A DNA stretch of 64,000 nt, taken from the NCBI RefSeq assembly GCF_900167555.1, contig NZ_FUYF01000001.1, forward strand, positions 62,001 through 126,000, given 5' to 3'. How positions within the stretch are numbered: position 1 is the first letter of the stretch; each line of letters opens with the position of its first letter. A program made the translations under genes and the position numbers. This DNA is from Gemmiger formicilis (lineage in GTDB: Bacteria > Bacillota > Clostridia > Oscillospirales > Ruminococcaceae). Of this stretch, positions 1-64,000 are shown piece after piece. The notes under the pieces are model-generated. The model searched no databases and was not told where the DNA came from. It saw only the letters and a list, made by a program, of their open reading frames with translations.

Positions 1-1587
1 GACGAGCGCCACGCAGAGGCTGCCGAAGACGAGCTTGACGACCAGCGCACCGCGCTTTTCCACCGGCGTGCTGGCGGCGGAGAGCCAGAGCCAAAGCCCC
101 AGCATCAACAGCGCCGCACCGCAGAGGATGGCATATTCATAAATGTAGGGGCGCAGCAACAGATAGTAGAACTGACTGCCCAGCGCTACGGCGGCCACGG
201 CCAGCAGGTACGCTGCGGCGGACGCCTGCGGGAACCACCGGCGCACGGCCTGCCCGACGACGCCGAAGCAGGCGGCGAGGAAGATCAGCCCCAGCAGGAC
301 CATGCAGGGCGCATAGGCCAGGTTCTGGATGCCGGTCAGTGCCTCAAACGGCAGCTGGAACAAAAGACACGGTACAATGCCAAAATAGACGTAGTAGCGC
401 CCATTGTAAAAGGCGTGGTCCCAGTGGATGTCGTTGATTTGCGCGGCGTCGCGCGCCCCGGCATCGTAGGGGTTGTCCAGCGCCAGCAGCTCGGCGGGCG
501 GGTCGGCCTCCAGGTCAAGGCGCCCGTTCAGCAGGCTGTGCGCCAGCGCGCCGTACTGCTGGTAGACGAAGCTGACCGTGCTCTCCCCGTCCCAGAACGC
601 GGTGTTGTAATCTTTTGTGGCAAGGCCGGTGTTGCTCGGCTCCCAGAACGGGATGACCACGACGAAGGCAGCCAGCACAAGGCCCAGCACGGCGGCTGCG
701 GCGCGGTCACAGACGTTGCCCGCCAGCCAGCGGCGGTGCCACAGCCCGCTGGCCGGGCGCAGGCCGTAGACGGCCAGCAGCGCCAGAAATATCGCGCAGA
801 AGCGCAAAATCGAGAAATCCAGCGCGCGCGGCGCGTTGGCCGTGATGCCGCGGAAGGTCAGCGCCACCGGGAACTGCACGTAGGTGGAGCTGTACCCGGC
901 AGCGGTCAGCGTCAGCATCCCGACGGAGCCGGTCAGGTCCAGGCTGATGACCTGGGTGCGCGGGGCCTGCAGCCCCACCTGCCAGCTGCCGAAGCGGGTC
1001 AGCTCGGTGTTGGCGGCGTCGGTGCCCTCAATGGTGAAGATCACGGCGCTGTCGGCGTGGAGCGGCTCGGTGTCGTCGCTGACCAGACCGTCAAACCGCA
1101 GGTTGTAGATGGGCTGGTCAATGTCGAGGAACCGCAGATAGGTGCGGCCCTCGTCGAGCGAGATCGTGCCGACGCCGCGCCCGACGTTGATGTTGTCGTC
1201 AAGGTAATCGACGAGCTGAAACGGCGTGTAGCTGTGGGTGTTGAAGTAGGCCACATTGCCGACGAACACCTCCAGCCCCAGCGCCGTGACGGCCAGCAGC
1301 GGGACGACGGCCTTTAACCCTTTGCGCCCGAGGCTGCGCAGCCCGGCGGTGACAAGCCCCGCCCAGCCGGTCATGGCGGTGAGGGCGACGAGCCGGAACG
1401 CGTGGAAGCCGACGGTCAGCCCGGGGCGGTGGTAGGCGCACAGAGCGAACACCCAGACGGCCAGCCAAAGCCCGACGGCCCAGGCAGCGTCGCGGCGGGA
1501 AACCCTGCGGCGGGATACTACCGCAGGAACCGCACCGAAGATGCCGGAGACGAGCACGGTGAGGAGCAGGGTGATTATAATAAACAT
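1..1587 (-). CDS. Large polytopic membrane protein, 3' end outside window (possible glycosyltransferase-like)
   Basis: An uninterrupted frame of 529 codons runs from an ATG at 1587 to the window edge, so the C-terminus is missing. An AGGAGG-type ribosome site lies about 10 bases upstream. The protein begins with a hydrophobic segment (residues 1-17). Further hydrophobic stretches follow, and a hydrophilic region around residues 110-200 looks extracytoplasmic. A segment near residue 390 (HWDHAFYNGRYYVYFG) resembles what I recall from large Firmicutes membrane proteins of the GT39/PMT-like kind, but I cannot place the family. It lies downstream of two glycosyltransferases and a sugar-phosphate transferase on the same strand, so a role in building or exporting surface glycan is inferred from context only. 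Confidence 0.75.
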   Translation of the reverse strand, partial: MFIIITLLLTVLVSGIFGAVPAVVSRRRVSRRDAAWAVGLWLAVWVFALCAYHRPGLTVGFHAFRLVALTAMTGWAGLVTAGLRSLGRKGLKAVVPLLAVTALGLEVFVGNVAYFNTHSYTPFQLVDYLDDNINVGRGVGTISLDEGRTYLRFLDIDQPIYNLRFDGLVSDDTEPLHADSAVIFTIEGTDAANTELTRFGSWQVGLQAPRTQVISLDLTGSVGMLTLTAAGYSSTYVQFPVALTFRGITANAPRALDFSILRFCAIFLALLAVYGLRPASGLWHRRWLAGNVCDRAAAAVLGLVLAAFVVVIPFWEPSNTGLATKDYNTAFWDGESTVSFVYQQYGALAHSLLNGRLDLEADPPAELLALDNPYDAGARDAAQINDIHWDHAFYNGRYYVYFGIVPCLLFQLPFEALTGIQNLAYAPCMVLLGLIFLAACFGVVGQAVRRWFPQASAAAYLLAVAAVALGSQFYYLLLRPYIYEYAILCGAALLMLGLWLWLSAASTPVEKRGALVVKLVFGSLCVALV

Positions 1588-1671
1588 AAGAATAATGCTC
1601 CTCCTTTTGTGGGATAGGTGATGTGGCAGCGGGAAATGGCCAGAGCCCTTCCGGTCATCGCTGGCGCTCGA

Positions 1672-1790
1672 CCACCTCCCCTGAAAAGGGAGGCTTTTTT
1701 CGGGCGTACGCCCGTGAAAGGCGCCCCACAGGGTGGGGAGCTGGCCGAGCTTGCGAGGCCTGAGGGGTCTTACCCTGCGGGAGCTGCCGC
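1672..1790. repeat. Diverged copy of the ~150 bp composite intergenic element
   Basis: The gap between the membrane protein and the GT4 gene holds a CCTCCCCT/AGGGGAGG-like hairpin and GTGGGGAG/CCTGAGG fragments that resemble the ends of the composite element seen intact elsewhere (for example 30212-30351). It is degraded, so the assignment is tentative. It lies inside what looks like one transcription unit. Confidence 0.45.
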
Positions 1791-1791
1791 T

Positions 1792-2844
1792 TCACTGCTT
1801 TGCATACTTCTCCATCTCGTGCAGCCAGAACTCGGCGGTCTTGTCCCAGCTGTACTTTTTCAGGACCTCGTCGGGCGCGGCCACGGGCTGGGCGGCCAGC
1901 GCGTCAAGATCCACATCATAATCATACGGGTCAAAATACCGCGCCGTATCGCCGTACAGCTCGGGCAGGCAGGTGGCGTTGGCCAGCGCGACCGGCGCGC
2001 CCAGGGCCAGCGCCTCCAGCGGCGGGATGCCAAAGCCCTCGAACACGGCGGGGTGCAAAAACAGCTTGCAGTGCTTCATCAGCGCGGCGTTCTCTGCATC
2101 GGACACATAGCCCGGGTAGAACACATTGTGGGTGTCCTTCGCCTCGGCGTCGTCGCCAAAGGCACGCAGGTCCTTGCCGCCCGCGACGACAAACGTCTTG
2201 TCGGGGCTGCGGCGGGCGACCTCTCGGATCCACTTGAAGTTTTTATGCTTTGCCAGACTGCCGAGGGCGTAGAAGTACTCCCCTTTTTTGACGCCGGGCA
2301 TCTTGTCAAAAATGCTCTCGTCGGGGGTGACGTTCTTCATGTGCTCCCAGCCGTTGTAGGTGATGCCGATCTTGTCCAGCGGGATGCCGAGCTTCTCGCT
2401 GATGAGGTGCCGCTGGTTGTCGCTGACCGTGAACACCCGCTGGGCGAACCATTTGGTGGACAGACAGTGTACCCAGAACTTGAAGCGGAAAAAGCCCTTG
2501 TCGGTATCCATGACCAGCGGGCGGATGTCGTGCAGCACCACGACGCTGCGGCGGGTCAGCAGCATATCGCTGGCAAGGCCCACGTAAAACGCATGGGTGC
2601 GGCGCAGGTAGGCGGGCAGCACGGCCAGATTGTAAAAATACGGGATGGACTTGAGCGGCACCAGCCGGATGTTTTTCAGCTCCGGCAGATGGATGGGCCG
2701 CCCGTCGTCGCGGTAGGCAATGCGGACGTCCAGGCCGGTGCCCTCGATCAGCTTGTCCAGCCGGACGACATTCTCATAGACATAGCGCGGGATACCGGTG
2801 ATATTGTCACACAGTACCGTGCCGTTGATGACGATAGGGTTCAA
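1792..2844 (-). CDS. Glycosyltransferase family 4 (GT-B fold)
   Basis: A 350-residue GT4-type enzyme expected to transfer a sugar from an NDP-sugar onto a lipid-linked glycan at the inner face of the membrane. The N-terminal half carries the acceptor-side Rossmann domain (TGIPRYVYENV near residue 17). The C-terminal half has the EX7E nucleotide-sugar signature (EGFGIPPLE near residue 275) followed by GAPVALA. Its ATG overlaps the stop of the upstream glycosyltransferase by four bases (ATGA), which indicates translational coupling. The sugar and acceptor cannot be told from sequence. Context: second sugar-transfer step after the polyprenyl-phosphate transferase at 4029-5441. Confidence 0.9.
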   Translation of the reverse strand: MNPIVINGTVLCDNITGIPRYVYENVVRLDKLIEGTGLDVRIAYRDDGRPIHLPELKNIRLVPLKSIPYFYNLAVLPAYLRRTHAFYVGLASDMLLTRRSVVVLHDIRPLVMDTDKGFFRFKFWVHCLSTKWFAQRVFTVSDNQRHLISEKLGIPLDKIGITYNGWEHMKNVTPDESIFDKMPGVKKGEYFYALGSLAKHKNFKWIREVARRSPDKTFVVAGGKDLRAFGDDAEAKDTHNVFYPGYVSDAENAALMKHCKLFLHPAVFEGFGIPPLEALALGAPVALANATCLPELYGDTARYFDPYDYDVDLDALAAQPVAAPDEVLKKYSWDKTAEFWLHEMEKYAKQ

Positions 2845-3995
2845 TCCAGTTCCTCCTTCTCCCAGTGGGAGCAGTCGAGCAGCTCCTGCTGCCAGTCGGC
2901 CATGCGGCGCAGGCAGTATTCCTTCAGCTCGCGCTCAAAGCGTTCCTCGCTGAAGGAGCGGCTGTGCTCACGGATTTCCTCTTTGGAACAGGCCACGCCG
3001 TCGCGCTCAAACCGTTCGATGCAGTCGGCCAGGCTCTCGACGGTCTGCTCTTTAAACCAGTAGCCGGTCCTGCCGGGCAGCACGCTCTCGCACGCGCCGC
3101 CGCGGCCATAGGCCAGCACCGGCGTGCCCGCGCTCTGGGCCTCGACGGGGGTGATGCCAAAGTCCTCTTCACCCGGGAAAAGGAAGCCCTTCGCGCGCAG
3201 GTAGTAGCTGCGCACTTCTTCGTCGGACAGACCGCCGCCCTTGAACTCGATGGTCGGCCCGGCCATGGCCCTGAGCTTGTCCAGCTCTCCCCCGCCGCCG
3301 ATGACGACGAGGCGCTTGTTAAGGCGCGTGCAGGCCTGCACGGCCAGATCCACGCGCTTGTACCAGGTCAGACGGCCCACGGTCAGGTAGAAGTCCTCCT
3401 TTTCGACAAAAGGCGATTCGTTGATGTGGCAGCAAGGGTAAATGACATCGCTGTCACGCCGGTAATATTTTTTGATGCGCTGGGCGATATAATGCGAGTT
3501 GGCGATGAAATAATCCACGCGGTCCGCGGCGCACTTGTCCCAGATGCGCATTTTGTGCATCTGTCCGGGCATGACGAGCTTCGCCAGCCAGTTGGCGTTG
3601 GCGCGGTAGGTGTAGTAAAAATCCCACACATAACGGATCGGCGTGTGGCAGTAACAGATGTGTACGGCATCCGGGCGGGTGATGACGCCTTTGGAACAGG
3701 AGGAGGACGACGACAGCACCAGATCGTACTCGGTCAGGTCGAACGCCTCAAACGCGCGTGGCATCAGCGGCAGCATGGCCTTGTACAGCCTGTTGGAGAA
3801 GGGCACCTTCTGGAACCAGCTCGTGCGGATGTCATAGGTTTTAAAGTGCTCGGGCATGTTTTTGGGGTCGTACACAAGGGTGTAGATGACGGCATCGGGG
3901 AAAACGCGCTTCATGGCGTCCACAACGCGGTCCCCGCCGGCGTAGCCGACAAGCCAGTCGTGAACGATGGCGACCTTGGGCTCCTTTTTGCTCAT
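2841..3995 (-). CDS. Glycosyltransferase family 4
   Basis: A 384-residue GT4 enzyme. The N-terminus (VAIVHDWLVGYAGGDRV) is a typical GT4 acceptor-domain start. The C-terminal half has the EX7E motif (EDFGITPVE near residue 290) and GTPVLAYGRGG. I chose the ATG at 3995 because GGGAG lies nine bases upstream; a further in-frame ATG at 4022 would add nine residues without a good ribosome site. It sits 33 bases after the polyprenyl-phosphate sugar transferase and overlaps the next glycosyltransferase by four bases, so the three act in one operon. The linked sugar is unknown; a hexose or deoxyhexose added early in capsule or exopolysaccharide repeat assembly is the likeliest job. Confidence 0.9.
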   Translation of the reverse strand: MSKKEPKVAIVHDWLVGYAGGDRVVDAMKRVFPDAVIYTLVYDPKNMPEHFKTYDIRTSWFQKVPFSNRLYKAMLPLMPRAFEAFDLTEYDLVLSSSSSCSKGVITRPDAVHICYCHTPIRYVWDFYYTYRANANWLAKLVMPGQMHKMRIWDKCAADRVDYFIANSHYIAQRIKKYYRRDSDVIYPCCHINESPFVEKEDFYLTVGRLTWYKRVDLAVQACTRLNKRLVVIGGGGELDKLRAMAGPTIEFKGGGLSDEEVRSYYLRAKGFLFPGEEDFGITPVEAQSAGTPVLAYGRGGACESVLPGRTGYWFKEQTVESLADCIERFERDGVACSKEEIREHSRSFSEERFERELKEYCLRRMADWQQELLDCSHWEKEELD

Positions 3996-4028
3996 TACAG
4001 ACACTCCCGTCCGGTAACGCACAGGGCG

Positions 4029-5441
4029 TTATTGTAGTTTTTCGTCGTTGACCATCTTGCCGCCGAACACGGTGCGGAAGATGATCTTGATGTCCAGCGC
4101 CACGGTCCAGTTTTCGATGTACCAGATGTCGTAGCGGATGCGCTCGGCAATGTCGGTGTCGCCGCGCAGGCCGTGGATCTGCGCCCAGCCCGTGCAGCCG
4201 GGACGGACCTGCTGGCGCACAAGGTAGCGCGGGATCTCCTCTTTAAAATGCTCCACATGGTAGGGCACCTCGGGCCGCGGCCCGACGAGGGACATATCCC
4301 CTTTCAGCACGTTGAAGAACTGGGGCAGCTCGTCCAGGCTGAACTTGCGGATAAAGCTGCCGAAGTGGGTCTTGCGCGGGTCGCAGTCGGTGGACCAGCC
4401 GGTCTCCTGCTGCACATTGACCCGCATCGAGCGGAACTTGTACATCATGAAAGGCTTTTTGTTCAGGCCGATGCGCTCCTGCCTGAAGATGACCGGCCCG
4501 GGGCTGGACAGCTTGACGCCGATGGCCGTGACCAGCATGACCGGGCTGGTCAGAATGATCAGGATCAGGCTGCCGATAATATCAAGCCCGCGCTTGACAG
4601 CGGCGTTGAGCAGATTGTCAAACGGCGTCTGCCGCACATTGATGAGTTTGCACTCGTCCAGCACGTCAATGGTGGGCCGGGCGGGCAGATAGTCGCTGTA
4701 GAACGGTACCATCGTGATGCGCACGCCGTTTTTGTCGCAGGCGGCAAAAACGTGGGGCAGCAATTCGATCTCGTCAGCCTCCAGCGCTACGACGACCTCA
4801 TCGACGGCAATCTCGTCGAGCCGGGCAGACAGCGCATCATAGCTGCCCATGTAGCGCACACCAAGACCCGGTTCTTCGATTCCGGCCAGATAGCCGTCCA
4901 CGACAAAGCCGTAGTAGGGGTTGTGCTCGAGCGCACGCAGATAGAGCGCGGCGGATTTACCGCCGCCCACCAGCAGGATATGGCGCAGACCCAGCCCCTT
5001 GCGGCGGCGGGCGCGGTCTACCCAGCGCAGGATCATACGCTCGATCACGACGCCTGCCGTGCCGAGTATATAGAACAGCGCCAGTACGATACGGGAGTAG
5101 TCGTCCAGGTGCATCAGATACAAAGCACCAATGAAGATCAACAGTCCCGCCGCGTTGATGGCGGCAATCTTGGTGCAGCGCTCGGCCAGGCCGCGCAGCC
5201 GCGTGGTGCTGTAGATACCGGCGACCCAGTAGATGAGCACGAGCACCAGCGACGTGGCCAGCCCGGCAATGATGTTGCGCGGGTCCCGGGCCACGGCCAG
5301 CGCAGGCCCTGCGCCGCCCGGCTCAAAGTAGCGGACGTAATTGAAACGGATATAGTTGGCAAGCAAAAAGCCGATGAAAAGCAGTGCCGCGTCCGCCAGC
5401 ACATACAAAAGGCTTTTGAAGCGTTGGTTCTTTTCCAGCAA
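4029..5441 (-). CDS. Polyprenyl-phosphate sugar-1-phosphate transferase (exopolysaccharide initiating enzyme)
   Basis: A 470-residue WbaP/CpsE-type enzyme that moves a sugar-1-phosphate from NDP-sugar onto undecaprenyl phosphate, starting a surface-glycan repeat unit. Several membrane segments occupy residues 10-130, a nucleotide-binding-like domain follows (GGGKSAALYLRAL near 158), then a further hydrophobic helix (near 290) and the catalytic domain with PGPVIFRQERIG, the YKFRSM motif, KFSLDELPQF (catalytic Asp-Glu) and SLVGPRPE. The start is TTG at 5441 with GGGAGG ten bases upstream; no ATG or GTG fits better. It is the first gene of the minus-strand glycan operon, with its own promoter at 5482-5510. 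Confidence 0.93.
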   Translation of the reverse strand: MLEKNQRFKSLLYVLADAALLFIGFLLANYIRFNYVRYFEPGGAGPALAVARDPRNIIAGLATSLVLVLIYWVAGIYSTTRLRGLAERCTKIAAINAAGLLIFIGALYLMHLDDYSRIVLALFYILGTAGVVIERMILRWVDRARRRKGLGLRHILLVGGGKSAALYLRALEHNPYYGFVVDGYLAGIEEPGLGVRYMGSYDALSARLDEIAVDEVVVALEADEIELLPHVFAACDKNGVRITMVPFYSDYLPARPTIDVLDECKLINVRQTPFDNLLNAAVKRGLDIIGSLILIILTSPVMLVTAIGVKLSSPGPVIFRQERIGLNKKPFMMYKFRSMRVNVQQETGWSTDCDPRKTHFGSFIRKFSLDELPQFFNVLKGDMSLVGPRPEVPYHVEHFKEEIPRYLVRQQVRPGCTGWAQIHGLRGDTDIAERIRYDIWYIENWTVALDIKIIFRTVFGGKMVNDEKLQ

Positions 5442-5481
5442 GAGGTGATGCCCTCCCTACGGTGATAGATTTAAACAATCT

Positions 5482-5510
5482 ATTTTACCATATTTACGCC
5501 GGTATTGCAA
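5482..5510 (-). promoter_or_regulatory. Promoter of the glycan operon
   Basis: On the minus strand TTGCAA, a 17-base spacer and TAAAAT, with TGG before the -10 as in extended -10 promoters. It sits directly behind the stop codon of the WYL regulator gene, about 40 bases before the TTG start. A short AGATT/AATCT inverted repeat lies at the expected transcript start (5466-5480). Confidence 0.6.
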
Positions 5511-5511
5511 A

Positions 5512-6507
5512 TCAGCGGTAAAGCTCCTGCAGCTGATCCAGCGTTTTCTTCATTTCGGCGCGGACCTCCGGCGGGCCGGAGACGACGACGCCGGTGCCGA
5601 ACCCGGCCACCCAGCCGAAGAACTGCGGGCTGACCTGAATCTCGGCGGTCATCGTAAAGTGCTCGCCGTCGGCGCAGGGCGTCAGGATCGGCGCGGTGCC
5701 GAACCGGTCGATCATCGCCCCGGCAAAGCGGTTCTCGCATTGCAGCGTTACCCGCTTGAGCGGGCCGTTGAACATGCCGAACATCTGCTGCATATACGTA
5801 TTGACGTCGAAATTGGCGTATTCTCCGGCACCCTCGCGGGTCGTGTCGGGCAGCTGGTGAACGTTCTGCATCTTGTCGACGCGGTAGTGCTTGAGCCGCC
5901 CCTCGGTGTAGGCGATCAGATAATAGTTGCCGTTCTCCCACACGAGCACCCACGGGCTGACGCGGTAGAGCTGGCCGTCGTGGCGCGGGGCCATCCGCTT
6001 TTGCAGGTTCCAGTCGCAGTATTTGAAGGTGACCTGCTCCCCTGCCGTGATGGCGGCGTGCAGCGCATCGACGGTGTACAGAATTTTCTCGTCGGTGCTC
6101 TTGATACGCCCGCTGACCAGTACCTTACGGTCCAGCTCCTCCTGCCGGTATGTGGAGGTGAACTGGCCGAGCTTGTCAATCAGGATTTTGGATTTGCGCG
6201 CCGTGATGAATTTGCTGGCGTAGACGGCATCGACGAGCAGCTTGAGCTCGGCAAGCTCAAACGGAGCCTCGGTCATATAGTAGCCGCCGCCGCGCCCGCG
6301 CTGCTGCACGATCTCATATTTGGCGTCGGGCAGGTTGTTTAAGGTGTTCAGGTCATCGTAGACGCTTTTGCGCTCGGCGACCACGCCGTGCTCCTGCAAT
6401 TTTTCCACCAGCTGGGGAACACTCAAGGGGTGCTTCTCGTCGGTTTCCCGGGCGAGGATCTCCAAAAGAACAAGCAGTTTGCGTTTCTGGCCTTCTTTGC
6501 GCGACAT
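5512..6507 (-). CDS. WYL-domain transcriptional regulator
   Basis: A 331-residue DNA-binding regulator. The N-terminus (residues 10-65) is a winged helix-turn-helix (LSVPQLVEKLQ, then ERKSVYDDLNTL as recognition helix), the middle is the WYL domain (YRVSPWVLVWENGNYYLIAY, residues ~205-225) and a WYL C-terminal extension follows. WYL proteins sense ligands, often nucleic acids or small molecules; the ligand here is unknown. The ATG at 6507 has AAGGAG upstream; a longer frame reaching 6555 lacks a ribosome site. It directly precedes the glycan operon on the same strand, so it may control that operon or the divergent genes, but this is only positional. Confidence 0.9.
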   Translation of the reverse strand: MSRKEGQKRKLLVLLEILARETDEKHPLSVPQLVEKLQEHGVVAERKSVYDDLNTLNNLPDAKYEIVQQRGRGGGYYMTEAPFELAELKLLVDAVYASKFITARKSKILIDKLGQFTSTYRQEELDRKVLVSGRIKSTDEKILYTVDALHAAITAGEQVTFKYCDWNLQKRMAPRHDGQLYRVSPWVLVWENGNYYLIAYTEGRLKHYRVDKMQNVHQLPDTTREGAGEYANFDVNTYMQQMFGMFNGPLKRVTLQCENRFAGAMIDRFGTAPILTPCADGEHFTMTAEIQVSPQFFGWVAGFGTGVVVSGPPEVRAEMKKTLDQLQELYR

Positions 6508-6546
6508 AACAGCGGCTCCTTTCCTGAGTCTGGCAGATATAGTCCT

Positions 6547-6575
6547 ATTATACACCCTATAGGGGCGGGTGGCAA
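6547..6575 (-). promoter_or_regulatory. Promoter of the WYL regulator
   Basis: On the minus strand TTGCCA, 17 bases, TATAAT. The spacer contains the palindrome CCTATAGG, which could be an operator or a strand-opening element. Confidence 0.6.
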
Positions 6576-6627
6576 GACCGGGAACGGCCGTCTCCCGGGA
6601 GGTGCTGCCGCCTTTCGGTCCGCAGCC

Positions 6628-7515
6628 TTACCGTCCCAGCTCCCCCAAAATCCACCCTAGATCTTCAAACAGATCCCCCGGCAGCATGGCGGTCATGCTG
6701 CGGCGCTTGGCGCAGCGGTCTGCAGCGGCGCCGTGGAGCCATACCGCACAGACCGCGGCGTTCTCGGGCGTGCGGCCCTGCTTTAGACCCGCTGCCAGCA
6801 GCCCGGCGGTCAGACCGGCTAAAATATCCCCGCTGCCGCCCTTGGCTAACCCGGCATTGCCGGTCTCATTGCGCCAGACCGTGCCGCCCGGCGCGGCAAC
6901 CAGTGTGTGATGCCCTTTCAAAACGGCGACGCAGTGATATTTTTCGGCCAGCGATACGGCGGCACCCTCGCGGTCCGCCTGCACCTCGGGCACAGTCAGG
7001 CCCAGCAGCCGCGCGGCCTCGCCGGGGTGGGGCGTCATGATCGTGTTTGCGGGCAGATCCCCCCTGTACTTCCCCGCTGCCAGTGCGTTCAGTGCGTCGG
7101 CGTCCAGCACGGCACCGGCCCACGGGGCGTTCCTGCCGAGCAGGGCCTTACAGACATCGGCGGCGCTCTCCCCCAACCCGGGCCCGGCCAGTAAAACGGT
7201 GGGCCTGTCCGCGAACCAGCGGCGCAGCGCGTCGGCGTCCTGCGGGTGGATGCCCCCGTTGGCCGCCGTGCGGCAGCCGCAGGCGCAGCATTCCGGCGTG
7301 CGGGAAAGCACCAGCTGGATAACAGGCTCGACGCTGGCCAGATACACCAGCCCGGCCCCGCCGCGCAAAGCGCCCTCTGTGCAGAGCGCCGCCGCCCCGC
7401 GGTAGGCCATGCTGCCCGCCGCGGCCAGCACACTGCCGTAGCTCCCCTTGTTGCTCTCCGCCATGCGCCCGGGCAGCAGCCGGCGCACCAACTCCCGTGT
7501 GATTTCGCGCTGCAT
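6628..7515 (-). CDS. nnrD: ADP/ATP-dependent NAD(P)H-hydrate dehydratase
   Basis: A 295-residue ribokinase-fold enzyme that converts hydrated NAD(P)H (NADHX/NADPHX) back to NAD(P)H, a metabolite-repair reaction. The family signatures are clear: GSYGSVLAAAGS near residue 24, the TPHPGEAARLLG motif near 160 and NAGLAKGGSGDILAG near 215, where the Gly-Ser-Gly-Asp stretch forms the phosphate site and catalytic Asp. It corresponds to the C-terminal YjeF domain alone; the epimerase (NnrE) domain is absent and must be elsewhere or missing. It is divergent from a sirtuin that also consumes NAD, sharing an AT-rich 76-base promoter region (7516-7591). Confidence 0.93.
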   Translation of the reverse strand: MQREITRELVRRLLPGRMAESNKGSYGSVLAAAGSMAYRGAAALCTEGALRGGAGLVYLASVEPVIQLVLSRTPECCACGCRTAANGGIHPQDADALRRWFADRPTVLLAGPGLGESAADVCKALLGRNAPWAGAVLDADALNALAAGKYRGDLPANTIMTPHPGEAARLLGLTVPEVQADREGAAVSLAEKYHCVAVLKGHHTLVAAPGGTVWRNETGNAGLAKGGSGDILAGLTAGLLAAGLKQGRTPENAAVCAVWLHGAAADRCAKRRSMTAMLPGDLFEDLGWILGELGR

Positions 7516-7591
7516 CTTGCATCCCTCCGAAAATAGATTATAATAGGTATATTATAAGGCATAAAAGCCAAAAGCGAAAGGGGCAGTTTGC
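7516..7591. promoter_or_regulatory. Divergent AT-rich promoter region nnrD / sirtuin
   Basis: The 76-base gap contains several TATAAT-like hexamers in both orientations (around 7538-7556). I cannot assign a single best -35 for either gene, so only the region is called. Confidence 0.4.
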
Positions 7592-8329
7592 ATGGTTCCG
7601 GCATTAGAGAAAATTCTGGCAGCAACAAAAAGCATGGTCTTTTTCGGCGGGGCGGGCGTTTCGACCGAGAGCGGCATCCCCGATTTCCGCTCGGTGGACG
7701 GGCTGTACCACCAAAAATTCAAGTACCCGCCCGAGACGATGCTCTCCCACACCTTCTACGAGACCCACACCGCGGAGTTTTTTGACTTCTACCGCCAGAA
7801 GCTCATCGTCCACGGGGCAAAGCCCAACGCGGCCCACCTGCGTCTGGCGGCGTTGGAGCGCGAGGGCAAATGCAGGGCCGTCGTGACCCAGAACATCGAC
7901 GGCCTGCACCAGGCCGCGGGCAGCAAGACCGTGTATGAGCTGCACGGCTCGACCCTGCGCAACTACTGTACGCGGTGCGGCAAATTCTTCCCGGTGCAGT
8001 TCATTGAGGATGCGGCGGGCGTCGGCGACGGCGTGCCCCGCTGCGACGAGTGCGGCGGCATCGTCAAGCCCGATGTTGTGCTCTACGAGGAGGGGCTGGA
8101 CGAAGAGACGATGGAAAACGCCGTGCACGCCATCCGCGGGGCCGACACCCTCATCGTCGGCGGCACAAGCCTGGCCGTCTACCCGGCGGCGGGTCTGCTG
8201 CGCTACTTCCGCGGGGAGAACCTTGTTGTCATCAACAAGCAGCCCACCCCGGCGGACGCAATGGCCAATCTGCTGATCCACGCTCCGATTGGCCGCACGC
8301 TGGATCCTGATGCCCCCATTGAAGTGTAG
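7592..8329 (+). CDS. NAD-dependent protein deacylase, Sir2 family
   Basis: A 245-residue sirtuin that removes acyl groups from lysines using NAD. Visible are the NAD-binding signature GAGVSTESGIPDFRS (residues ~20-34), TQNIDGLH (~100), the catalytic His in ELHGS, and two Cys pairs (CTRCG and CDECGG) forming the zinc site between residues ~128 and 155, then GGTSLAVYPAAGL binding the cofactor. The length and intact zinc site fit the bacterial class U/SirTm-like group. It is monocistronic, divergent from nnrD. Possible link: both act on the NAD pool or on acylation state. A weak A/T-rich hairpin (8347-8368) follows. Confidence 0.94.
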   Translation: MVPALEKILAATKSMVFFGGAGVSTESGIPDFRSVDGLYHQKFKYPPETMLSHTFYETHTAEFFDFYRQKLIVHGAKPNAAHLRLAALEREGKCRAVVTQNIDGLHQAAGSKTVYELHGSTLRNYCTRCGKFFPVQFIEDAAGVGDGVPRCDECGGIVKPDVVLYEEGLDEETMENAVHAIRGADTLIVGGTSLAVYPAAGLLRYFRGENLVVINKQPTPADAMANLLIHAPIGRTLDPDAPIEV

Positions 8330-8367
8330 AAATTACACAAAAATCCATGCTTTTTTTTAAAAAGGCA

Positions 8368-8397
8368 TTGCAAAACGCCGTGGAATTTTGTTATGAT
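8368..8397 (+). promoter_or_regulatory. Promoter of HAD phosphatase gene
   Basis: TTGCAA, 18 bases, TATGAT, about 50 bases before the start codon at 8447. The -35 abuts the 3' arm of a weak hairpin formed by ATGC-T-rich and A-rich-GCAT arms. Confidence 0.5.
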
Positions 8398-8446
8398 AGA
8401 TTCATATTGAGTTTATAGGCAGAGTTGATAGAGGGAGACGGTTTTT

Positions 8447-9289
8447 ATGGCAAATGCACTGACGGATTTTACCAAGAAACGTGAATTTCTGATTTGCATG
8501 GATTCCGACGGCTGCGTGATGGACACGGTGCGCATCAAGCATTCCACCGTCATGTGCCCCGAGCTCATCCGCGTGTTTGCGCTGGATGACCACGCGGATT
8601 TCATCACTGCCGCGTGGGATGAGATCAACCTGCACACGATCACCCGCGGCATCTCCCGGTTTGAGAGCGTCCGGCTGGTGTTTGACCGGTTGAAAAACCG
8701 CGGTATCGAGATCCCGGGCAGCGAGGATATTGCCGCCTGGGTCGATACCGCGACGGAGCTTTCCACGGCCAGCCTGCAGCGGGAGCTGCAAAAGACCGGC
8801 AGCCTGGCCCTGCGCAAGCTGCAGGAGTGGAACAACGCCTGCAACCGCCGTATTCAGGCGCTGGAGCCGACGTTTGAGCCGTTCCCCGGCGTGGAGGAAA
8901 GCCTGCGCCAGCTGCACGCCGTGGCCGATGTGGCCGTCGTCAGTGCCGCGAACGAAAGCGCCATTGCCAGCGAGTGGAAGCGCTACGGGCTGGCCCGTCA
9001 TGCGGATGTTATCTTCGGGCAGGAGGTCGGCAGCAAGGCGAACTCCATCGCCACAATGCTGGCCTGCGGGTATGAGAGCCGCAAGGTCATGATGGTCGGC
9101 GACGCCATGGGCGACGCCCAGGCCGCCGCTGCCAACGGTGTGGCCTTTGTGCCGATCCTGCCGGGCCGCGAGGCCGACAGCTGGCGCCGCCTGCAGGAGG
9201 AGGCCCTGCCCAAGCTGCTGCACGGCACCTTCAGCCCCGCCTACCAGGCCGAGCTCCTGGCCGCCCTGAGAAGTGCGCTGCACGGGTAA
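8447..9289 (+). CDS. HAD-superfamily hydrolase
   Basis: A 280-residue haloacid-dehalogenase-fold phosphatase. Motif I is DSDGCVMDT (residues ~19-27, nucleophile and acid Asp), motif II is VVSAANES (~165), motif III Lys is in GSKANSI and motif IV is MMVGDAMGDAQAA. The roughly 140 residues between motifs I and II form a helical cap. The substrate is not predictable. GGGAG lies nine bases before the ATG. It is transcribed alone ahead of the aromatic cluster and separated from it by a terminator. Confidence 0.85.
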   Translation: MANALTDFTKKREFLICMDSDGCVMDTVRIKHSTVMCPELIRVFALDDHADFITAAWDEINLHTITRGISRFESVRLVFDRLKNRGIEIPGSEDIAAWVDTATELSTASLQRELQKTGSLALRKLQEWNNACNRRIQALEPTFEPFPGVEESLRQLHAVADVAVVSAANESAIASEWKRYGLARHADVIFGQEVGSKANSIATMLACGYESRKVMMVGDAMGDAQAAAANGVAFVPILPGREADSWRRLQEEALPKLLHGTFSPAYQAELLAALRSALHG

Positions 9290-9298
9290 AACTGCGCT

Positions 9299-9324
9299 TG
9301 CCTCCCTCTGCGGGGGAGGTGGCC
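9299..9324. repeat. Partial composite element (end hairpin only)
   Basis: CCTCCC-TCTGC-GGGAGG followed by TGGCCA matches one end of the composite intergenic element; the rest is absent. Confidence 0.45.
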
Positions 9325-9341
9325 AAGAAAAGACAAATTTC

Positions 9342-9372
9342 GCGCCGTCACTCTTGTGACGGCGCTTTATTT
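9342..9372 (+). terminator. Rho-independent terminator after the HAD gene
   Basis: A 10-bp G/C-rich stem GCGCCGTCAC/GTGACGGCGC with a four-base loop, followed by TTTATTT. The promoter of the aromatic cluster overlaps it. Confidence 0.85.
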
Positions 9373-9382
9373 ATGGTATACT
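9354..9382 (+). promoter_or_regulatory. Promoter of the aromatic cluster (pheA)
   Basis: TTGTGA, 17 bases, TATACT with TGG before the -10 (extended -10). The -35 begins in the loop of the preceding terminator, and the spacer covers its 3' arm and T-tract. Confidence 0.6.
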
Positions 9383-9508
9383 GACTTTGAGTATGTATAA
9401 ATAGACAACGCTGCGCCTGCGGTTGATTCGTAGGATGGCCCGCCCTACATCCATGCCAAAAAGGGGCAGCGGAGATATTCCTGAAAAATTCCGAAAAGGA
9501 GCCGACCC

Positions 9509-10615
9509 ATGGACCTTTTACAGCAAGCCCGTGCCGAGATCGACACCGTTGATGCCGAGATGGCCGCTCTGTTTGAGCGGCGTATGCGCGCGGTGGCCGA
9601 TGTGGTGCGCTACAAGGCCGAGACCGGCAAGCCGGTTTTTGATGCCGCGCGGGAGGCCGCCGTGCTTGACAAAAACACGGCCCGCATCACCGACGAGGCG
9701 CTGCGCCCCTACTATCGCGCCTTTCTCAGCGATGCCATGAGCATTTCCCGCGCATACCAGCGTGCCCGGCTGGGCCGCGATACCGCCGCCTACCAAGGCG
9801 TGCCCGGCGCGTGGAGCCACATTGCGCTGCGCCGCCTTTTCCCCTTTGCGCGGGAGACGGCCTGCACCACCTGGGGCGAGGTCTTTGACGCCGTGCAGAA
9901 CGGGGATGCACAATTCGGCGTTCTGCCGTTTGAAAACTCCAACGCGGGCGATGTCTCCACCGTGCTCGACCTGCTGTACACCCACCCCGATATTATCATT
10001 GCCCGGATGTGCGACCTGCCGATCCGGCAGGACCTGCTGGGCGTGCCGGGCGCGACGCTGGAGACGGTCAGGACCGTCATCAGCCACCCGCAGGCGCTGG
10101 CCCAAAGCAGCGTTTTTGTACAGCAGCACGGCTTTAAAACGTCCACCTGGGGCAACACCGCCGACGCGGCCCGCCATGTGGCCGAGCTGAACGACCCGAG
10201 CGTTGCGGCTATTGCCAGCGCTGAGACCGCCGGGCTGTACGGCCTGCAGATCTTGTCCGCGGGCATCAACGCCGACGGCGACAACACAACGCGGTTCATC
10301 GTGATCGAGCGTGCCGCCGCCGCCCCCGCCATGACCGGCGAGGGCCAGCGGCTGGCGCTGCTGTTCACGGCACGCCATAAGCCCGGCCAGCTGGCCGCGG
10401 CGCTGGATCAGATCGGCGCGCGGGGCTTTAACATGGAGTGCATCAAGAGCCGTCCCCTGCCCCATGTTCCGTTTGAATACTATTTCTATGTACAGATCGT
10501 CTGCCCGGCGGGCAGCACGGGCGCAGGGTGTCAGACCCTGCTGGACACCCTGACTTCTGTTTGCAGCACCCTGCGGCTGCTGGGTGCCTTCACCCTTGAC
10601 AGTACGGAGAAATAA
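9509..10615 (+). CDS. pheA: Bifunctional chorismate mutase / prephenate dehydratase
   Basis: A 368-residue P-protein making phenylpyruvate from chorismate. Residues 1-90 are an AroQ-type chorismate mutase (IDTVDAEMAALFERRM, then VRYKAETGKPVFDAARE). Residues ~95-275 are prephenate dehydratase with YQGVPGAWSH, VLPFENSNAGDV and the catalytic Thr-Thr-Arg (DNTTRFIVI). Residues ~285-368 are an ACT domain with GFNMECIKSRP, the phenylalanine-binding site for feedback inhibition. It is the only chorismate mutase in the cluster, so it probably also supplies prephenate to TyrA. AAGGAG lies eight bases before the ATG. First gene of the plus-strand aro cluster. Confidence 0.95.
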   Translation: MDLLQQARAEIDTVDAEMAALFERRMRAVADVVRYKAETGKPVFDAAREAAVLDKNTARITDEALRPYYRAFLSDAMSISRAYQRARLGRDTAAYQGVPGAWSHIALRRLFPFARETACTTWGEVFDAVQNGDAQFGVLPFENSNAGDVSTVLDLLYTHPDIIIARMCDLPIRQDLLGVPGATLETVRTVISHPQALAQSSVFVQQHGFKTSTWGNTADAARHVAELNDPSVAAIASAETAGLYGLQILSAGINADGDNTTRFIVIERAAAAPAMTGEGQRLALLFTARHKPGQLAAALDQIGARGFNMECIKSRPLPHVPFEYYFYVQIVCPAGSTGAGCQTLLDTLTSVCSTLRLLGAFTLDSTEK

Positions 10616-10618
10616 GCC

Positions 10619-11668
10619 ATGAAGATAAAGGATGTGCGAAGCATGAAACTGACGATGCAGCTTAAAAGCCGCAGCTACGATATTATTTTGAAGGCTGGAT
10701 GCCTTGCCAACCTCCATCAGTTCACGAACGTGGCAAACCGCAAGGTCTTTGTGCTGACCGACTCCGGCGTACCCGCCGAGTACGCGCAGACCGTGGCGGC
10801 CCAGTGCCCCGATTCCACCGTCTACACGATCCCCCGGGGCGAGGGCAGCAAATGCCTGAAGGTCTACGGTCAGGTTTTGCAGGCTATGCTGGCGTTCGGC
10901 ATGGACCGCAAGGATCTGCTGGTGTCCGTCGGCGGCGGCGTTGTGGGCGATCTGGGCGGCTTCTGCTCGGCCAGCTATATGCGCGGCATTGACTTTGTCA
11001 ACTGCCCCACGACGGTGCTTTCGCAGGTGGATTCCTCCATCGGCGGCAAGACGGCGATTGATTTGGGCGAGACGAAGAACATCGTCGGCGCATTCTGGCA
11101 GCCCAAGGTCGTGCTTGTCGATTTTGACACGCTCAAGACCCTGCCCCGCCGTCAGGTCGTCAACGGCCTGGCCGAGGCGCTCAAGACCGGCATCATCGGA
11201 GACCCGCAGCTGTTTGCACTGTTTGAGTGCGAGCACCCCGAGGATAACATTGAACAAATTGTTTACAGAAGTCTGAAATTTAAGAAAAAGATCGTCGAGC
11301 AGGACGAGCGCGAGGGAAGCATCCGCGCCTGCCTGAACTTCGGCCACACCATCGGCCACGGCATCGAAGCCGTGCGCGGTGTGCGGGGCCGCCGTACCAC
11401 GGGCCTGTACCACGGCGAATGCGTCGCGCTGGGTATGCTGCCGATGATCGAGGACACGGCCCTGCTCAAGCGCACCCGGGCGATTTACCGCGCGCTGGGT
11501 CTGCCCACCCGTGCCGGGGCCAACAAGGAGAAGGTCCTGGCCTACATGCAGCATGACAAAAAGGCCCGTGGCGACCATATCACGGTCATCAAGTGCCCCG
11601 GCCTCGGCTGCTGGCGCGCCGACAGTCTGCCCATGACCGAGCTGCCGGCTTTGTTAGGTATGGAATGA
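10619..11668 (+). CDS. aroB: 3-dehydroquinate synthase
   Basis: A 349-residue NAD- and metal-dependent enzyme cyclising DAHP to 3-dehydroquinate, second step of the shikimate pathway. Signatures: GGGVVGDLGGF (residues ~103), MRGIDFVNCPTTVLSQVDSSIGGK split across ~121-145, the metal-ligand region LNFGHTIGHGIE (~240) and YHGECVALGM (~262). It begins three bases after the pheA stop with GGAG about ten bases upstream; an alternative ATG eight codons later (10643) also has AAGGA upstream, so the N-terminus is uncertain by eight residues. Coupled with pheA. Confidence 0.96.
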   Translation: MKIKDVRSMKLTMQLKSRSYDIILKAGCLANLHQFTNVANRKVFVLTDSGVPAEYAQTVAAQCPDSTVYTIPRGEGSKCLKVYGQVLQAMLAFGMDRKDLLVSVGGGVVGDLGGFCSASYMRGIDFVNCPTTVLSQVDSSIGGKTAIDLGETKNIVGAFWQPKVVLVDFDTLKTLPRRQVVNGLAEALKTGIIGDPQLFALFECEHPEDNIEQIVYRSLKFKKKIVEQDEREGSIRACLNFGHTIGHGIEAVRGVRGRRTTGLYHGECVALGMLPMIEDTALLKRTRAIYRALGLPTRAGANKEKVLAYMQHDKKARGDHITVIKCPGLGCWRADSLPMTELPALLGME

Positions 11669-11689
11669 GGGAAACGGCATCTGACGGCA

Positions 11690-11785
11690 TGGCTCTCTCC
11701 CCCACCGACCTGCTGGCCGAGGGCCTTGTCTCCCTCTGCGAGGGAGGTGTCCGCGGAGCGGACGGAGGGAGAGAGCTTGCCGGGA
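11690..11785. repeat. Diverged composite element between aroB and aroC
   Basis: Hairpin-forming fragments (CTCTCCCCC ... GGGAGAGAG and CTCCCTCTGCGAGGGAG, GTCCGCGGAGCGGAC) match pieces of the composite element. It lies inside the aro operon and would be transcribed. Confidence 0.5.
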
Positions 11786-11824
11786 TCGCCATTTTTCCAT
11801 TCATAGAAAAATCGGGAAGGATAT

Positions 11825-12937
11825 ATGAAAAACACCTTTGGAAATGCCGTCAGTATGACGATTTTTGGTGAGAGCCATGGACCTGCCGTGGGGGCGGTGC
11901 TTGACGGGCTGGCCGCGGGCCTGCCGGTGGATGAGGCCGTGATTGCCGCGGCCATGGACCGCCGCCGCGCCCGCGGGGATGGGCTTTCCACCGCCCGCAC
12001 CGAGGCCGACGCCGTGGAGTTCCTCTCCGGCGTGTATGAGGGCCGCACCACCGGCACGGCCGTCACCCTGATGATCCGCAACCTGAATACCCGCAGCGGC
12101 GACTACGCCAAAACCGCCGACCTGCTGCGCCCCGGTCACGCCGACTACACGGCCTACGCCAAGTACGAGGGCTTTCAGGACGCGCGCGGCGGCGGGCACT
12201 TCTCGGGCCGCATTACGGCGGCAAGCGTTGCGGCGGGCACGATCTGCGAGACGGTGCTGAACGGCCTGGGCGTAAAGGTCTACACCCATATTGCCGAGTG
12301 TGCAGGCGTGCAGGACGCACCGCTTTCCAGCGCTGCGGGGCTGGTCATGCCCGACCCGCAGCCCGGACACTTTGCGCTGCTGGATGCGTCGAAGGAGGAG
12401 GCCATGCAGGCGGCTATCCGCGCTGCGGGCAGCGAGGGCGACAGCGTCGGCGGTATTCTGGAAACGATTGTGACCGGTCTGCCCGCGGGCATCGGCGAGC
12501 CGTGGTTCGACAGCGTTGAGAGCGAGCTGGCCCACCTGATGTTCGCCATCCCGGCCTGCAAGGGCATTGAGTTCGGCGCGGGCTTCGGCTTTGCCGCCAT
12601 GCACGGCAGCGAGGCCAACGATCCGTTCACGATGCGGGACGGCAAAATCGCCACCGCCACGAACAAGAACGGCGGCATCAACGGCGGCATCACCAACGGA
12701 ATGCCCATCGTGTTCCGCACGGTGCTCAAGCCCACGCCCAGCATCTATAAGCAACAGCATACCGTGGATTATATCGGCAGGACCGATGCGGAGCTGCAGA
12801 TCAAGGGCCGCCACGACCCCTGCATCGTGCCCCGCGCCGCCGTCGTGCAGAACAGCCTGACGGCGTTCGGACTGCTGGATCTTCTGACCGTGCGCTACGG
12901 CACGCTGGCCCAGAAGCACGGATTCCCCAAAGTGTAA
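11825..12937 (+). CDS. aroC: Chorismate synthase
   Basis: A 370-residue FMN-dependent enzyme that converts EPSP to chorismate. Signatures: GNAVSMTIFGESHGPAVG at the N-terminus with the conserved His, RPGHADYTAYAKYEGFQDAR near residue 105, GGGHFSGRITAA and the C-terminal-third motif KNGGINGGITNGMPI. Length is normal. GGAAGG-type ribosome site just before the ATG. It is separated from aroB by about 155 bases of repeat and followed by aroEK after 19 bases. Confidence 0.96.
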   Translation: MKNTFGNAVSMTIFGESHGPAVGAVLDGLAAGLPVDEAVIAAAMDRRRARGDGLSTARTEADAVEFLSGVYEGRTTGTAVTLMIRNLNTRSGDYAKTADLLRPGHADYTAYAKYEGFQDARGGGHFSGRITAASVAAGTICETVLNGLGVKVYTHIAECAGVQDAPLSSAAGLVMPDPQPGHFALLDASKEEAMQAAIRAAGSEGDSVGGILETIVTGLPAGIGEPWFDSVESELAHLMFAIPACKGIEFGAGFGFAAMHGSEANDPFTMRDGKIATATNKNGGINGGITNGMPIVFRTVLKPTPSIYKQQHTVDYIGRTDAELQIKGRHDPCIVPRAAVVQNSLTAFGLLDLLTVRYGTLAQKHGFPKV

Positions 12938-12956
12938 AAACAGGAAGTGAAGAACT

Positions 12957-14216
12957 ATGCAGCAACGGCTGTACGGATTGATCGGCGGCAAGCTGGGCCA
13001 CAGCTACTCCAAAATCATCCATGAAAAAATTGCAGATTACACCTATGAGCTGCTGCCCCTGCCCACCGAGGCCGAGGCCCGCACCTTTATGGAAAAGCGC
13101 GCCTTTGCGGCCATCAACGTGACGATCCCCTACAAGCAGTTTGTCATCCCCTACTGCGACGTCGTTGACCCGAAGGCGCAGTCCATCGGCGCGGTGAACA
13201 CGATTGTGAACCGTGACGGGAAATTGTATGGGTATAACACCGACTACGCGGGCTTTGCCTATCTGGCCGGGGCCCACGGCGTAGATTTTGCGGGCAAGAC
13301 CGTGCTGATCCTGGGCACGGGCGGTACGCACTCGACGGTCACGGCGGTCTGCCGCGACGGCGGGGCTAAGGAGATTCTGACCGCCAGCCGCACCGGCAAA
13401 GGCGATGCCCTGCTGTACAGCGAGGCCATGCACCGCCCGGACGTGCAGATCATCGTCAACACGACGCCCTGCGGCATGTTCCCGAACGTGGGGCAGTGCC
13501 TTATCGACCCGAAGGCGTTCCCCGCGCTGGAGGCCGTGCTGGATGTGGTGTACAATCCCTTCCGCACCGAGCTTTTGCTGCGGGCCGAGGACTACGGCGT
13601 GACCGCGGCGGGCGGCTTTGAGATGCTGGTGGCGCAGGCTGTGTTTGCCGCGGAGCACTTTACCGGCAGACAGCTGGACACGGCAGCCATCATCCCGGCG
13701 GTCAGCCGCGAGCTGCGGCACCAGCTGGCGAATGTCTCGATCATCGGGATGCCGGGCTGCGGAAAATCCACCGTCGGCGCGGCGCTGGCAAAGCGCCTTG
13801 ACAAAAAATTTGTGGATCTGGACGCTGAAATTGAGCGCCGCACCGGGCATAATATCCCCGACATCTTTGCCCAGGAGGGCGAGGACGCGTTCCGCCGCTA
13901 TGAGGCGGACGTGCTGGCCGAGGTCGCTAAGAGCAACAGTCAAGTCATCGCCTGCGGCGGCGGGGTCATCAAGAGCCCGGCCAACACCCGCGCACTGCGC
14001 CAGAACGGCCCCGTGCTGTGGGTGCGCCGCCCGCTGGAGGCGTTGGCTACCGGCGGACGCCCGCTCTCCAAGGGCGGCGCGGCCTTAAAGCAGCTTGAAG
14101 CCGAGCGCACGCCGCTGTATGAGGCCGCCTCCACCGTCGTACTGGAAAATAACGGCTCGCTGGGCGAAGCCGTGGACGCTGCGGTGAAGCTGTTTGAGAC
14201 AGACGAAAAGCTGTAA
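12957..14216 (+). CDS. aroEK: Shikimate dehydrogenase - shikimate kinase fusion
   Basis: A 419-residue two-domain enzyme catalysing steps four and five of the shikimate pathway. Residues 1-255 are AroE: GGKLGHSYSKIIHE at the substrate site, catalytic Lys60 in AINVTIPYK, Asp96 in GYNTDYAGF, and the dinucleotide site LILGTGGTHST at ~117. Residues ~259-419 are AroK: P-loop GMPGCGKST (264-272), the DLDAEIERRTG shikimate/Mg site, the GGG motif in ACGGGVI, and the lid region GRPLS. In most bacteria these are separate genes. The fusion has no frameshift or internal ribosome site that I can see. The symbol is a composite. It is followed by a repeat element before aroF. Confidence 0.95.
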   Translation: MQQRLYGLIGGKLGHSYSKIIHEKIADYTYELLPLPTEAEARTFMEKRAFAAINVTIPYKQFVIPYCDVVDPKAQSIGAVNTIVNRDGKLYGYNTDYAGFAYLAGAHGVDFAGKTVLILGTGGTHSTVTAVCRDGGAKEILTASRTGKGDALLYSEAMHRPDVQIIVNTTPCGMFPNVGQCLIDPKAFPALEAVLDVVYNPFRTELLLRAEDYGVTAAGGFEMLVAQAVFAAEHFTGRQLDTAAIIPAVSRELRHQLANVSIIGMPGCGKSTVGAALAKRLDKKFVDLDAEIERRTGHNIPDIFAQEGEDAFRRYEADVLAEVAKSNSQVIACGGGVIKSPANTRALRQNGPVLWVRRPLEALATGGRPLSKGGAALKQLEAERTPLYEAASTVVLENNGSLGEAVDAAVKLFETDEKL

Positions 14217-14217
14217 A

Positions 14218-14359
14218 AGCCTTCCCCCTCGGGGGAAGGTGGCGCAAAGCGCCGGATGAGGGCAGAGCTTCCGAGGCCCGCCGAGAAGGAGCAGTGCCCG
14301 CAAGGTTTGCCCTCATCAGTCCGCTGCGGCGGACAGCTTCCCCCGAGAGGGGAAGCCTT
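14218..14359. repeat. Composite intergenic element, full copy
   Basis: Starts and ends with AAGCCTTCCCC/GGGGAAGCCTT arms. Inside are two small hairpins and the paired motifs GGATGAGGG and CCCTCATC. Full length about 142 bases. It lies between aroEK and aroF. Confidence 0.75.
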
Positions 14360-14377
14360 CAGGCGGCGGGCCGATGC

Positions 14378-14407
14378 TTGGCATCGGTCCCTGCAACGCA
14401 ATATTCT
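14378..14407 (+). promoter_or_regulatory. Possible internal promoter before aroF
   Basis: TTGGCA, 18 bases, TATTCT in a gap that is otherwise repeat-derived. The -35 is inside a CCGATGC/GCATCGG hairpin. It would let aroF-aroA-tyrA be transcribed apart from pheA-aroEK. Confidence 0.4.
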
Positions 14408-14451
14408 ATAGAGCATAAAAAGTATATAAAGTATATAAGAAAGAGGCTCCT

Positions 14452-15468
14452 ATGATTATTTCCACTAAAAAAGGTACGCCCCAGGTCGAGCTGGACCGCA
14501 TTGTCGATAACTTCGAGAAGCAGGGCCTGTCCGTCACGCTGATCCGCGGTACCGACTATAACGTCTTTGGTCTTGTCGGTGATACGACAAAAATTGCCGA
14601 GAAGGACGTGCTGGCAAACCCCTGGGTCGAGAACGTGACCCGTGTGTCCGCCCCTTACAAGCGCGCCAACCGCCTGTTCCACCCGGAGGATACCGTCGTG
14701 GACATCAACGGCGTCAAGGTCGGCGGCAATGCGCCCATCGCCGTTATGGCCGGTCCGTGCAGCATTGAGGGCGAGGAGCACACCATCAAGATGGCCAAGG
14801 CTGTCAAGGCGGGCGGTGCCAACTTCCTGCGCGGCGGCGCGTACAAGCCCCGCACGAGCCCCTACTCCTTCCAGGGGCTGGGTACCGAGGGCATCCTGGA
14901 TATGGTCAAGGCCCGCGAGATCACTGGCCTGCCTATCGTCAGTGAGCTGATGGACGAGGTCCACATCCCCGAGTTCGAGGAGTATGTGGACGTTGTGCAG
15001 ATCGGCGCGCGCAATATGCAAAACTTCCAGCTGCTCAAGGCCGTCGGCAAGATGCACAAGCCCGTTCTGCTCAAGCGCGGCCTGGCGAATACCATTGAGG
15101 AGTGGATCATGTCCGCCGAGTACATCATGGCCGGCGGCAATGAGAACGTTATCCTCTGTGAGCGCGGCATCCGCACGTTTGAGCGCGCGACCCGCAACAC
15201 GCTGGACCTGTCCGCCGTGCCGGTCATCAAGGAAAAAACGCACCTGCCCATTATCGTTGACCCCAGCCACGCCACCGGTGATTATAAGTACATCGAGAGC
15301 ATGGCTTTGGCTGCTGTGGCCGCCGGTGCCGACGGTCTGGAGATCGAGGTCCACAACGACCCGCCGCACGCCTGGAGCGACGGCGCCCAGTGCCTGAAGC
15401 CGGATAAGTTCGCCGATGTGATTGCCAAGTGCCGCAAGGTCGCTGCCGCCATCGGCCGGGAGATGTAA
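14452..15468 (+). CDS. aroF: 3-deoxy-7-phosphoheptulonate (DAHP) synthase, copy 1
   Basis: A 338-residue type I-beta DAHP synthase condensing PEP and erythrose-4-phosphate, the committed step of aromatic synthesis. Residues 1-70 form the ferredoxin-like regulatory domain seen in the Thermotoga-type enzyme; the barrel carries AGPCSIE (metal Cys), GGAYKPRTSPYSFQG, QIGARNMQNF, LKRG, CERGIRTFE, VDPSHATG (metal His) and EIEVHNDP (metal Glu). It is a paralogue of the gene at 62481-63500. It ends one base before the TTG of aroA, so the two are tightly coupled. Confidence 0.95.
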   Translation: MIISTKKGTPQVELDRIVDNFEKQGLSVTLIRGTDYNVFGLVGDTTKIAEKDVLANPWVENVTRVSAPYKRANRLFHPEDTVVDINGVKVGGNAPIAVMAGPCSIEGEEHTIKMAKAVKAGGANFLRGGAYKPRTSPYSFQGLGTEGILDMVKAREITGLPIVSELMDEVHIPEFEEYVDVVQIGARNMQNFQLLKAVGKMHKPVLLKRGLANTIEEWIMSAEYIMAGGNENVILCERGIRTFERATRNTLDLSAVPVIKEKTHLPIIVDPSHATGDYKYIESMALAAVAAGADGLEIEVHNDPPHAWSDGAQCLKPDKFADVIAKCRKVAAAIGREM

Positions 15469-15469
15469 A

Positions 15470-16786
15470 TTGGACGCGAAAATTCATGTCAGCCGCTTAG
15501 GCGGAACGGCCACGGTACCCCCCAGTAAAAGCGCAGCGCACCGTGCGGTGCTGTGCGCCGCATTGGCGGAGGGCACCAGCCATATCACGAATATCGAGTA
15601 CAGCAAGGACATCCGCGCCACGCTTGGCGCGGCGGCCCAGCTGGGCGCAAAAATCACCGAGGAGGCCCACTCCGTGACCATCAAGGGGCACGGGACGGCG
15701 GGCGGCTTTGTGACGGTGACACGCCCGGTTTTCTGCAACGAGAGCGGCTCCACACTGCGGTTCATGATCCCGCTGTTCAGCCTGACGGCCCAGAAGGTGC
15801 GCTTTACCGGCGCGGGGCGGCTGTTTGACCGCCCGCAGGCCATCTACCAGATGCTGTTTGAGCGCCAGGGCCTGCAATTTGAGCAGACGCCCGAGGGCAT
15901 CACGATCTTTGGACGGCTGCGTCCCGGCGGGTTCACCCTGCCCGGCGATGTGTCCAGTCAGTTCATCAGCGGTCTGCTGTTTGCCGCGCCGCTGATGGAG
16001 TCCGAGAGCAGCATCGAGGTACTGGCCCCCTACGAGAGCCGCTCCTACGTGGATATGACGGTTGACGCCATGCAGCAGTTCGGCGTCAAGGTCACGAGCC
16101 GCGCACGCAAAAACGGCAGTGTGATGTACCGCGTGGCCGCGCCGCAGCGGTATACGGCCAGCGACTTTGCCGTCGAGGGCGACTACAGCCAGGCCGCGTT
16201 CCTGGCCGTGCTGGGCTGCGTCATCGGCGGCATCACGGTCACGGGGCTGAACCCCGACAGCCAGCAGGGCGACAAGGTCATTCTGGACATTTTAAAGCGC
16301 TGCGGCGGCAAATTCAAGCCCGTCGAGGGCGGGCTGCACTTTGACCGCAGCCTGCTGAAAGCGACGGAGATCGACCTGGCGGACTGCCCTGATTTAGGGC
16401 CGATTTTGTTCACGCTCGGCTGCTTTTGCAGCGGTGAGACGGTCATCCGCAATGCGGGCCGCCTACGCCTGAAGGAATCGGACCGCATCGAGGCCATGCA
16501 GACCGAGCTGCGGAAGATGGGCGCGCGCATCGAGGTGGACGGTGACACCGTGCACATCCAGGGCGTGGCGCTCCACGCGCCGAACGCACCGCTGTCCGGC
16601 CACAACGACCACCGCATCGTCATGGCGCTGGCTGTGGCGGCGATTGCCAGCGGCCTGCCCGCCCTGCTCTGCGGGGCCGAGGCCGTGGACAAGAGCTGGC
16701 CCGCGTTCTGGAGCGTGCTGCGCGGTCTTGGCGCCAAGGTGGAGCTGAACACCGACAAACAAGAAGAATTTGACATAAAGGCGTGA
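15470..16786 (+). CDS. aroA: 3-phosphoshikimate 1-carboxyvinyltransferase (EPSP synthase)
   Basis: A 438-residue enzyme adding the enolpyruvyl group of PEP to shikimate-3-phosphate. Motifs: PPSKSAAHRAVL near residue 17, NESGSTLRFMIPLFSL near 90, the LKESDRIEAM motif near 330 and HNDHRIVMALAVA near 375. I place the start at TTG 15470, one base after the aroF stop with GGGAG nine bases upstream; an in-frame ATG at 15422 lies within aroF and would add residues unlike the family. Six bases separate it from tyrA. Confidence 0.93.
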   Translation: MDAKIHVSRLGGTATVPPSKSAAHRAVLCAALAEGTSHITNIEYSKDIRATLGAAAQLGAKITEEAHSVTIKGHGTAGGFVTVTRPVFCNESGSTLRFMIPLFSLTAQKVRFTGAGRLFDRPQAIYQMLFERQGLQFEQTPEGITIFGRLRPGGFTLPGDVSSQFISGLLFAAPLMESESSIEVLAPYESRSYVDMTVDAMQQFGVKVTSRARKNGSVMYRVAAPQRYTASDFAVEGDYSQAAFLAVLGCVIGGITVTGLNPDSQQGDKVILDILKRCGGKFKPVEGGLHFDRSLLKATEIDLADCPDLGPILFTLGCFCSGETVIRNAGRLRLKESDRIEAMQTELRKMGARIEVDGDTVHIQGVALHAPNAPLSGHNDHRIVMALAVAAIASGLPALLCGAEAVDKSWPAFWSVLRGLGAKVELNTDKQEEFDIKA

Positions 16787-16792
16787 TTTCCT

Positions 16793-17647
16793 ATGCTGGA
16801 TAAAAGCAAAACTTACCTGATCGTCGGTCTGGGCCTGCTGGGCGGCAAGTACGCGCAGGTGCTGAGCCAGAAGGGCTACAATGTGACCGGCATCACCCAC
16901 AGCCAGTCAACGCTGGACTATGCCTTGCAGCATGACTACATCCGCGCCGGTAAAAATGCGGATTTTGAGGATCTGGTAAGGGAGGCCGACTGCATCATCT
17001 TCGGCCTCTACCCCACCGTGCTGCTGGACTGGGTCAAACAGTACGGCCCACTCATCCGCCCCGGCACGATGGTCACGGATGTGTCCGGCGTCAAGCGCGG
17101 TGTGGTCGAGCCGGTGCAGGCCGCCCTGCCGGAGGGTGTGGAATTTATCGCCAGCCACCCGATGGCGGGCCGCGAGACGAGCGGCATCGCCCACAGCGCC
17201 GAGGTCAACTTTGCCCCCGCAAACTTCATCATCACCCCGACGGAAAAGAACAGCCAGGCGGGCATCGACTGGTGCCGCGACCTGGCCGCGGAGCTGGGCT
17301 TCAAGCGCATCAGCGTGCTGACCCCCGCCGAGCACGACCACATGATCGGCTACGTCAGCCAGCTCTGTCATGCCATTGCCGTCAGCCTGATGTGCGCGTC
17401 CGATAACTCGGAGCTGGCGAACTACACGGGCGACTCCTTCCGCGATTTGACGAGAATTGCCCATATCAACGACAAAATGTGGGCGGAGCTGTTCCTGTGG
17501 AACAAGGACAACCTGATTTCCGAGATTGATATGTTTGAGAGCGCCCTGCAGGATATGCGGGAAAAGCTCGTCCGCGATGACCGCGAGGGGCTGGAGGAAA
17601 TGTTCCGCCTGTCCACAAAGCGTCGGGAAGCGTTTGACAAGAAATAA
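16793..17647 (+). CDS. tyrA: Prephenate dehydrogenase
   Basis: A 284-residue NAD(P)-dependent enzyme converting prephenate to 4-hydroxyphenylpyruvate for tyrosine. The N-terminal Rossmann site is IVGLGLLGGKYA (residues 10-21), VSGVKRGVV marks the centre, and SHPMAGRETSGI (~121) carries the catalytic His. There is no ACT domain and no fused mutase, so feedback control must act elsewhere and prephenate comes from PheA. Last gene of the aro cluster, closed by a strong terminator. Confidence 0.94.
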   Translation: MLDKSKTYLIVGLGLLGGKYAQVLSQKGYNVTGITHSQSTLDYALQHDYIRAGKNADFEDLVREADCIIFGLYPTVLLDWVKQYGPLIRPGTMVTDVSGVKRGVVEPVQAALPEGVEFIASHPMAGRETSGIAHSAEVNFAPANFIITPTEKNSQAGIDWCRDLAAELGFKRISVLTPAEHDHMIGYVSQLCHAIAVSLMCASDNSELANYTGDSFRDLTRIAHINDKMWAELFLWNKDNLISEIDMFESALQDMREKLVRDDREGLEEMFRLSTKRREAFDKK

Positions 17648-17652
17648 AAAAT

Positions 17653-17687
17653 GCTGCTGTCTCAAGCGGACAGCAGCTTTTTTATTT
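17653..17687 (+). terminator. Terminator between tyrA and the convergent DUF6320 gene
   Basis: A 9-bp stem GCTGCTGTC/GACAGCAGC with a seven-base loop, followed by TTTTTTATTT. A-rich sequence upstream lets it work on both strands. Confidence 0.9.
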
Positions 17688-17711
17688 GGCTCGTGCAGGG
17701 GCGGAGTATGG

Positions 17712-18398
17712 TTACATGTGCAGACGCTTTACGATTTCGTTTTTCAGGGCTCTGCCGCGGAAGATGACAAGGCCCAGAAACGTGATGACGCTTATGATCA
17801 GGCAGATGACCCACGGCAGACTGTGGGCGTCCAGCCTGCCGGAATAGTCAATGCGGAAGAACAGCAGAATGTACGGCAGGACGCCGATGCCGATGTTCAT
17901 GAGCAGATACACGAGCGCGTTTGCTGTAAAGCGGCTGCGCAGGAAGGCAAAAATAAAGTTGCAGACCAGCGCTGTACAGCACAAAATCGGCACGACGAGG
18001 TCCAAGCTGTACCCCGTGTAGCCGTTGAACCAGTCGGTAAAGACGAGAAGCGCCGAGACGAGCAGCAGCAGATTGAAGATCTGCCGCGGGCCGTTGAAGC
18101 GGCGGCGCAGCACGGCGCGCACCACCCGCAGGACCGCCACGGCCCAGACAGCCATCAAAATGCTGAAATGACGGTGGGGCGTGTCTTCCATCAGCAGGAA
18201 ATCAAAGGCACCGGCTACGACGATGAGCGCTGACAGCACGAACGCCACAATCTTATACAGCAGGGATGCGCGGTGGATGCGCGGGGCCGTTGCCGGAAAA
18301 TACGGCTCTCCGGCGGGGCCGGACAGGCGGTTCTGGCACAGCGGGCAGTAGGCAGTGTCCCCGCCGACCTTGATATGGCAATGCGGGCAGGTATTCAT
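17712..18398 (-). CDS. DUF6320-type zinc-ribbon integral membrane protein
   Basis: A 228-residue protein. The N-terminus is a zinc ribbon (CPHCHIKV and CPLCQNRL, two CxxC pairs at residues 4-21), followed by about six hydrophobic segments from residue 45 to 215. I recall this architecture as DUF6320, often found beside HxxxD acyltransferases and alpha/beta hydrolases, as here. The function is unknown; it may anchor the acyltransferase or present the substrate at the membrane. Its start overlaps the acyltransferase stop by four bases, so the two are translationally coupled. Confidence 0.8.
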   Translation of the reverse strand: MNTCPHCHIKVGGDTAYCPLCQNRLSGPAGEPYFPATAPRIHRASLLYKIVAFVLSALIVVAGAFDFLLMEDTPHRHFSILMAVWAVAVLRVVRAVLRRRFNGPRQIFNLLLLVSALLVFTDWFNGYTGYSLDLVVPILCCTALVCNFIFAFLRSRFTANALVYLLMNIGIGVLPYILLFFRIDYSGRLDAHSLPWVICLIISVITFLGLVIFRGRALKNEIVKRLHM

Positions 18399-19642
18399 CT
18401 TTCCACCTCCGTAGCGTACAGGGTAACATCCAGCCCATCCTTGGCAAACTCCCGGTAAAGGCGCTGCAAAATGGCGGTGCTGCGCAGGGCAGAAGCAGTG
18501 CCCAGCACAAGGTCGTCCCCGTAGGAGCAGACCACAGTGAACAGCGTCTTACAGCTGGAAAACGCTGCAAAATTGTGGATATAGGGCTTCATACCCTCCG
18601 GGATGCTGACCCGGCCCATGTTGGAGACAACGGCGGAGACATGCCGGTCCTCCAGCTTGGTGAAAAACTTGACCGCCGCGTTTTTGATGACCAGCGGAAC
18701 CGGGCGGATGCCGGGTATGTGTTCCAGTTTTTCATACGCATCCATCTGGGCGCGAATGTTCTCGGGCTTTAAAACCTCTTTCAGCTTGGCATCAAAGACC
18801 GGGGCGACGGTTTCCAGCGTGTCCTCGGGCGTCAGCGTATGGGCGATGCAGACCGAGTTGAAGAAGTTGCGCGCGGTCTCGCTGGGATAGTAGTTGCGCA
18901 GGTTGACGGGCAGGCTGATGGAGATCGGCTTTTTGCGTTCCAGTGCGGGCATATCGTGGTAGATGGCCAGCATGAAAGATGCGCCCAGGTAGCTTGTCAT
19001 CGAAACGCCCAGTGCGTGGGAGCGTTCCAACACCTGTTTAGAGCTTAAATGTCCCTCAAAAAACTGCAGCTGGCTGTAGGGCAGAAAACCGTGCGGGCGG
19101 TACACCTTGGGTTTTTTAGCGGATTTCTTCCGCTTGGTGCCCTCATAAAAATTGCGGAAACTGTCCTGTGCCATATCCCCGGCGGAGGCGCTGTTGGGCG
19201 AGGGAACGTTCTCCATTTCACCGGGATGGCGCAGCGCCAGATAGTTGCGCACGATGGACTTTAAGTAGAGCAGGCCGCCGTTGCCGTCCGTAATGGCGTG
19301 GAACATTTCCAGGTTGATCCGCGCCCCGAAATACGTTACGCGGTAGATCAGCTTATTGCGGCGCTCCGGCGTATACAGAGGTGCGCAGGGGGCTTTGGTT
19401 TCCGGCTGGGCGGTGGGCAGCTGGTCGGTGGACTCAAAATAATGCCAGAACAGACCGCGGTGCAGCGTGACCTGAAACTGCGGCCATTCCTGTGCGGTGC
19501 TGCGCAGGGCCTCATTCAGCGTATTGGGGTCGATCTCCTCGTTCAGCGTGCAGGAGATACGAAAGACCCGCGGGTCGCGCTGGGACGCCGTAGCCAGAAA
19601 CACCTTGGCGACGTTATCGACTTTATACCAGGAATCGGACAT
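18395..19642 (-). CDS. HxxxD-type acyltransferase (alcohol acetyltransferase-like)
   Basis: A 415-residue protein of the condensation/acetyltransferase superfamily that moves acyl groups from CoA or a carrier protein onto an alcohol or amine. The catalytic motif is HAITDG (His and Asp, residues ~112-117); a C-terminal NMGRV segment (near 322) resembles the second signature of this fold. No signal peptide, so it is probably cytoplasmic or membrane-associated. I place the start at 19642, where AAAGGA is spaced eight bases; an ATG six bases earlier is too close to the ribosome site. It is third in a minus-strand operon. The acceptor is unknown. Confidence 0.82.
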   Translation of the reverse strand: MSDSWYKVDNVAKVFLATASQRDPRVFRISCTLNEEIDPNTLNEALRSTAQEWPQFQVTLHRGLFWHYFESTDQLPTAQPETKAPCAPLYTPERRNKLIYRVTYFGARINLEMFHAITDGNGGLLYLKSIVRNYLALRHPGEMENVPSPNSASAGDMAQDSFRNFYEGTKRKKSAKKPKVYRPHGFLPYSQLQFFEGHLSSKQVLERSHALGVSMTSYLGASFMLAIYHDMPALERKKPISISLPVNLRNYYPSETARNFFNSVCIAHTLTPEDTLETVAPVFDAKLKEVLKPENIRAQMDAYEKLEHIPGIRPVPLVIKNAAVKFFTKLEDRHVSAVVSNMGRVSIPEGMKPYIHNFAAFSSCKTLFTVVCSYGDDLVLGTASALRSTAILQRLYREFAKDGLDVTLYATEVER

Positions 19643-19723
19643 GAGCATGGTCCTTTCTTTTGTGGCTGTATGGGAGCGGCTGCCTTCCGGGAACTGCTAC
19701 TTTCTTTACGGGTTATAGCCCGC

Positions 19724-20701
19724 TCAAATGATCCTCTGCACAAATCGCCCCGCGCTCTCCATTGCGACGGCGGCTCTGCGGATCGGCATCTGCTGGAACA
19801 CATGCCAGCACTCGGGGTAGACCTCCAGCTGGGCGTACACCCCGGCCTTCTGCAGATTTTCCACAAGGCGCTCACTGTCGGACTTCAGAATTTCGTTTGT
19901 GCCTACCTGTACCAGCGTCGGGGGCAGACCGCGCAGGTCGGCAAAGAGCGGGCTGTAGCACGGGCGCGACCAGTCGGCATCGGGGCCGGTGTAGGCCTCG
20001 CGCACGGCGGCGATGTACTCCATCGTCAGCATCGGGTCCAGTGTCTTGCAGGTGCGGTAGCTCTTTCCGCTGGCCGTCATATCGGTCCATGGGCTGAACA
20101 GCACCAGCCCGCGCGGCTGGGCACGGCCCTGCTCCTTCAGCTTTAAAGCCAGCTCCAGCGCCAGGTTGCCCCCGGCGGAGTCGCCCGCGACGATAACGTC
20201 CCGCGCACCGTAGCCCATATACATTAAATAATCCCACATCGCCACGGCATCCTCAATGGCCGCAGGGAACGGGTGCTCCGGCGCAAGGCGGTACTCAAAC
20301 GAGAGCACGTCAAACCCGGTAGCCAGCGCCAGCTTGCTGGCCAGAATGCGGGCGTACCCCAGCTGGCCGCAGGTGTAGCCGCCGCCGTGGCAGTACAAAA
20401 CGGCGTGGCGGCGGTCATGGCCGTGCTCCAGGCTGACCCACTCGGCGGGGATGCTCCCCACTGTCAGGCTGTCGCTGCGGATGCCGATGCCCGGCGTGAC
20501 GAGCCGCGCAAACAGCTCCTCCGCGGCGCGCTGGCGCTCCAAATCCTCGGGCGTCGTCGAGGTGTGGTCGCTGATGCTGTGCACGGCCTTGATGGCCCGC
20601 ATCATCGGGCCGAGGTCGTCGGGGTTCTGCTCCTGCTGGGGCACCAGCGTTTTGATGACAGCCTCGAGCCGCTGGCTCAAATCGTTTTTTCTTCTGGACA
20701 T
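19724..20701 (-). CDS. Alpha/beta hydrolase, hormone-sensitive-lipase type
   Basis: A 325-residue serine esterase/lipase fold. The oxyanion-hole motif HGGGYTCG (residues ~98) and nucleophile motif GDSAGGNLA (~167) define the HSL group; the acid Asp probably lies near 255-265 and the catalytic His in CWHVFQQM (~305). No signal peptide is seen. It probably hydrolyses short acyl esters, and together with the adjacent acyltransferase could form an add/remove pair. It starts nine bases after the glycosyltransferase-like gene with GGAG before the ATG. Confidence 0.88.
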   Translation of the reverse strand: MSRRKNDLSQRLEAVIKTLVPQQEQNPDDLGPMMRAIKAVHSISDHTSTTPEDLERQRAAEELFARLVTPGIGIRSDSLTVGSIPAEWVSLEHGHDRRHAVLYCHGGGYTCGQLGYARILASKLALATGFDVLSFEYRLAPEHPFPAAIEDAVAMWDYLMYMGYGARDVIVAGDSAGGNLALELALKLKEQGRAQPRGLVLFSPWTDMTASGKSYRTCKTLDPMLTMEYIAAVREAYTGPDADWSRPCYSPLFADLRGLPPTLVQVGTNEILKSDSERLVENLQKAGVYAQLEVYPECWHVFQQMPIRRAAVAMESAGRFVQRII

Positions 20702-20710
20702 GGCAGCTCC

Positions 20711-21643
20711 TTACAGCTTGGCCAGCAGCCGCGTCCATACGGTGCGCAGCAGCGGCGGATGTGCGGCGGGCAGGCCGCACAGGCGGTAGATTTTGTTCAG
20801 CGGCGGGAAAACCCCACGCCTGACATAGCCATTGTAAATCAGCTTCAGCTGGCGGTCCTTCGCCGCACCCGGCAGATGCAGGATGCAGACGGGGTCGAGT
20901 GTATAATTTGTCGATACATAGTAGAAATGCCCGCCAAGCCAGTAGCGGAAGATATAGGCATTTGCAGCGCGCACGGGTTTACCGGCCAGCAGACTGCGGT
21001 AGGCGGCACCGCACCAGACGGCCTCGTCACCCTCCTTCGGGGTGATGCCCTTTGCCTGCAATTCTTCAAAATAGTCACGGCACAGCGACATAAAATCGGC
21101 CAGCCGCGCCCTGCTGCCCGCGACCAGCTCGCCGCCGAAGTGCGTCAGCGCGTGCGGTGCGCCGTCCGGCTCCACCGCATCAAAGCAGCGGCTGATGGCG
21201 GCGGTCATCGTCTGGCTGGCGGTGTGGGGGACCTGATACAGCAGCACGGCCTCGTCGCATTCCCGCCACAGATCGTCCAGCGGGCGCTGGGTGAAGGTGT
21301 CGAGGTCGAGCATCGCCGCGCGGGCAAAGTTGCGGTTTTCCAGCACCCACGCCATGGCGCAGAGCTTGTAGTAGGCCAGTGCCCAATTGGTGTCGGCGGG
21401 CACGCGGTAGGTGGTAAACGGGCAGTCCCAGATCTCGACGCCGCCCTGCGTCAGCTGGCTGCGGAACGGCTCCGGCACGGGAGCATTCGTCAGCAGGGCC
21501 ACTGTGCAGGCAGGGTTCTGCGCCTTGGCGCTGCACAGCGCCACGACGGTGCAGCGGTCATAGACCGTGCGGCCCAGATTGGCTGCGTCTCCCTCGCGGT
21601 AGCCGTCCAGCGTGGCGAATGCGCCGAAAATCAGATTTTCCAT
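20711..21643 (-). CDS. Glycosyltransferase-like protein (GT-A type, family unclear)
   Basis: A 310-residue protein beginning MENLIFGAFATLDGYREG. The MLDLDTF segment (near residue 112) resembles the DxD metal motif of GT-A enzymes such as GT8 relatives, and the spacing to the N-terminal Rossmann-like part is plausible. I do not recognise a specific family. The start at 21643 has GGAGGGG about nine bases upstream; a longer frame to 21724 overlaps the promoter and is not used. First gene of the minus-strand operon with the hydrolase, acyltransferase and DUF6320 protein. Confidence 0.7.
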   Translation of the reverse strand: MENLIFGAFATLDGYREGDAANLGRTVYDRCTVVALCSAKAQNPACTVALLTNAPVPEPFRSQLTQGGVEIWDCPFTTYRVPADTNWALAYYKLCAMAWVLENRNFARAAMLDLDTFTQRPLDDLWRECDEAVLLYQVPHTASQTMTAAISRCFDAVEPDGAPHALTHFGGELVAGSRARLADFMSLCRDYFEELQAKGITPKEGDEAVWCGAAYRSLLAGKPVRAANAYIFRYWLGGHFYYVSTNYTLDPVCILHLPGAAKDRQLKLIYNGYVRRGVFPPLNKIYRLCGLPAAHPPLLRTVWTRLLAKL

Positions 21644-21679
21644 GGGCAGACCCCTCCCGTTACACACAAATACATCTTT

Positions 21680-21708
21680 ATTATAGTCATTTTGGGGGTA
21701 AATGTCTA
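21680..21708 (-). promoter_or_regulatory. Promoter of the minus-strand acyltransferase operon
   Basis: On the minus strand TAGACA, 17 bases, TATAAT, about 37 bases before the start at 21643. It is divergent from the MBOAT promoter 60 bases away. Confidence 0.6.
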
Positions 21709-21768
21709 TGGTCATCCCCTGCAAAATGCGCGGGAGCGACGGAAAAATAACTTTTTTGTGTGCAGACC

Positions 21769-21797
21769 TTGCCGAATTTTGTCATACCCTTTATAAT
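21769..21797 (+). promoter_or_regulatory. Promoter of the MBOAT-AlgJ operon
   Basis: TTGCCG, 17 bases, TATAAT. The operator at 21799-21812 begins two bases after the -10 and so covers the transcript start. Confidence 0.7.
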
Positions 21798-21798
21798 G

Positions 21799-21812
21799 TT
21801 TACAGATGTAAA
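21799..21812. promoter_or_regulatory. BlaI/MecI/CopY-type operator at the MBOAT promoter
   Basis: TTTACAGATGTAAA, a perfect 14-base palindrome containing the TACANNTGTA core known for BlaI/MecI/CopY repressors. Its position over the start site predicts repression. The likely binder is the BlaI-family protein at 38622-39014. Confidence 0.6.
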
Positions 21813-21865
21813 ATTTTTATGAAGCGGCATCGCCACAGGCTGTGCCGCGCGGAGCAGTGTTTTTT

Positions 21866-23275
21866 ATGGCGTTTTCTTCGGTGCAATTTCTGTTCGTTTT
21901 TCTGCCGCTGTCGCTGGCGGTCTACTGGCTGTGCCCCAAGTGGCTGCGCAATGCCGTGCTGGCTGCGTTCAGTCTGCTGTTTTTTGCGTGGGCGGGCTTA
22001 AAGGGCGCGGCCATCCTGGTGCTGCTGGCCGGTATCAACTGGCTGGGCGGGCTTTCGCTGGGGCGGCTGGCCCACAAAAGGCCGCTGCTGATTTTGTTGA
22101 TCTTGCTGGATCTGGCGGTGCTGGGCGGCTTTAAATATGCAGGCTTTGCGGCGGAGACGGTCAACGCCCTTGTGCCGGGTCTGCTGCCGGTGCTCTCCCC
22201 CGCCCTGCCGCTGGGGCTGAGCTTTTACGTGTTCACGGCCATCGGCTACTGTGCCGATGTGGCCGCGGGCAAGGTGGAATCGGAAAAGAACCCTATCCGT
22301 TTTGCGGTGTTCCTCGCGTTCTTCGGCCACGGGCCGTCCGGGCCCATCGTGCGGTACGGCCAGCAGGCCCCGCAGCTGGATCCCGGCAGCGAGAAGCGCC
22401 GCGTCTCGGCGGACCGCTTCTGCTACGGCATCAAGCGGCTCGTGCTGGGCCTTGCAAAAAAGGCCATCATCGCCGACCAGCTCGCTTTGATTTACGCCAA
22501 AGTCGCGTCGGTCCCGGCGGCCACACTGCCCGCGCCGATCCTCGTGCTGGGCTACACGGCCTACATGATGCAGCTGTATTTTGACTTTTCCGGCTACAGC
22601 GATATGGCCATCGGCATCGGTGAGTTCTTCGGCATCACGCTGCCGGAAAACTTTGAGTATCCGTATCTTGCCTGCTCCGTCGGCGAATACTGGCGGCGCT
22701 GGCATATCTCGCTGTCGAGCTGGTTCCGCGACTGCGTCTACATTCCGCTGGGCGGCAGCCGCTGCCGCCTGCGCCGCACCTGCCTGAACCTGCTCATCGT
22801 CTTTGCGCTGACCGGACTGTGGCACGGCGCGGCGTGGCAGTATGTGGTGTTTGGTCTGCTGCACGGCATAATTTTGTGCATGGAGCGCCTGGGCCTGCGC
22901 CGGGCGCTGGAGCAGCTGCCGCGACTGTTCCGGCACCTGTACACGGTGGTGCTGCTCTGGCTGACGCTGGTGATCTTCGGTGCGCCGGGCCTGTCCGAGG
23001 GGCTGGCCGTGCTCAAGGGCATTTTTACATGGCAGAGCGGGGCCAAGGGCTATACGCTGGCGGCCTTTGCGGACACCAAGCTGCTGCTGATTTTAGCGGC
23101 GTCCTTCCTGCTGTGCGGGCCCGTGCAGGCGCTGTGCCCCAAGCTGAAGGCGGCTTTGTACGCGAAAAAGGCGCCGTCCCCTGCCGGGATGGCGGGGCTG
23201 CTCGTGCTGCTGTTTCTGGGACTTATGCGCGTCACGGCAGGCACTTACAGCGCGTTTATTTATTTTCAATTTTAA
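21866..23275 (+). CDS. MBOAT-family membrane O-acyltransferase (AlgI-like)
   Basis: A 469-residue polytopic protein with about ten hydrophobic segments. MBOAT signatures: YLACSVGEYWRRWHISLSSW in the centre (residues ~270) and the active-site His in LTGLWHGAAW (~312). Such proteins pass an acyl group, usually acetyl from acetyl-CoA, across the membrane to exported polysaccharide or teichoic acid. The start at 21866 (MAFSSVQFLFVF) has GGAG about 12 bases upstream; an ATG eight codons earlier is possible. It is followed 15 bases later by its expected periplasmic-side partner. Confidence 0.92.
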   Translation: MAFSSVQFLFVFLPLSLAVYWLCPKWLRNAVLAAFSLLFFAWAGLKGAAILVLLAGINWLGGLSLGRLAHKRPLLILLILLDLAVLGGFKYAGFAAETVNALVPGLLPVLSPALPLGLSFYVFTAIGYCADVAAGKVESEKNPIRFAVFLAFFGHGPSGPIVRYGQQAPQLDPGSEKRRVSADRFCYGIKRLVLGLAKKAIIADQLALIYAKVASVPAATLPAPILVLGYTAYMMQLYFDFSGYSDMAIGIGEFFGITLPENFEYPYLACSVGEYWRRWHISLSSWFRDCVYIPLGGSRCRLRRTCLNLLIVFALTGLWHGAAWQYVVFGLLHGIILCMERLGLRRALEQLPRLFRHLYTVVLLWLTLVIFGAPGLSEGLAVLKGIFTWQSGAKGYTLAAFADTKLLLILAASFLLCGPVQALCPKLKAALYAKKAPSPAGMAGLLVLLFLGLMRVTAGTYSAFIYFQF

Positions 23276-23290
23276 AGGAGGTGCAGAGCC

Positions 23291-24352
23291 ATGCGTAAAG
23301 CGGTCAAAATTGGCTTTATCGGCGTGTTCTGCGCCGTCATCGGGCTGGCGTTCCCGGTGTTCAACATTTTTTCCAAGCAGCTGTCGATGGACAGTCACGA
23401 AAACCGCCTGATGACCGGCCTGCCACAGGTGCTGCAAAGCCCGCTGCGGGAGCTGCCGCGCAATCTCGACAACTTTCTGGTCGATAACTCGCCGTTCCGC
23501 TATCAGTTTGTGCTGGTGAACGCCGGGCTGGACTACGCGCTGTTCGGCACGAGCCAGAGCGACCAGGTGCTGCCCGGCAAGGACGGCTGGCTGTTCTACA
23601 AGGACGGCCCCAACGCCGCGCAGCCGATGGCAAACTATCAGGGGCTGGCCGAGCTGAACGACAGCGCCGACACACTGGCCGAGGCCAGCGCGGGCTTGCA
23701 GATCTTGAGTGATAAGCTGGCCGAAAACGGCTGCACACTGGTGCTGGATCTGACGCCCAGCAAGGATCGCATCTACCGCGAGTGCATGCCCGACGGCTAC
23801 CCCATTGTGAACGAGGAAAACCGCACCGACCTGCTGGCGGCCTATCTGCAGAGCCACACGACAGTGCCGGTGGTCTGGCGGTATGACATGCTGCGCAGCC
23901 AGGCGCGGCAGAACGCCGACCGGCTGCTGTACTACAAAACGGACACCCACTGGAACGCCGTCGGCGCGCTCATCGGGCTGGACGGCATTTTTGAGGCGCT
24001 GGACATGCCGACGCGCCCGGCGGACAGCTACCCCGTCGAGGCCGGCGGCACGACCACCGGTGACATGGCAAACGTGGCGGCGCTCTACGCCAGTCTGCCC
24101 GCCGAGGAGACCTACGTAGTGCCGGGCTATGACCGGATGTTTGAGAAGGACAGCCGCGCCGTGCGGGTCATCGGGGATTCGTTCAGCGAGTACTACATGC
24201 CGTACCTGCAGGCGCGCTTCACGAACAGCTGGCGCGAGCATATCGACACCTTCACGACGGATGTGGCCGAGCACCCGGGGTGCGACATTCTGATTTTGGA
24301 GTTCAACGAGCGCAGCCTTGACAAGCTGCTGGCAATACTGGAGCAGTTTTAA
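23291..24352 (+). CDS. DHHW/AlgJ-like SGNH-type acyltransferase partner protein
   Basis: A 353-residue protein with an N-terminal membrane anchor or signal (residues 8-27) and a large extracytoplasmic domain. It has TDTHWN (near 220, catalytic Asp-x-His) and IGDSF (near 296, nucleophile Ser), the order found in AlgJ/AlgX-type proteins that complete O-acetylation with an MBOAT protein. AGGAGG lies before the ATG. Together with the MBOAT gene it forms a two-gene operon closed by a terminator. The target glycan is unknown; the operon at 1-5441 makes one candidate. Confidence 0.85.
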   Translation: MRKAVKIGFIGVFCAVIGLAFPVFNIFSKQLSMDSHENRLMTGLPQVLQSPLRELPRNLDNFLVDNSPFRYQFVLVNAGLDYALFGTSQSDQVLPGKDGWLFYKDGPNAAQPMANYQGLAELNDSADTLAEASAGLQILSDKLAENGCTLVLDLTPSKDRIYRECMPDGYPIVNEENRTDLLAAYLQSHTTVPVVWRYDMLRSQARQNADRLLYYKTDTHWNAVGALIGLDGIFEALDMPTRPADSYPVEAGGTTTGDMANVAALYASLPAEETYVVPGYDRMFEKDSRAVRVIGDSFSEYYMPYLQARFTNSWREHIDTFTTDVAEHPGCDILILEFNERSLDKLLAILEQF

Positions 24353-24367
24353 GCGGATCAAATAAGG

Positions 24368-24406
24368 CGGCCTGTCTGCGGGAATGACGCAGACAGGCCG
24401 TTTTTT
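24368..24406 (+). terminator. Terminator of the MBOAT-AlgJ operon
   Basis: A 13-bp stem CGGCCTGTCTGCG/CGCAGACAGGCCG with a seven-base loop and six T. Confidence 0.95.
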
Positions 24407-24501
24407 GTGCTGTAAGCGAAAATGTACGCGATAGTTGATGGTGTAAAGCAGCGGGGTTTGGTATACTGGGAACAGAAAAATCCGTGAAGGAGGAAAGAAA
24501 A

Positions 24502-24864
24502 ATGCTGTTTGCAACATGGGTGACGGCGCTCAATATTTTGGTTTTTGCGGCGCTGGTGGCCGCGGTGATTTATCTGTTTGTGCTGATCGTACGGGCGCTG
24601 AAGAAGTACATCGGCAGCAAGGAGATGCGGGAGGAAAAGCAGGCCGTGAAGCGCACCCTGGGCGAGACGCTGAAGGCCCACCGCACCCGCTGCCAGATGA
24701 CGCAGGAGTTCGAGGCTGAGGCGCTTGGCGTGAGCCGCCAGACCGTATCCAAATGGGAAAACGGCAGCGCCGACCCGAGCACCACAAACTTGCTGGCGCT
24801 GGCGAAGTTGTACGGAGTGGAGGCGGAGGATCTGTTGCGGGGAATAGATCGCAGCGAAGAGTGA
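24502..24864 (+). CDS. Membrane-anchored XRE-family helix-turn-helix protein
   Basis: A 120-residue protein. Residues 3-28 are one hydrophobic segment (VTALNILVFAALVAAVIYLF), followed by a charged linker with a predicted helix and then an XRE helix-turn-helix (residues ~55-112: TLGETLKAHR, ALGVSRQTVSKWENG, TNLLALAKLYGV). DNA binding by a protein tethered to the membrane is implied. The ATG at 24502 has AAGGAGG ten bases upstream; the in-frame GTG at 24484 lies before that ribosome site. It is monocistronic, with an extended -10 (TGGTATACT) at 24456-24464. Target genes are unknown. Confidence 0.85.
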   Translation: MLFATWVTALNILVFAALVAAVIYLFVLIVRALKKYIGSKEMREEKQAVKRTLGETLKAHRTRCQMTQEFEAEALGVSRQTVSKWENGSADPSTTNLLALAKLYGVEAEDLLRGIDRSEE

Positions 24865-25274
24865 AGAGAACTATGTAGGGCGGCCAGCCCTCTGGCCGCC
24901 GCGGAGGGGGGCAGGATACCTACCTGCAGAGCAATTTGAAAAGGGGGTAGCAAACCGGAAAATGCAAGGCCCGTCAAGTCGCGGGCCGGGCATGCCCGGC
25001 CCCTACAAACAACCCGGGAATAGAAACCGTTGCGCCCAAGGGGGTTCGGGGGAACACCCGAATTTAAAGCGGAGGAAGGCCCGTTGGCGTTAAGCGCGAA
25101 CAGTAATACTGCGTTCGCGTAGCCAACGGGCCTTCCGACTTCCACTTTGGGGTTCTTAGGGGCGTGCAGCCCCTAAGGCGCGGGTCCGCTGCGTCGCAAC
25201 AGCGGCAGTTTTCTTTGTAGGCTTTCTTTTGCTGTCAAAAGAAAGCCGCCTTTCGGGAGGATGCCGTTAAAACT
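24865..25274. other. 410-base gene-free region with palindromes
   Basis: No plausible coding frame. It holds a short GTAGGG palindrome (24875-24904, core CGGCCAG/CTGGCCG), a GGGCATGCCC palindrome with a CCCCTAC end (24981-25006), a large hairpin (25074-25136) and a smaller one, GGCTTTCTTTTG/CAAAAGAAAGCC (25218-25245). The last may serve as a terminator for the convergent IclR gene, though neither strand has a clear T-tract after it. Confidence 0.7.
25074..25136. repeat. Large nested hairpin
   Basis: Perfect 15-bp arms GGAAGGCCCGTTGGC (25074-25088) and their complement (25122-25136), enclosing a second stem CGCGAAC/GTTCGCG (25095-25101 with 25113-25119). It is unlike the other intergenic repeats in the window and appears once. 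Confidence 0.85.
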
Positions 25275-26036
25275 TTAGCGCAGCCCTAAATCCGCCAGAA
25301 TATCCGTCCGTGCATCCAGCGCCAGCGTGGCGATGCGGCGAATTCGCTCGGGCGTCATATAGGGTGCCAGACCGCTGATGGAAAACGCACTTTCCGCGCG
25401 CCCGTCCGCCCCGGGGATCGCCACCGCCACACAGCGCACGCCCAGCTCGTTCTCCTCGTCGTCGATGGCGTAGCCGTTCGCGCGGACCTCCACCAGCTGG
25501 CTGCGCAGCTCCTCCAGATCGATGATGGTCTTGTCCGTCAGCTTCTGCACATTGCTGTGCGTCCAGATGTCCTCGAGCTCGTCGCCGGGCAGCGTCGCCA
25601 GAATCGCCTTGCCGACGCCCGTGCAGTACAGCGGACTGCGCAGGCCGACACGGCTCGACATCCGCATCGGGCCGCTCTCGGTCTTATAAATGTATACGAT
25701 GTCCCGCCCGTCGCGGATGACGAGATGCACGGCCTCGCCGGTGCGCTGGGACAGGCGCTCTAAGTGCGCCTTCGCCACGCCCATGATGTCCATGCTGTCC
25801 ACAATGCCGCTGGACAGCTCAAACATTTTTAAGGTCAGCCGGTAATGGCCGTTTTCCTCGTCCTGCACGACGTAGCCAAGCCCGACCAGACTGGCCAGCA
25901 GACGGTGGACCGTGCTTTTGGCCAGCCCGGTCTCCTCTGCCAGCCTTTGCAGACTGACCCCCGTGGGGTGCGCCGCCAGATGCTCAATGAGCTGAAAGAT
26001 GCGCTCCACGCTTTGTACGCCGCTTTTTTCTGCCAT
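25275..26036 (-). CDS. IclR-family transcriptional regulator (KdgR-like)
   Basis: A 253-residue repressor/activator. Residues ~5-65 form the winged helix-turn-helix (SVERIFQLIEHLAAHPTGVS, TGLAKSTVHRLLASLV), residues ~80-250 the ligand-binding GAF-like domain (RSPLYCTGVGKAILA, NELGVRCVAVAIPG). IclR proteins next to KDG/KDPG genes sense 2-keto-3-deoxygluconate; the divergent eda and kdgK support that role. Start at 26036 with GGGAGG about nine bases upstream. Two matching operator-like palindromes flank its promoter, suggesting autoregulation. Confidence 0.92.
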   Translation of the reverse strand: MAEKSGVQSVERIFQLIEHLAAHPTGVSLQRLAEETGLAKSTVHRLLASLVGLGYVVQDEENGHYRLTLKMFELSSGIVDSMDIMGVAKAHLERLSQRTGEAVHLVIRDGRDIVYIYKTESGPMRMSSRVGLRSPLYCTGVGKAILATLPGDELEDIWTHSNVQKLTDKTIIDLEELRSQLVEVRANGYAIDDEENELGVRCVAVAIPGADGRAESAFSISGLAPYMTPERIRRIATLALDARTDILADLGLR

Positions 26037-26106
26037 GATCCCGGCCTCCCGATGAAATTTAACAAAAATTTCATAATTTTGCATGGCAGACAAACCGTGC
26101 CTGCCG

Positions 26107-26121
26107 TTCCGCATTATGGAA
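26107..26121. promoter_or_regulatory. IclR-type operator, site 1
   Basis: TTCCG-CATTA-TGGAA: inverted TTCC/GGAA halves with a five-base centre, lying over the transcript start of the IclR gene. Same layout as site 2, 52 bases away (about five helical turns). Confidence 0.55.
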
Positions 26122-26123
26122 CG

Positions 26124-26152
26124 ATTATAGCAGAGTTTGCCCGATTTTTCAA
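26124..26152 (-). promoter_or_regulatory. Promoter of the IclR gene
   Basis: On the minus strand TTGAAA, 17 bases, TATAAT. Lies exactly between the two TTCCG-N5-nGGAA palindromes. Confidence 0.75.
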
Positions 26153-26158
26153 GCTCTT

Positions 26159-26173
26159 TTCCGAATAGCGGAA
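26159..26173. promoter_or_regulatory. IclR-type operator, site 2
   Basis: TTCCG-AATAG-CGGAA, a perfect inverted repeat with a five-base centre, just upstream of the IclR -35 box and about 55 bases upstream of the eda -35. Confidence 0.55.
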
Positions 26174-26225
26174 TCCTAGGCGGATGCGACAAAAATCGTG
26201 CGCTTTCTTTCACATTTTTGCCCGA

Positions 26226-26254
26226 TTGACGCCCGCCGCCGCTGCGTTTATAAT
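26226..26254 (+). promoter_or_regulatory. Promoter of the eda-kdgK unit
   Basis: TTGACG, 17 bases, TATAAT, the closest match to consensus in the window, about 75 bases before the eda start. A strong promoter fits the strongly biased codon use of both genes. Confidence 0.85.
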
Positions 26255-26329
26255 AAAAGTAACCAAGTGCGGGCATCACTGCGCATACTGCGCCGGACTG
26301 CCGCACACAATCAGTGAAGGAGAATTGCT

Positions 26330-27292
26330 ATGAATTCTGTTTTGCAGCGTGTTTACGAGATCGGCATTATTCCGGTCATTGCTTTCAACAGCGTGGATGA
26401 GGCCCTGCCCCTGTGCAAGGCCCTGATGGCCGGCGGCCTGCCGGCTGCGGAGGTCACCTTCCGCACCGCCTGCGCCGAGGATTGCATCAAGAAGATCCAT
26501 GAGGAGCTGCCCGATATGCTGCTGGGCGCCGGCACTGTCCTGACCAAGGATCAGGCTGACCGCGCTATGGCTGCCGGTGCTTCCTTCATCGTTGCCCCCG
26601 GCTTTGACCCCGAGGTCTGCCAGCACGTCATCGACAAGGGCGGCATCATGATGCCCGGCACCGCCACCGCAGGCGAGATGCAGCAGGCCATGAACATGGG
26701 CTGCGAGGTCGTCAAGTTCTTCCCTGCCGAGGCCAACGGCGGCGTGGACAAGCTGAAGAACATCGGCGCTGCCCTCAAGACCTGCAAGTGGATGTGCACC
26801 GGCGGCGTCAACGCCAAGAACGTCAACAACTACCTGGGCTACAACCAGATCATCGCCGTCGGCGGCACCTGGATGTGCAAGAGCGACAAGATCAAGGCCG
26901 GTGCCTGGGACGAGATCACCGCTATGAGCCGTGAGGCCGTTGACGTTATGCTGGGCCTGGAGCTGGGCCACATCGGCATCAACTGCGCTGACGAGGCCGA
27001 GGCTGCCAAGACTGCCGAGACCATCGCCAACCTGCTGAGCATGGCCGTCAAGGTCGGCAACAGCAGCATCTTCGTGGGCAAGAAGGAATTCGAGATCATG
27101 AAGAAGCCGGGCCGTGGCACCAACGGCCACATCGCCATCCTGACCAACAACGTTGACCGCGCCATCTACCACCTGGGCCAGCGCGGCGTCAAGTTCGACA
27201 TGGCCAGCAAGAACGTCAAGGACGGCAAGACCATCGCCATCTACTTTGCTGACGAGATCGCCGGCTTTGCCTTCCATCTGGTCCAGCGCTGA
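26330..27292 (+). CDS. eda: KDPG/KHG aldolase fused to a VOC-like domain
   Basis: A 320-residue protein. Residues 1-205 are the class I aldolase that splits 2-keto-3-deoxy-6-phosphogluconate into pyruvate and glyceraldehyde-3-phosphate: Glu41 in AAEVTFRT, GAGTVLT at 67, and the Schiff-base Lys129 in GCEVVKFFPAE. Residues ~212-320 (ELGHIGINCADEAEAAKTAE through NGHIAILTNNVDRA to AGFAFHLVQR) look like a vicinal-oxygen-chelate fold. Standard Eda is about 210 residues, so this is a real extension with an unknown role. AAGGAG precedes the ATG. Codons are strongly biased to GCC, CTG, AAC and AAG. Confidence 0.93.
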   Translation: MNSVLQRVYEIGIIPVIAFNSVDEALPLCKALMAGGLPAAEVTFRTACAEDCIKKIHEELPDMLLGAGTVLTKDQADRAMAAGASFIVAPGFDPEVCQHVIDKGGIMMPGTATAGEMQQAMNMGCEVVKFFPAEANGGVDKLKNIGAALKTCKWMCTGGVNAKNVNNYLGYNQIIAVGGTWMCKSDKIKAGAWDEITAMSREAVDVMLGLELGHIGINCADEAEAAKTAETIANLLSMAVKVGNSSIFVGKKEFEIMKKPGRGTNGHIAILTNNVDRAIYHLGQRGVKFDMASKNVKDGKTIAIYFADEIAGFAFHLVQR

Positions 27293-27319
27293 TTTTGGCG
27301 TAAAATCATCCGTAAATCT

Positions 27320-27353
27320 GTAGGGGGCGGCGTCCCGGACGCCCCGCTCCCCT
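27320..27353. repeat. GTAGGGG-family palindrome between eda and kdgK
   Basis: GTAGGGGGCG outer end with self-complementary core GGCGTCC/GGACGCC and a CCCCGC end. Transcribed as part of the eda-kdgK unit. Confidence 0.7.
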
Positions 27354-27388
27354 ATTTTATAAAATTATTAAAGTAAAAGGAGTTCACC

Positions 27389-28414
27389 ATGAAAGTCGTT
27401 ACTTTTGGCGAATTGATGATCCGTCTGCAGCCGTTCAACTATGAGCGCTTCGTTCAGGCCAACAACCTGGAGTTCAGCTTCGGCGGCGGCGAGGCCAACG
27501 TTGCTGTTTCTCTGGCCAACTACGGCATCGACGCAGCCTTCGTTACCAAGCTGCCCGCTCATGCCATCGGTCAGGCCGCTGTGAACAGCCTGCGCCGCTA
27601 CGGCGTTGACACCAGCAAGATCACCCGCGGCGGTGACCGTGTCGGCATCTACTTCAACGAGAAGGGCGCTTCTCAGCGTGGCTCTGTCTGCATCTATGAC
27701 CGCGCCAACTCCGCCATCCAGCTGGCTTCCACCGCCGACTTCGACTGGGATGCCATCTTCGAGGGCGTGGACTGGTTCCACTTCACCGGCATCACCCCGG
27801 CCCTGGGCGAGAACGTTGTCGAGATCTGCCGCGAGGCCTGCAAGGCTGCCAAGGCTCATGGCGTCAAGATCAGCTGCGACCTGAACTACCGCGGCAAGCT
27901 GTGGACCCGTGAGCAGGCCCGCGCTGCCATGACCGACCTGTGCCAGTACGTTGACGTCTGCATCTCCAACGAGGAGGATGCGAAGGACGTCTTTGGCATC
28001 GAGGCTGAGGCTACCGACATCTACGCCGGCGAGATCAACCGCGAGGGCTACAAGAGCGTTGCCAAGCAGCTGGCTGACAAGTTCGGCTTTGAAAAGGTCG
28101 CCATCACCCTGCGTGAGAGCCACTCTGCCTTCGACAACGGCTGGAGCGCCATGCTGTACGACGTTGCCTCCAACGAGTACTGCTTCTCCAAGAAGTACGA
28201 CCTGCACATCATCGACCGCGTCGGCGGCGGTGACTCCTTCGGCGGCGGCCTGATCTACGCCCTGCTGAACGGCAAGAGCACCCAGGACGCTGTTGAGTTC
28301 GCTGTTGCTGCTTCCGCTCTGAAGCACTCCATCGAGGGCGACTACAACATGGTCACTGTCTCCGAGGTCGAGAAGCTGGCCGGCGGCGACGGTTCCGGCC
28401 GTATCCAGCGCTAA
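27389..28414 (+). CDS. kdgK: 2-keto-3-deoxygluconate kinase (PfkB family)
   Basis: A 341-residue ribokinase-fold sugar kinase. N-terminal GGGEANVAVSLANYG (residues ~32) and the C-terminal PfkB signature DRVGGGDSFGGGLIYALL (~273, with catalytic Asp) are clear. Its position after KDPG aldolase and divergent from an IclR regulator points to KDG as substrate, the step before Eda in breakdown of uronates and similar sugars. AAAGGAG lies before the ATG. Codon bias as strong as in eda. Some related family members act on fructose or other keto-sugars, so substrate is from context. Confidence 0.88.
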   Translation: MKVVTFGELMIRLQPFNYERFVQANNLEFSFGGGEANVAVSLANYGIDAAFVTKLPAHAIGQAAVNSLRRYGVDTSKITRGGDRVGIYFNEKGASQRGSVCIYDRANSAIQLASTADFDWDAIFEGVDWFHFTGITPALGENVVEICREACKAAKAHGVKISCDLNYRGKLWTREQARAAMTDLCQYVDVCISNEEDAKDVFGIEAEATDIYAGEINREGYKSVAKQLADKFGFEKVAITLRESHSAFDNGWSAMLYDVASNEYCFSKKYDLHIIDRVGGGDSFGGGLIYALLNGKSTQDAVEFAVAASALKHSIEGDYNMVTVSEVEKLAGGDGSGRIQR

Positions 28415-28451
28415 GTTTAGACTTTTCCTACTAAATCTGTTTGCATCATAG

Positions 28452-28487
28452 CAAAAGCCCCGCAGGCGAGAGCCTGCGGGGCTTTTG
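28452..28487 (+). terminator. Terminator of the eda-kdgK unit
   Basis: A 16-bp perfect stem CAAAAGCCCCGCAGGC with its complement, loop GAGA; the T-rich part is built into the 3' arm. Confidence 0.92.
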
Positions 28488-28525
28488 TCGTTCCCGTCTG
28501 CCCGGCGGGACATTTTTTGCCCTGA

Positions 28526-28558
28526 TTGTCAACCCTGACGCAGGGAGGGCGTTGACAT
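28526..28558 (+). promoter_or_regulatory. BirA operator
   Basis: TTGTCAACC, 15 bases, CGTTGACAT. This fits the known Firmicutes BirA site (TTGTAAACC, 14-15 bases, GGTTTACAA). The right half contains the -35 TTGACA, so biotinylated-ligase binding would block transcription of birA-bioY. Confidence 0.8.
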
Positions 28559-28581
28559 TCTGGCCGGCGTTGCGGTATACT
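28552..28581 (+). promoter_or_regulatory. Promoter of birA-bioY
   Basis: TTGACA, 18 bases, TATACT, with the -35 inside the BirA operator. Confidence 0.8.
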
Positions 28582-28615
28582 GGCCTACAGTCGGGTTTAT
28601 AAGGGGGCGGCAAAA

Positions 28616-29596
28616 ATGGTCAAGCAGGAGGTGCTGGCGGCGCTGGATGCTGTGCGCGGGCGGTATATCTCCGGGCAGGAGCTGGCCGCTCAGCTCGGCG
28701 TGAGCCGCACCGCCGTATGGAAGGCCGTGGCTGCCCTGCGCCGGGACGGTATCCCGATCAAGGCCGTCACGAACCGCGGCTATACGCTGGCGCAGAGTGT
28801 CGATGTTCTGAATGCTGCCGCCGTGGCCGTTCAGCTGGATGAGGCCACGGTGAAAGCCCTGCAAATCGAGGTCGTGGACCGTCTGCCCGGCACCAACGCC
28901 GCCCTGCGCAGCCGGGCCGACGCCGGGGCACGGGAGGGGCTTGTGCTGATCGCACAGGCACAGTCAGCGGGCCGCGGGCGCGGCGGGCACAGCTTTTACT
29001 CCCCGCCCGGCGGGCTGTACATGAGCATCCTGCTGCGGCCCGAGATCGGCGCGCGGCAGGCAGTGGGCCTGACCGCCATGGCCGCTGTGGCCGCCGCCCG
29101 CGCGGCGGAAAGGCTGTGCGGCGTGCCGATCACGATCAAATGGGTCAACGACCTGTGGAAGAACGGCAAAAAGGTCTGCGGCATCCTGACCGAGGCCGCG
29201 CTGGACCTGGAATCCGGTATGCTGGATTACGCCGTGCTGGGGCTGGGCTTCAACGTCGCAGCCCCGGCGGACGGCTGGCCGGAGGACCTGCGGGACGTGG
29301 CGGGGGCGCTGTACGACGGCTCCCCTGCCCCGGGCGCGCGGGCCGCGCTGGCGGCGGCGTTCCTGAACGCCTTCTGGCCGCTCTACCGCGCAGGGCCGCG
29401 CAGCGGCTATCTGGACGAATACCGCCGCCGCCAGGCCCTGACCGGCCAGCGGGTGCTGGTCACGCCGCGCCGGGGCACGCCACGCGCCGCGCAGGTGCAG
29501 GGCATCGACGACGAATGTAAACTGGTCGTGCGCTTTGACGGCGAGAGCCGTCCCGCTGCGTTGAACAGCGGCGAGGTAAGTGTGCGATTATTATAA
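28616..29596 (+). CDS. birA: Bifunctional biotin-protein ligase / biotin operon repressor
   Basis: A 326-residue group II BirA. Residues 1-60 are a winged helix-turn-helix (ISGQELAAQLGVSRTAVWKAV). The ligase core has SAGRGRGGHSF (biotinyl-AMP loop, ~120), KWVNDLWKNGKKVCGILTE (~175) and GLGFNV; the C-terminal SH3-like domain follows. It attaches biotin to carboxylase carrier protein and represses its own operon when biotin is plentiful; the operator at 28526-28558 supports this. GGGGCGG lies before the ATG. Operon partner: bioY, 18 bases downstream. Confidence 0.95.
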   Translation: MVKQEVLAALDAVRGRYISGQELAAQLGVSRTAVWKAVAALRRDGIPIKAVTNRGYTLAQSVDVLNAAAVAVQLDEATVKALQIEVVDRLPGTNAALRSRADAGAREGLVLIAQAQSAGRGRGGHSFYSPPGGLYMSILLRPEIGARQAVGLTAMAAVAAARAAERLCGVPITIKWVNDLWKNGKKVCGILTEAALDLESGMLDYAVLGLGFNVAAPADGWPEDLRDVAGALYDGSPAPGARAALAAAFLNAFWPLYRAGPRSGYLDEYRRRQALTGQRVLVTPRRGTPRAAQVQGIDDECKLVVRFDGESRPAALNSGEVSVRLL

Positions 29597-29614
29597 AAAA
29601 GAGGGGTTATCCGT

Positions 29615-30160
29615 ATGACAAAATCTTCTGAAAACGTCCGCCGCATGGTGCTGTGCGCCATGTTCACCGCGCTGGTCGCCGTGTGCAGCCAGATCGCCGT
29701 CCCGATGCCGTGGGGTGTGCCGATCAATCTGGCGCTGTTCGCCGTCTACATGGCGGGCACGATGCTTGGCCCTGTCTGGGGCACGGCCAGTCAGGTCGTG
29801 TTCATTGCGCTGGCGGCCATCGGTGTGCCGGTGCTGGCCAACTTCCAGGGCGGCCCGTCTGCCATCTTCGGCAAGACCGGCGGCTACGCCATCGGCTACA
29901 TTCTGACCGCGCTGCTGACGGCCCTGCTGACGAAGGCGCTGGGCCGCAAGTTCTGGTCGCTCTGCGTGGCGATGGTCGTGGGCTGTGCCGCCTGCTACGT
30001 GCTGGGCACGATCTGGTTCATGATCCTGACCGGGGCTGACCTCGTCAGCGCCCTTGGCTGGTGCGTCCTGCCCTACCTGCCCGGCGACGCCGTAAAAATC
30101 GTCCTTGCCGCCGTGCTGACCATGCAGCTGGACAAGCGGCTGAAGGGCTCGCTGGTCTGA
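29615..30160 (+). CDS. bioY: Biotin transporter, ECF substrate-binding component
   Basis: A 181-residue membrane protein with about six hydrophobic segments. The BioY signature region GGPSAIFGKTGGYAIGY (near residue 80) is present. It captures biotin for an ECF transporter; the energy-coupling components are not in this window. With BirA as operon partner and no biotin-synthesis gene present, the pair suggests uptake rather than synthesis, though the rest of the genome is unseen. Confidence 0.94.
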   Translation: MTKSSENVRRMVLCAMFTALVAVCSQIAVPMPWGVPINLALFAVYMAGTMLGPVWGTASQVVFIALAAIGVPVLANFQGGPSAIFGKTGGYAIGYILTALLTALLTKALGRKFWSLCVAMVVGCAACYVLGTIWFMILTGADLVSALGWCVLPYLPGDAVKIVLAAVLTMQLDKRLKGSLV

Positions 30161-30164
30161 GGCT

Positions 30165-30195
30165 GTAGGGGGGCGGCGTCCTCGGCGCCCCGCGG
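30165..30195. repeat. GTAGGGG-family palindrome after bioY
   Basis: GTAGGGGGGCGGCGTCC outer arm, core with GGCG/CGCC, CCCGCGG end. Confidence 0.65.
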
Positions 30196-30211
30196 GTTAC
30201 AGTAACCCAAG

Positions 30212-30351
30212 GGCTTCCCCCTCGGGGGAAGCTGTCACCGAAGGTGACTGATGAGGGCAGAGCTGATCGGGCTGACCCGTTTACGGGCAACCGTAGCAAG
30301 CCCGCCCCTCATCCGGCCCTGCGGGGCCACCTTCCCCCCTCTGGGGAAGGC
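30212..30351. repeat. Composite intergenic element, full copy
   Basis: GGCTTCCCCC-TC-GGGGGAAGC end hairpin, a TCACC/GGTGA hairpin, TGATGAGGG and CCCTCATC inner pair, and a CCTTCCCC/GGGGAAGG far-end hairpin. About 140 bases; one of the best-preserved copies. Confidence 0.8.
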
Positions 30352-30375
30352 AAAGCAACAAAGCAAACAAAATCT

Positions 30376-30404
30376 CCCGCCCTGCTGGTCAGGGCGGGTT
30401 TTTT
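30376..30404 (+). terminator. Terminator of birA-bioY
   Basis: 8-bp stem CCCGCCCT/AGGGCGGG, seven-base loop, six T. The next promoter overlaps it. Confidence 0.85.
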
Positions 30405-30414
30405 ATGCTATAAT
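30386..30414 (+). promoter_or_regulatory. Promoter of ruvX-uppS
   Basis: TGGTCA (weak -35, in the terminator loop), 17 bases, TATAAT. The spacer covers the terminator's 3' arm and T-tract. Confidence 0.5.
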
Positions 30415-30446
30415 ACTTGTATATAACAAAGTAAAGGAGCCTGCCC

Positions 30447-30905
30447 ATGAAATGGCTTGCCGTTGACTATGGCGATTCCCGCACCGGGCTTGCCGGGTGC
30501 GACGCCGGGGAGACCATTACCTCCCCCATCACGCCGCAGATCGAAGAAAAAAGCATGAACAAGGTCGCCGCCGCCGTGACCGAGGTCTTTGCCGCCCGCG
30601 GAGCCGAGGGCCTCGTCTGCGGTTTGCCCAAAAACATGGACGGCACCGAGGGCAGCCGTGCCAACAAGAGCCGCCGCTTTGCCCAGCGCCTGGCCAACAC
30701 CGCGGGTGTGCCCGTTGTGCTGTGGGATGAGCGCCGCACCACCGTGTCCGCCGCCGCTATCCTGGCCGACAACGATACGTTTGGTGCCAAGCGCAAGGAG
30801 CGGCTGGACTCGGTGTCTGCCGCCGTCATTCTGGAGAGCTTTCTGAACTGGCGCGCCCACCACCCGGACGAGGAGCCGCCCGAGCTGGTCCGCCCCGAAG
30901 CATAA
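30447..30905 (+). CDS. ruvX: Putative pre-16S rRNA nuclease / Holliday-junction resolvase-like (YqgF)
   Basis: A 152-residue RNase H-fold protein. Residues 4-14 (LAVDYGDSRTG) carry the first acidic residue, VCGLPKNMDGTEG is the YqgF signature near 58, and the later WDERRTT (~93) and RLDSVSAAVIL (~118) bring the remaining acidic residues. Family members trim the 5' end of 16S rRNA precursor. AAAGGAG before the ATG; uppS follows after 14 bases, an unusual pairing. Confidence 0.93.
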   Translation: MKWLAVDYGDSRTGLAGCDAGETITSPITPQIEEKSMNKVAAAVTEVFAARGAEGLVCGLPKNMDGTEGSRANKSRRFAQRLANTAGVPVVLWDERRTTVSAAAILADNDTFGAKRKERLDSVSAAVILESFLNWRAHHPDEEPPELVRPEA

Positions 30906-30919
30906 AAAGGAGTACGAAC

Positions 30920-31645
30920 ATGCCGAACGCAAATGAACCCCGCTTCCCTACCCATGTCGCCATCATCGTGGACGGCAACCGCCGCTGGGCCAAGCAGCGC
31001 ATGCTGCCCGTCAGCGTGGGCCACAAGGCCGGCTTTGACCGCTTGCGCGAGATCACCCGCTATGCCGTCGGTGACCGCGGCGTCTTTGTGCTGTCGCTCT
31101 ATGTTTTCTCTACAGAGAATTTCAGCCGCGACGCCAAGGAGGTCGGCTACCTGATGGACCTCTTTGCCAACAACTTCCGCACGATTGCCGACGAGATGAA
31201 CGAGCGCGGCTGCAAGGTCCTGTTCAGTGGCCGCCGCGAGGGTCTGCAGCAGCGCGTGCTGGACGCCATGGACTACATGATGGACCTGACAAAGGACAAC
31301 GAAAAGGGCATTGTCAACTTCTGCCTGAACTACGGCAGCCACGCAGAGTTGACCGACGCGACCCGCGCCATTGCCGCCGAGGTCAAGGCCGGTACGCTCG
31401 AGCCTGAGGCCATCGACGAGAAGGTCATTGAGAAGCACCTCTACCGCGACCTGCCGCCCGTGGACCTGATGATCCGCACCAGCGGCGAGGAGCGGCTCTC
31501 CAACTTCCTGCTGTGGCAGTGCGCCTACGCGGAGTTCTACTTCACCGATACCCTTTTCCCCGATTTTACCAAGGAGTGCTTTGATAAGGCACTGGCCGAG
31601 TATGCCCGCCGCGACAGACGCATGGGCGGAAACACAAAGAAATAA
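30920..31645 (+). CDS. uppS: Isoprenyl transferase (undecaprenyl-diphosphate synthase family)
   Basis: A 241-residue cis-prenyltransferase that builds the C55 lipid carrier used for peptidoglycan and surface glycan. HVAIIVDGNRRWAKQR (residues 12-27, catalytic Asp) and the C-terminal DLMIRTSGEERLSNFLLWQ with YAEFYFTDTLFPDF are diagnostic. The loop reads DGNRRWA, whereas many bacterial enzymes have DGNGRWA; this is seen in some relatives, so it may not alter function. It supplies the carrier used by the enzymes at 1792-5441. Confidence 0.93.
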   Translation: MPNANEPRFPTHVAIIVDGNRRWAKQRMLPVSVGHKAGFDRLREITRYAVGDRGVFVLSLYVFSTENFSRDAKEVGYLMDLFANNFRTIADEMNERGCKVLFSGRREGLQQRVLDAMDYMMDLTKDNEKGIVNFCLNYGSHAELTDATRAIAAEVKAGTLEPEAIDEKVIEKHLYRDLPPVDLMIRTSGEERLSNFLLWQCAYAEFYFTDTLFPDFTKECFDKALAEYARRDRRMGGNTKK

Positions 31646-31652
31646 ACCTCAA

Positions 31653-31809
31653 AAGCCTTCCCCCCCCTTTTTGGGGGAAGGTGGCCGAGGCCCCGCCCGA
31701 GGCCGGATGAGGGGCGAGCCTGCCGCGGCAGCCCGTCAGCGGGTGGCTCCAGGAAACTTTGCCCTCATCAGTCACCTTCGGTGACAGCTTCCCCCGAGGG
31801 GGAAACCTT
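31653..31809. repeat. Composite intergenic element, full copy
   Basis: Ends AAAGCCTTCCCCCC/GGGGGAAACCTTT, with GGATGAGGGGC and GCCCTCATCA inside and a GTCACCTTCGGTGAC hairpin near one end. It lies between the convergent uppS and cyclophilin genes and could act as a terminator for either. Confidence 0.75.
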
Positions 31810-31824
31810 TGAAAATAGCATAAT

Positions 31825-31885
31825 ACACAACCCGCCCCCGCAAACTTTGGCATATCGGCCAAAAATTTGCGGGGGCGGGTCTGCA
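31825..31885. terminator. Inverted repeat between convergent genes
   Basis: AACCCGCCCCCGCAAA (31830-31845) and its near-complement TTTGCGGGGGCGGGT (31866-31880) can pair with a 20-base loop. No T-run follows on the minus strand, so terminator function for the cyclophilin gene is likely but not certain. Confidence 0.5.
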
Positions 31886-31899
31886 TATACTGTCTTATA

Positions 31900-32676
31900 T
31901 CAGCCCACAGTGTCCAGGCCGTTGTCCTCGGCACTGCTGTAGGTCGTGATCGTCACGCTGTTGATCGTGATGGCGGCCTCCTCGGTGGGGCGGTAGGTGT
32001 CGTTGCCGTCATCGTCCTTCACCGTGTCCACGCAGGCCATGGCGTCCACAACGTCCATGCCCTGATAGACCTGCCCGAACACGGTGTCGGTGTTGTCAAG
32101 ATACGGCAGCCCGCCCACAGCGGCGTAGGCCGCGATCTGCGCGTCGGTGTAGCCGTTGGCGGTCAGCTCGGCCTGCCGGTCACTGCTGCTCACACTGTCC
32201 GGCAGGGCCGTCACAAAGTAAAACTGACTGTTGCCGCCGGTCACGTCGCCGCCCGCGGCAAACGCGGTGCAGAGCGCCCCGGCGTAATGCTTCAGATCCG
32301 CGCTCGCCTCCGGCGGATACGGGTTGTTGCTCCAGATCGTCGAACCGCCTGTGCCTGTGCCGGTGGCATCGCCGCCCTGCACGGCAAAGCCGTACTCGCT
32401 GCGCCAGATCGTCGTATTATCGTAATAACCGCTGCGGGCCAGGCCCACAAAGTTGTAGACGGCCATCGGCGCGGCATCCGGGTAGAGCACGGCGCGCACC
32501 TCGCCTAAGGATGTGTCAAAGATCGCAATCGTGTCGCCGTCCGCAGGGGTGTTGAACTGCCGCTCGGTGCTGGTGAAGTCCGCAGGCCGGGTGGGCGGGG
32601 TCTTTGCCGCGCCCTTGCTGCAGGCGCACAGCAGGGCCAGCGCCAGCGCGGGCAGCAGGCAGAATCGTTTACGCAT
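31900..32676 (-). CDS. Cyclophilin-type peptidyl-prolyl isomerase, predicted lipoprotein
   Basis: A 258-residue extracytoplasmic foldase. Residues 1-19 are a lipoprotein signal with the lipobox ending LLCAC, followed by a Thr/Pro-rich linker. The cyclophilin domain starts near residue 48 (IAIFDTSLGEVRAVLYPDAAP, NFVGLARSGYYDNTTIWR, GGDATGTGTGG, then NSQFYFVTA and VFGQVYQGMDVVD). It helps exported proteins fold at the cell surface. Start at 32676 with GGAGG seven bases upstream. Promoter at 32710-32715 (TATAAT preceded by TGTGG on the minus strand). Confidence 0.92.
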   Translation of the reverse strand: MRKRFCLLPALALALLCACSKGAAKTPPTRPADFTSTERQFNTPADGDTIAIFDTSLGEVRAVLYPDAAPMAVYNFVGLARSGYYDNTTIWRSEYGFAVQGGDATGTGTGGSTIWSNNPYPPEASADLKHYAGALCTAFAAGGDVTGGNSQFYFVTALPDSVSSSDRQAELTANGYTDAQIAAYAAVGGLPYLDNTDTVFGQVYQGMDVVDAMACVDTVKDDDGNDTYRPTEEAAITINSVTITTYSSAEDNGLDTVG

Positions 32677-32741
32677 AACGGGTCCTCCGTGAAAAATCCA
32701 ATTAAATTCATTATACCACAGAACTTCCCGCTTGAACACCC

Positions 32742-32770
32742 TTGACGTTTGCGAAAAAAAAGGGTACACT
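32742..32770 (+). promoter_or_regulatory. Promoter of the DUF1292 gene
   Basis: TTGACG, 17 bases with an A-tract of eight, TACACT. Confidence 0.65.
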
Positions 32771-32807
32771 ATAGCTATCAAATACGAACGACCACAGGAG
32801 GTCACTT

Positions 32808-33134
32808 ATGTCTGACGAACTGAGCCCGGAAATGCTGGAAGAGGCTGCCCCTGACCTGCTGACGCTGGAGGATGAGGACGGCAAGGAGGTCACCTTTGAG
32901 GTGATCGACGCTACGGAAGTCAACGGCACCCGCTATCTGGCTGTCATCCCCTATCAGGAGGACCCGGAGAGCCTGCAGGAGGACGCCGAGCTGATCCTGA
33001 TGCGCATTGGCACCGACGACGAAGGCGAGTATATGGACATCGTGGACGACGATGAGGAACTCATCACCGTCGGCAAGGTGTTCGAGGAGCGCCTGCGCGC
33101 GATGTACGACATCGACGATTCTGAATTGCAGTAA
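32808..33134 (+). CDS. DUF1292 (YrzB-type) acidic protein
   Basis: A 108-residue very acidic protein (LTLEDEDGKEVTFEVIDATEVNGT, then YLAVIPY and LMRIGTDDEGEYMDIVDDDEEL). This is the DUF1292/YrzB pattern, widespread in Firmicutes and often located next to ruvX (YrrK). Here ruvX lies about 1.9 kb upstream but on the other side of the cyclophilin gene. Function unknown. AGGAGG lies before the ATG. Confidence 0.88.
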   Translation: MSDELSPEMLEEAAPDLLTLEDEDGKEVTFEVIDATEVNGTRYLAVIPYQEDPESLQEDAELILMRIGTDDEGEYMDIVDDDEELITVGKVFEERLRAMYDIDDSELQ

Positions 33135-33355
33135 GAGGCCGCGAGGCTTCTTCACCCTGCGCGGTTCGATTTGTTGCGGCCTTATAGAATCCTACTAATC
33201 AAATATTGGGAATCCGGGTCGGGGATCGGATTGCAGGCCCTCCCGCCGTTTGGCTGAAGAGGGGAGCATGAACATCCTCGTAGGGTACCCACCTGCCTGT
33301 ACCGGTAGGTTTTGATTGGTTGCAGACGGCTGTGCGGGGTTTTTACAGCACACAT
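33135..33355. other. Gap after the DUF1292 gene
   Basis: About 220 bases without a credible gene. An AGGCCGC/GCGGCCT pair (33138 and 33174) could form a long-loop hairpin. Nothing else recognisable. Confidence 0.5.
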
Positions 33356-33386
33356 CCCGGGCAGGGCTTTACCTGTCCGGGTTTTT
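33356..33386 (+). terminator. Terminator, overlapping the next promoter
   Basis: 10-bp stem CCCGGGCAGG/CCTGTCCGGG (one G-T pair), six-base loop, five T. Confidence 0.8.
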
Positions 33387-33396
33387 GGGTTATACT
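33368..33396 (+). promoter_or_regulatory. Promoter of the redoxin-like gene
   Basis: TTTACC (terminator loop), 17 bases, TATACT. Confidence 0.5.
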
Positions 33397-33421
33397 TTGC
33401 GGGGAAAGGGGTGTTTGTTCA

Positions 33422-34183
33422 ATGGCGGAAAGGATCCGCGTCGGGGACAGGCTTCCCTTCTTTTTGTATGATACGCCCTACAGCGCGGGCAACCGCTTCC
33501 GCGACCTGCTGGACGCGCAGGCCCCGCTGGTGCTGGTGTTCATGGCAAACTTCGGCCATCCCATCACCCGCACGTTTGCCAGCCGCTACGCCGATACATA
33601 CACATCGCTGCACGACGGCGGCTTTGCGCTGGTCGTGCGCTCCCGCGCGGACAAGCTGGCCCGCAGCATCGGCCCGGACACGCTGCCCTATCCCCTGCTG
33701 TGCGACGCGGCGGGCGTTCTGTATGAGCACTTGAGCATCCCCACGAGCAAAAGCACGCTGATGAGCTACTCGCTCGAGGGCTGGCGCATCCTGCGCGAGG
33801 CCAAAAAGCAGGGCTACCAGCCCGTCAAGGGGGCCGAGCAGCAGCTGCCGCTGACGCTGATCCTGGACCGGGACGGCACGGTGCTGTTTTGCCATTACGG
33901 CGCGAGCCTGACGGACGTACCCGAGGACTGCGCGGCCATCCAGAGCCTGCTGGAGGAGATGGAGCTGACGCCCGGACAGGAACCGGAAGAAGATGAGCTG
34001 CCTTACGAGGAACTACAGACCGCGGTGGCCGCAGAAAGCCGCCCCCGCAGCCGCCACGGGCGAGAACGGCCGGAGACAACCGACGAATTCCGGCCCATCC
34101 GCCCGGTGCGTGCCTACCCGGAATCGGATTTGGAAAAAACATCGATGTTTGGTCTGTTTGATGACCCCTATGACGACAAATGA
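33422..34183 (+). CDS. Thioredoxin-fold redoxin-like protein lacking active-site cysteines
   Basis: A 253-residue protein. Residues 1-165 follow the AhpC/TSA redoxin layout (VGDRLPFFLYDTPYSAG, APLVLVFMANFGHPITRTF, LTLILDRDGTVLFCHYG), but where peroxiredoxin-like relatives carry CPxC or similar, this one reads FGHPITR, with no Cys. The C-terminal 85 residues are acidic then Arg/Pro-rich (no known domain) and end in EKTSMFGLFDDPYDDK. Start at 33422 with AAAGGGG upstream; a longer frame from 33320 overlaps the terminator. It probably no longer acts as a peroxidase; a binding or scaffold role is possible. Confidence 0.75.
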   Translation: MAERIRVGDRLPFFLYDTPYSAGNRFRDLLDAQAPLVLVFMANFGHPITRTFASRYADTYTSLHDGGFALVVRSRADKLARSIGPDTLPYPLLCDAAGVLYEHLSIPTSKSTLMSYSLEGWRILREAKKQGYQPVKGAEQQLPLTLILDRDGTVLFCHYGASLTDVPEDCAAIQSLLEEMELTPGQEPEEDELPYEELQTAVAAESRPRSRHGRERPETTDEFRPIRPVRAYPESDLEKTSMFGLFDDPYDDK

Positions 34184-34221
34184 AAAAGTGCCTGCCGATT
34201 CAAAAACCGGCAGGCACTTTT
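34184..34221. terminator. Bidirectional terminator between redoxin-like gene and cutC
   Basis: 14-bp stem AAAAGTGCCTGCCG with its complement, ten-base loop; T-tract on both strands. Confidence 0.92.
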
Positions 34222-34270
34222 GTTTTGCTGCTATGCAGAGATGCAGGGCAGATATTCTGTCTGCCCGCGC

Positions 34271-35017
34271 TTACCGCATTACGGCGGCCTTGGCAGCGCG
34301 CACGGCGTCGGCGTCGGTCTGCTGGATATGCCATTCGTCCAACCCGGGCAGGCCCATGGGGACACCCTCGCGGCGGAAGGTCATACCGCTTTCCAGCAGC
34401 GTTTTGCAGCTGGCATGGAACGCCCGCGCCCCGGGCAGAGCCACGCGCAGTTCGTCGATGACAGCGGCGTTCACACCGGCACCGATCAGCACCTCGGGGC
34501 CGTCCAGCTCGTCCCGCAGGCTCAGCAGCGCGGCCAGCTGGGAAATGCCCTTGCGGCAGCTCCCGGCACCGCCGCTCGTCAGCACCGTGTCGATGCCGAG
34601 TGCCGCCGCAGCGCGGTAGGTGGCGCACAGATCGCGGGAAACGTCGATGCAGCGATGCAGCGTGACGGGCGCACCGCCGCAGGCGTCCAGCAGCGTGCGC
34701 ATGGCGGGCAGATCAAGCGTACCCTCCGGCGTCAGTGCGCCGATGACGAAGCCATCCGCCCCGGCACTGCGCAGCGTCTCGATCTGGCGGCAGAGCAGCT
34801 CGAGCTCGTCGCGGGTGTACAGGAAATCCCCTGCCCGCGGGCGCATCAGGCAGCGCACGGGCAGATCCAACTCGGCCTTGATCTGCCGCAGCAGGTCAGC
34901 GTAGGGCGTCAGGCCGCCCACGGCCAGTGCGCTGCAAAATTCCAGCCGGTCCGCTCCCCCCTGCTTTGCGGCGAGGGCGGAGGCGAGGCTGTCAACGCAG
35001 ACTTCCAACAGCTTCAT
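34271..35017 (-). CDS. cutC: CutC-family protein (TIM barrel)
   Basis: A 248-residue TIM-barrel protein: LLEVCVDSLASALAAKQGGADRLE split at the N-terminus, MRPRAGDFLY near residue 58, VTLHRCIDVS near 118 and ILTSGG-like VLTSGGAGS near 144. It was named for copper tolerance in E. coli; that role is disputed, so the molecular function is open. It has its own promoter (35047-35075) but is also downstream of a small membrane gene whose promoter carries a CopY/BlaI-type site. Confidence 0.92.
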   Translation of the reverse strand: MKLLEVCVDSLASALAAKQGGADRLEFCSALAVGGLTPYADLLRQIKAELDLPVRCLMRPRAGDFLYTRDELELLCRQIETLRSAGADGFVIGALTPEGTLDLPAMRTLLDACGGAPVTLHRCIDVSRDLCATYRAAAALGIDTVLTSGGAGSCRKGISQLAALLSLRDELDGPEVLIGAGVNAAVIDELRVALPGARAFHASCKTLLESGMTFRREGVPMGLPGLDEWHIQQTDADAVRAAKAAVMR

Positions 35018-35046
35018 GTCAGGTCACATCCTTTTGCTTTTTCCCC

Positions 35047-35075
35047 ATTGTAACATAGGCTTTGGGATACGGCAA
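35047..35075 (-). promoter_or_regulatory. Promoter of cutC
   Basis: On the minus strand TTGCCG, 17 bases, TACAAT. The -35 is the last six bases of the 3' arm of the hairpin at 35070-35109. Confidence 0.55.
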
Positions 35076-35109
35076 GCCCCGCGCGGCCAGGGCTGCGCGG
35101 GGCTTGCCG
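35070..35109 (-). terminator. Hairpin between the small membrane gene and cutC
   Basis: Perfect 15-bp arms CGGCAAGCCCCGCGC and complement with a ten-base loop. No T-run follows, so it may be a weak terminator or processing site. Confidence 0.6.
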
Positions 35110-35146
35110 CAGTTATAAGGTTCACAACAAATAGGGGTAGGCATAT

Positions 35147-35416
35147 TCAGGCAGCGTGCCCGCCGCGCACAACGCACAGTTGTACGGCGGGGCGGCTGGT
35201 GCGGGCAGGTACGGCCCTGCGCGGCTCCGCTGCCGGGGTGCCCAGCAGGATGCCGCAGGCTGCGTTGAGCATGACAACCGCAGCAAAAAGCCCCAGCAGT
35301 GCAGCCCACAGCGGCATGGTGCCGGAGGCCGCGGCGCTCACCATAACGCCGCCCAGCAGGAGGGACGCCGTTACCACGAGCCTGCAAAATTTGTGCTTGA
35401 TGAGTTCCCAGTTCAT
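35147..35416 (-). CDS. Small membrane protein of unknown function
   Basis: An 89-residue protein with two hydrophobic segments (residues ~14-33 and ~36-58, the second ending VVMLNAACGILL) and an Arg/Pro-rich basic tail (PRRAVPARTSRP). No family recognised. Start at 35416 with GGAGG seven bases upstream. It is divergent from an XRE-S24 repressor and upstream of cutC on the same strand. Its promoter contains a TACATCTGTA site of the BlaI/CopY type. Confidence 0.65.
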   Translation of the reverse strand: MNWELIKHKFCRLVVTASLLLGGVMVSAAASGTMPLWAALLGLFAAVVMLNAACGILLGTPAAEPRRAVPARTSRPAVQLCVVRGGHAA

Positions 35417-35501
35417 ACCGTTACCTCCAAAGGAGCCGGCCCCGCAATGGCCGACTGCCGCAAATTCAACAACGGATAACAGCGTTCCGTTTGTTGTCTT
35501 A

Positions 35502-35530
35502 ACTATAATACATCTGTAGGTTGTTGTCAA
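35502..35530 (-). promoter_or_regulatory. Promoter of the small membrane gene
   Basis: On the minus strand TTGACA, 17 bases, TATAGT. The operator at 35509-35518 fills most of the spacer. Confidence 0.75.
35509..35518. promoter_or_regulatory. BlaI/CopY-type operator in the spacer of the small membrane gene promoter
   Basis: TACATCTGTA, the ten-base TACANNTGTA core. Lying between -35 and -10, it would block polymerase when bound. Confidence 0.55.
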
Positions 35531-35573
35531 TATGTTTTTACAACTTATTTTTGAAAATAATTGCAAAAAACTC

Positions 35574-35602
35574 TTTACAAAAACCACAGACGGTTGTATA
35601 AT
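35574..35602 (+). promoter_or_regulatory. Promoter of the XRE-S24 repressor
   Basis: TTTACA, 17 bases, TATAAT. ACAA and TTGT half-sites (35577-35580, 35594-35596 and GTTGT/ACAAC at 35523-35544) are common here and could be repressor sites. Confidence 0.7.
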
Positions 35603-35670
35603 GAAGCTAAAGAAATGGGATCGTCTACAAGATGTGGTTTTACCCTACTTTATATAAAGGAGTTTTCCCG

Positions 35671-36300
35671 ATGTTTGCAGAGCGCTTGAAAGAGGCCCGC
35701 AAGGCCAAACGATACAGCCAGGCCGAGGTGTCCAGGATGCTGGGGGTAACGCAGCAGGCTGTTGGCAAGTGGGAGACCGGGCGTTCCACCCCGGATCCGC
35801 AGACCGTGGCGCGTCTGGCGGAGATACTGGATACCCCCACCGACGTTCTGCTGGGTCTGCGCAAGGAGTCGGGCGCGGCGTCCGCTGTGGGCCGCAACGC
35901 CTTCAGCCGCTATACGGAGTCCCAGATCCCCGTCGTGGGCACGGTGCGCGCCGGATACGGGGCCCTCGCGTTTGAGGAGGACTACGGCAAGGAGTATGCC
36001 TGCGTCAAGGACCCGGAAAACTACTTCTTCCTCGTCGTCAAGGGCGACAGCATGGAACCGCGCATCTCTGACGGTGACCTGGCGCTTGTACACCGCCAGA
36101 ACACGCTGGACAACGGCGATCTCGGCGTTCTGGTCTACGGGGCCGACGGCGAGGGCACGCTGAAAAAGTACATCCAGCGCGGCAACTCGGTCATCCTGCA
36201 CCCCTTCAACCCGGCCTATGAGGAGCTGGTCATCAAGGGCGAGGAGCTCGACCATCTGTATATTGCCGGCAAGGTCGTGGAGACCAAGGCCAAGTGGTAA
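35671..36300 (+). CDS. XRE-family repressor with S24 (LexA-like) self-cleavage domain
   Basis: A 209-residue regulator. Residues 1-65 are an XRE helix-turn-helix (SQAEVSRMLGVTQQAVGKWETG). Residues ~90-209 are peptidase S24: the Ala-Gly cleavage site is in VRAGYG, the nucleophile in VKGDSMEP and the Lys base in GTLKKYI. RecA-stimulated self-cleavage on DNA damage is expected from the family. The helix-turn-helix is phage-repressor-like rather than the LexA winged type, yet no phage genes surround it. Start at 35671 with AAAGGAG ten bases upstream. Divergent from a small membrane protein gene. Confidence 0.9.
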   Translation: MFAERLKEARKAKRYSQAEVSRMLGVTQQAVGKWETGRSTPDPQTVARLAEILDTPTDVLLGLRKESGAASAVGRNAFSRYTESQIPVVGTVRAGYGALAFEEDYGKEYACVKDPENYFFLVVKGDSMEPRISDGDLALVHRQNTLDNGDLGVLVYGADGEGTLKKYIQRGNSVILHPFNPAYEELVIKGEELDHLYIAGKVVETKAKW

Positions 36301-36388
36301 GGCTGCCTTACAAGTTCAATTATAGCATACGGTAAGTCCCATAATTTGGACTTTCAACCCTAAAACAGAAGAAATTTACAAAAATGCT

Positions 36389-36438
36389 GCCCGCGGCACA
36401 CCTTGCAGAACAAGGATATGCGGCGGGCTGTATTTTTT
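36389..36438 (+). terminator. Terminator after the XRE-S24 gene
   Basis: Bulged stem with GCCCGC/GCGGGC base and CCTTG/CAAGG top, followed by TATTTTTTAT. Confidence 0.75.
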
Positions 36439-36465
36439 ATACCCTTTTTTTAGGAGGCGGGCGCG

Positions 36466-37830
36466 ATGGACCTTGCGGAAAAACTGGAAATCCTGGCGGA
36501 CAGCGCCAAATATGATGTAGCCTGTACCTCCAGCGGGGTGGATCGCCCCGGACGGCACGGTGCACTGGGCAGCAGTGCGGCGGCGGGCATCTGCCACGCC
36601 TTCACGGCGGACGGGCGGTGCGTCTCCCTCCTGAAGGTGCTCTACTCCAACGTGTGCAGCTACGATTGCAGCTACTGCGTCAACCGCCGCTCCAACGACA
36701 GACCCCGCGCGACCTTCACCCCGCGGGAGCTGGCGGAGCTGACCATCGGCTTTTACCGCCGCAATTATATTGAAGGGCTGTTTCTGTCCAGCGCTGTGCT
36801 GGGCACGCCGGACCGCACGATGGAGCTGATGATCGAGGCTCTGCGCATCCTGCGGGAGGAGTACCATTTTAACGGCTATATCCACGCCAAGACGATCCCC
36901 GGCGCGGACCCGATGCTGGTCGAAAAGATCGGGAGGCTGGCGGACCGCCTGTCGGTCAATATCGAGCTGCCCAGCGAGACGAGCCTGACCACGCTGGCCC
37001 CCGACAAAAAGAAAACTGCGATCCTGCGCCCCATGGGGCAGATCGCAGTGCAGAGTGCGCAGAGCAAAAAGGAGATGGTGCTCTACCGCGGGGCCCAGCC
37101 GTTTGCGCCGGCTGGGCAGAGCACCCAAATGATTATCGGGGCGACGCCGGAGACAGACCGCCATATCATGGACCTGACCGAGGGACTCTACAGGAAATAC
37201 TCGCTGAAGCGCGTGTTTTACTCGGCCTATCTGCCGGTGGTGGAGGATCGCCGCCTGCCCGCACTGCACACGGCCCCTCCCTTGCTGCGGGAGCACCGTC
37301 TGTATCAGGCGGACTGGCTGCTGCGGTACTACCATTTTTCGGCGCGGGAGCTGCTGACCGAGGACGAACCGAATTTTGACCCCTACCTGGACCCCAAGTG
37401 CACCTGGGCCGTGCGCCACCCGGAGTTTTTCCCCGTGGAGGTCAACACGGCCAGCCGTGCCGAGCTGCTGCGGGTGCCGGGCATCGGCCCCAAGAGTGCG
37501 CTGCGCATTGTCGAGGCGCGCCGGGTGCAAAGCCTCGGCATGGCAGAGCTCAAGCGCATTGGAGTCGTGCTTAAGCGGGCACAGTATTTCATTACCTGCA
37601 AGGGCAAGGCAGCGGCCCGCGGCAGCCGTGCGGAGATCGCGGGGGCGCTGCTTGACCCCAAGGCGTTCAGCGTGGGGATGCAGCAGCTTTCGCTGGACGA
37701 TTTTGTACCCAAGGCCCTGCCCGACGCTGCCCCGGCTGTGCAAAGGCTGGAGGCGCACGGCATGGCGGCGGACGTGGCCGCCCGGACGGTGCGGCAGGAG
37801 GCACTGCAATGTCTTACGAAGCGCATGTGA
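36466..37830 (+). CDS. Putative DNA modification/repair radical SAM protein
   Basis: A 454-residue radical-SAM enzyme. The iron-sulfur motif is CSYDCSYC (Cys64, 68, 71; CxxxCxxC), following a conserved N-terminal LEILADSAKYDVACTSSG. The C-terminal third has a helix-hairpin-helix DNA-binding motif (NTASRAELLRVPGIGPKSALRI, ~330-350). I recall this as the TIGR03916 type, which always pairs with a TIGR03915 protein, as here. It resembles spore photoproduct lyase in idea, but the lesion is not established. The next gene overlaps it by 22 bases. Confidence 0.9.
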   Translation: MDLAEKLEILADSAKYDVACTSSGVDRPGRHGALGSSAAAGICHAFTADGRCVSLLKVLYSNVCSYDCSYCVNRRSNDRPRATFTPRELAELTIGFYRRNYIEGLFLSSAVLGTPDRTMELMIEALRILREEYHFNGYIHAKTIPGADPMLVEKIGRLADRLSVNIELPSETSLTTLAPDKKKTAILRPMGQIAVQSAQSKKEMVLYRGAQPFAPAGQSTQMIIGATPETDRHIMDLTEGLYRKYSLKRVFYSAYLPVVEDRRLPALHTAPPLLREHRLYQADWLLRYYHFSARELLTEDEPNFDPYLDPKCTWAVRHPEFFPVEVNTASRAELLRVPGIGPKSALRIVEARRVQSLGMAELKRIGVVLKRAQYFITCKGKAAARGSRAEIAGALLDPKAFSVGMQQLSLDDFVPKALPDAAPAVQRLEAHGMAADVAARTVRQEALQCLTKRM

Positions 37831-38603
37831 CCGACATAGCCTACTGCTATGACGGCAGCTTTGCGGGTTTTTTGTGCTGCGTGTTCGAGAGCTACGCCCG
37901 GAAGGAGATCCCCACCGAGGTCTGCCCGCCCGAGGAGGGACAGCTGAATTTCTTCGGCACGCGGCAGATTTTTACCGACGAGCAGCACGCGCGGCGGGTC
38001 GCGGCAGGGCTGGACCGGCTTGGCCGCGAGGTGAAGGACCGCGTGACGACGGGCTTTCTCTGCACCGACCCCGGCAAGGACCTGACACTGCTGCGGTTTG
38101 TGCGGCTCTGCTTTGCGCAGGGGCCGTGCGCCGCGCAGATGCTGGGCGACCCGGACGCCGCCGCGGCGTTTGCCCTGGAGCGGGCTGTCGACAACGAGGC
38201 TTGCAGGCTGATCGAGTTCATCCGCTTTGAGGAGCGGGACGGGATGCTCGGTGCGGTCATCCACCCGAAGCACCGGATTTTGCCGCTGCTGCGCGGACAT
38301 TTTTGCAGCCGCCTGCCCGATGAGAACTTCCTGATTTATGACGCGGCCCACGGCACGGCCCTGCTGCACCGGGACAGCCAGGTGCGCTATCTGGCGATGG
38401 AGCGCTATATTCCCGGCACCGATGAGACAGAGCTCGACTGGCAGCGGATGTGGAAACGGTTCTTTAAGGCGTTGACCATCGAGCAGCGCCGCGACGAAAA
38501 GGCCCAGATGAGCCATGTGCCCAAGCGGTTTTGGCAGGATATGTGCGAGATGCAGCCGGATTTGGCTTCCCCCGCGGGGGCAGCTGCCCGCAAAGCGGAC
38601 TGA
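37809..38603 (+). CDS. TIGR03915-type DNA metabolism protein
   Basis: A 264-residue partner of the radical-SAM protein upstream (start overlaps its end by 22 bases, so the two are coupled). It contains TDIAYCYDGSFAGFLCCVFESY at its start and the DUF4130-like region (HGTALLHRD, WQRMWKRFFKALTIEQRRDEKAQMSHVPKRFW split near the end) known in this family. Role: DNA repair or base modification with its partner, mechanism unknown. Confidence 0.9.
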   Translation: MSYEAHVTDIAYCYDGSFAGFLCCVFESYARKEIPTEVCPPEEGQLNFFGTRQIFTDEQHARRVAAGLDRLGREVKDRVTTGFLCTDPGKDLTLLRFVRLCFAQGPCAAQMLGDPDAAAAFALERAVDNEACRLIEFIRFEERDGMLGAVIHPKHRILPLLRGHFCSRLPDENFLIYDAAHGTALLHRDSQVRYLAMERYIPGTDETELDWQRMWKRFFKALTIEQRRDEKAQMSHVPKRFWQDMCEMQPDLASPAGAAARKAD

Positions 38604-38621
38604 GGAGGGGCGGGCTTGGAG

Positions 38622-39014
38622 CTACTCATAGTCATACTCCGGGTTCGCGGCCTGGTACTCGGTCAGCCAGCGGAGCAGACGCTCGGTGTCGGCATAGGTC
38701 ATGCGGCCTGTGTCGGCCAGGGCGCACACCATGGCGCGGATGTCACCGCCGTAGAGCGTCTGCAGATGCGCCTGGCTGACCGCGCCGCAGTAGGTCAGGC
38801 GGCGGACCAGCGGCGTGTACAGATTTTTATTGCCCTGCTTCTCGGTGCGGACGAAGTTTTTCTTCTCGAGCCGCAGCAGGAAATTGAGCAGCGTCGAGTC
38901 TGCCCAGCGGCATTCGGGCGGCAGGTGTGACGCGATCTCACGCCTGGTGGCGGCGCGGCTGCAGGCCCAGAGCGCGGCCATGACCTGTTCTTCACTGCGG
39001 GAAAGCTGTTCCAT
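38622..39014 (-). CDS. BlaI/MecI-family transcriptional repressor
   Basis: A 130-residue winged helix-turn-helix protein. LSRSEEQVMAALWACSRAAT and EIASHLPPECRWADSTLLNFL match the BlaI/MecI DNA-binding domain, with RLEKKNFVRTEKQGNKNLYTP forming the wing. The C-terminal dimer region follows. It lacks the CxCx4CxC copper motif of CopY and no BlaR1/MecR1 sensor protease is next to it, so the signal is unknown. It faces away from serC, and three TACANNTGTN sites lie in the shared gap, suggesting autoregulation. Confidence 0.88.
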   Translation of the reverse strand: MEQLSRSEEQVMAALWACSRAATRREIASHLPPECRWADSTLLNFLLRLEKKNFVRTEKQGNKNLYTPLVRRLTYCGAVSQAHLQTLYGGDIRAMVCALADTGRMTYADTERLLRWLTEYQAANPEYDYE

Positions 39015-39158
39015 GATAAACTCCTTTTATAATGTGTAGTGCCTGTAGGGGCCGGGCATGCCCGGCCCGCAGGTGCAAGGCAGACGGTAGTCTTTGGGAA
39101 GGCTGCGGGCCGCACATGTGCGGCCCCTACAGAGCGAGGGAAAATAAGCTTGATATTT

Positions 39159-39168
39159 TACAAATGTG
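39159..39168. promoter_or_regulatory. BlaI-type operator beside blaI, site 1
   Basis: TACAAATGTG in TTTTACAAATGTGGTAA; one mismatch from TACANNTGTA. Confidence 0.5.
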
Positions 39169-39190
39169 GTAACAAGAGCTGAATATATTT

Positions 39191-39200
39191 TACATCTGTG
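39191..39200. promoter_or_regulatory. BlaI-type operator beside blaI, site 2
   Basis: TACATCTGTG in TTTTACATCTGTGGTAG, 32 bases from site 1 (about three helical turns). Confidence 0.5.
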
Positions 39201-39273
39201 GTAGATATAAATGCAAGACAAAATATTGCACAAATTTTGTGCCCGGAATTTGACAATAGCGGCAAATATCTTT

Positions 39274-39283
39274 TACAAATGTC
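39274..39283. promoter_or_regulatory. BlaI-type operator beside blaI, site 3
   Basis: TACAAATGTC in TTTTACAAATGTCTCAT, same TTTTACA lead-in as sites 1 and 2. Confidence 0.4.
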
Positions 39284-39369
39284 TCATAAAGCGTTTTCGG
39301 TACAAAAACAATTAGTCACAATACAAAAACACATCCCCGATTTTCGGCTTTTTTCGGTGTTTTGTCCGC

Positions 39370-39399
39370 TTGCCCGCAGGGGGGCAAAGCTCCTATAAT
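39370..39399 (+). promoter_or_regulatory. Promoter of serC
   Basis: TTGCCC, 18 bases, TATAAT, 80 bases before the start. Confidence 0.6.
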
Positions 39400-39425
39400 A
39401 TTGGCATACCGCAACGGCGCGGCAG

Positions 39426-39452
39426 ATGCGATCCGCCGCCGGCGGGTCGCAT
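39426..39452 (+). other. Leader hairpin of serC
   Basis: 12-bp arms ATGCGATCCGCC/GGCGGGTCGCAT with a three-base loop in the 5' leader, 26 bases before the serC start. No T-run follows, so it may stabilise the mRNA or bind a regulator. No known riboswitch recognised. Confidence 0.6.
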
Positions 39453-39478
39453 TTGATTTACTGTAGGAGGAAATAAAG

Positions 39479-40573
39479 ATGGCTAGAGTTTACAATTTCA
39501 GCGCCGGCCCTTCGATGCTGCCGGAGGCTGTTCTGAAAACCGCACAGGCAGAGCTGCTGGACTACCACGGCTCCGGCATGAGCGTGATGGAGATGAGCCA
39601 CCGCAGTAAATGGTTTGACGAGATCATCACCAACACCGAGGCCGCCATGCGCCGGGTACTGAACATTCCTGACAATTATAAGGTGGGCTTTTTCCAGGGC
39701 GGCGCGACCCAGCAGTTTGCGATGGTGCCGCTGAACTTTATGACCACCGGCACGGCGGATTATCTTGTGACCGGCAACTTCAGCAAGAAGGCAGCCGAGG
39801 AGGCCGCCAAGTTCGGCACGGCCCGCATTGCCGCCAGCAGCAAGGACAAGAACTTTACCTACATCCCCGACGTCGCGGCCATCGACTATGACCCGAACGC
39901 CAGCTATATCCACATCTGCCAGAACAACACGATTTTCGGCACAAAATATGTCGATGTACCGCAGGTGAACGGCATCCCGCTGGTGGCAGATATGAGCTCG
40001 ATGATCTGCTCCGAGCCGGTGGACGTCAGCAAGTACGGCGTCATCTACTTCGGCGTGCAGAAGAACATTGCCCCTGCCGGTATGGCTGTGGCCATCGTGC
40101 GTGACGACCTGCTGGGCAAGGCCGCCAAGGGCCTGACCCCCGACAAGATCCCCACGATGATGAACTACACGACCCTGCTGAACGCCGACAGCATGTACAA
40201 CACCCCGCCGTGCTGGTGCATCTACATGACCGGCCTCGTCATGAACTACCTTGAGAACGAGATCGGCGGCCTGGAGAACATGCAGAAGCGCAACGCCGCC
40301 AAGGCCAAGGTGCTGTACGATTACCTCGACGGGCAGGACTTCTACAAGAATCCCGTTGAGAAAAAGTACCGCAGCATGATGAATGTGACCTTCACCAGCC
40401 CCGACGCCGACACCGACAAGGCGTTCTGTGCCGCGGCCACCGAGGCAGGCTTCGTCAACCTGAAGGGCCACCGTCTGGTGGGCGGCATGCGCGCGTCCAT
40501 CTACAACGCCATGCCTGCCGAGGGCATCGACAAGCTGGTCGACTTTATGGAGAAGTTCCGCAGGGAGCATTGA
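39479..40573 (+). CDS. serC: Phosphoserine aminotransferase
   Basis: A 364-residue PLP enzyme converting 3-phosphohydroxypyruvate to phosphoserine in serine synthesis (and a related step in vitamin B6 synthesis). N-terminal YNFSAGPSMLPEAVL and HRSKWF are family signatures; the PLP Lys is in YFGVQKNIAPAG (near 197), and C-terminal RASIYNAMP is conserved. AGGAGG precedes the ATG. It is followed by serA, 140 bases downstream, with two palindromic repeats between. Confidence 0.96.
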   Translation: MARVYNFSAGPSMLPEAVLKTAQAELLDYHGSGMSVMEMSHRSKWFDEIITNTEAAMRRVLNIPDNYKVGFFQGGATQQFAMVPLNFMTTGTADYLVTGNFSKKAAEEAAKFGTARIAASSKDKNFTYIPDVAAIDYDPNASYIHICQNNTIFGTKYVDVPQVNGIPLVADMSSMICSEPVDVSKYGVIYFGVQKNIAPAGMAVAIVRDDLLGKAAKGLTPDKIPTMMNYTTLLNADSMYNTPPCWCIYMTGLVMNYLENEIGGLENMQKRNAAKAKVLYDYLDGQDFYKNPVEKKYRSMMNVTFTSPDADTDKAFCAAATEAGFVNLKGHRLVGGMRASIYNAMPAEGIDKLVDFMEKFRREH

Positions 40574-40584
40574 GCTGCTGCACA

Positions 40585-40679
40585 GCAGGGGCCGGGTGTG
40601 TCCGGCCCGCGGCACTGTGGCAGCCACCAATGAGAGGGTCACTGCGTAAGGCTGAGGGCCGGGCATGCCCGGCCCCTAC
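40585..40679. repeat. Two GTAGGGG-family palindromes between serC and serA
   Basis: 40585-40614: GGGGCCGGG-TGTG-TCCGGCCC; 40655-40679: GGGCCGGGCATGCCCGGCCC with a CCCCTAC end. Both would be in the serC-serA transcript. Confidence 0.7.
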
Positions 40680-40713
40680 GGCGCAAAATAAGGGGAACAG
40701 GGAGTAACGATAT

Positions 40714-41874
40714 ATGTATACCATCAAAACATTGAACGCCATTTCGCCGGTGGGTCTGGCCAAGCTGCCCGCCAACCAGTTTGAGATCGACAACGAGGCC
40801 GCTGCACCGCAGGGCATTCTGGTGCGCAGCGCCGATATGCACGATGCCCCGCTGCCCGACAGCCTGCTGGCCATCGCCCGTGCAGGTGCCGGTACGAACA
40901 ACATTCCCGTGGAGGACTGCACGAACAAGGGCATCGTCGTGTTCAACACGCCGGGCGCCAACGCCAACGCCGTGGCCGAGCTCGTCGTCGGTGCGCTGGT
41001 CGCGGGCAGCCGCAATCTGGTGGACGCCGTGAACTGGGCGCAGACCCTCAAGGGCCGCGACACGATTGCCAAGGACGTGGAAAAGGGCAAAAAGGCCTTC
41101 GTCGGTCCCGAGCTGCGCGGCAAGACGCTGGGCGTCATCGGGTTGGGTGCCATCGGTGCGCGCGTGGCCAACGCCGCCGTCGCGCTGGGCATGGAAGTTT
41201 TGGGCTATGACCCGTATATTTCCATCGATGCTGCGTGGAGCCTCTCCCGCAGTGTGCAGCACTGTGTCACGCTGGGCGATATGCTGCCCCGCTGCGACTA
41301 CCTGACCATCCATGTCCCCTACCTGCCTACGACCCGCCACACCATCAACGCCCAGACGCTGGCGATGTGCAAGGACGGCGTGCGCGTGCTGAACTTTGCC
41401 CGCGGTGAGCTGGTGGACAACGCCGCACTGCTCGACGCACTGAACAGCGGCAAGGTCGCGCAGTATTTCTGCGACTTCCCCACCGAGGAGTTGCTGGGCG
41501 TCAAGGGCGTCTGCTGCACGCCGCATCTGGGTGCCAGCACGCCGGAAAGCGAGACGAACTGCGCCGTGATGGCCGCCGCCGAGCTGAGCGACTACCTGAA
41601 AAACGGCAACATCGCCCACAGCGTCAACCTGCCGGATGTCAGCCAGCCGCGTGTGGGAGGCCGCCGCATCTGCATCATCCACAAGAACGCCCCGGGCGCG
41701 ATCTCGGCCATCACGGGCATTTTGACCGAAGCGCACCTGAACATTGAAAACATGGTGAACAAGGGCAAAAAGGATGTCGCCTATACCCTGCTGGACGTGA
41801 CGGGCAATGTCACCGACGACCTCGCCGTCAAGCTGGGTGTGATTGAACCCGCCATCCGCGTGCGCGTGCTGTAA
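40714..41874 (+). CDS. serA: D-3-phosphoglycerate dehydrogenase
   Basis: A 386-residue NAD-dependent enzyme starting serine synthesis from 3-phosphoglycerate. N-terminal substrate domain, NAD site LGVIGLGAIGARVANAA (~143), catalytic His in TPHLGAST (~270) and a C-terminal ACT domain (ICIIHKNAPGAISAITGIL, ~315-386), probably the serine feedback site. The long intervening domain of mammalian type I enzymes is absent. GGGGAACAGGGAG region before the ATG serves as ribosome site. Confidence 0.95.
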   Translation: MYTIKTLNAISPVGLAKLPANQFEIDNEAAAPQGILVRSADMHDAPLPDSLLAIARAGAGTNNIPVEDCTNKGIVVFNTPGANANAVAELVVGALVAGSRNLVDAVNWAQTLKGRDTIAKDVEKGKKAFVGPELRGKTLGVIGLGAIGARVANAAVALGMEVLGYDPYISIDAAWSLSRSVQHCVTLGDMLPRCDYLTIHVPYLPTTRHTINAQTLAMCKDGVRVLNFARGELVDNAALLDALNSGKVAQYFCDFPTEELLGVKGVCCTPHLGASTPESETNCAVMAAAELSDYLKNGNIAHSVNLPDVSQPRVGGRRICIIHKNAPGAISAITGILTEAHLNIENMVNKGKKDVAYTLLDVTGNVTDDLAVKLGVIEPAIRVRVL

Positions 41875-41896
41875 AAGCAACAACTTTGCGAAATCT

Positions 41897-41928
41897 CCCC
41901 TGCTGAACCAATCAGCAGGGGCTTTTTT
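41897..41928 (+). terminator. Terminator of serC-serA
   Basis: 9-bp stem CCCCTGCTG/CAGCAGGGG, seven-base loop, C then six T. Confidence 0.93.
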
Positions 41929-42101
41929 GTGGATGATAACCATGAAATAGAATGAATCGCTCGCGGAGACGCGGGCGGTTTTTGTTCTCTTTGCCCAAAA
42001 ACCAAACAAAACGGAACAATCGCCCGAATACGGCTTTTTTTGCGGTGGGTTTTATGGTAGAATCAATGAGAACTCAAAAAATGCAGAGGGAGGGCCACAG
42101 C

Positions 42102-42932
42102 ATGACCAACGCGCCGAAAACCGTATTAGCCATCCATGACCTGCCGGGCTTTGGCCGGGCGGCGCTGTCGGTCATCGTGCCGGTGCTCTCGACGCTGGGC
42201 GTGCAGACCGTGGCACTGCCTACGGCGGTGCTGTCCACCCACACGGGGGGCTTAGGCACCCCGGCTAAGCTGGCCAACCCCGGCTACGGCCCCGCGGCAC
42301 TGGAACATTATCATCGGCTGGGCGTGAAATTTGACTGTATCTACTCGGGCTATCTGGCGGACGCCGCACAGGCAAAGCTCGTAGAACAGGCGTTTGAGCT
42401 GTGGCCCCGCGCGTTCAAGGTCGTGGACCCGGTGCTGGGCGACGGAGGGCGGCTGTACAGCGGCCTGGGGGCCGACATGGTGCCCGCTATGTATAGTTTG
42501 TGCAGCAAGGCGGATCTGATCGTCCCCAATGTGACCGAGGCCGCGCTGCTGCTGGGCGACCCGCTGCCCGGTGTGGGCAGTGCCGAGCAGGCCGCCGCAC
42601 AGGCGGCCCGGCTGACCCGTGTGGCGCCGCAGGTCGTTGTGACCGGCGTGACGGGCATCGGCGGCGGACGCTACATAGGCTGTGTGGGCGCGGCCCGCGG
42701 CGGCGAGGGCTATGCCGTAAAAACGCCGCTGCAGCCGCGGATGTTCCACGGCACGGGCGATATTTTTGCCGCCGTGCTCGTCGGGCGCATTTTGCGGGGC
42801 AACGTCCCCCAGGCTGCCGTACAGGCAGCTGCCGCCTTCGTAGCCGAGTGCATCAGGCAGACACCCGAGGGAGCCGACGAGCGGCTGGGCGTCTGGCTGG
42901 AGAACGCCCTGCCGAAACTGCGGCAGGAGTAA
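42102..42932 (+). CDS. Pyridoxine/pyridoxal kinase-like protein (PfkB superfamily)
   Basis: A 276-residue ribokinase-fold kinase of the PdxK/PdxY type: VLAIHDLPGFGRAALSVIVP at the N-terminus, PNVTEAALLLG (~145) and the ATP/catalytic loop FHGTGDIFAAVL (~212) with the active-site Asp. It would phosphorylate vitamin B6 forms to give PLP, the cofactor of the upstream SerC. Start at 42102 with GAGGGAGGG upstream; an in-frame longer reading to 41952 crosses the promoter region. Confidence 0.88.
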   Translation: MTNAPKTVLAIHDLPGFGRAALSVIVPVLSTLGVQTVALPTAVLSTHTGGLGTPAKLANPGYGPAALEHYHRLGVKFDCIYSGYLADAAQAKLVEQAFELWPRAFKVVDPVLGDGGRLYSGLGADMVPAMYSLCSKADLIVPNVTEAALLLGDPLPGVGSAEQAAAQAARLTRVAPQVVVTGVTGIGGGRYIGCVGAARGGEGYAVKTPLQPRMFHGTGDIFAAVLVGRILRGNVPQAAVQAAAAFVAECIRQTPEGADERLGVWLENALPKLRQE

Positions 42933-42965
42933 AAAGCAGAGCGCTCCGCAGCCGCGAACGGGCAC

Positions 42966-43110
42966 GGGGCGTCGGGGACGCCGCCCCCTACAACGCGGCA
43001 GCGGCGGTGCGGCAGCCGGAGGGGTGGCCGGGAGCCGACCCATGAACGGCGTGCCGCCCGGCCCCTCACCCGGCGCTGCGGCGCCACCCTCCCCCAAGGG
43101 AGGGCTAAAG
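42966..43110. repeat. GTAGGGGGC-family palindrome and partial composite element
   Basis: 42966-42991 is a GGGGCGTC/GACGCCGCCCC palindrome ending CCCCCTAC. 43064-43110 (CCCCTCACCCGGCGCTGCGGCGCC and CCTCCCCCAAGGGAGG) matches one end of the composite element. Confidence 0.6.
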
Positions 43111-43135
43111 TTATAGAACGAGGACTTGTAAATTT

Positions 43136-43645
43136 ATGCCAACCTTAAACATTGTACTGGTCGAGCCGCAGATCCCGCAGAACTCCGGCAATATCGCGCG
43201 GACCTGCGCGGTGACGGGAGCGCGGCTGCATATAGTCGGCCCGATGGGCTTTACCATCGACGACAAAAAATTAAAGCGCGCCGGGCTTGACTATTGGCAC
43301 CAGCTTGATATAACATATTATCAAGATCAGGCGGACTTTTTTGCCAAAAACAGTGGTCCGTTTTTCTACTTCACGTCCAAGGGCCCGCGCCGCCATGTGG
43401 ATGTGACCTACCCCGACGGCGCGTATCTCGTCTTTGGGCGCGAGGATGCCGGCCTGCCCGAGGAGCTGCTGGCCGCGCATGAGGCCGACTGCGTGCGTAT
43501 GCCGATGCGCAGGGGCGAGCGATGCCTGAACCTGTCCAACGCGGTGGCAGTGGGCGTGTACGAAGCATTGCGTCAATGGGATTTTGCCGGTTTGGAGACC
43601 CACGGGCAGTTGACCCGATACGAATGGAGTGAGGATGTAAAATGA
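43136..43645 (+). CDS. trmL: tRNA (cytidine(34)-2'-O)-methyltransferase
   Basis: A 169-residue SPOUT methyltransferase that methylates the wobble ribose of certain leucine tRNAs. NIVLVEPQIPQNSGNIARTC at the N-terminus (~5-24), LVFGREDAGLPEELL (~98) and CLNLSNAVAVGVYEALRQW (~130-148) form the knotted SAM site. Its stop overlaps the degV start by four bases (ATGA). Confidence 0.95.
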   Translation: MPTLNIVLVEPQIPQNSGNIARTCAVTGARLHIVGPMGFTIDDKKLKRAGLDYWHQLDITYYQDQADFFAKNSGPFFYFTSKGPRRHVDVTYPDGAYLVFGREDAGLPEELLAAHEADCVRMPMRRGERCLNLSNAVAVGVYEALRQWDFAGLETHGQLTRYEWSEDVK

Positions 43646-44544
43646 GCAAGATAGGTTTTCTGACAGATTCCTGTTCCGACATTCCGCAGGAGCTTGCGGA
43701 TAAGTACGGCATCGAGGTCGTGGGCTTCCCCATCAACCTTGACGGTGTGGAGTACATGGAGCGCAAGGACTTTACCAACGACCAGTTTTACCAGATGATG
43801 CGCGACGCCCAGGGCGTGCCCACCACCGCCGCCATCACCCAGCTGCAGTTCTGCGATATTTACGCCCGCTATGCGGACGAGGGCTACACCGACCTGGTGT
43901 ACCTGAGCATCAACGCGGGCGGCTCCAGCACCTACAACAACGCCGTCAAGGCCATGGAGCTGCTGGAGGAGGAGCGCCCCGGCTACACGATGAAGATTCA
44001 GGTCATCGACAGCCACACCTACTCGATGCCCTACGGCTGGTATTTCTGCGAGTGCGCCCGCAAGGTGCGCAACGGCGGTGAGCTGGCCGCCTGCGTGGCC
44101 GAGCTAAAGAAGAAGCTGGACTGCGTTGAGATCTGTCTGGCCGCCTACAGCCTGAAGCAGATGAAGAAGTCGGGCCGCGTCAGCGCCGCCGCCGCTGTGG
44201 TCGGTGACCTGCTGGGCATCCGCCCCATCATCAGCCTGAATGCGGGTGTCTCCAAGGTCGAGAGCAAGGTCCGCGGCGACGCCGCCGTGCCCGCCGCCAT
44301 GATCAAATGGGTGGAGAGCCGCGTCGATTCGATGAAGGACACGCCCTACATGGTGGCCTACACGTCCAGCACCGCCAAGCGTGACGAGCTGGTCAAGCTG
44401 TGCAAAAAGGCGTTTGGCCATGCACCGCTGATCGTGTTCCAGCTCGGCGGCGTTGTCAGCGCCAACACCGGCCCCGACGGCATCGCCATCGTCTACGAGG
44501 GCAAGCCCCGCAATCTCGAGGCTTATGCGCCGGAGCTGCCGTAA
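43642..44544 (+). CDS. DegV-family fatty-acid-binding protein
   Basis: A 300-residue DegV/FakB-type protein that holds a fatty acid for phosphorylation by FakA. N-terminal IGFLTDSCSDIP and KDFTNDQFYQMM, central GGSSTYNNAV (~94), and the C-terminal GPDGIAIVYEG support the fold. The loop that is TSQPS in many members reads TTAAITQ here. Translationally coupled to trmL. FakA is not in this window. A terminator follows (44722-44752) after repeats. Confidence 0.92.
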   Translation: MSKIGFLTDSCSDIPQELADKYGIEVVGFPINLDGVEYMERKDFTNDQFYQMMRDAQGVPTTAAITQLQFCDIYARYADEGYTDLVYLSINAGGSSTYNNAVKAMELLEEERPGYTMKIQVIDSHTYSMPYGWYFCECARKVRNGGELAACVAELKKKLDCVEICLAAYSLKQMKKSGRVSAAAAVVGDLLGIRPIISLNAGVSKVESKVRGDAAVPAAMIKWVESRVDSMKDTPYMVAYTSSTAKRDELVKLCKKAFGHAPLIVFQLGGVVSANTGPDGIAIVYEGKPRNLEAYAPELP

Positions 44545-44551
44545 TGGTGTT

Positions 44552-44642
44552 GTAGGGGCGGATGCTTGCATCCGCCCGCGGGGCGTCGAGGATACCGCCC
44601 CCTACAATACGATTGCACCATAAGGCCGGGTATGCCAGGCCC
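44552..44642. repeat. Three GTAGGGG-family palindromes after degV
   Basis: 44552-44581 (core GGATGCTTGCATCC), 44581-44605 (GGGCGTCGAGGATACCGCCC with CCCCCTAC end) and 44623-44642 (diverged GGCCGGGTATGCCAGGCC). Confidence 0.7.
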
Positions 44643-44721
44643 TCAGCATTCTCGTAAGAGACCGTCCGCCCTGCAGGGCAGCGTCTGGCACGGCGGTGAT
44701 TGCTAAAGTAAAGAAATTTTC

Positions 44722-44752
44722 CCCGCAGGTCTTGCAACGGCCTGCGGGTTTT
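44722..44752 (+). terminator. Terminator of trmL-degV
   Basis: 8-bp stem CCCGCAGG/CCTGCGGG, 11-base loop, T-rich end (TTTTGTT). The loop contains the next promoter's -35. Confidence 0.8.
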
Positions 44753-44760
44753 GTTATAAT
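44732..44760 (+). promoter_or_regulatory. Promoter of queT
   Basis: TTGCAA, 17 bases, TATAAT. The -35 lies wholly in the terminator loop. Confidence 0.75.
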
Positions 44761-44763
44761 TTA

Positions 44764-44873
44764 GGTTTGTTGAGCAACTTAGGATTTTAGGCTCCGCTGC
44801 CGGCTGCTGGTCGGCAGCGCAAACCCCGCAAGGCTGGCGGTCTTGCGTGTGGTCAAAATCTATCCGCCGGAGT
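44764..44873 (+). ncRNA. preQ1-III riboswitch
   Basis: Leader of queT. GGTTTG (44764-44769) pairs with CAAACC (44820-44825); inside is GCTGCCG/CGGCAGC; downstream CGCAAG/CTTGCG encloses GGCGGT, and CCGCC just before the GGAG ribosome site can pair with GGCGG. The strings ACTTAGGATTTTAGGCTCC and CTGGCGGTC match the class III preQ1 aptamer of Faecalibacterium as I recall it, and QueT is its usual downstream gene. PreQ1 binding should hide the ribosome site and stop translation. Confidence 0.85.
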
Positions 44874-44878
44874 ATTGT

Positions 44879-45403
44879 ATGAATATGAAAAATCTGTCCG
44901 TCCGTCGCCTTGTGCGCTGCGCTGTCATTGCAGCTGTCTATGTGGTCGTCTGCCTTGTGCTGGCCCCGTTCAGCTACGGCGCGGTGCAGGTCCGCGTGGC
45001 CGAGGCCCTCTGCCTGCTGCCGGTGTTCGGCGCCGAGTATATCGTCGGCGTCACGCTGGGCTGCTTTTTGGCAAATCTGCTCGGCTCCACCGTCGTTGAC
45101 GTGGTGTTCGGCACGCTGGCGACCCTGCTGGCCTGCCTTGTGACCTACAAGCTGCGCGACATCCGCGTGAAAGGGCTGGCCATTCCGGCATCCCTGCCGC
45201 CCGTTGTCTTTAATATGATCATTGTCGGCGCGTTCGAGATCACCTTCTTCTTCTCGGACGGCGAACCCACGGCGATGCTGGCGGTGTTCAATGCCGTTAC
45301 TGTCGGCATTGGCGAGCTCATCAGCTGCACGATTCTGGGTGTGGCGCTCGTCAAGCTGATCGAAAGCAACGCGGGTCTGAACAAAATTTTTACAGAAGAA
45401 TAA
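44879..45403 (+). CDS. queT: Queuosine precursor transporter
   Basis: A 174-residue membrane protein with about five hydrophobic segments, of the QueT/COG4708 family that takes up preQ1 or related precursors through an ECF system. FSYGAVQVRVAEALCLLPVF (near residue 32) and GCFLANLLGS (near 60) are the family's conserved parts. The start is ATG 44879, six bases after the GGAG that the riboswitch controls; ATG 44885 is an alternative. HAD gene follows after 13 bases. Confidence 0.92.
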   Translation: MNMKNLSVRRLVRCAVIAAVYVVVCLVLAPFSYGAVQVRVAEALCLLPVFGAEYIVGVTLGCFLANLLGSTVVDVVFGTLATLLACLVTYKLRDIRVKGLAIPASLPPVVFNMIIVGAFEITFFFSDGEPTAMLAVFNAVTVGIGELISCTILGVALVKLIESNAGLNKIFTEE

Positions 45404-45416
45404 CGAGGTAACATCT

Positions 45417-46061
45417 ATGTGCCCGGAACTGATTTTGTGGGATTGGAACGGTACCCTGCTCGATGATGTCGATCTCTGCGTGGACGCGCTCAACCGTCTG
45501 CTGGCAGGATTCGGCTACCCGCAGCGGTATGACCACGAGCGGTACCGGGCTATTTTTGGCTTTCCCATCGAGGAATATTACGTCCGCGCGGGGTTTGACT
45601 TTACAAAGCACAGCTTTGCAGAGCTGGCCGAAAAATACATGGAGGACTACGTCCCCGCCAGTGCGGCCTGCCCGCTGGCAGACGGCGCCATTGACGCGCT
45701 GGAGGCGTTTAAGGCCGCGGGGCTGCGGCAGGTCATTCTGTCGGCCAGCAATCTGGACACGCTGCGGCGCCAGACCGACGAGCGCGGCGTGACGGGCTAT
45801 TTTGACCGTCTGCTGGGTCTGGGCGACATCTACGCCAAGAGCAAGGTCGAGGTCGGGCTGGCCTATTTAAAGGAAAACGGCTTTGACCCGGCACGCGCCG
45901 TCATGATCGGCGATTCCGTCCACGACTATGAGGTTGCACAGGCGCTGGGCGTGCGCTGCGTTTTGCAGTCCGGCGGCCACCAGCCGCCGGAAAAATTGAG
46001 GGAAACGGGCGCACCGGTTGTAAAGGGATTGCGCGAAGCCGCGGCGCTGATTTTGGAATAA
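45417..46061 (+). CDS. HAD-family phosphatase (phosphoglycolate phosphatase-like)
   Basis: A 214-residue class I-cap HAD hydrolase: motif I LWDWNGTLLDD (residues 7-17, nucleophile Asp then Asn-Gly where Asp-Gly is usual), motif II VILSASN (~97), Lys in SKVEVG and motif IV MIGDSVHDYEVA. The second motif I acid is Asn in place of Asp, as in some subgroups; catalysis may be altered. In an apparent operon with queT. Substrate unknown. Confidence 0.85.
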   Translation: MCPELILWDWNGTLLDDVDLCVDALNRLLAGFGYPQRYDHERYRAIFGFPIEEYYVRAGFDFTKHSFAELAEKYMEDYVPASAACPLADGAIDALEAFKAAGLRQVILSASNLDTLRRQTDERGVTGYFDRLLGLGDIYAKSKVEVGLAYLKENGFDPARAVMIGDSVHDYEVAQALGVRCVLQSGGHQPPEKLRETGAPVVKGLREAAALILE

Positions 46062-46077
46062 GAGCTTACGGGAGGCT

Positions 46078-46158
46078 GTAGGGACGTCGAGGACGCCGCC
46101 CCCTGCAAACAACTGCCCGCCGCTATGATGCGGGTCGATGCGAGCATCGACCCCTACA
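46078..46158. repeat. Two GTAGGGG-family palindromes
   Basis: 46078-46105 (GGACGTCGAGGACGCC core, CCCCCTGC end) and 46131-46158 (GGGTCGATGCGAGCATCGACCC with CCCCTAC end). Confidence 0.7.
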
Positions 46159-46174
46159 ACAGAGGAGCAACACA

Positions 46175-47080
46175 ATGTCTGACCGCATAAAAGGCTCCGC
46201 CTTGACGATGGGCGGCGCGGCGTGCTGGGGCGTTTCGGGCTGCATGGGGCAGTACCTGTTCACCCGCGAGGGGATGGATTCGACCTGGCTCGTGCCCATC
46301 CGGCTGTTTCTGGCGGGGCTGATCCTGTGCGGATTCTTTTTTATAAAGGACCGCAAAACGCTTTTTGACCCGTGGAACGTTAAGAAAGATCCGCGCAACG
46401 CCATTGACCTGCTGGTCTACGGTCTGGCGGGCGTCAGCTGCTGCCAGTTCACCTACTTTCTGACGATCCAGCTGTCCAGCGCGGGCATGGGCACGATTTT
46501 GCAGGATGTCTCCCCCGTCATCATCCTGCTGGTCGTCTGCATCCAGCAAAAGCGCGGCCCCCGCGTGTTTGAGGTCTGTTCGATCTTGCTGGCGCTGGTG
46601 GGCGTTTTCCTCATCACGACCCACGGCAGCCTGACCGGGCTGGCCGTCAGCCCGGCGGCGCTGGTCTCCGGCATCGTCAGTGCCTGCTGCGTCGCCATCT
46701 ACACGATGTGGCCGAAAAAATTGCAGGAGCAGTACCCCACCCCGATGCTGCAGGGCTGGGCGTTTTTGATGGGCGGCATCATGTTTTCGCTCATCTTTCG
46801 CCCGTGGCAGATCGACTATGTGCCGACGGCGATGGGCGCGTTCGGCATCTTCACGGTGGTTGTACTGGGCAATGTGCTGGCGTTTAGTCTGTACATGTCG
46901 GGTGTGCCGCTCATCGGCCCGCAGAAGGCGAGCCTCTACAGCTTTGCCGAGCCGGTCACGGCGGCCATCATCAGCACGCTGGTGCTGGGCTCGCCCTTTA
47001 CGCTGTGGGATGCGCTGGGCTTCGGCTGTATCTTTTTGATGCTGGTGCTGCTGAGCCTGCCCGCAAAACAGAAAAATTAA
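46175..47080 (+). CDS. EamA/DMT-superfamily transporter
   Basis: A 301-residue membrane protein with ten hydrophobic segments in two EamA repeats (GGAAWGVSG-like ACWGVSGCMGQYL at the start; FGIFTVVVLGNVLAFSLYMSG and YSFAEPVTAAIISTLVLG in the second). These export or import small metabolites such as amino acids; substrate not predictable. The ATG is 17 bases after a palindromic repeat, with GAGGAG upstream. Confidence 0.9.
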   Translation: MSDRIKGSALTMGGAACWGVSGCMGQYLFTREGMDSTWLVPIRLFLAGLILCGFFFIKDRKTLFDPWNVKKDPRNAIDLLVYGLAGVSCCQFTYFLTIQLSSAGMGTILQDVSPVIILLVVCIQQKRGPRVFEVCSILLALVGVFLITTHGSLTGLAVSPAALVSGIVSACCVAIYTMWPKKLQEQYPTPMLQGWAFLMGGIMFSLIFRPWQIDYVPTAMGAFGIFTVVVLGNVLAFSLYMSGVPLIGPQKASLYSFAEPVTAAIISTLVLGSPFTLWDALGFGCIFLMLVLLSLPAKQKN

Positions 47081-47091
47081 ATATATTACGA

Positions 47092-47136
47092 AATACACCC
47101 GCGCAGGTTTGACACGAACCCCTGTGCGGGTGTATT
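47092..47136 (+). terminator. Long inverted repeat ending the transporter gene and overlapping the secA promoter
   Basis: 16-bp stem from AATACACCCGCGCAGG and CCTGTGCGGGTGTATT (one G-T pair), 13-base loop. No long T-tract, so termination strength is uncertain. Confidence 0.65.
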
Positions 47137-47138
47137 AT
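47109..47138 (+). promoter_or_regulatory. Promoter of secA
   Basis: TTGACA (in the hairpin loop), 18 bases, TATTAT (on the end of the 3' arm), 77 bases before the secA start. Confidence 0.75.
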
Positions 47139-47214
47139 AGTATCATGTGTAAAACTATATAAAACCACTATTAGCCGCACCTCTACACGCGGCGGAAAAT
47201 ACAGGGGAACTGTT

Positions 47215-50085
<2,871 letters not shown>

Positions 50086-50093
50086 GCAATACA

Positions 50094-50130
50094 AAAGGCG
50101 CTGCCCGGGATAAGGCGGCGCCTTTGTTGT
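50094..50130 (+). terminator. Terminator of secA
   Basis: 12-bp stem AAAGGCGCTGCC/GGCGGCGCCTTT (one T-G pair), eight-base loop, then TTGTTG. Confidence 0.8.
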
Positions 50131-50376
50131 AGGGGGACGTCTTAGACGCCCCGCAGCATGGCCGCTCTCTCCGTAGGGGCGGATTCCATATCCGCCCGCG
50201 GAGGGGTCAAGACCCCTCCCTGCAATGCTTTTTTGAATGGGTAGAGTTGTAGGGGCCGCACATGTGCGGCCCGCAGCTTTCCCGCAAACGACCGCTTATT
50301 TTTATGCCGCGGGCCGGGCATGCCCGGCCCCTACGGTGGCAGCGTCTCTGTAGGGGCGAACATGGTTCGCCCGTCC
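50129..50376. repeat. Array of six different palindromes
   Basis: In 248 bases: GTAGGGGGACGTCT/AGACGCCCC (50129), GTAGGGGCGGAT/ATCCGCCCGC (50175), GGAGGGGTC/GACCCCTCC (50202), GTAGGGGCCGCACA/TGTGCGGCC (50250), GGGCCGGGCA/TGCCCGGCCCCTAC (50308) and GTAGGGGCGAAC/GTTCGCCC (50351). Ends are alike and cores differ. This explains most of the 324-base gap after secA; no gene is seen. Confidence 0.8.
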
Positions 50377-50409
50377 GTTCACCACCTTCCCTTTTAACGA
50401 GGTAACATC

Positions 50410-50814
50410 ATGAAAGCCCGAATCATCCGCGAACCCCGCTGCGCCTTACTCTGGCGCATTGACGAAAGCTACCCCAACTATGCCGCCATCGCCCGCGCGG
50501 CCAGGCGCTATGACGTCAAGCTCCGCCCCGTCGCGGACGGCGACCTCGGCGGCATCGTCGGGGACCTCTGCGCGGGCAAGCCGGCCCCGGCGTTTGCGCC
50601 GCTTATCGCGGTGCCGGACCGCCCGGCCATCATCGTCAGCGGACTGCGCCATGACAACGGCGAGTTGGGCGCGTTCCTTGACCTTATCAAAATGGGCGGC
50701 GCGTCCATTCCGGTGCGCAGCATGGTCACGCCCACCAGCAAGGGCTGGACGCTGGCAAACCTGCTGCTGGAATTAAACACTGAGCACGAGACCGTGCAGG
50801 GCGGCAACGCATGA
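50410..50814 (+). CDS. DUF3783-like protein
   Basis: A 134-residue protein. The sequence VSGLRHDNGELGAFLDLIKMGGASIPVRSM followed by VTPTSKGWTLANLLLELNTEH is what I recall of DUF3783, a short Firmicutes family of unknown function. No motif gives a function. The ribosome site GAGGTAACATC lies before the ATG. The stop overlaps apbE by four bases (ATGA), so they are coupled; a role linked to flavinylation cannot be excluded. Confidence 0.75.
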   Translation: MKARIIREPRCALLWRIDESYPNYAAIARAARRYDVKLRPVADGDLGGIVGDLCAGKPAPAFAPLIAVPDRPAIIVSGLRHDNGELGAFLDLIKMGGASIPVRSMVTPTSKGWTLANLLLELNTEHETVQGGNA

Positions 50815-51827
50815 AGCGCCGCCTGACCGCACTGCTGCTGGTACTGCTTTGTCTGCCGCTGACCGCCTGCCAAAAGCAGCAAAATTTGTACAGTGCCACC
50901 TGGTTCGACCTGTTCGATACTGTCGCCATCGTGCAGGGCTATGCCGACAGCCAGGACAGCTGGAACGCCCAGACACAGGCCGTGTACAGCGATTTACAGC
51001 GCTATAACGAATTGTTTGACATCTACCACCACTATGATGGCGTCATCAACCTGTATGATGTCAACGCCCGGGCCGCCGCTGCGCCGGTGCAGGTCAGCGA
51101 CGAGCTGTACGCATTTTTGCGCTGGTGCAAAGACACCGCTTACCCTGCCGCCAACGGCGCGACGAACATCGCCGCAGGTGCGGTGCTGCGCCTGTGGCAC
51201 GACGCGCGGGAGAGCGACTCCCCTGCCCCGCCCGACGCGGACGCCATTGCGGCGGCGCTGGCGCATATCGACATAGAGGATCTGGTTCTGGACGATGCAG
51301 CACAAACCGTCTATTTTGCTGATCCGGAGATGGCGCTCGACGTCGGTGCGGTGGGCAAGGGCTACGCCGTGGAGCAGACCGCCCGGGCCGCACAGGCCCG
51401 CGGGCTGACCAGTGCCCTGCTGAACATCGGCGGCAACGTGCGCGCCATCGGCACAAAGCCCGGCGGCAAGCCCTGGACCGCGGGTGTCGAGAATCCCTGG
51501 GGCGATGACCCCGCGTACATACAGGCCGTCGAGCTGGCCGACGGCGACAGCTTGGTCATCAGCGGCGACTACCAGCGCTACTTTGAGTACGACGGCGTGC
51601 GGTACGCCCACCTGATTGATCTGACGACAGGCTACCCTGCCCGCTACGTCAGCAGCGTGGCCGTGCTGGCCCGCGCCGACACCGGAGGTCTGGCCGACGC
51701 GCTTTCCACCGGGCTGTTCTGTCTGCCCGAGGAGACCGGCCAGGCTCTGGCCGCGCAAAACCACTATGCCGTCCTCTGGATGCACCCTGACGAGACCACG
51801 AGCCGGAGCGCAGACTGGCCGCAATAA
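50811..51827 (+). CDS. apbE: FAD:protein FMN transferase lipoprotein
   Basis: A 338-residue enzyme that attaches FMN covalently to Thr of exported or membrane flavoproteins, such as Rnf/Nqr or Fmn-binding proteins. Signal peptide with lipobox LTAC (Cys20), DLFDTVAIVQGY, the ApbE signature DVGAVGKGYAVEQTA (~178), ALLNIGGNVRAIG (~205) and the metal-site region HLIDLTTGYPA (~262). Anchored outside the membrane. Partner flavoproteins are not in this window. Confidence 0.95.
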   Translation: MKRRLTALLLVLLCLPLTACQKQQNLYSATWFDLFDTVAIVQGYADSQDSWNAQTQAVYSDLQRYNELFDIYHHYDGVINLYDVNARAAAAPVQVSDELYAFLRWCKDTAYPAANGATNIAAGAVLRLWHDARESDSPAPPDADAIAAALAHIDIEDLVLDDAAQTVYFADPEMALDVGAVGKGYAVEQTARAAQARGLTSALLNIGGNVRAIGTKPGGKPWTAGVENPWGDDPAYIQAVELADGDSLVISGDYQRYFEYDGVRYAHLIDLTTGYPARYVSSVAVLARADTGGLADALSTGLFCLPEETGQALAAQNHYAVLWMHPDETTSRSADWPQ

Positions 51828-51831
51828 AAAC

Positions 51832-51859
51832 AACCCCCGATTGCCTGAAATCGGGGGTT
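51832..51859. terminator. Bidirectional terminator between apbE and mgsA
   Basis: 11-bp stem AACCCCCGATT/AATCGGGGGTT, six-base loop, A/T-rich flanks. Confidence 0.88.
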
Positions 51860-51896
51860 ATATATTTGCTGTAAATTTATACAAACTGTACAATTC

Positions 51897-52301
51897 TCAC
51901 CGCTGCGGATTGATGATCGTGCGCCAATCGAGGTCGCCGTGCTCCAGGCCGTGGATGAGGACCTCGGCGGTGGCGATGTTTGTGGCAACGGGAACGTTGT
52001 GCACGTCACAGATGCGCAGCAGGTTCATCTCGTTCGGCTCGCTGGGCTTGGCGCTGATGGGGTCGCGGAAGAAGAGCAGCATGTCCACTTCCTCACAGGC
52101 GATGCGCGCCACGATCTGCTCGGCACCGCCGTGGCCGCCGGGCAGGAACTTTGTGACCTTCAGCCCGGCGTTTTCCTCCACCAGGCGGCCGGTCGTGCCG
52201 GTTGCCAGCAGGCGGTGCTGCTCCAAAATATGGCGATACGCCATACAAAACTGCACCATCAACTCCTTTTTGGAGTCATGGGCTATCAATGCAATCGTCA
52301 T
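51897..52301 (-). CDS. mgsA: Methylglyoxal synthase
   Basis: A 134-residue enzyme converting dihydroxyacetone phosphate to methylglyoxal, a bypass that relieves sugar-phosphate build-up. ALIAHDSKKELMV (residues 4-16), ATGTTGRLVEE (phosphate site, ~33), LPGGHGGAEQIVARI (~53) and LLFFRDPISAKPSEPN (~75, with catalytic Asp) are the standard motifs. Length normal. It lies 39 bases after minD, so it probably shares its transcript. Confidence 0.96.
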   Translation of the reverse strand: MTIALIAHDSKKELMVQFCMAYRHILEQHRLLATGTTGRLVEENAGLKVTKFLPGGHGGAEQIVARIACEEVDMLLFFRDPISAKPSEPNEMNLLRICDVHNVPVATNIATAEVLIHGLEHGDLDWRTIINPQR

Positions 52302-52340
52302 AGGTAAATGCCACCATCCTTCGCAGCAGAGTACAATATA

Positions 52341-53081
52341 TTAAAAGGTAAGCGGGACGCGCTGTCCGCACAAACGCTTTGCCATGGCCTGTCCGGCCAC
52401 AACGGCGGGATCCGCAGCGGGCGGTACCGTGCCGTTGGCCCCGGCCAGCTGCAGAACGCGGCTTTCGGGGATGACCGCCAAAAGCTGCACGCCGACGGTG
52501 TCGATGCACTCGTCCAGATCAGCCACGGCAGCGTTTTTGCCGAAGCTCTCGCGCCGGACGCGGTTCATCACCAGGCGCACGGCGCTCTGCGGGCGGCCAC
52601 CCGCCAGCAGCCGGTCCGCCACGATCTTGCCGTCGCGCAGGGCCACGGGGTCGGGCGTCAGCACCAGCAGGGCCTTGTCCGCCACGGTGGAGGCCGCTGT
52701 GAACGGCGCACCCATGCCGGCAGCGGTGTCCAGCAGGATAAAATCAAAATAGGGCCGCATAGCGGTCAGCAGACGTCCCAGCGGTGCCGCCTCCACCGCG
52801 CCGCCCTCATACGGGGCGCTGATGACGGACAGCCCGGGGTACAGCGGGCTGGGCACAACAGCCTTGGCCCCCTCGCATCTGCCGCACAAAACATCCTCAA
52901 TGTCGTAAACAGTGCGGCCATAGACGCCTGCGATAATGTCCACGCTGCGCAGACCGGAGTCCAGCTCCACCAGCAGGGTCTTGCGGCCCAGCCGTGCCAG
53001 ACAGGCCCCCAGCAGTACCGAGACGGTACTTTTTCCGGTACCGCCCTTGCCGGAGCAGACCATGATACACTGTGCGTTCAT
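52341..53081 (-). CDS. minD: MinD-like P-loop ATPase
   Basis: A 246-residue ParA/MinD ATPase. The deviant Walker A GKGGTGKST (residues ~10-18), switch I region VELDSGLRSVDI and Walker B FILLDTAAGMG (~115-125) are clear. The position just after mreC and a PBP2 gene is typical for Min genes of Firmicutes, supporting a division-site role. The usual C-terminal membrane helix is short or absent and no MinC or MinE is nearby, so another cargo is possible. Start at 53081 with GAGGAG upstream. Confidence 0.85.
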   Translation of the reverse strand: MNAQCIMVCSGKGGTGKSTVSVLLGACLARLGRKTLLVELDSGLRSVDIIAGVYGRTVYDIEDVLCGRCEGAKAVVPSPLYPGLSVISAPYEGGAVEAAPLGRLLTAMRPYFDFILLDTAAGMGAPFTAASTVADKALLVLTPDPVALRDGKIVADRLLAGGRPQSAVRLVMNRVRRESFGKNAAVADLDECIDTVGVQLLAVIPESRVLQLAGANGTVPPAADPAVVAGQAMAKRLCGQRVPLTF

Positions 53082-53123
53082 GTCGGCTCCTCTCCACAGT
53101 TGCATTAACACTATCTCGCATAT

Positions 53124-53152
53124 ATTCTATCACACTTCCGGCTGGACTGCAA
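53124..53152 (-). promoter_or_regulatory. Promoter of minD-mgsA
   Basis: On the minus strand TTGCAG, 17 bases, TAGAAT. Confidence 0.5.
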
Positions 53153-53276
53153 CTGGCTTTTTGTCAAAATGTGACATGTTCTTTTTGAAGAAAATCACGA
53201 TAAGGGAAACTTTTTGATGCACTAAATCGGCAGAATGCCCAAGCGCACCCGATGGGGGTTGAGCGGCGCTCCGCAA

Positions 53277-55067
53277 TCACACGCCAAAGACGGCATCCAG
53301 CACAGCGCGCAGGATGGGCGCGGCGTTGGACCCGCCACCGCCGTATTCCAGCACGACGGCCATGGCGATTTGCGGGTCGTCCGCGGGCGCATAGCCGATC
53401 AGTACCGAGTTGACATAGTGCCCGCCGCCGGGTAGGGTGTCCGCCAGCTGGGGACTGCCGGTCTTGGCTGCGCAGGCCACGGGGCCCTCGCGCAGGACGC
53501 GGGTCGTCCGGGCCATCCGCTTCATACCGTCGCGGATGGGGCCGAACACGCCCTCGCCACCCGAAACCGTGGTGAACGTCGGGGCGTACTGCCAGACGGT
53601 CTCGCCGGTGGCGGCGTTCACGGCGCGGTCCGCAAAATGCAGGGCGGGCCGCTGCCCGCAGTTGGCCAGCGTGGCCGCGTAGGCCGCCAGCTGCAGCGGC
53701 GTCACAGCGGTGTTGCCCTGCCCGATGGCGGCCATCAGAGTCAGCCCGGCCTGGTAGTTTTCGTCGCTGCTCCACGTCAGGCGGCCCTGTGCCTCGGTGA
53801 TTTCAACGCCGGTGGGCGTGGCCAGTCCTAACTGGCGTGCCATCGCGGAAAACACATCCACGCCCAGCCGCCGCCCGACATCGTAAAAGAAGATGTTGCA
53901 GCTGTACTCCAGCGCCGTGCGCAGGTCTACCGGCCCGCCGTGGCCGTATTGCAGGCAGCCCGGCTGGTAGCCGCTGTAAAACCCGTACCGCCCGGTGCAG
54001 TTGACCGTGGCGGCGGGGTCGATGCCCGCGGTCAGCGCCGCCGCGGCCACGGCGGGCTTGAAGGCCGACCCCGGCGCGTACAACCCCTGGCAGACGCGGT
54101 CCAGCAGCGGCGCGGCAGCATCGGCGGAGAGCGCCGCGTAGTCTGCGCGGTAGCGGTTCAGATCGAAGCCCGGTACGCTGGCGGTGGCCAGGATGCCGCC
54201 GGTCTGCACATCCACGACCACCGCCGCCCCGGCACGGCACTCCCGCCCGGCCCCGGCAGCCTTGGTGGTGCGCAGAACCTCGATTTGGGATAAAAGCGCG
54301 TTTTGCAGTTCTTTTTGCAGAGCGCTGTCCACGGTTAGCACCAGCGTGGCCCCGGGTGCAGCCTCCCGCAGGGGCACGGTGCGGCGCACAGCGCCGTCAA
54401 AGCCGGTGTTCACGAGCACCCGCCCGTCCTGCCCGCGGAGCAGGTCGTCATAGGCGGCCTCCAACCCGCTCTGCCCGATGACAGCATCCATCGCAAGGCC
54501 GCGCCGCCGGGCAGTGGGCCACTGCTCTGCCGTGATCGGCCCGGTGAAGCCCAGCGCATGGGGCAGCAGCGTGCCGTTCGGCCAGGTGCGCACGCCACGG
54601 GCGGCAGCCCGCACTGCGCCGCTCTGCACAAGATCGGCCTTGTAAAACGACGTAAGAACGTCACTGTCGACGCCCTGCATCACGGGCAGTTCCCCCGCCG
54701 ACGCGGCAGCAAAAAAGGCAGCAAGCTGTGTTTCCACATCCTTGCTGCCTGTCAGGCTCTCTATGGCTTTTACGGTCTCGCGCAGGTCGGTGCCCGGCGG
54801 CGCCGGGATGCGCAGGTAGACGTCATACACGGTGGTGTCGCGGGCCAGAACGACCCCGGCGCTGTCCACGATGGCCCCGCGCGCGGCATGCTGGGTCACG
54901 GTGTAGCTGGCGGAGCTGGCCTCGGCGGCCTTGTCGGCGTAGTAGTCGGCGCGGACGAACTGCATCCAGGCCAGCCGCGCGAAGAACGCCGCAAACACCG
55001 CGCCGCACAGCACCATCAGCACCGCCACGCGGACGCGGCGGTGGTGGGAGTTTTTGCGGTTGGCCAT
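53277..55067 (-). CDS. mrdA: Penicillin-binding protein 2 (transpeptidase, elongation type)
   Basis: A 596-residue class B PBP. Membrane anchor at residues 14-36, dimerisation/pedestal region, then the transpeptidase with SxxK at APGSAFKP (near 347), SxN at YSCNIFF (near 392) and KTG at AAKTGSPQ (near 543). It cross-links peptidoglycan with the elongation machinery. Start at 55067 with GAGGTGAT upstream. Next to mreC, as expected for a PBP2; a division PBP3/FtsI is less likely on context. Confidence 0.92.
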   Translation of the reverse strand: MANRKNSHHRRVRVAVLMVLCGAVFAAFFARLAWMQFVRADYYADKAAEASSASYTVTQHAARGAIVDSAGVVLARDTTVYDVYLRIPAPPGTDLRETVKAIESLTGSKDVETQLAAFFAAASAGELPVMQGVDSDVLTSFYKADLVQSGAVRAAARGVRTWPNGTLLPHALGFTGPITAEQWPTARRRGLAMDAVIGQSGLEAAYDDLLRGQDGRVLVNTGFDGAVRRTVPLREAAPGATLVLTVDSALQKELQNALLSQIEVLRTTKAAGAGRECRAGAAVVVDVQTGGILATASVPGFDLNRYRADYAALSADAAAPLLDRVCQGLYAPGSAFKPAVAAAALTAGIDPAATVNCTGRYGFYSGYQPGCLQYGHGGPVDLRTALEYSCNIFFYDVGRRLGVDVFSAMARQLGLATPTGVEITEAQGRLTWSSDENYQAGLTLMAAIGQGNTAVTPLQLAAYAATLANCGQRPALHFADRAVNAATGETVWQYAPTFTTVSGGEGVFGPIRDGMKRMARTTRVLREGPVACAAKTGSPQLADTLPGGGHYVNSVLIGYAPADDPQIAMAVVLEYGGGGSNAAPILRAVLDAVFGV

Positions 55068-55149
55068 GGGATCACCTCGGTAAAAAATAAAATGGATTTG
55101 TTTGTTAGGAAATGGGACATGTAGAGGCTTGCGGCAGCCATTCACTGCG

Positions 55150-55177
55150 CGGGCCGATGGCGGGCATCGACCCCTAC
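55150..55177. repeat. GTAGGGG-family palindrome between mreC and mrdA
   Basis: CCGATGGCGGGCATCG core with a CCCCTAC end (55171-55177). Confidence 0.55.
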
Positions 55178-55224
55178 AAACCGCGCTGCCTATTTATTGT
55201 ACCCAAAATTCGACGAAAAAGCAA

Positions 55225-55899
55225 TTACTTTTTCACGAAATAGACCGTGCCCCACAAATCGGCGGTGTCGGTCAGCGGGACCTGCGCGGTCAGGCCGTCG
55301 GCGTCGGGGGCGGGCGCGGCGGCCAGTGTGCCCAGCCAGTCCCCGCCCGCGGTGGTCACGATGTCCCCTGCCGTCAGTGCGCAGTCGGCGGGCAGGCCGG
55401 TCAGGACCCACTGCCCCGGCGTGACTAACCCGGCATAGCTGCCGCAAAGCCCGGCAGCGGCGGAAAATTCCACAGTGCAGGTGTCGCCGTCCGTGCGGGT
55501 AACGACCCCCGCGTACCGCCCGCCCGCGTCGAGGACGGCATTTCCCGGCGCGGCGTCCGGGCAGGCCAGCGTGAAACCGCCGACGCCCCGGGCCACGACC
55601 CGCGCCGGGGTGACGCCGGTGATGCCCCGCCCGCAGCCGACAAGCTGCCGCAGGGCGGCATTCTCGGCCAGCGCGTCGGCAGACTGCGCCAGCTGTTGAT
55701 GCAGCGTGAAATTTTCCTGCTGCAGGGCGTCCAGCCGGGTCATGTAGTGCCTGCCGACAACGCGGTCTACCCGAGCCAGCGCGGCGGGCCGGAGTGCCGC
55801 CAGCTGCGGCAGGGCCAGCAAAAGCGCGGCCAGCACCAGCGGCACGGCCCAACGCCAACGCCGCCTGCGGCGGCAAGAAAGATCCAGCTGCACAAACAT
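55225..55899 (-). CDS. mreC: Rod-shape-determining protein MreC
   Basis: A 224-residue protein with a basic N-terminus and membrane helix (~13-35), a short coiled region (RLDALQQENFTLHQQL, ~57-75) and a beta-rich extracytoplasmic domain (ARVVARGVGGFTLACP, GGRYAGVVTRTDGDT, AGDIVTTAGGDWLGTL). It organises the wall-elongation complex with PBP2, the next gene. At 224 residues it is shorter than the usual 270-300. ATG 55899 or GTG 55893 (better spaced from GGGG) could be the start. mreB and mreD are not adjacent. Confidence 0.85.
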   Translation of the reverse strand: MFVQLDLSCRRRRRWRWAVPLVLAALLLALPQLAALRPAALARVDRVVGRHYMTRLDALQQENFTLHQQLAQSADALAENAALRQLVGCGRGITGVTPARVVARGVGGFTLACPDAAPGNAVLDAGGRYAGVVTRTDGDTCTVEFSAAAGLCGSYAGLVTPGQWVLTGLPADCALTAGDIVTTAGGDWLGTLAAAPAPDADGLTAQVPLTDTADLWGTVYFVKK

Positions 55900-55920
55900 C
55901 ACCCCAAGGCAGAATATGCC

Positions 55921-55950
55921 TTGCGGGACGGGGTTAGACTTTGGTATAAT
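55921..55950 (+). promoter_or_regulatory. Promoter of the HAD-glycosylase pair
   Basis: TTGCGG, 18 bases, TATAAT with TTGG before the -10, about 200 bases upstream of the start; four palindromes lie in the leader. Confidence 0.6.
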
Positions 55951-55970
55951 ACAGAAAGAATACAGCGCAT

Positions 55971-56130
55971 GTAGGGGCGAGCATTGCTCACCCGCGGAAC
56001 GCAGTGGCAGCCGCAAAGTTCCCGGGTCGATGACGAGCATCGACCCCTACAGCGTGGGGGCGGATTCCCGATCCGCCCGGACATTTTCCGCTGCCGCACA
56101 CGACCGCGTGCGAACCATGTTCGCCCCTAC
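55971..56130. repeat. Four GTAGGGG-family palindromes in a 5' leader
   Basis: 55971-55997 (CGAGCATTGCTCA core), 56024-56050 (GGTCGATGACGAGCATCGACCCC), 56053-56080 (GGGGGCGGATTCCCGATCCGCCC) and 56105-56130 (TGCGAACCATGTTCGCCCCTAC). Confidence 0.75.
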
Positions 56131-56151
56131 AAATTAAGAAAGGCCAACTTT

Positions 56152-56958
56152 ATGAAATACAAGCTCCTGTTACTCGATATAGACGGCACGCTGCGGCCCG
56201 GCAGCTGTGAGCGTGTGCCGAAGGAAAACGCTGAGGCCGTCTGCGCCGTGCAGAAGGCCGGCGTCAAGATCGCGATTGCCACGGGCCGCGGGCGCATCGG
56301 CGTGGGCAAGGGCCTGCTGCGCAGCATCCGGCCCGACTACTGGGTTTGCGCGGGCGGTGCGCAGCTGGTGGACTACAAGGGCGCAGACCTGGCCCTGCAC
56401 CGCCTGACCACCGAGGAAATGTACGCGCTGGTGGACTTTTTTGAGGATTACGACCTGCCGCTGCGCTTTACTTACCACGACGCGAACTACGCCTACCTCG
56501 GCTATGAGGAGTTCGCCCGCCGCGAGCGGGAGAAAAATTTGGCGCTGAACATCGTGGACGGCGAGGATCAGGACAAGCATCTGGAGGAGATGCCCTTCGG
56601 CGCGTTCGGCTTTCTCTCGCAGGAGATGGCCGACAGATTTCAGGAAAAATACGGCTATCTGGGGCTGAATTTCCTGTTCTCCTACCCCGGCAGCGACGGC
56701 TGCGATATTTTGCAGCAGGGCATTGACAAGGGCGCAGGTCTGCGGGAACTGGCGAAGCTGGCGGGCATCGACCCGGCGGACTGCGTGGCCGTGGGTGACG
56801 GCGATAACGACGTTGCGATGCTGAAGGCGGCAGGTCTCGGCATTGCCATGGGCAGCGGCAGCGCTGCCGCCAAGGCTGCCGCTGACCGCATCGGCCCCGA
56901 CGCCGAGCCCCACGGCATTGCCGAACTCTGCCGTGCGCTCTGGCCGGAGGCGTTTTAA
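56152..56958 (+). CDS. HAD-superfamily hydrolase, Cof type
   Basis: A 268-residue Cof/IIB HAD phosphatase. Motif I is LLLDIDGTLRPG (4-15), motif II IAIATGRGR, and motif IV VAVGDGDNDVAMLKAAGLGIAMGSGSA with the DxxND and conserved Gly/Met. The cap between residues ~85 and 190 fixes substrate; sugar phosphates or nucleotides are typical. Start at 56152 with AAAGG upstream. The glycosylase starts on the next base after the stop. Confidence 0.9.
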   Translation: MKYKLLLLDIDGTLRPGSCERVPKENAEAVCAVQKAGVKIAIATGRGRIGVGKGLLRSIRPDYWVCAGGAQLVDYKGADLALHRLTTEEMYALVDFFEDYDLPLRFTYHDANYAYLGYEEFARREREKNLALNIVDGEDQDKHLEEMPFGAFGFLSQEMADRFQEKYGYLGLNFLFSYPGSDGCDILQQGIDKGAGLRELAKLAGIDPADCVAVGDGDNDVAMLKAAGLGIAMGSGSAAAKAAADRIGPDAEPHGIAELCRALWPEAF

Positions 56959-57483
56959 ATGGCCGAGTACACCCATGTCGGCCCCGGTCTGCCGCCGCTG
57001 CACGGTGCGCGGGCCAACGCGCTGATCTTAGGCAGCTTTCCCAGCCCCAAGAGCCGGGAGCAGGGCTTTTTCTACGGCCACAAGCAGAACCGATTCTGGC
57101 CGATGATCGCCGCCGTGACTGGTGAGCCGGTACCCGATTGGGCCGACATCGAGGCGAAAAAGGCCATAATTTTAAAGCACGGGCTGGCCGTGTGGGACAC
57201 GATCGGCGCGTGCGACATCAAAGGCGCGTCGGATGCGTCGATCCGCAACGCCGTGCCGAACGATGTGGCCGCGCTGATACAAAAGCTGGGCGTGCGGGCC
57301 GTGTTCTGCAACGGCGCGGCGTCGGGGCGTATCTACGCGAAATATGCAGAGCCCCTGACCCACCTGCCCGCCGCCGTGCTGCCCAGCACCAGCCCCGCCA
57401 ACGCCGCCTGGTCCCCCGCGCGGCTGCAGGCGGCATGGGGCGCTGCTTTGGCACCGTTTTTGCGCGCGGATGGTTGCAAGTGA
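56959..57483 (+). CDS. DNA-deoxyinosine glycosylase (uracil-DNA-glycosylase fold)
   Basis: A 174-residue glycosylase of the UDG superfamily that removes hypoxanthine (or related deaminated bases) from DNA. LILGSFPSPKSREQGFFYGHKQNRFW (split across residues ~22-47) contains the family's motif A (GSFPS) and the FYGHxxNxFW segment, and LPSTSPANAAW (~140) is the loop that enters DNA. It begins immediately after the HAD stop, so they are co-translated. Confidence 0.9.
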   Translation: MAEYTHVGPGLPPLHGARANALILGSFPSPKSREQGFFYGHKQNRFWPMIAAVTGEPVPDWADIEAKKAIILKHGLAVWDTIGACDIKGASDASIRNAVPNDVAALIQKLGVRAVFCNGAASGRIYAKYAEPLTHLPAAVLPSTSPANAAWSPARLQAAWGAALAPFLRADGCK

Positions 57484-57502
57484 ACGGATTTTGTTCTATA
57501 AT
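57474..57502 (+). promoter_or_regulatory. Promoter of the XpaC-TelA-LemA-TPM module
   Basis: TTGCAA (inside the last codons of the glycosylase), 17 bases, TATAAT. Confidence 0.7.
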
Positions 57503-57521
57503 AAATTTGTGCCAGACTCCC

Positions 57522-57592
57522 GTAGGGGCGGATTCCATATCCGCCCGCAGGCAGCCCGGCACGGAACGGGCGGATATGGAATCCGCCCCTAC
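57522..57592. repeat. Two facing GTAGGGG-family palindromes in the module's leader
   Basis: 57522-57550 and 57569-57592 carry the same GGCGGATTCCATATCCGCC core in opposite orientations and so can also pair with each other. Confidence 0.8.
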
Positions 57593-57618
57593 GGAATGAT
57601 GATACGGGAGGTGCCTGC

Positions 57619-58248
57619 ATGAGCAAATGGCAGGAAAAAACCAAACGCCCGGTGCTGCCGGTCTATATGGCGGCGCTGGTGTGGCCTATTATGGCCCTGC
57701 TGGTGCCCATCTACACGCTGGGCGGGCTGGTGCTGACCGCCGCGGTCAGCGCGGGCGCCTACTTTGCGGGCACAAAGCTCTGCCCTACCCGCGTTGTGCG
57801 CACCTACGTGCCCTACGCCACAGGCAGTGAGGACGTGGACGCCATGCTGAACGGCATTGCCGCAAACCTCGATGCACTGCATAAACTGAACGAGGCAATC
57901 CCCGACCCGCAGCTTTCCCGGGCCATGGACCGCATGGAGAAGGCAGGCCGCAGCATTGCCGCCGTTGTGGAGAAAACCCCCGACAAGGCGCGCAGCGTGG
58001 ACCGCTTTGCCCGCTACTACCTGCCCGAGGTCGTCAAGCTGATGGGCACCTACGCGGCGCTGGAGCAGAACGGCGTCAGGGGCGAGAACGCCGCCCAGAT
58101 CGAGGCCGAGCTGCGCCGCAACGCCGAGACGACGGCGACAGCCTTTGAAAACCAGCTGGATGCGCTCTACAGCGCCGAGGCAATGGATATTTCTACCGAT
58201 ATTGAGGTGCTGGACAGTATCCTGAAAAGCCAGAACCTTGCCAAGTAA
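57619..58248 (+). CDS. XpaC-like (5-bromo-4-chloroindolyl phosphate hydrolysis) protein
   Basis: A 209-residue protein with two hydrophobic segments near the N-terminus (VYMAALVWPIMALLVPIYTL, then LVLTAAVSAGAYF, residues ~15-50) and a long helical cytoplasmic part. It matches the XpaC family that is regularly found beside TelA. The name comes from an old phosphatase screen; a true enzyme activity is doubtful because no catalytic motif is visible. First gene of the four-gene module, with GGGAGG before the ATG. Confidence 0.8.
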   Translation: MSKWQEKTKRPVLPVYMAALVWPIMALLVPIYTLGGLVLTAAVSAGAYFAGTKLCPTRVVRTYVPYATGSEDVDAMLNGIAANLDALHKLNEAIPDPQLSRAMDRMEKAGRSIAAVVEKTPDKARSVDRFARYYLPEVVKLMGTYAALEQNGVRGENAAQIEAELRRNAETTATAFENQLDALYSAEAMDISTDIEVLDSILKSQNLAK

Positions 58249-58276
58249 ATAGAGGATACAAGAAAGGAAGATCACT

Positions 58277-59461
58277 ATGGCTGACCTGAGCAACGAACTG
58301 GACCTGAACGTACCCGCCGCACCCTCTCTGACGCTGGATGCCGCCCCCGCGGCCCCGACGCTGACCCTGGACCCCGCCGCCGATGAGAAAGTCATCGCGG
58401 AAAGCAAAAAAGCGACCCCCGTGCAGGTCGAGGACACGCCCCTCTCCCCCGAGGAGCAGAAGATGGTCAACGACTTTGCCGAGAAAATCGACATCACGAA
58501 CTCCCAGATGGTCTTGCAGTACGGCGCTGCCAGCCAGAAGAAGCTGAGCGACTTCTCCGAGACCGCGCTCTCCCGCGTCAAGACCAAGGACATGGGCGAG
58601 ACAGGCGAGCTCATCACGAACCTGATTTCTGAATTGCAGGGCTTTGACGCCACCACCGAGCAGCCAAAGGGCATCTTCGGCTTCTTCAAAAAGACGTCCA
58701 ACAGCATTGAGCAGCTCAAGACCCGCTACGACAGCGCCGACAAGAACGTCGAGCGCATCAAGGCCCAGCTGGAGGACCACCAGGTCACCCTGATGAAGGA
58801 CATCACGATGCTGGATAAGATGTATGAGCTGAACCTTGTCTACTTCAAGGAGCTGACGATGTACATCCTGGCCGGCAAGAAGAAGCTGGCCGAGGTCCGC
58901 GCCAACGACCTGAAGGCCGCGCAGGAGAAGGCCCAGCGCACCCAGCTGCCCGAGGATGCTCAGGCAGCCCGCGACCTGGCCGACCTGTGTGACCGCTTTG
59001 AGAAGAAGCTCTACGATCTGGAGCTGACCCGCAATGTGTCCATCCAGATGGGCCCGCAGATCCGCCTGATCCAGTCCAACGACACGATGATGGCCGAGAA
59101 GATCCAGACGACCATCGTGAACACGATCCCGCTGTGGAAGAACCAGATGGTGCTGGCGCTGGGCATCGCCCACAGCCAGCAGGCTATGCAGGCCGAACGT
59201 GCCGTGACCGACGCCACGAACGAGCTGCTGAAAAAGAACGCTGCTACGCTCAAGCAGGGCACGATTGAAATTGCAAAGGAGTCCGAGCGCGGCATTGTGG
59301 ACATCGAGACGCTGCAGCAGACGAACAAGCAGCTGATCGAGACGCTGGATGAGCTGAATAAGATCCGCGCCGACGGCAAGGCCAAGCGCGCCAACGCCGA
59401 GCAGGAGCTGGGCCGCATCGAGGGTGAGCTCCGCCAGAAGATGCTGGAGATCAACAACTGA
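58277..59461 (+). CDS. TelA-family (toxic anion resistance) protein
   Basis: A 394-residue, largely helical cytoplasmic protein. After a short N-terminal tail with a near-tandem APxLTLD repeat (residues ~15-37), a long helical core follows (SPEEQKMVNDFAEKID, LDKMYELNLVYFKELTMYI, VSIQMGPQIRLIQSND, NTIPLWKNQMVLALG). TelA relatives give tolerance to tellurite, lantibiotics or other wall stress, by an unknown mechanism. It is 28 bases after the XpaC-like gene and probably acts with it at the membrane. Confidence 0.9.
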   Translation: MADLSNELDLNVPAAPSLTLDAAPAAPTLTLDPAADEKVIAESKKATPVQVEDTPLSPEEQKMVNDFAEKIDITNSQMVLQYGAASQKKLSDFSETALSRVKTKDMGETGELITNLISELQGFDATTEQPKGIFGFFKKTSNSIEQLKTRYDSADKNVERIKAQLEDHQVTLMKDITMLDKMYELNLVYFKELTMYILAGKKKLAEVRANDLKAAQEKAQRTQLPEDAQAARDLADLCDRFEKKLYDLELTRNVSIQMGPQIRLIQSNDTMMAEKIQTTIVNTIPLWKNQMVLALGIAHSQQAMQAERAVTDATNELLKKNAATLKQGTIEIAKESERGIVDIETLQQTNKQLIETLDELNKIRADGKAKRANAEQELGRIEGELRQKMLEINN

Positions 59462-59465
59462 TTGC

Positions 59466-59501
59466 CGTTGCAGGGGTCGATGCTTGCATCCGCCCCTGCA
59501 G
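59466..59501. repeat. GTAGGGG-family palindrome inside the module
   Basis: TTGCAGGGGTCGATGCTTGCATCCGCCCCTGCAG-like repeat (core GATGC/GCATC) lies between TelA and LemA genes and would be transcribed. Confidence 0.6.
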
Positions 59502-59520
59502 CACAATATAGGTATTTGCT

Positions 59521-60159
59521 ATGCAGCTTGAACAACAGGAAAACTTTACCATTCATGGCCCGCAGCTGGAAATCCTCGGCGAGGTCGAGACAAAGCTGCC
59601 CATACCTGCCAAAAAGCGCGGCACAGCGTCGATTGTACTCGTCGCACTGGCGCTGGTGTCGGTGCTGGGCATCGGCGGGGCAAAGCTGAAGGGCGTGTAC
59701 AGGGAAACGGCGGAAATTTACACCTCCGCGCAGGACGAGTACGGCCACAGCATTCAGGGAGATTTTGAGGCGCAGGCTGACGCGGCGGCGAACCTCATCA
59801 AACAGGCGGGCTATGTGGACAGCACCCCGGCGGCTGCTTTACAGGAAGCCGAGGACGCGCTGGCCACGTGGAATGATACGGACGATTCCCCTGCGGTGCA
59901 GTACGCGGCCAACCGTCGGCTGTACAATGCGGTGGATACGCTGTATGCGTCGTTGAACAACAAGGTCGATGACAGCACCCAGCGGGCGCTGGATGACCAG
60001 TACAATGCGTTTGTTTCGGCGCAGGCGACGATAGAACGCGCCGCCAATGTATACAACCTCTGGGTGGAGGACTACGAGAAAACTATCTCGCAGTTCCCGG
60101 CCAATCTAATCTCCGGTTTGTGGGGTGCGCAGGCACCGGAACGCTTTGCTACCAAATAA
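59521..60159 (+). CDS. LemA-family membrane protein
   Basis: A 212-residue protein with a cytoplasmic N-terminal ~35 residues, one membrane segment (SIVLVALALVSVLGIGG, ~40-56) and an outer helical domain. The C-terminal VEDYEKTISQFPANLISGLWG matches the NxxVxxFPxNLIA signature of LemA. Function unknown; often paired with TPM proteins as here. No strong ribosome site before 59521 (ATG), translation may depend on coupling. Confidence 0.82.
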   Translation: MQLEQQENFTIHGPQLEILGEVETKLPIPAKKRGTASIVLVALALVSVLGIGGAKLKGVYRETAEIYTSAQDEYGHSIQGDFEAQADAAANLIKQAGYVDSTPAAALQEAEDALATWNDTDDSPAVQYAANRRLYNAVDTLYASLNNKVDDSTQRALDDQYNAFVSAQATIERAANVYNLWVEDYEKTISQFPANLISGLWGAQAPERFATK

Positions 60160-60181
60160 ACCACGATAACAAGGGGAAATT

Positions 60182-61192
60182 ATGAAACTGAAAACATTTG
60201 CCAGACGCGCGGCGGCTGCCGGTGCGGTGCTGGCCGCACTGACGCTGGCGGCGCTACCCGCGCTGGCCGCGCCCAAGGTGCAGGTCAGCACGACAAACGC
60301 TGTGGCCGACCATGCGGACATCCTGTCCGACGAGACAGAACAGTATGTCAATGACGTTTCAATCAAGCTGTCCGATGCCTGCGGTGCGCAGATCGGCGTC
60401 TACACGCTGGATGAACTGCTGGGCAGCACGACGATGGAGGGCTTTGCCTACGACGTTTTTAACGCCTGGGGGCTGGGCTCAGACGATCTGGACAACGGCG
60501 TGCTTCTGTTGCTGGCCCCCAACGAGGCCGACGGCGGCGACTACTACATCATGCGCGGCGACGGGCTGGAAAGCCAGCTGTCGTTCAGCACGCTGGGCTC
60601 GCTGCTGGACGAGTACATGGAACCCTATTGGGTCAACGGTGATTACGACACCGGCACCCAAAAGACCGTGCAGGCGCTGGCCAACCGGCTGTGCAGCATC
60701 TACGGCGTAACGCTGAACAGCAGCTATACCGATACCAGCGCCCCCGATAGAGGAGGGCCCAATGTTATGCGCTTTGTTCTGCTGGTTGTGGCGGTGCTGC
60801 TGGTCATCTGGCTCATCACCTACCTGATGCGCCCCCGCGGCCCGCGTCCCCCGCGCGGCGGTGGCGGCGGCAGCAGCTTCGGCAACAATATGTTCTGGTA
60901 CAGCATGGGCCGTGCCTCCCGGCGCCCGCGCCGCCCGCCGCCCCCTCCCCCGCCGCGCGGCCCCGGTTTCGGCGGCCCCGGCTTTGGTCCCGGCCCCGGC
61001 TTTGGCGGCGGCCCCAGACCCGGCGGTGGTCCGCGTCCCGGCGGTGGGTTCCGTCCCGGTGGCGGCTTTAGCAGCGGCGGCGGTGCAGGCCGCAGCCGTC
61101 CGTCCGGCGGCTTTGGCGGGGCGCGCCCCTCCGGCGGCTTCCGTTCCGGCGGCGGCTCCACCCGCGGCGGCGGCGTAGGGCGGCACCACTAA
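60182..61192 (+). CDS. TPM-domain (YgcG-like) membrane protein with Gly/Arg/Pro-rich tail
   Basis: A 336-residue protein. Residues 1-30 are a signal peptide (AALTLAALPALAA), residues ~38-165 the extracytoplasmic TPM domain (VADHADILSDETEQYVNDVS, LLGSTTMEGFAYDVFNAWGLG, GVLLLLAPNEADGGDYYI), one membrane helix at ~196-217 (FVLLVVAVLLVIWLITYLM), then a 110-residue Gly/Arg/Pro-rich cytoplasmic tail ending GVGRHH. TPM domains include phosphatases of photosystem II and membrane-stress proteins; activity here is unproven. Last gene of the module. Confidence 0.88.
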   Translation: MKLKTFARRAAAAGAVLAALTLAALPALAAPKVQVSTTNAVADHADILSDETEQYVNDVSIKLSDACGAQIGVYTLDELLGSTTMEGFAYDVFNAWGLGSDDLDNGVLLLLAPNEADGGDYYIMRGDGLESQLSFSTLGSLLDEYMEPYWVNGDYDTGTQKTVQALANRLCSIYGVTLNSSYTDTSAPDRGGPNVMRFVLLVVAVLLVIWLITYLMRPRGPRPPRGGGGGSSFGNNMFWYSMGRASRRPRRPPPPPPPRGPGFGGPGFGPGPGFGGGPRPGGGPRPGGGFRPGGGFSSGGGAGRSRPSGGFGGARPSGGFRSGGGSTRGGGVGRHH

Positions 61193-61198
61193 AGCAAA

Positions 61199-61401
61199 AA
61201 GCCTTCCCCCTCGGGGGAAGGTGGCCCGCAGGGCCGGATGAGGGGCGAGCTTTCCGCAGTAACCCACTGACGGGCAATAATGGGAAGCTTTGCCCTCATC
61301 AGTCGCCTATCGGCGACAGCTTCAGTCTCCGCGCCAAGAGCCGCCTCCGGCGGTTGCGCTTCGACACGCGCCTGCGGGCGCAGCCCCCCGGGGGAAGCCT
61401 T
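61199..61401. repeat. Composite intergenic element, longer copy
   Basis: Shares AAGCCTTCCCCC and GGGGGAAGCCTT ends and the GGATGAGGGGC/GCCCTCATC pair, but has roughly 55 extra G/C-rich bases before the last end hairpin. Sits between the module and the SDR gene. Confidence 0.7.
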
Positions 61402-61436
61402 TTTTGTACTTTTTTATAGCAGAAAAGGAGGCAGCT

Positions 61437-62204
61437 ATGCCAAAATTTGCAGTTATCACCGGTGCAAGCTCCGGGATCGGGGCCGAGTTCGCGCGCCAGC
61501 TTTCCGCCCGCGGATATAACCTGCTGCTGGTGGCCCGCCGCGCGGACCGGCTGGAAAAGCTGTCCGACCAGCTGACGACGGTCTGCGAGATCTTCACTGC
61601 GGATCTGTCCAAAAAGAGTGAGTGCCTTCGCCTGGTCAAGGCGTTGGAAGGCCGCCGCGTGGATCTCTTCATCAACAACGCGGGCTTTGGCGACTGCGGG
61701 CCGTTTTTGCAGACGGAACTGGATAAGGACCTCGATATGCTGTCGGTCAACATCCGGGCGCTGCACATCCTGACGAAGAAAATCGGGCAGCAGCTCTATA
61801 AGCAGGGCTTCGGCGCGCTGCTGAACGTCGGCTCCTGCGCAGGGCTGATGCCCGCAGGCCCCTACATGGCAACCTACTACGCCACCAAGGCCTACGTTGT
61901 CAGCCTGACGAGTGCGCTGGCGCAGGAGCTGCGCGAGGCCCGCAGCCCCGTGTATGTCGGCTGCCTCTGCCCCGGTCCGGTCAACACCGAGTTCAACGCT
62001 GTGGCGAACGTGGAGTTTGCGCTGCGGGGCATTACGCCGGAATACTGCGTGCGCTGCGCGCTGGACGGCATGGCCCGCCGCAAAACGGTCATTGTGCCGA
62101 ACCCCGTGGTTGCCGCCGGCATGACGCTGGGGCGCTTCCTGCCGCGGCCCGTGTATATCAAAATCGCTGCGCACCAGCAGCGGAAAAAGCTGTATAAGAG
62201 ATAA
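61437..62204 (+). CDS. Short-chain dehydrogenase/reductase
   Basis: A 255-residue NAD(P)-dependent oxidoreductase. Cofactor motif TGASSGIGAEFA (residues 8-19), NNAGFGDCG (~79), and the catalytic Ser and YYATKAYV (Tyr-x-x-x-Lys, ~150). The sequence resembles DltE/YqjQ-type SDRs that act on lipid-like or unknown substrates. Start at 61437 with AGGAGG upstream; a longer in-frame reading from 61290 is inside the repeat. Confidence 0.9.
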   Translation: MPKFAVITGASSGIGAEFARQLSARGYNLLLVARRADRLEKLSDQLTTVCEIFTADLSKKSECLRLVKALEGRRVDLFINNAGFGDCGPFLQTELDKDLDMLSVNIRALHILTKKIGQQLYKQGFGALLNVGSCAGLMPAGPYMATYYATKAYVVSLTSALAQELREARSPVYVGCLCPGPVNTEFNAVANVEFALRGITPEYCVRCALDGMARRKTVIVPNPVVAAGMTLGRFLPRPVYIKIAAHQQRKKLYKR

Positions 62205-62210
62205 AAAATG

Positions 62211-62242
62211 CCCGCTGTCTGTACCAGACAGCGGGATTCTTT
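62211..62242 (+). terminator. Terminator of the SDR gene
   Basis: 11-bp stem CCCGCTGTCTG/CAGACAGCGGG, three-base loop, then ATTCTTT. Confidence 0.88.
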
Positions 62243-62471
62243 GTAGGGGGCGGGTGTTGCCCACCCATGGTTGTGTGCGGCAGCCGCAAGCCTTCCCGGG
62301 CGGATATGGAATCCGCCCGGGAAGGCTTCTCCATCGGGAGAAGCTGTCGCCGCCAGGCGACTGATGAGGGCAGAGCTTGCCATGGCAACCCGTTTGCGGC
62401 TAATCACGGTAACCTGGCCCCTCATCCGGCCTCGGGCGGGGCCTCGGCCACCTTCCCCCTTGGGGGAAGGC
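62243..62471. repeat. Two GTAGGGG-family palindromes and one composite element
   Basis: 62243-62268 (GGGGGCGGGTGTTGCCCACCC), 62293-62323 (CTTCCCGGGCGGAT/ATCCGCCCGGGAAG) and a full composite copy at 62322-62471 joined to it without a gap. The last separates the SDR gene from the convergent DAHP synthase. Confidence 0.75.
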
Positions 62472-62480
62472 ACTTTACAG

Positions 62481-63500
62481 TTAGTTCAGCGTTTTCCCGA
62501 AGAACTCCAGCTCCGGCTTGATGGTATTCATCAGGGAGTCGAACTGGTCGGGGGTCAGGCTCTGGGCACCGTCGCTCTTGGCCTTGGCCGGGTCATTGTG
62601 GGTCTCGATCATCAGACCGTCGGCACCGACGGCCACTGCCGCCTGGGCCAGCGCGGGCACCATGAAGGCAATGCCTGCTGCGTGGCTCGGGTCGATGACA
62701 ACGGGCAGATGGGTCATCTTTTTCAACATAGGAACGGCGGAAATGTCCAGTGTGTTGCGCATGCTCGTCTCAAAGGTACGGATGCCGCGCTCGCACAAAA
62801 CGACGTTGGGGTTGCCCTCTGCCATGATGTACTCGGCGCTCATGACGAGCTCCTCCAGCGTCGAGGACAGGCCGCGCTTGAGCAGCACCGGCACGTTCAG
62901 CTTGCCGACAGCCTTGAGCAGCTCAAAGTTCTGCATGTTGCGCGCACCGATCTGGATCATATCGACCTTGGCGTCAAGGAACAGCGGGATGTGCTCGTTG
63001 TTCATCAGCTCGGTCACGATGGGCTGGCCCGTGACCTTGCGGGCCTCCTGCAAAAGCTCCAGACCCTCAGCACGCAGACCCTGGAAGCTGTACGGGCTGG
63101 TGCGGGGCTTGAACGCGCCGCCGCGCAGGATGCTGGCCCCGGCGGCCTGCACGCGCTGGGCCACGTAGGTGATCTGCTCCTTGCTCTCGACGCTGCAGGG
63201 ACCGCTCATGACGGCAAAGTAACCGCCGCCGATCTTGTGGCCGCCCACGTCGACGATGGTGTCGTCGGGGTGGAACTTGCGGTTGGCCTTTTTGTACGGC
63301 TCGGACACGCGGCGGCAGGTCTCGACGACGGGATTTGCCAGCACCCAGCTCTCGGCCAGGGCCTTGGTGTCGCCGATCAGGCCGAGAATGTGGGTGTCGC
63401 TGCCGACGGAATCGTTGATCTGGAAGCCCATGCTGTTCAGCTCATTGCAGAAGGCCTGCACCTTGTCAGCGGGGGCGTGCTGTTTTAAAACGATGATCAT
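62481..63500 (-). CDS. 3-deoxy-7-phosphoheptulonate (DAHP) synthase, copy 2
   Basis: A 339-residue type I-beta DAHP synthase, paralogous to the gene at 14452-15468. Conserved sites: SGPCSVE (metal Cys), GGAFKPRTSPYSFQG, QIGARNMQNF, LKRG, CERGIRTFE, IDPSHAAG (metal His) and ETHNDP. The N-terminal 70 residues differ most from copy 1, so the two may be controlled by different end products. Start at 63500 with AGGAGA about ten bases upstream, and its own promoter at 63549-63577. It is away from the aro cluster. Confidence 0.94.
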   Translation of the reverse strand: MIIVLKQHAPADKVQAFCNELNSMGFQINDSVGSDTHILGLIGDTKALAESWVLANPVVETCRRVSEPYKKANRKFHPDDTIVDVGGHKIGGGYFAVMSGPCSVESKEQITYVAQRVQAAGASILRGGAFKPRTSPYSFQGLRAEGLELLQEARKVTGQPIVTELMNNEHIPLFLDAKVDMIQIGARNMQNFELLKAVGKLNVPVLLKRGLSSTLEELVMSAEYIMAEGNPNVVLCERGIRTFETSMRNTLDISAVPMLKKMTHLPVVIDPSHAAGIAFMVPALAQAAVAVGADGLMIETHNDPAKAKSDGAQSLTPDQFDSLMNTIKPELEFFGKTLN

Positions 63501-63548
63501 GATGTGTTCTCCTATCTATTACAACCGTGAATTTTTCTCAATGACGGT

Positions 63549-63577
63549 ATTCTAACACTTTAAAGCGCTAAAGTCAA
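63549..63577 (-). promoter_or_regulatory. Promoter of the second DAHP synthase
   Basis: On the minus strand TTGACT, 17 bases, TAGAAT, about 49 bases before the start. No attenuator, T-box or known riboswitch is visible. Confidence 0.7.
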
Positions 63578-63583
63578 GCCCCC

Positions 63584-63612
63584 TTGCGAAAATTGTTGGG
63601 GGGATTTATAAT
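63584..63612 (+). promoter_or_regulatory. Promoter of ybaK
   Basis: TTGCGA, 17 bases, TATAAT. Back to back with the DAHP synthase promoter. Confidence 0.7.
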
Positions 63613-63619
63613 AGAAAAA

Positions 63620-63766
63620 AGGCTTCCCCCTTGGGGGAAGCTGTCCGCGAAGCGGACTGATGAGGGGCGGCCTTGCCAATGCAACCCGTTCACGGGCAAT
63701 CACGGAAGCTCTGCCCCTCATCCGGCCCTGCGGGGAGGCCGGGCCGGGCATGCCCGGCCCCTACAG
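63620..63766. repeat. Composite element plus GTAGGGG-family palindrome in the ybaK leader
   Basis: Composite copy at 63620-63738 (GGCTTCCCCC-TT-GGGGGAAGC end, CCGC/GCGG hairpin, TGATGAGGGGC and GCCCCTCATCC pair), its last end replaced by GGCCGGGCATGCCCGGCC with a CCCCTAC end (63739-63766). It lies between the promoter and the start codon. Confidence 0.75.
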
Positions 63767-63795
63767 CGCTATTAACAATTGAGAAGGGTAACAAT

Positions 63796-64000
63796 ATGGC
63801 AAAAGAAGCAAAAACCAACGCAATGCGGATGCTGGAGCGTGCAAAGGTCGCCTACACGTCCCACGAATACCCCCACGAGGAGGGCCAGGCCGTGGACGGC
63901 GCAAACGTGGCGCGGCTGACCGGGCAGGACCCGGCGCGGGTGTTCAAGACGCTCGTCACGCAGGGCGCGGACCGAAACTACTATGTGTTTGTCGTGCCGG
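63796..64000 (+). CDS. ybaK: YbaK/EbsC-family prolyl-tRNA editing protein (partial, 3' end outside window)
   Basis: The first 68 codons of a YbaK/EbsC-type deacylase that removes Cys mischarged on tRNA-Pro. The visible sequence (TNAMRMLERAKVAYTSHEYP, then ARVFKTLVTQG and YYVFVVP) matches the family's N-terminus, including the conserved Lys in VFKTLV. The ATG at 63796 has AAGGGTAAC upstream. Confidence 0.9.
   Translation, partial: MAKEAKTNAMRMLERAKVAYTSHEYPHEEGQAVDGANVARLTGQDPARVFKTLVTQGADRNYYVFVVP

Follow-up and report, generated by a model that had tools for sequence, protein, structure and literature searches.

An Esterase–Acyltransferase–DUF6320 Unit of Clostridia and Its MBOAT/AlgJ Neighbours in Gemmiger

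Organization of the Locus

The window analysed here is a stretch of 64,000 nucleotides from Gemmiger formicilis. Six of its genes form two divergent operons on either side of a gap of 222 bases (21644–21865), a layout that the original prediction had described and that open reading frames and Pfam matches confirm. The features are as follows:

17712–18398, minus strand: DUF6320 protein (Pfam PF19845, 3e-32)
18395–19642, minus strand: HxxxD acyltransferase (Pfam PF07247 AATase, 22.8 bits, cut-off 22)
19724–20701, minus strand: HSL-family serine esterase (Pfam PF07859, 8.9e-58; PF10340 Say1, 2.1e-15)
20711–21643, minus strand: glycosyltransferase (GT)-like protein (conserved DxDT)
21680–21708, minus strand: promoter-like site for the GT–esterase–acyltransferase–DUF6320 operon (TAGACA-17-TATAAT, 11/12)
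21769–21797, plus strand: promoter-like site for MBOAT–AlgJ (TTGCCG-17-TATAAT, 10/12)
21866–23275, plus strand: MBOAT O-acyltransferase (Pfam PF03062, 7.8e-25)
23291–24352, plus strand: AlgJ/AlgX-like SGNH protein (Pfam PF16822, 2.4e-20)

The end of the acyltransferase gene and the start of the DUF6320 gene overlap by 4 bases. The HAITDG, GDSAGG and CxxC...CPLC motifs reported earlier are all present. The scan of 21560–21960 yielded three promoter-like sites, including a third, weaker one on the plus strand, where 50 shuffles gave 0.4 on average. Both main sites keep their −10 box unchanged across eight aligned sequences (window included), in agreement with the claim of two good promoters. A shared operator, as the proposed common control region would imply, was rejected on inspection by eye: the gap shows two separate promoters. 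No RNA element was detected in 12000–30000 by Rfam at gathering scores, and no expression or biochemical data on the genes of the window were found in the literature searched.

The gene labels initially assigned stand for DUF6320, the acyltransferase, the esterase, MBOAT and the AlgJ-like protein; the GT label is the weakest, with no Pfam match at E ≤ 1. A PDB sequence search with the GT-like protein gave no significant match either. Across 18 Gemmiger sequences, DxDT is conserved and an HLPG stretch is invariant. The hhalign comparison with nine GT8 proteins, drawn from another family because the genome of the window has no PF01501 match, aligned the DxD but fell short of significance, at E 0.017 and a probability of 2.6%, with three unrelated profiles at E 0.06–0.11. 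The GT-like gene is present in 29 of 61 genomes, all of them Gemmiger and one carrying a remnant, in 17 of the 20 Gemmiger loci read, and in six of the best 80 GTDB loci listed, again all Gemmiger. Within the samples searched, the gene is restricted to this genus.

Conserved Linkage of Esterase, Acyltransferase and DUF6320

Linkage was followed in the best 80 GTDB loci listed, a sample biased to close relatives, and in 291 Clostridia genomes drawn evenly across the class; the genome samples overlap by a few genomes. From the best 80 loci listed, 78, 77 and 62 ORFs were usable for alignments A5, A6 and A7, which comprise 59, 58 and 46 of them, respectively, plus the window. Among these 80 loci, DUF6320 adjoins the acyltransferase in all 78 with room for it (77 downstream, one upstream), and the esterase lies upstream of the acyltransferase in 63 of 75 with room, the other 12 being without an esterase by the profile used. 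Ten order-level relatives had a match, and in all eight of those read DUF6320 also adjoins the acyltransferase, as it does in 7/7 cases in the family of G170.

Across the 291 genomes, the acyltransferase was matched in 96 and DUF6320 in 89 at E ≤ 0.001, weak matches counted. The strong set of acyltransferases reaches down to E 2.5e-38; its 92 rows come from 86 genomes and leave out a fragment at a contig end (G126) and 17 weaker rows. For DUF6320, 83 rows were taken (down to E 2.3e-7, in 78 genomes, with the gene of G123 split into two rows), leaving out 21 weaker rows, with E between 1.1e-6 and 9.7e-4, as well as the second piece of the G307 gene; 19 of these 21 are not beside an acyltransferase, and most match no more than the zinc ribbon or a short segment. 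The acyltransferase adjoins DUF6320 in 80 of its 92 rows, at a median distance of 18 bases, and in 86 when weak neighbours are counted. Conversely, 81 of the 83 DUF6320 rows adjoin an acyltransferase, the two exceptions being a gene with stops (G337) and one of about 60 residues (G186). Eleven of the 12 acyltransferases without a scored DUF6320 neighbour were examined: six have a weak DUF6320-like neighbour (L232, L234, L235, L237, L238 and L239), and no DUF6320-like gene was seen beside the other five (L236, L240–L243). The twelfth is the second copy in G159, which runs to the contig end.

In L230 and L231 the acyltransferase and the membrane part of DUF6320 are fused in one open frame, and in L232 and L233 the esterase and the acyltransferase. 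Together with the tight linkage, these fusions are strong evidence that the esterase, the acyltransferase and DUF6320 act together. The three genes (17712–20701) constitute a true unit that is widespread in Clostridia, and the proposal of one acylation/deacylation system survives for this part of the locus. Apart from a report on a related acyltransferase, Clo1313_1074 of Clostridium thermocellum (PMC8112048), nothing on the unit was found among the literature matches listed.

The DUF6320 protein has an N-terminal zinc ribbon with two CxxC pairs, followed by six predicted helices, which are also present in the predicted structure (pLDDT 87.7). The fold search of this model in the PDB gave no match at E ≤ 0.001, and the literature search on DUF6320 found no paper. 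The zinc ribbon is missing from the DUF6320 part of both acyltransferase fusions and from some unfused copies.

The esterase carries an HGGG oxyanion motif, GDSAGG and His300. The HGG[GA] motif, the G[DE]SAG serine and the histidine are kept in 47/47 esterases (Ser175 and His300 in the numbering of the window), and the PDB relatives are bacterial esterases such as EstD11. Judged by its motifs, 19724–20701 is an HSL-family serine esterase. The PF10340 profile of Say1, a steryl acetyl hydrolase, is found in 46 of the 47 (E ≤ 0.001), although the general family PF07859 fits the window protein far better.

Other genes occur near the unit in the best 80 GTDB loci listed. A TraX-family membrane protein is found in 14 of them (11 immediately downstream, two upstream and one about 4 kb off), two identified by Pfam and the others by BLAST clustering; at this frequency, TraX was rejected as a general partner. 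A GGDEF/EAL protein lies near the unit in 11 Pseudobutyrivibrio loci, and in four Butyrivibrio loci the gene directly upstream codes for a GH120-like protein; for each, Pfam identified one or two.

The MBOAT/AlgJ Pair in Gemmiger

The MBOAT and AlgJ-like proteins were described at first as the standard membrane O-acyltransferase pair, and Pfam and motifs agree. The MBOAT has the GLWHG histidine and a C-terminal FIYFQF, in agreement with FXYXXF, the acyl-shuttle motif known from PatA and DltX (PMC12148441). FXYXXF is found in all 16 MBOAT orthologues checked, including that of the window, and the DTHW and GDS motifs of the AlgJ/AlgX-like protein in the window and in 10/10 others. The MBOAT histidine, FXYXXF and the SGNH DTHW and GDS motifs are shared with pairs of the PatA/PatB, AlgI/AlgJ and DltB/DltD type (PMC12148441), a likeness that applies to 21866–24352 alone. 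By these signatures, the two genes are an ordinary envelope-polymer O-acetylation pair outside the core unit.

In 35 Gemmiger genomes, window included, the acyltransferase is detected in 28, the MBOAT orthologue (at least 54% identity, the next match being at 47%) in 29, and both in 24. The two operons proved to be side by side in 11 of these 24 genomes and apart in 13, the outcome that the original prediction had named as refuting the link. In G007 a distance of about 185 kb separates the genes; in the others they are on separate contigs. Nine of the 13 were read at the operon side (G008 at this side only) and eight at the MBOAT side, with G023, G025, G032 and G033 called apart by contig number alone; all nine have an IclR or other gene upstream of the operon and no MBOAT/AlgJ. 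Four genomes carry the operon without an MBOAT orthologue (G003, G005, G029 and G031, the last 99% complete). In five others the orthologue is present and no acyltransferase was detected. Four of these are 82–87% complete; in the fifth, G001, with 1110 contigs, the GT and MBOAT are neighbours close to what is probably the end of a contig. Draft genomes inflate such absence counts, and separate contigs alone prove little.

In eight of the 20 loci read in the genus, MBOAT/AlgJ stands between IclR and the operon; the other 12 lack it. In an acyltransferase tree of 21 operons (window and 20 loci) with one outgroup, the adjacent loci form one clade with support 90/92, short of the tool's star. A single change accounts for adjacency on this tree and on 92% of 200 bootstrap trees, whereas 0 of 500 shuffles needed so few. 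When apart, MBOAT/AlgJ has other homes. It lies between dapF and dapL in L111 (NCBIfam), and the upstream ends of L112, L114 and L117–L119 resemble this arrangement by eye. In L115 it is near rimP and nusA (NusA above cut-off; RimP under cut-offs, though at E 1.7e-31), as it is by eye in L113 and L120. The dapF–dapL setting hints at a wall polymer as the acceptor. Outside the genus, no MBOAT/AlgJ pair was found in 70 non-Gemmiger loci among the best 80 listed (up to 9 kb on each side, many cut by contig ends), the three loci with the pair all being Gemmiger; in L153, which is not Gemmiger, a lone MBOAT lies about 8 kb from the operon. The pair became a neighbour of the operon within a single branch of Gemmiger.

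Fold of the Acyltransferase and Its C. thermocellum Relative

The nearest named relatives of the window acyltransferase, among the matches listed, are from Gemmiger formicilis (87%). The catalytic H115 and D119 of the HxxxD motif are invariant in 60/60 family members. The predicted structure (pLDDT 88.2, pTM 0.89) has AzeD (8s6l), a condensation-fold dehydratase, as its top match in VIA (Z 32.1, rmsd 3.0, 374 aligned), followed by condensation domains and then PapA5 (1q9j_A, Z 26.4, rmsd 3.5, 339 aligned); PapA5 is also matched by Foldseek (1q9j_B, E 1.4e-16). The PDB sequence search with this protein gave no significant match. The model has a condensation/PapA5/TRI101/TRI3 fold, and motif and predicted fold together place the protein in the CoA-dependent HxxxD superfamily (AATase/PapA/BAHD/condensation). 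It shares fold and HxxxD active site with the mycobacterial PapA5 and fungal TRI101/TRI3 O-acyltransferases, at only about 10–16% identity in the fold alignments.

One of the genomes (G355) is presumably C. thermocellum ATCC 27405, judging by a 99% cohesin match, and a different strain from the one in which an enzyme of this type has been studied. Its single match to the acyltransferase family is in an esterase–acyltransferase–DUF6320 operon (L218:4881–6161), which, unlike that of the window, has no GT-like gene. The protein has a mass of 50.45 kDa and is 34% identical to the window acyltransferase over 415 aligned residues (E 1.7e-95).

The studied enzyme, Clo1313_1074 (WP_003519433.1), acetylates 2-phenylethanol according to the sections concerned of PMC8112048, which show this in vivo and give the in vitro result as 'data not shown'; no activity is reported there on linear C2–C10 alcohols. 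The same sections state that it shares an operon with an esterase/lipase and fits the TRI3 structure 3FOT, and they make no mention of DUF6320 (PMC8112048). The acyltransferase of the window likewise has an esterase in its operon. Its expected size is 50.4 kDa, the section in question not stating whether a tag is included (PMC8112048). The G355 gene is taken as the orthologue of Clo1313_1074 on mass, uniqueness and operon, not on accession comparison. On the basis of the fold, the invariant HxxxD and this operon and mass match, the window operon is assigned to the same enzyme type. 2-Phenylethanol may be a surrogate rather than the natural substrate of Clo1313_1074.

Proposed Function and Alternatives

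We favour, with moderate confidence, a reading in which the esterase, acyltransferase and DUF6320 form a membrane-tethered acyl-CoA:alcohol O-acyltransferase unit with its own esterase, the GT being a Gemmiger addition and MBOAT/AlgJ separate. The cytoplasmic acyltransferase would move an acyl group, probably acetyl, from CoA to the hydroxyl of a bulky hydrophobic alcohol, for which we infer an aromatic, isoprenoid or lipid class. The esterase would take this group off the product; its chemistry and its linkage suggest that the acylation is reversed. DUF6320 would hold the acyltransferase at the membrane, as the fusions and the zinc ribbon plus six helices suggest, or handle the product there, and the GT-like enzyme may glycosylate the same acceptor. 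Against this reading, the tested enzyme is just 34% identical to that of the window, and AzeD, the top structural match, is a dehydratase and not an alcohol acyltransferase. The 12 loci lacking an esterase match, the five acyltransferases with no DUF6320-like neighbour, the DUF6320 model without a PDB counterpart, the loss of the zinc ribbon in fusions and other copies, and the weak GT label also count against it.

The acceptor could instead be a glycolipid glycosylated by the GT-like enzyme, with the acyltransferase acting in a PapA-like manner and the esterase editing the product. This possibility, which we regard as doubtful, draws on the PapA_C profile, found in 51 of 60 family members at E ≤ 0.1 (19.8 bits for the window protein, under the cut-off of 30), on PapA5 and a mannosylerythritol-lipid acyltransferase among the fold matches, and on the GT-like gene being in most Gemmiger loci read. 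However, that gene is confined to Gemmiger and absent from three of the 20 loci, and the alcohol used by the tested orthologue is small and aromatic (PMC8112048).

A third possibility is that fermentation alcohols or aromatic ones are detoxified or turned into volatile esters, for which yeast Atf2 and Say1, acting on sterols, offer a parallel. The AATase profile is found in 39 of 60 acyltransferases (E ≤ 0.1), next to the Say1 matches of the esterases, and the window operon faces shikimate-pathway genes. The orthologue makes 2-phenylethyl acetate, and its co-expression cluster is described as enriched for the shikimate pathway (PMC8112048, sections concerned). Its inactivity on linear alcohols runs counter to this, and AroA/TyrA is near the operon in only six of the 20 Gemmiger loci read, all in the MBOAT-adjacent clade, and in none of the eight order-level loci, so that the shikimate link was rejected and detoxification appears unlikely. 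Similarly improbable is a new two-part membrane acylation machine, in which DUF6320 would carry either the acyl group or the lipid that bears it to the other side of the membrane and the esterase would reset the machine. This would be a counterpart of MBOAT–SGNH or AT3 that combines a soluble enzyme of PapA type with a six-helix protein.

Very unlikely, and rejected on synteny, is the original idea that all six genes serve a single system, under shared control, for acylating and deacylating a surface glycan or glycolipid. The adjacency in 11 genomes, with both promoters kept in the eight aligned, is of one-clade origin. The idea's best remaining support is TraX, which is counted in the transmembrane acyltransferase superfamily as a borderline case (PMC12423673); its position beside the unit in other Clostridia means that a second membrane acyltransferase there is not unique to Gemmiger.

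Implications

Two acyl systems of a gut genus, open to annotation as one, are now separated. Near-exclusive pairing and fusion with the acyltransferase give the DUF6320 family, clearly matched in 78 of the 291 sampled Clostridia genomes, a testable role, and a working assay is available from work on a published acyltransferase orthologue.

Fusions and neighbours of the core unit

Single open frames join the acyltransferase to DUF6320 in two loci of the Clostridia sample (L230 and L231) and the esterase to the acyltransferase in two others (L232 and L233), so that these fusions link all three members of the core unit. The zinc ribbon is absent from both acyltransferase–DUF6320 fusions. The GT-like gene is absent from one Gemmiger locus (L092, genome G027), where its sole scored trace is a remnant with stops; the esterase, acyltransferase, DUF6320 and MBOAT/AlgJ genes are retained there.

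A TraX-family membrane protein accompanies the core unit in 14 of the 80 loci closest among the matches listed (two calls by Pfam, the others by BLAST clustering):
Downstream: L180, L182, L183, L187, L188, L190, L192, L194, L195, L196, L208
About 4 kb away: L185
Upstream: L166, L168

Putative regulator and MBOAT/AlgJ setting

Window 25275-26306: IclR/KdgR-like regulator
Window 26330-27292: KDPG aldolase whose C-terminus extends some 110 residues past the matched aldolase domain

In several Gemmiger lacking MBOAT at the operon, an IclR/KdgR-like gene lies directly 5′ of the GT–esterase operon and is co-directional with it; the IclR/KdgR-like protein is a possible regulator of this operon.

By eye, the upstream ends of five Gemmiger loci (L112, L114 and L117-L119) resemble the dapF–dapL setting of L111. 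In other Gemmiger, dapF and dapL flank the MBOAT/AlgJ pair (L111:2033-6687), a placement that suggests a cell-wall role for the pair.
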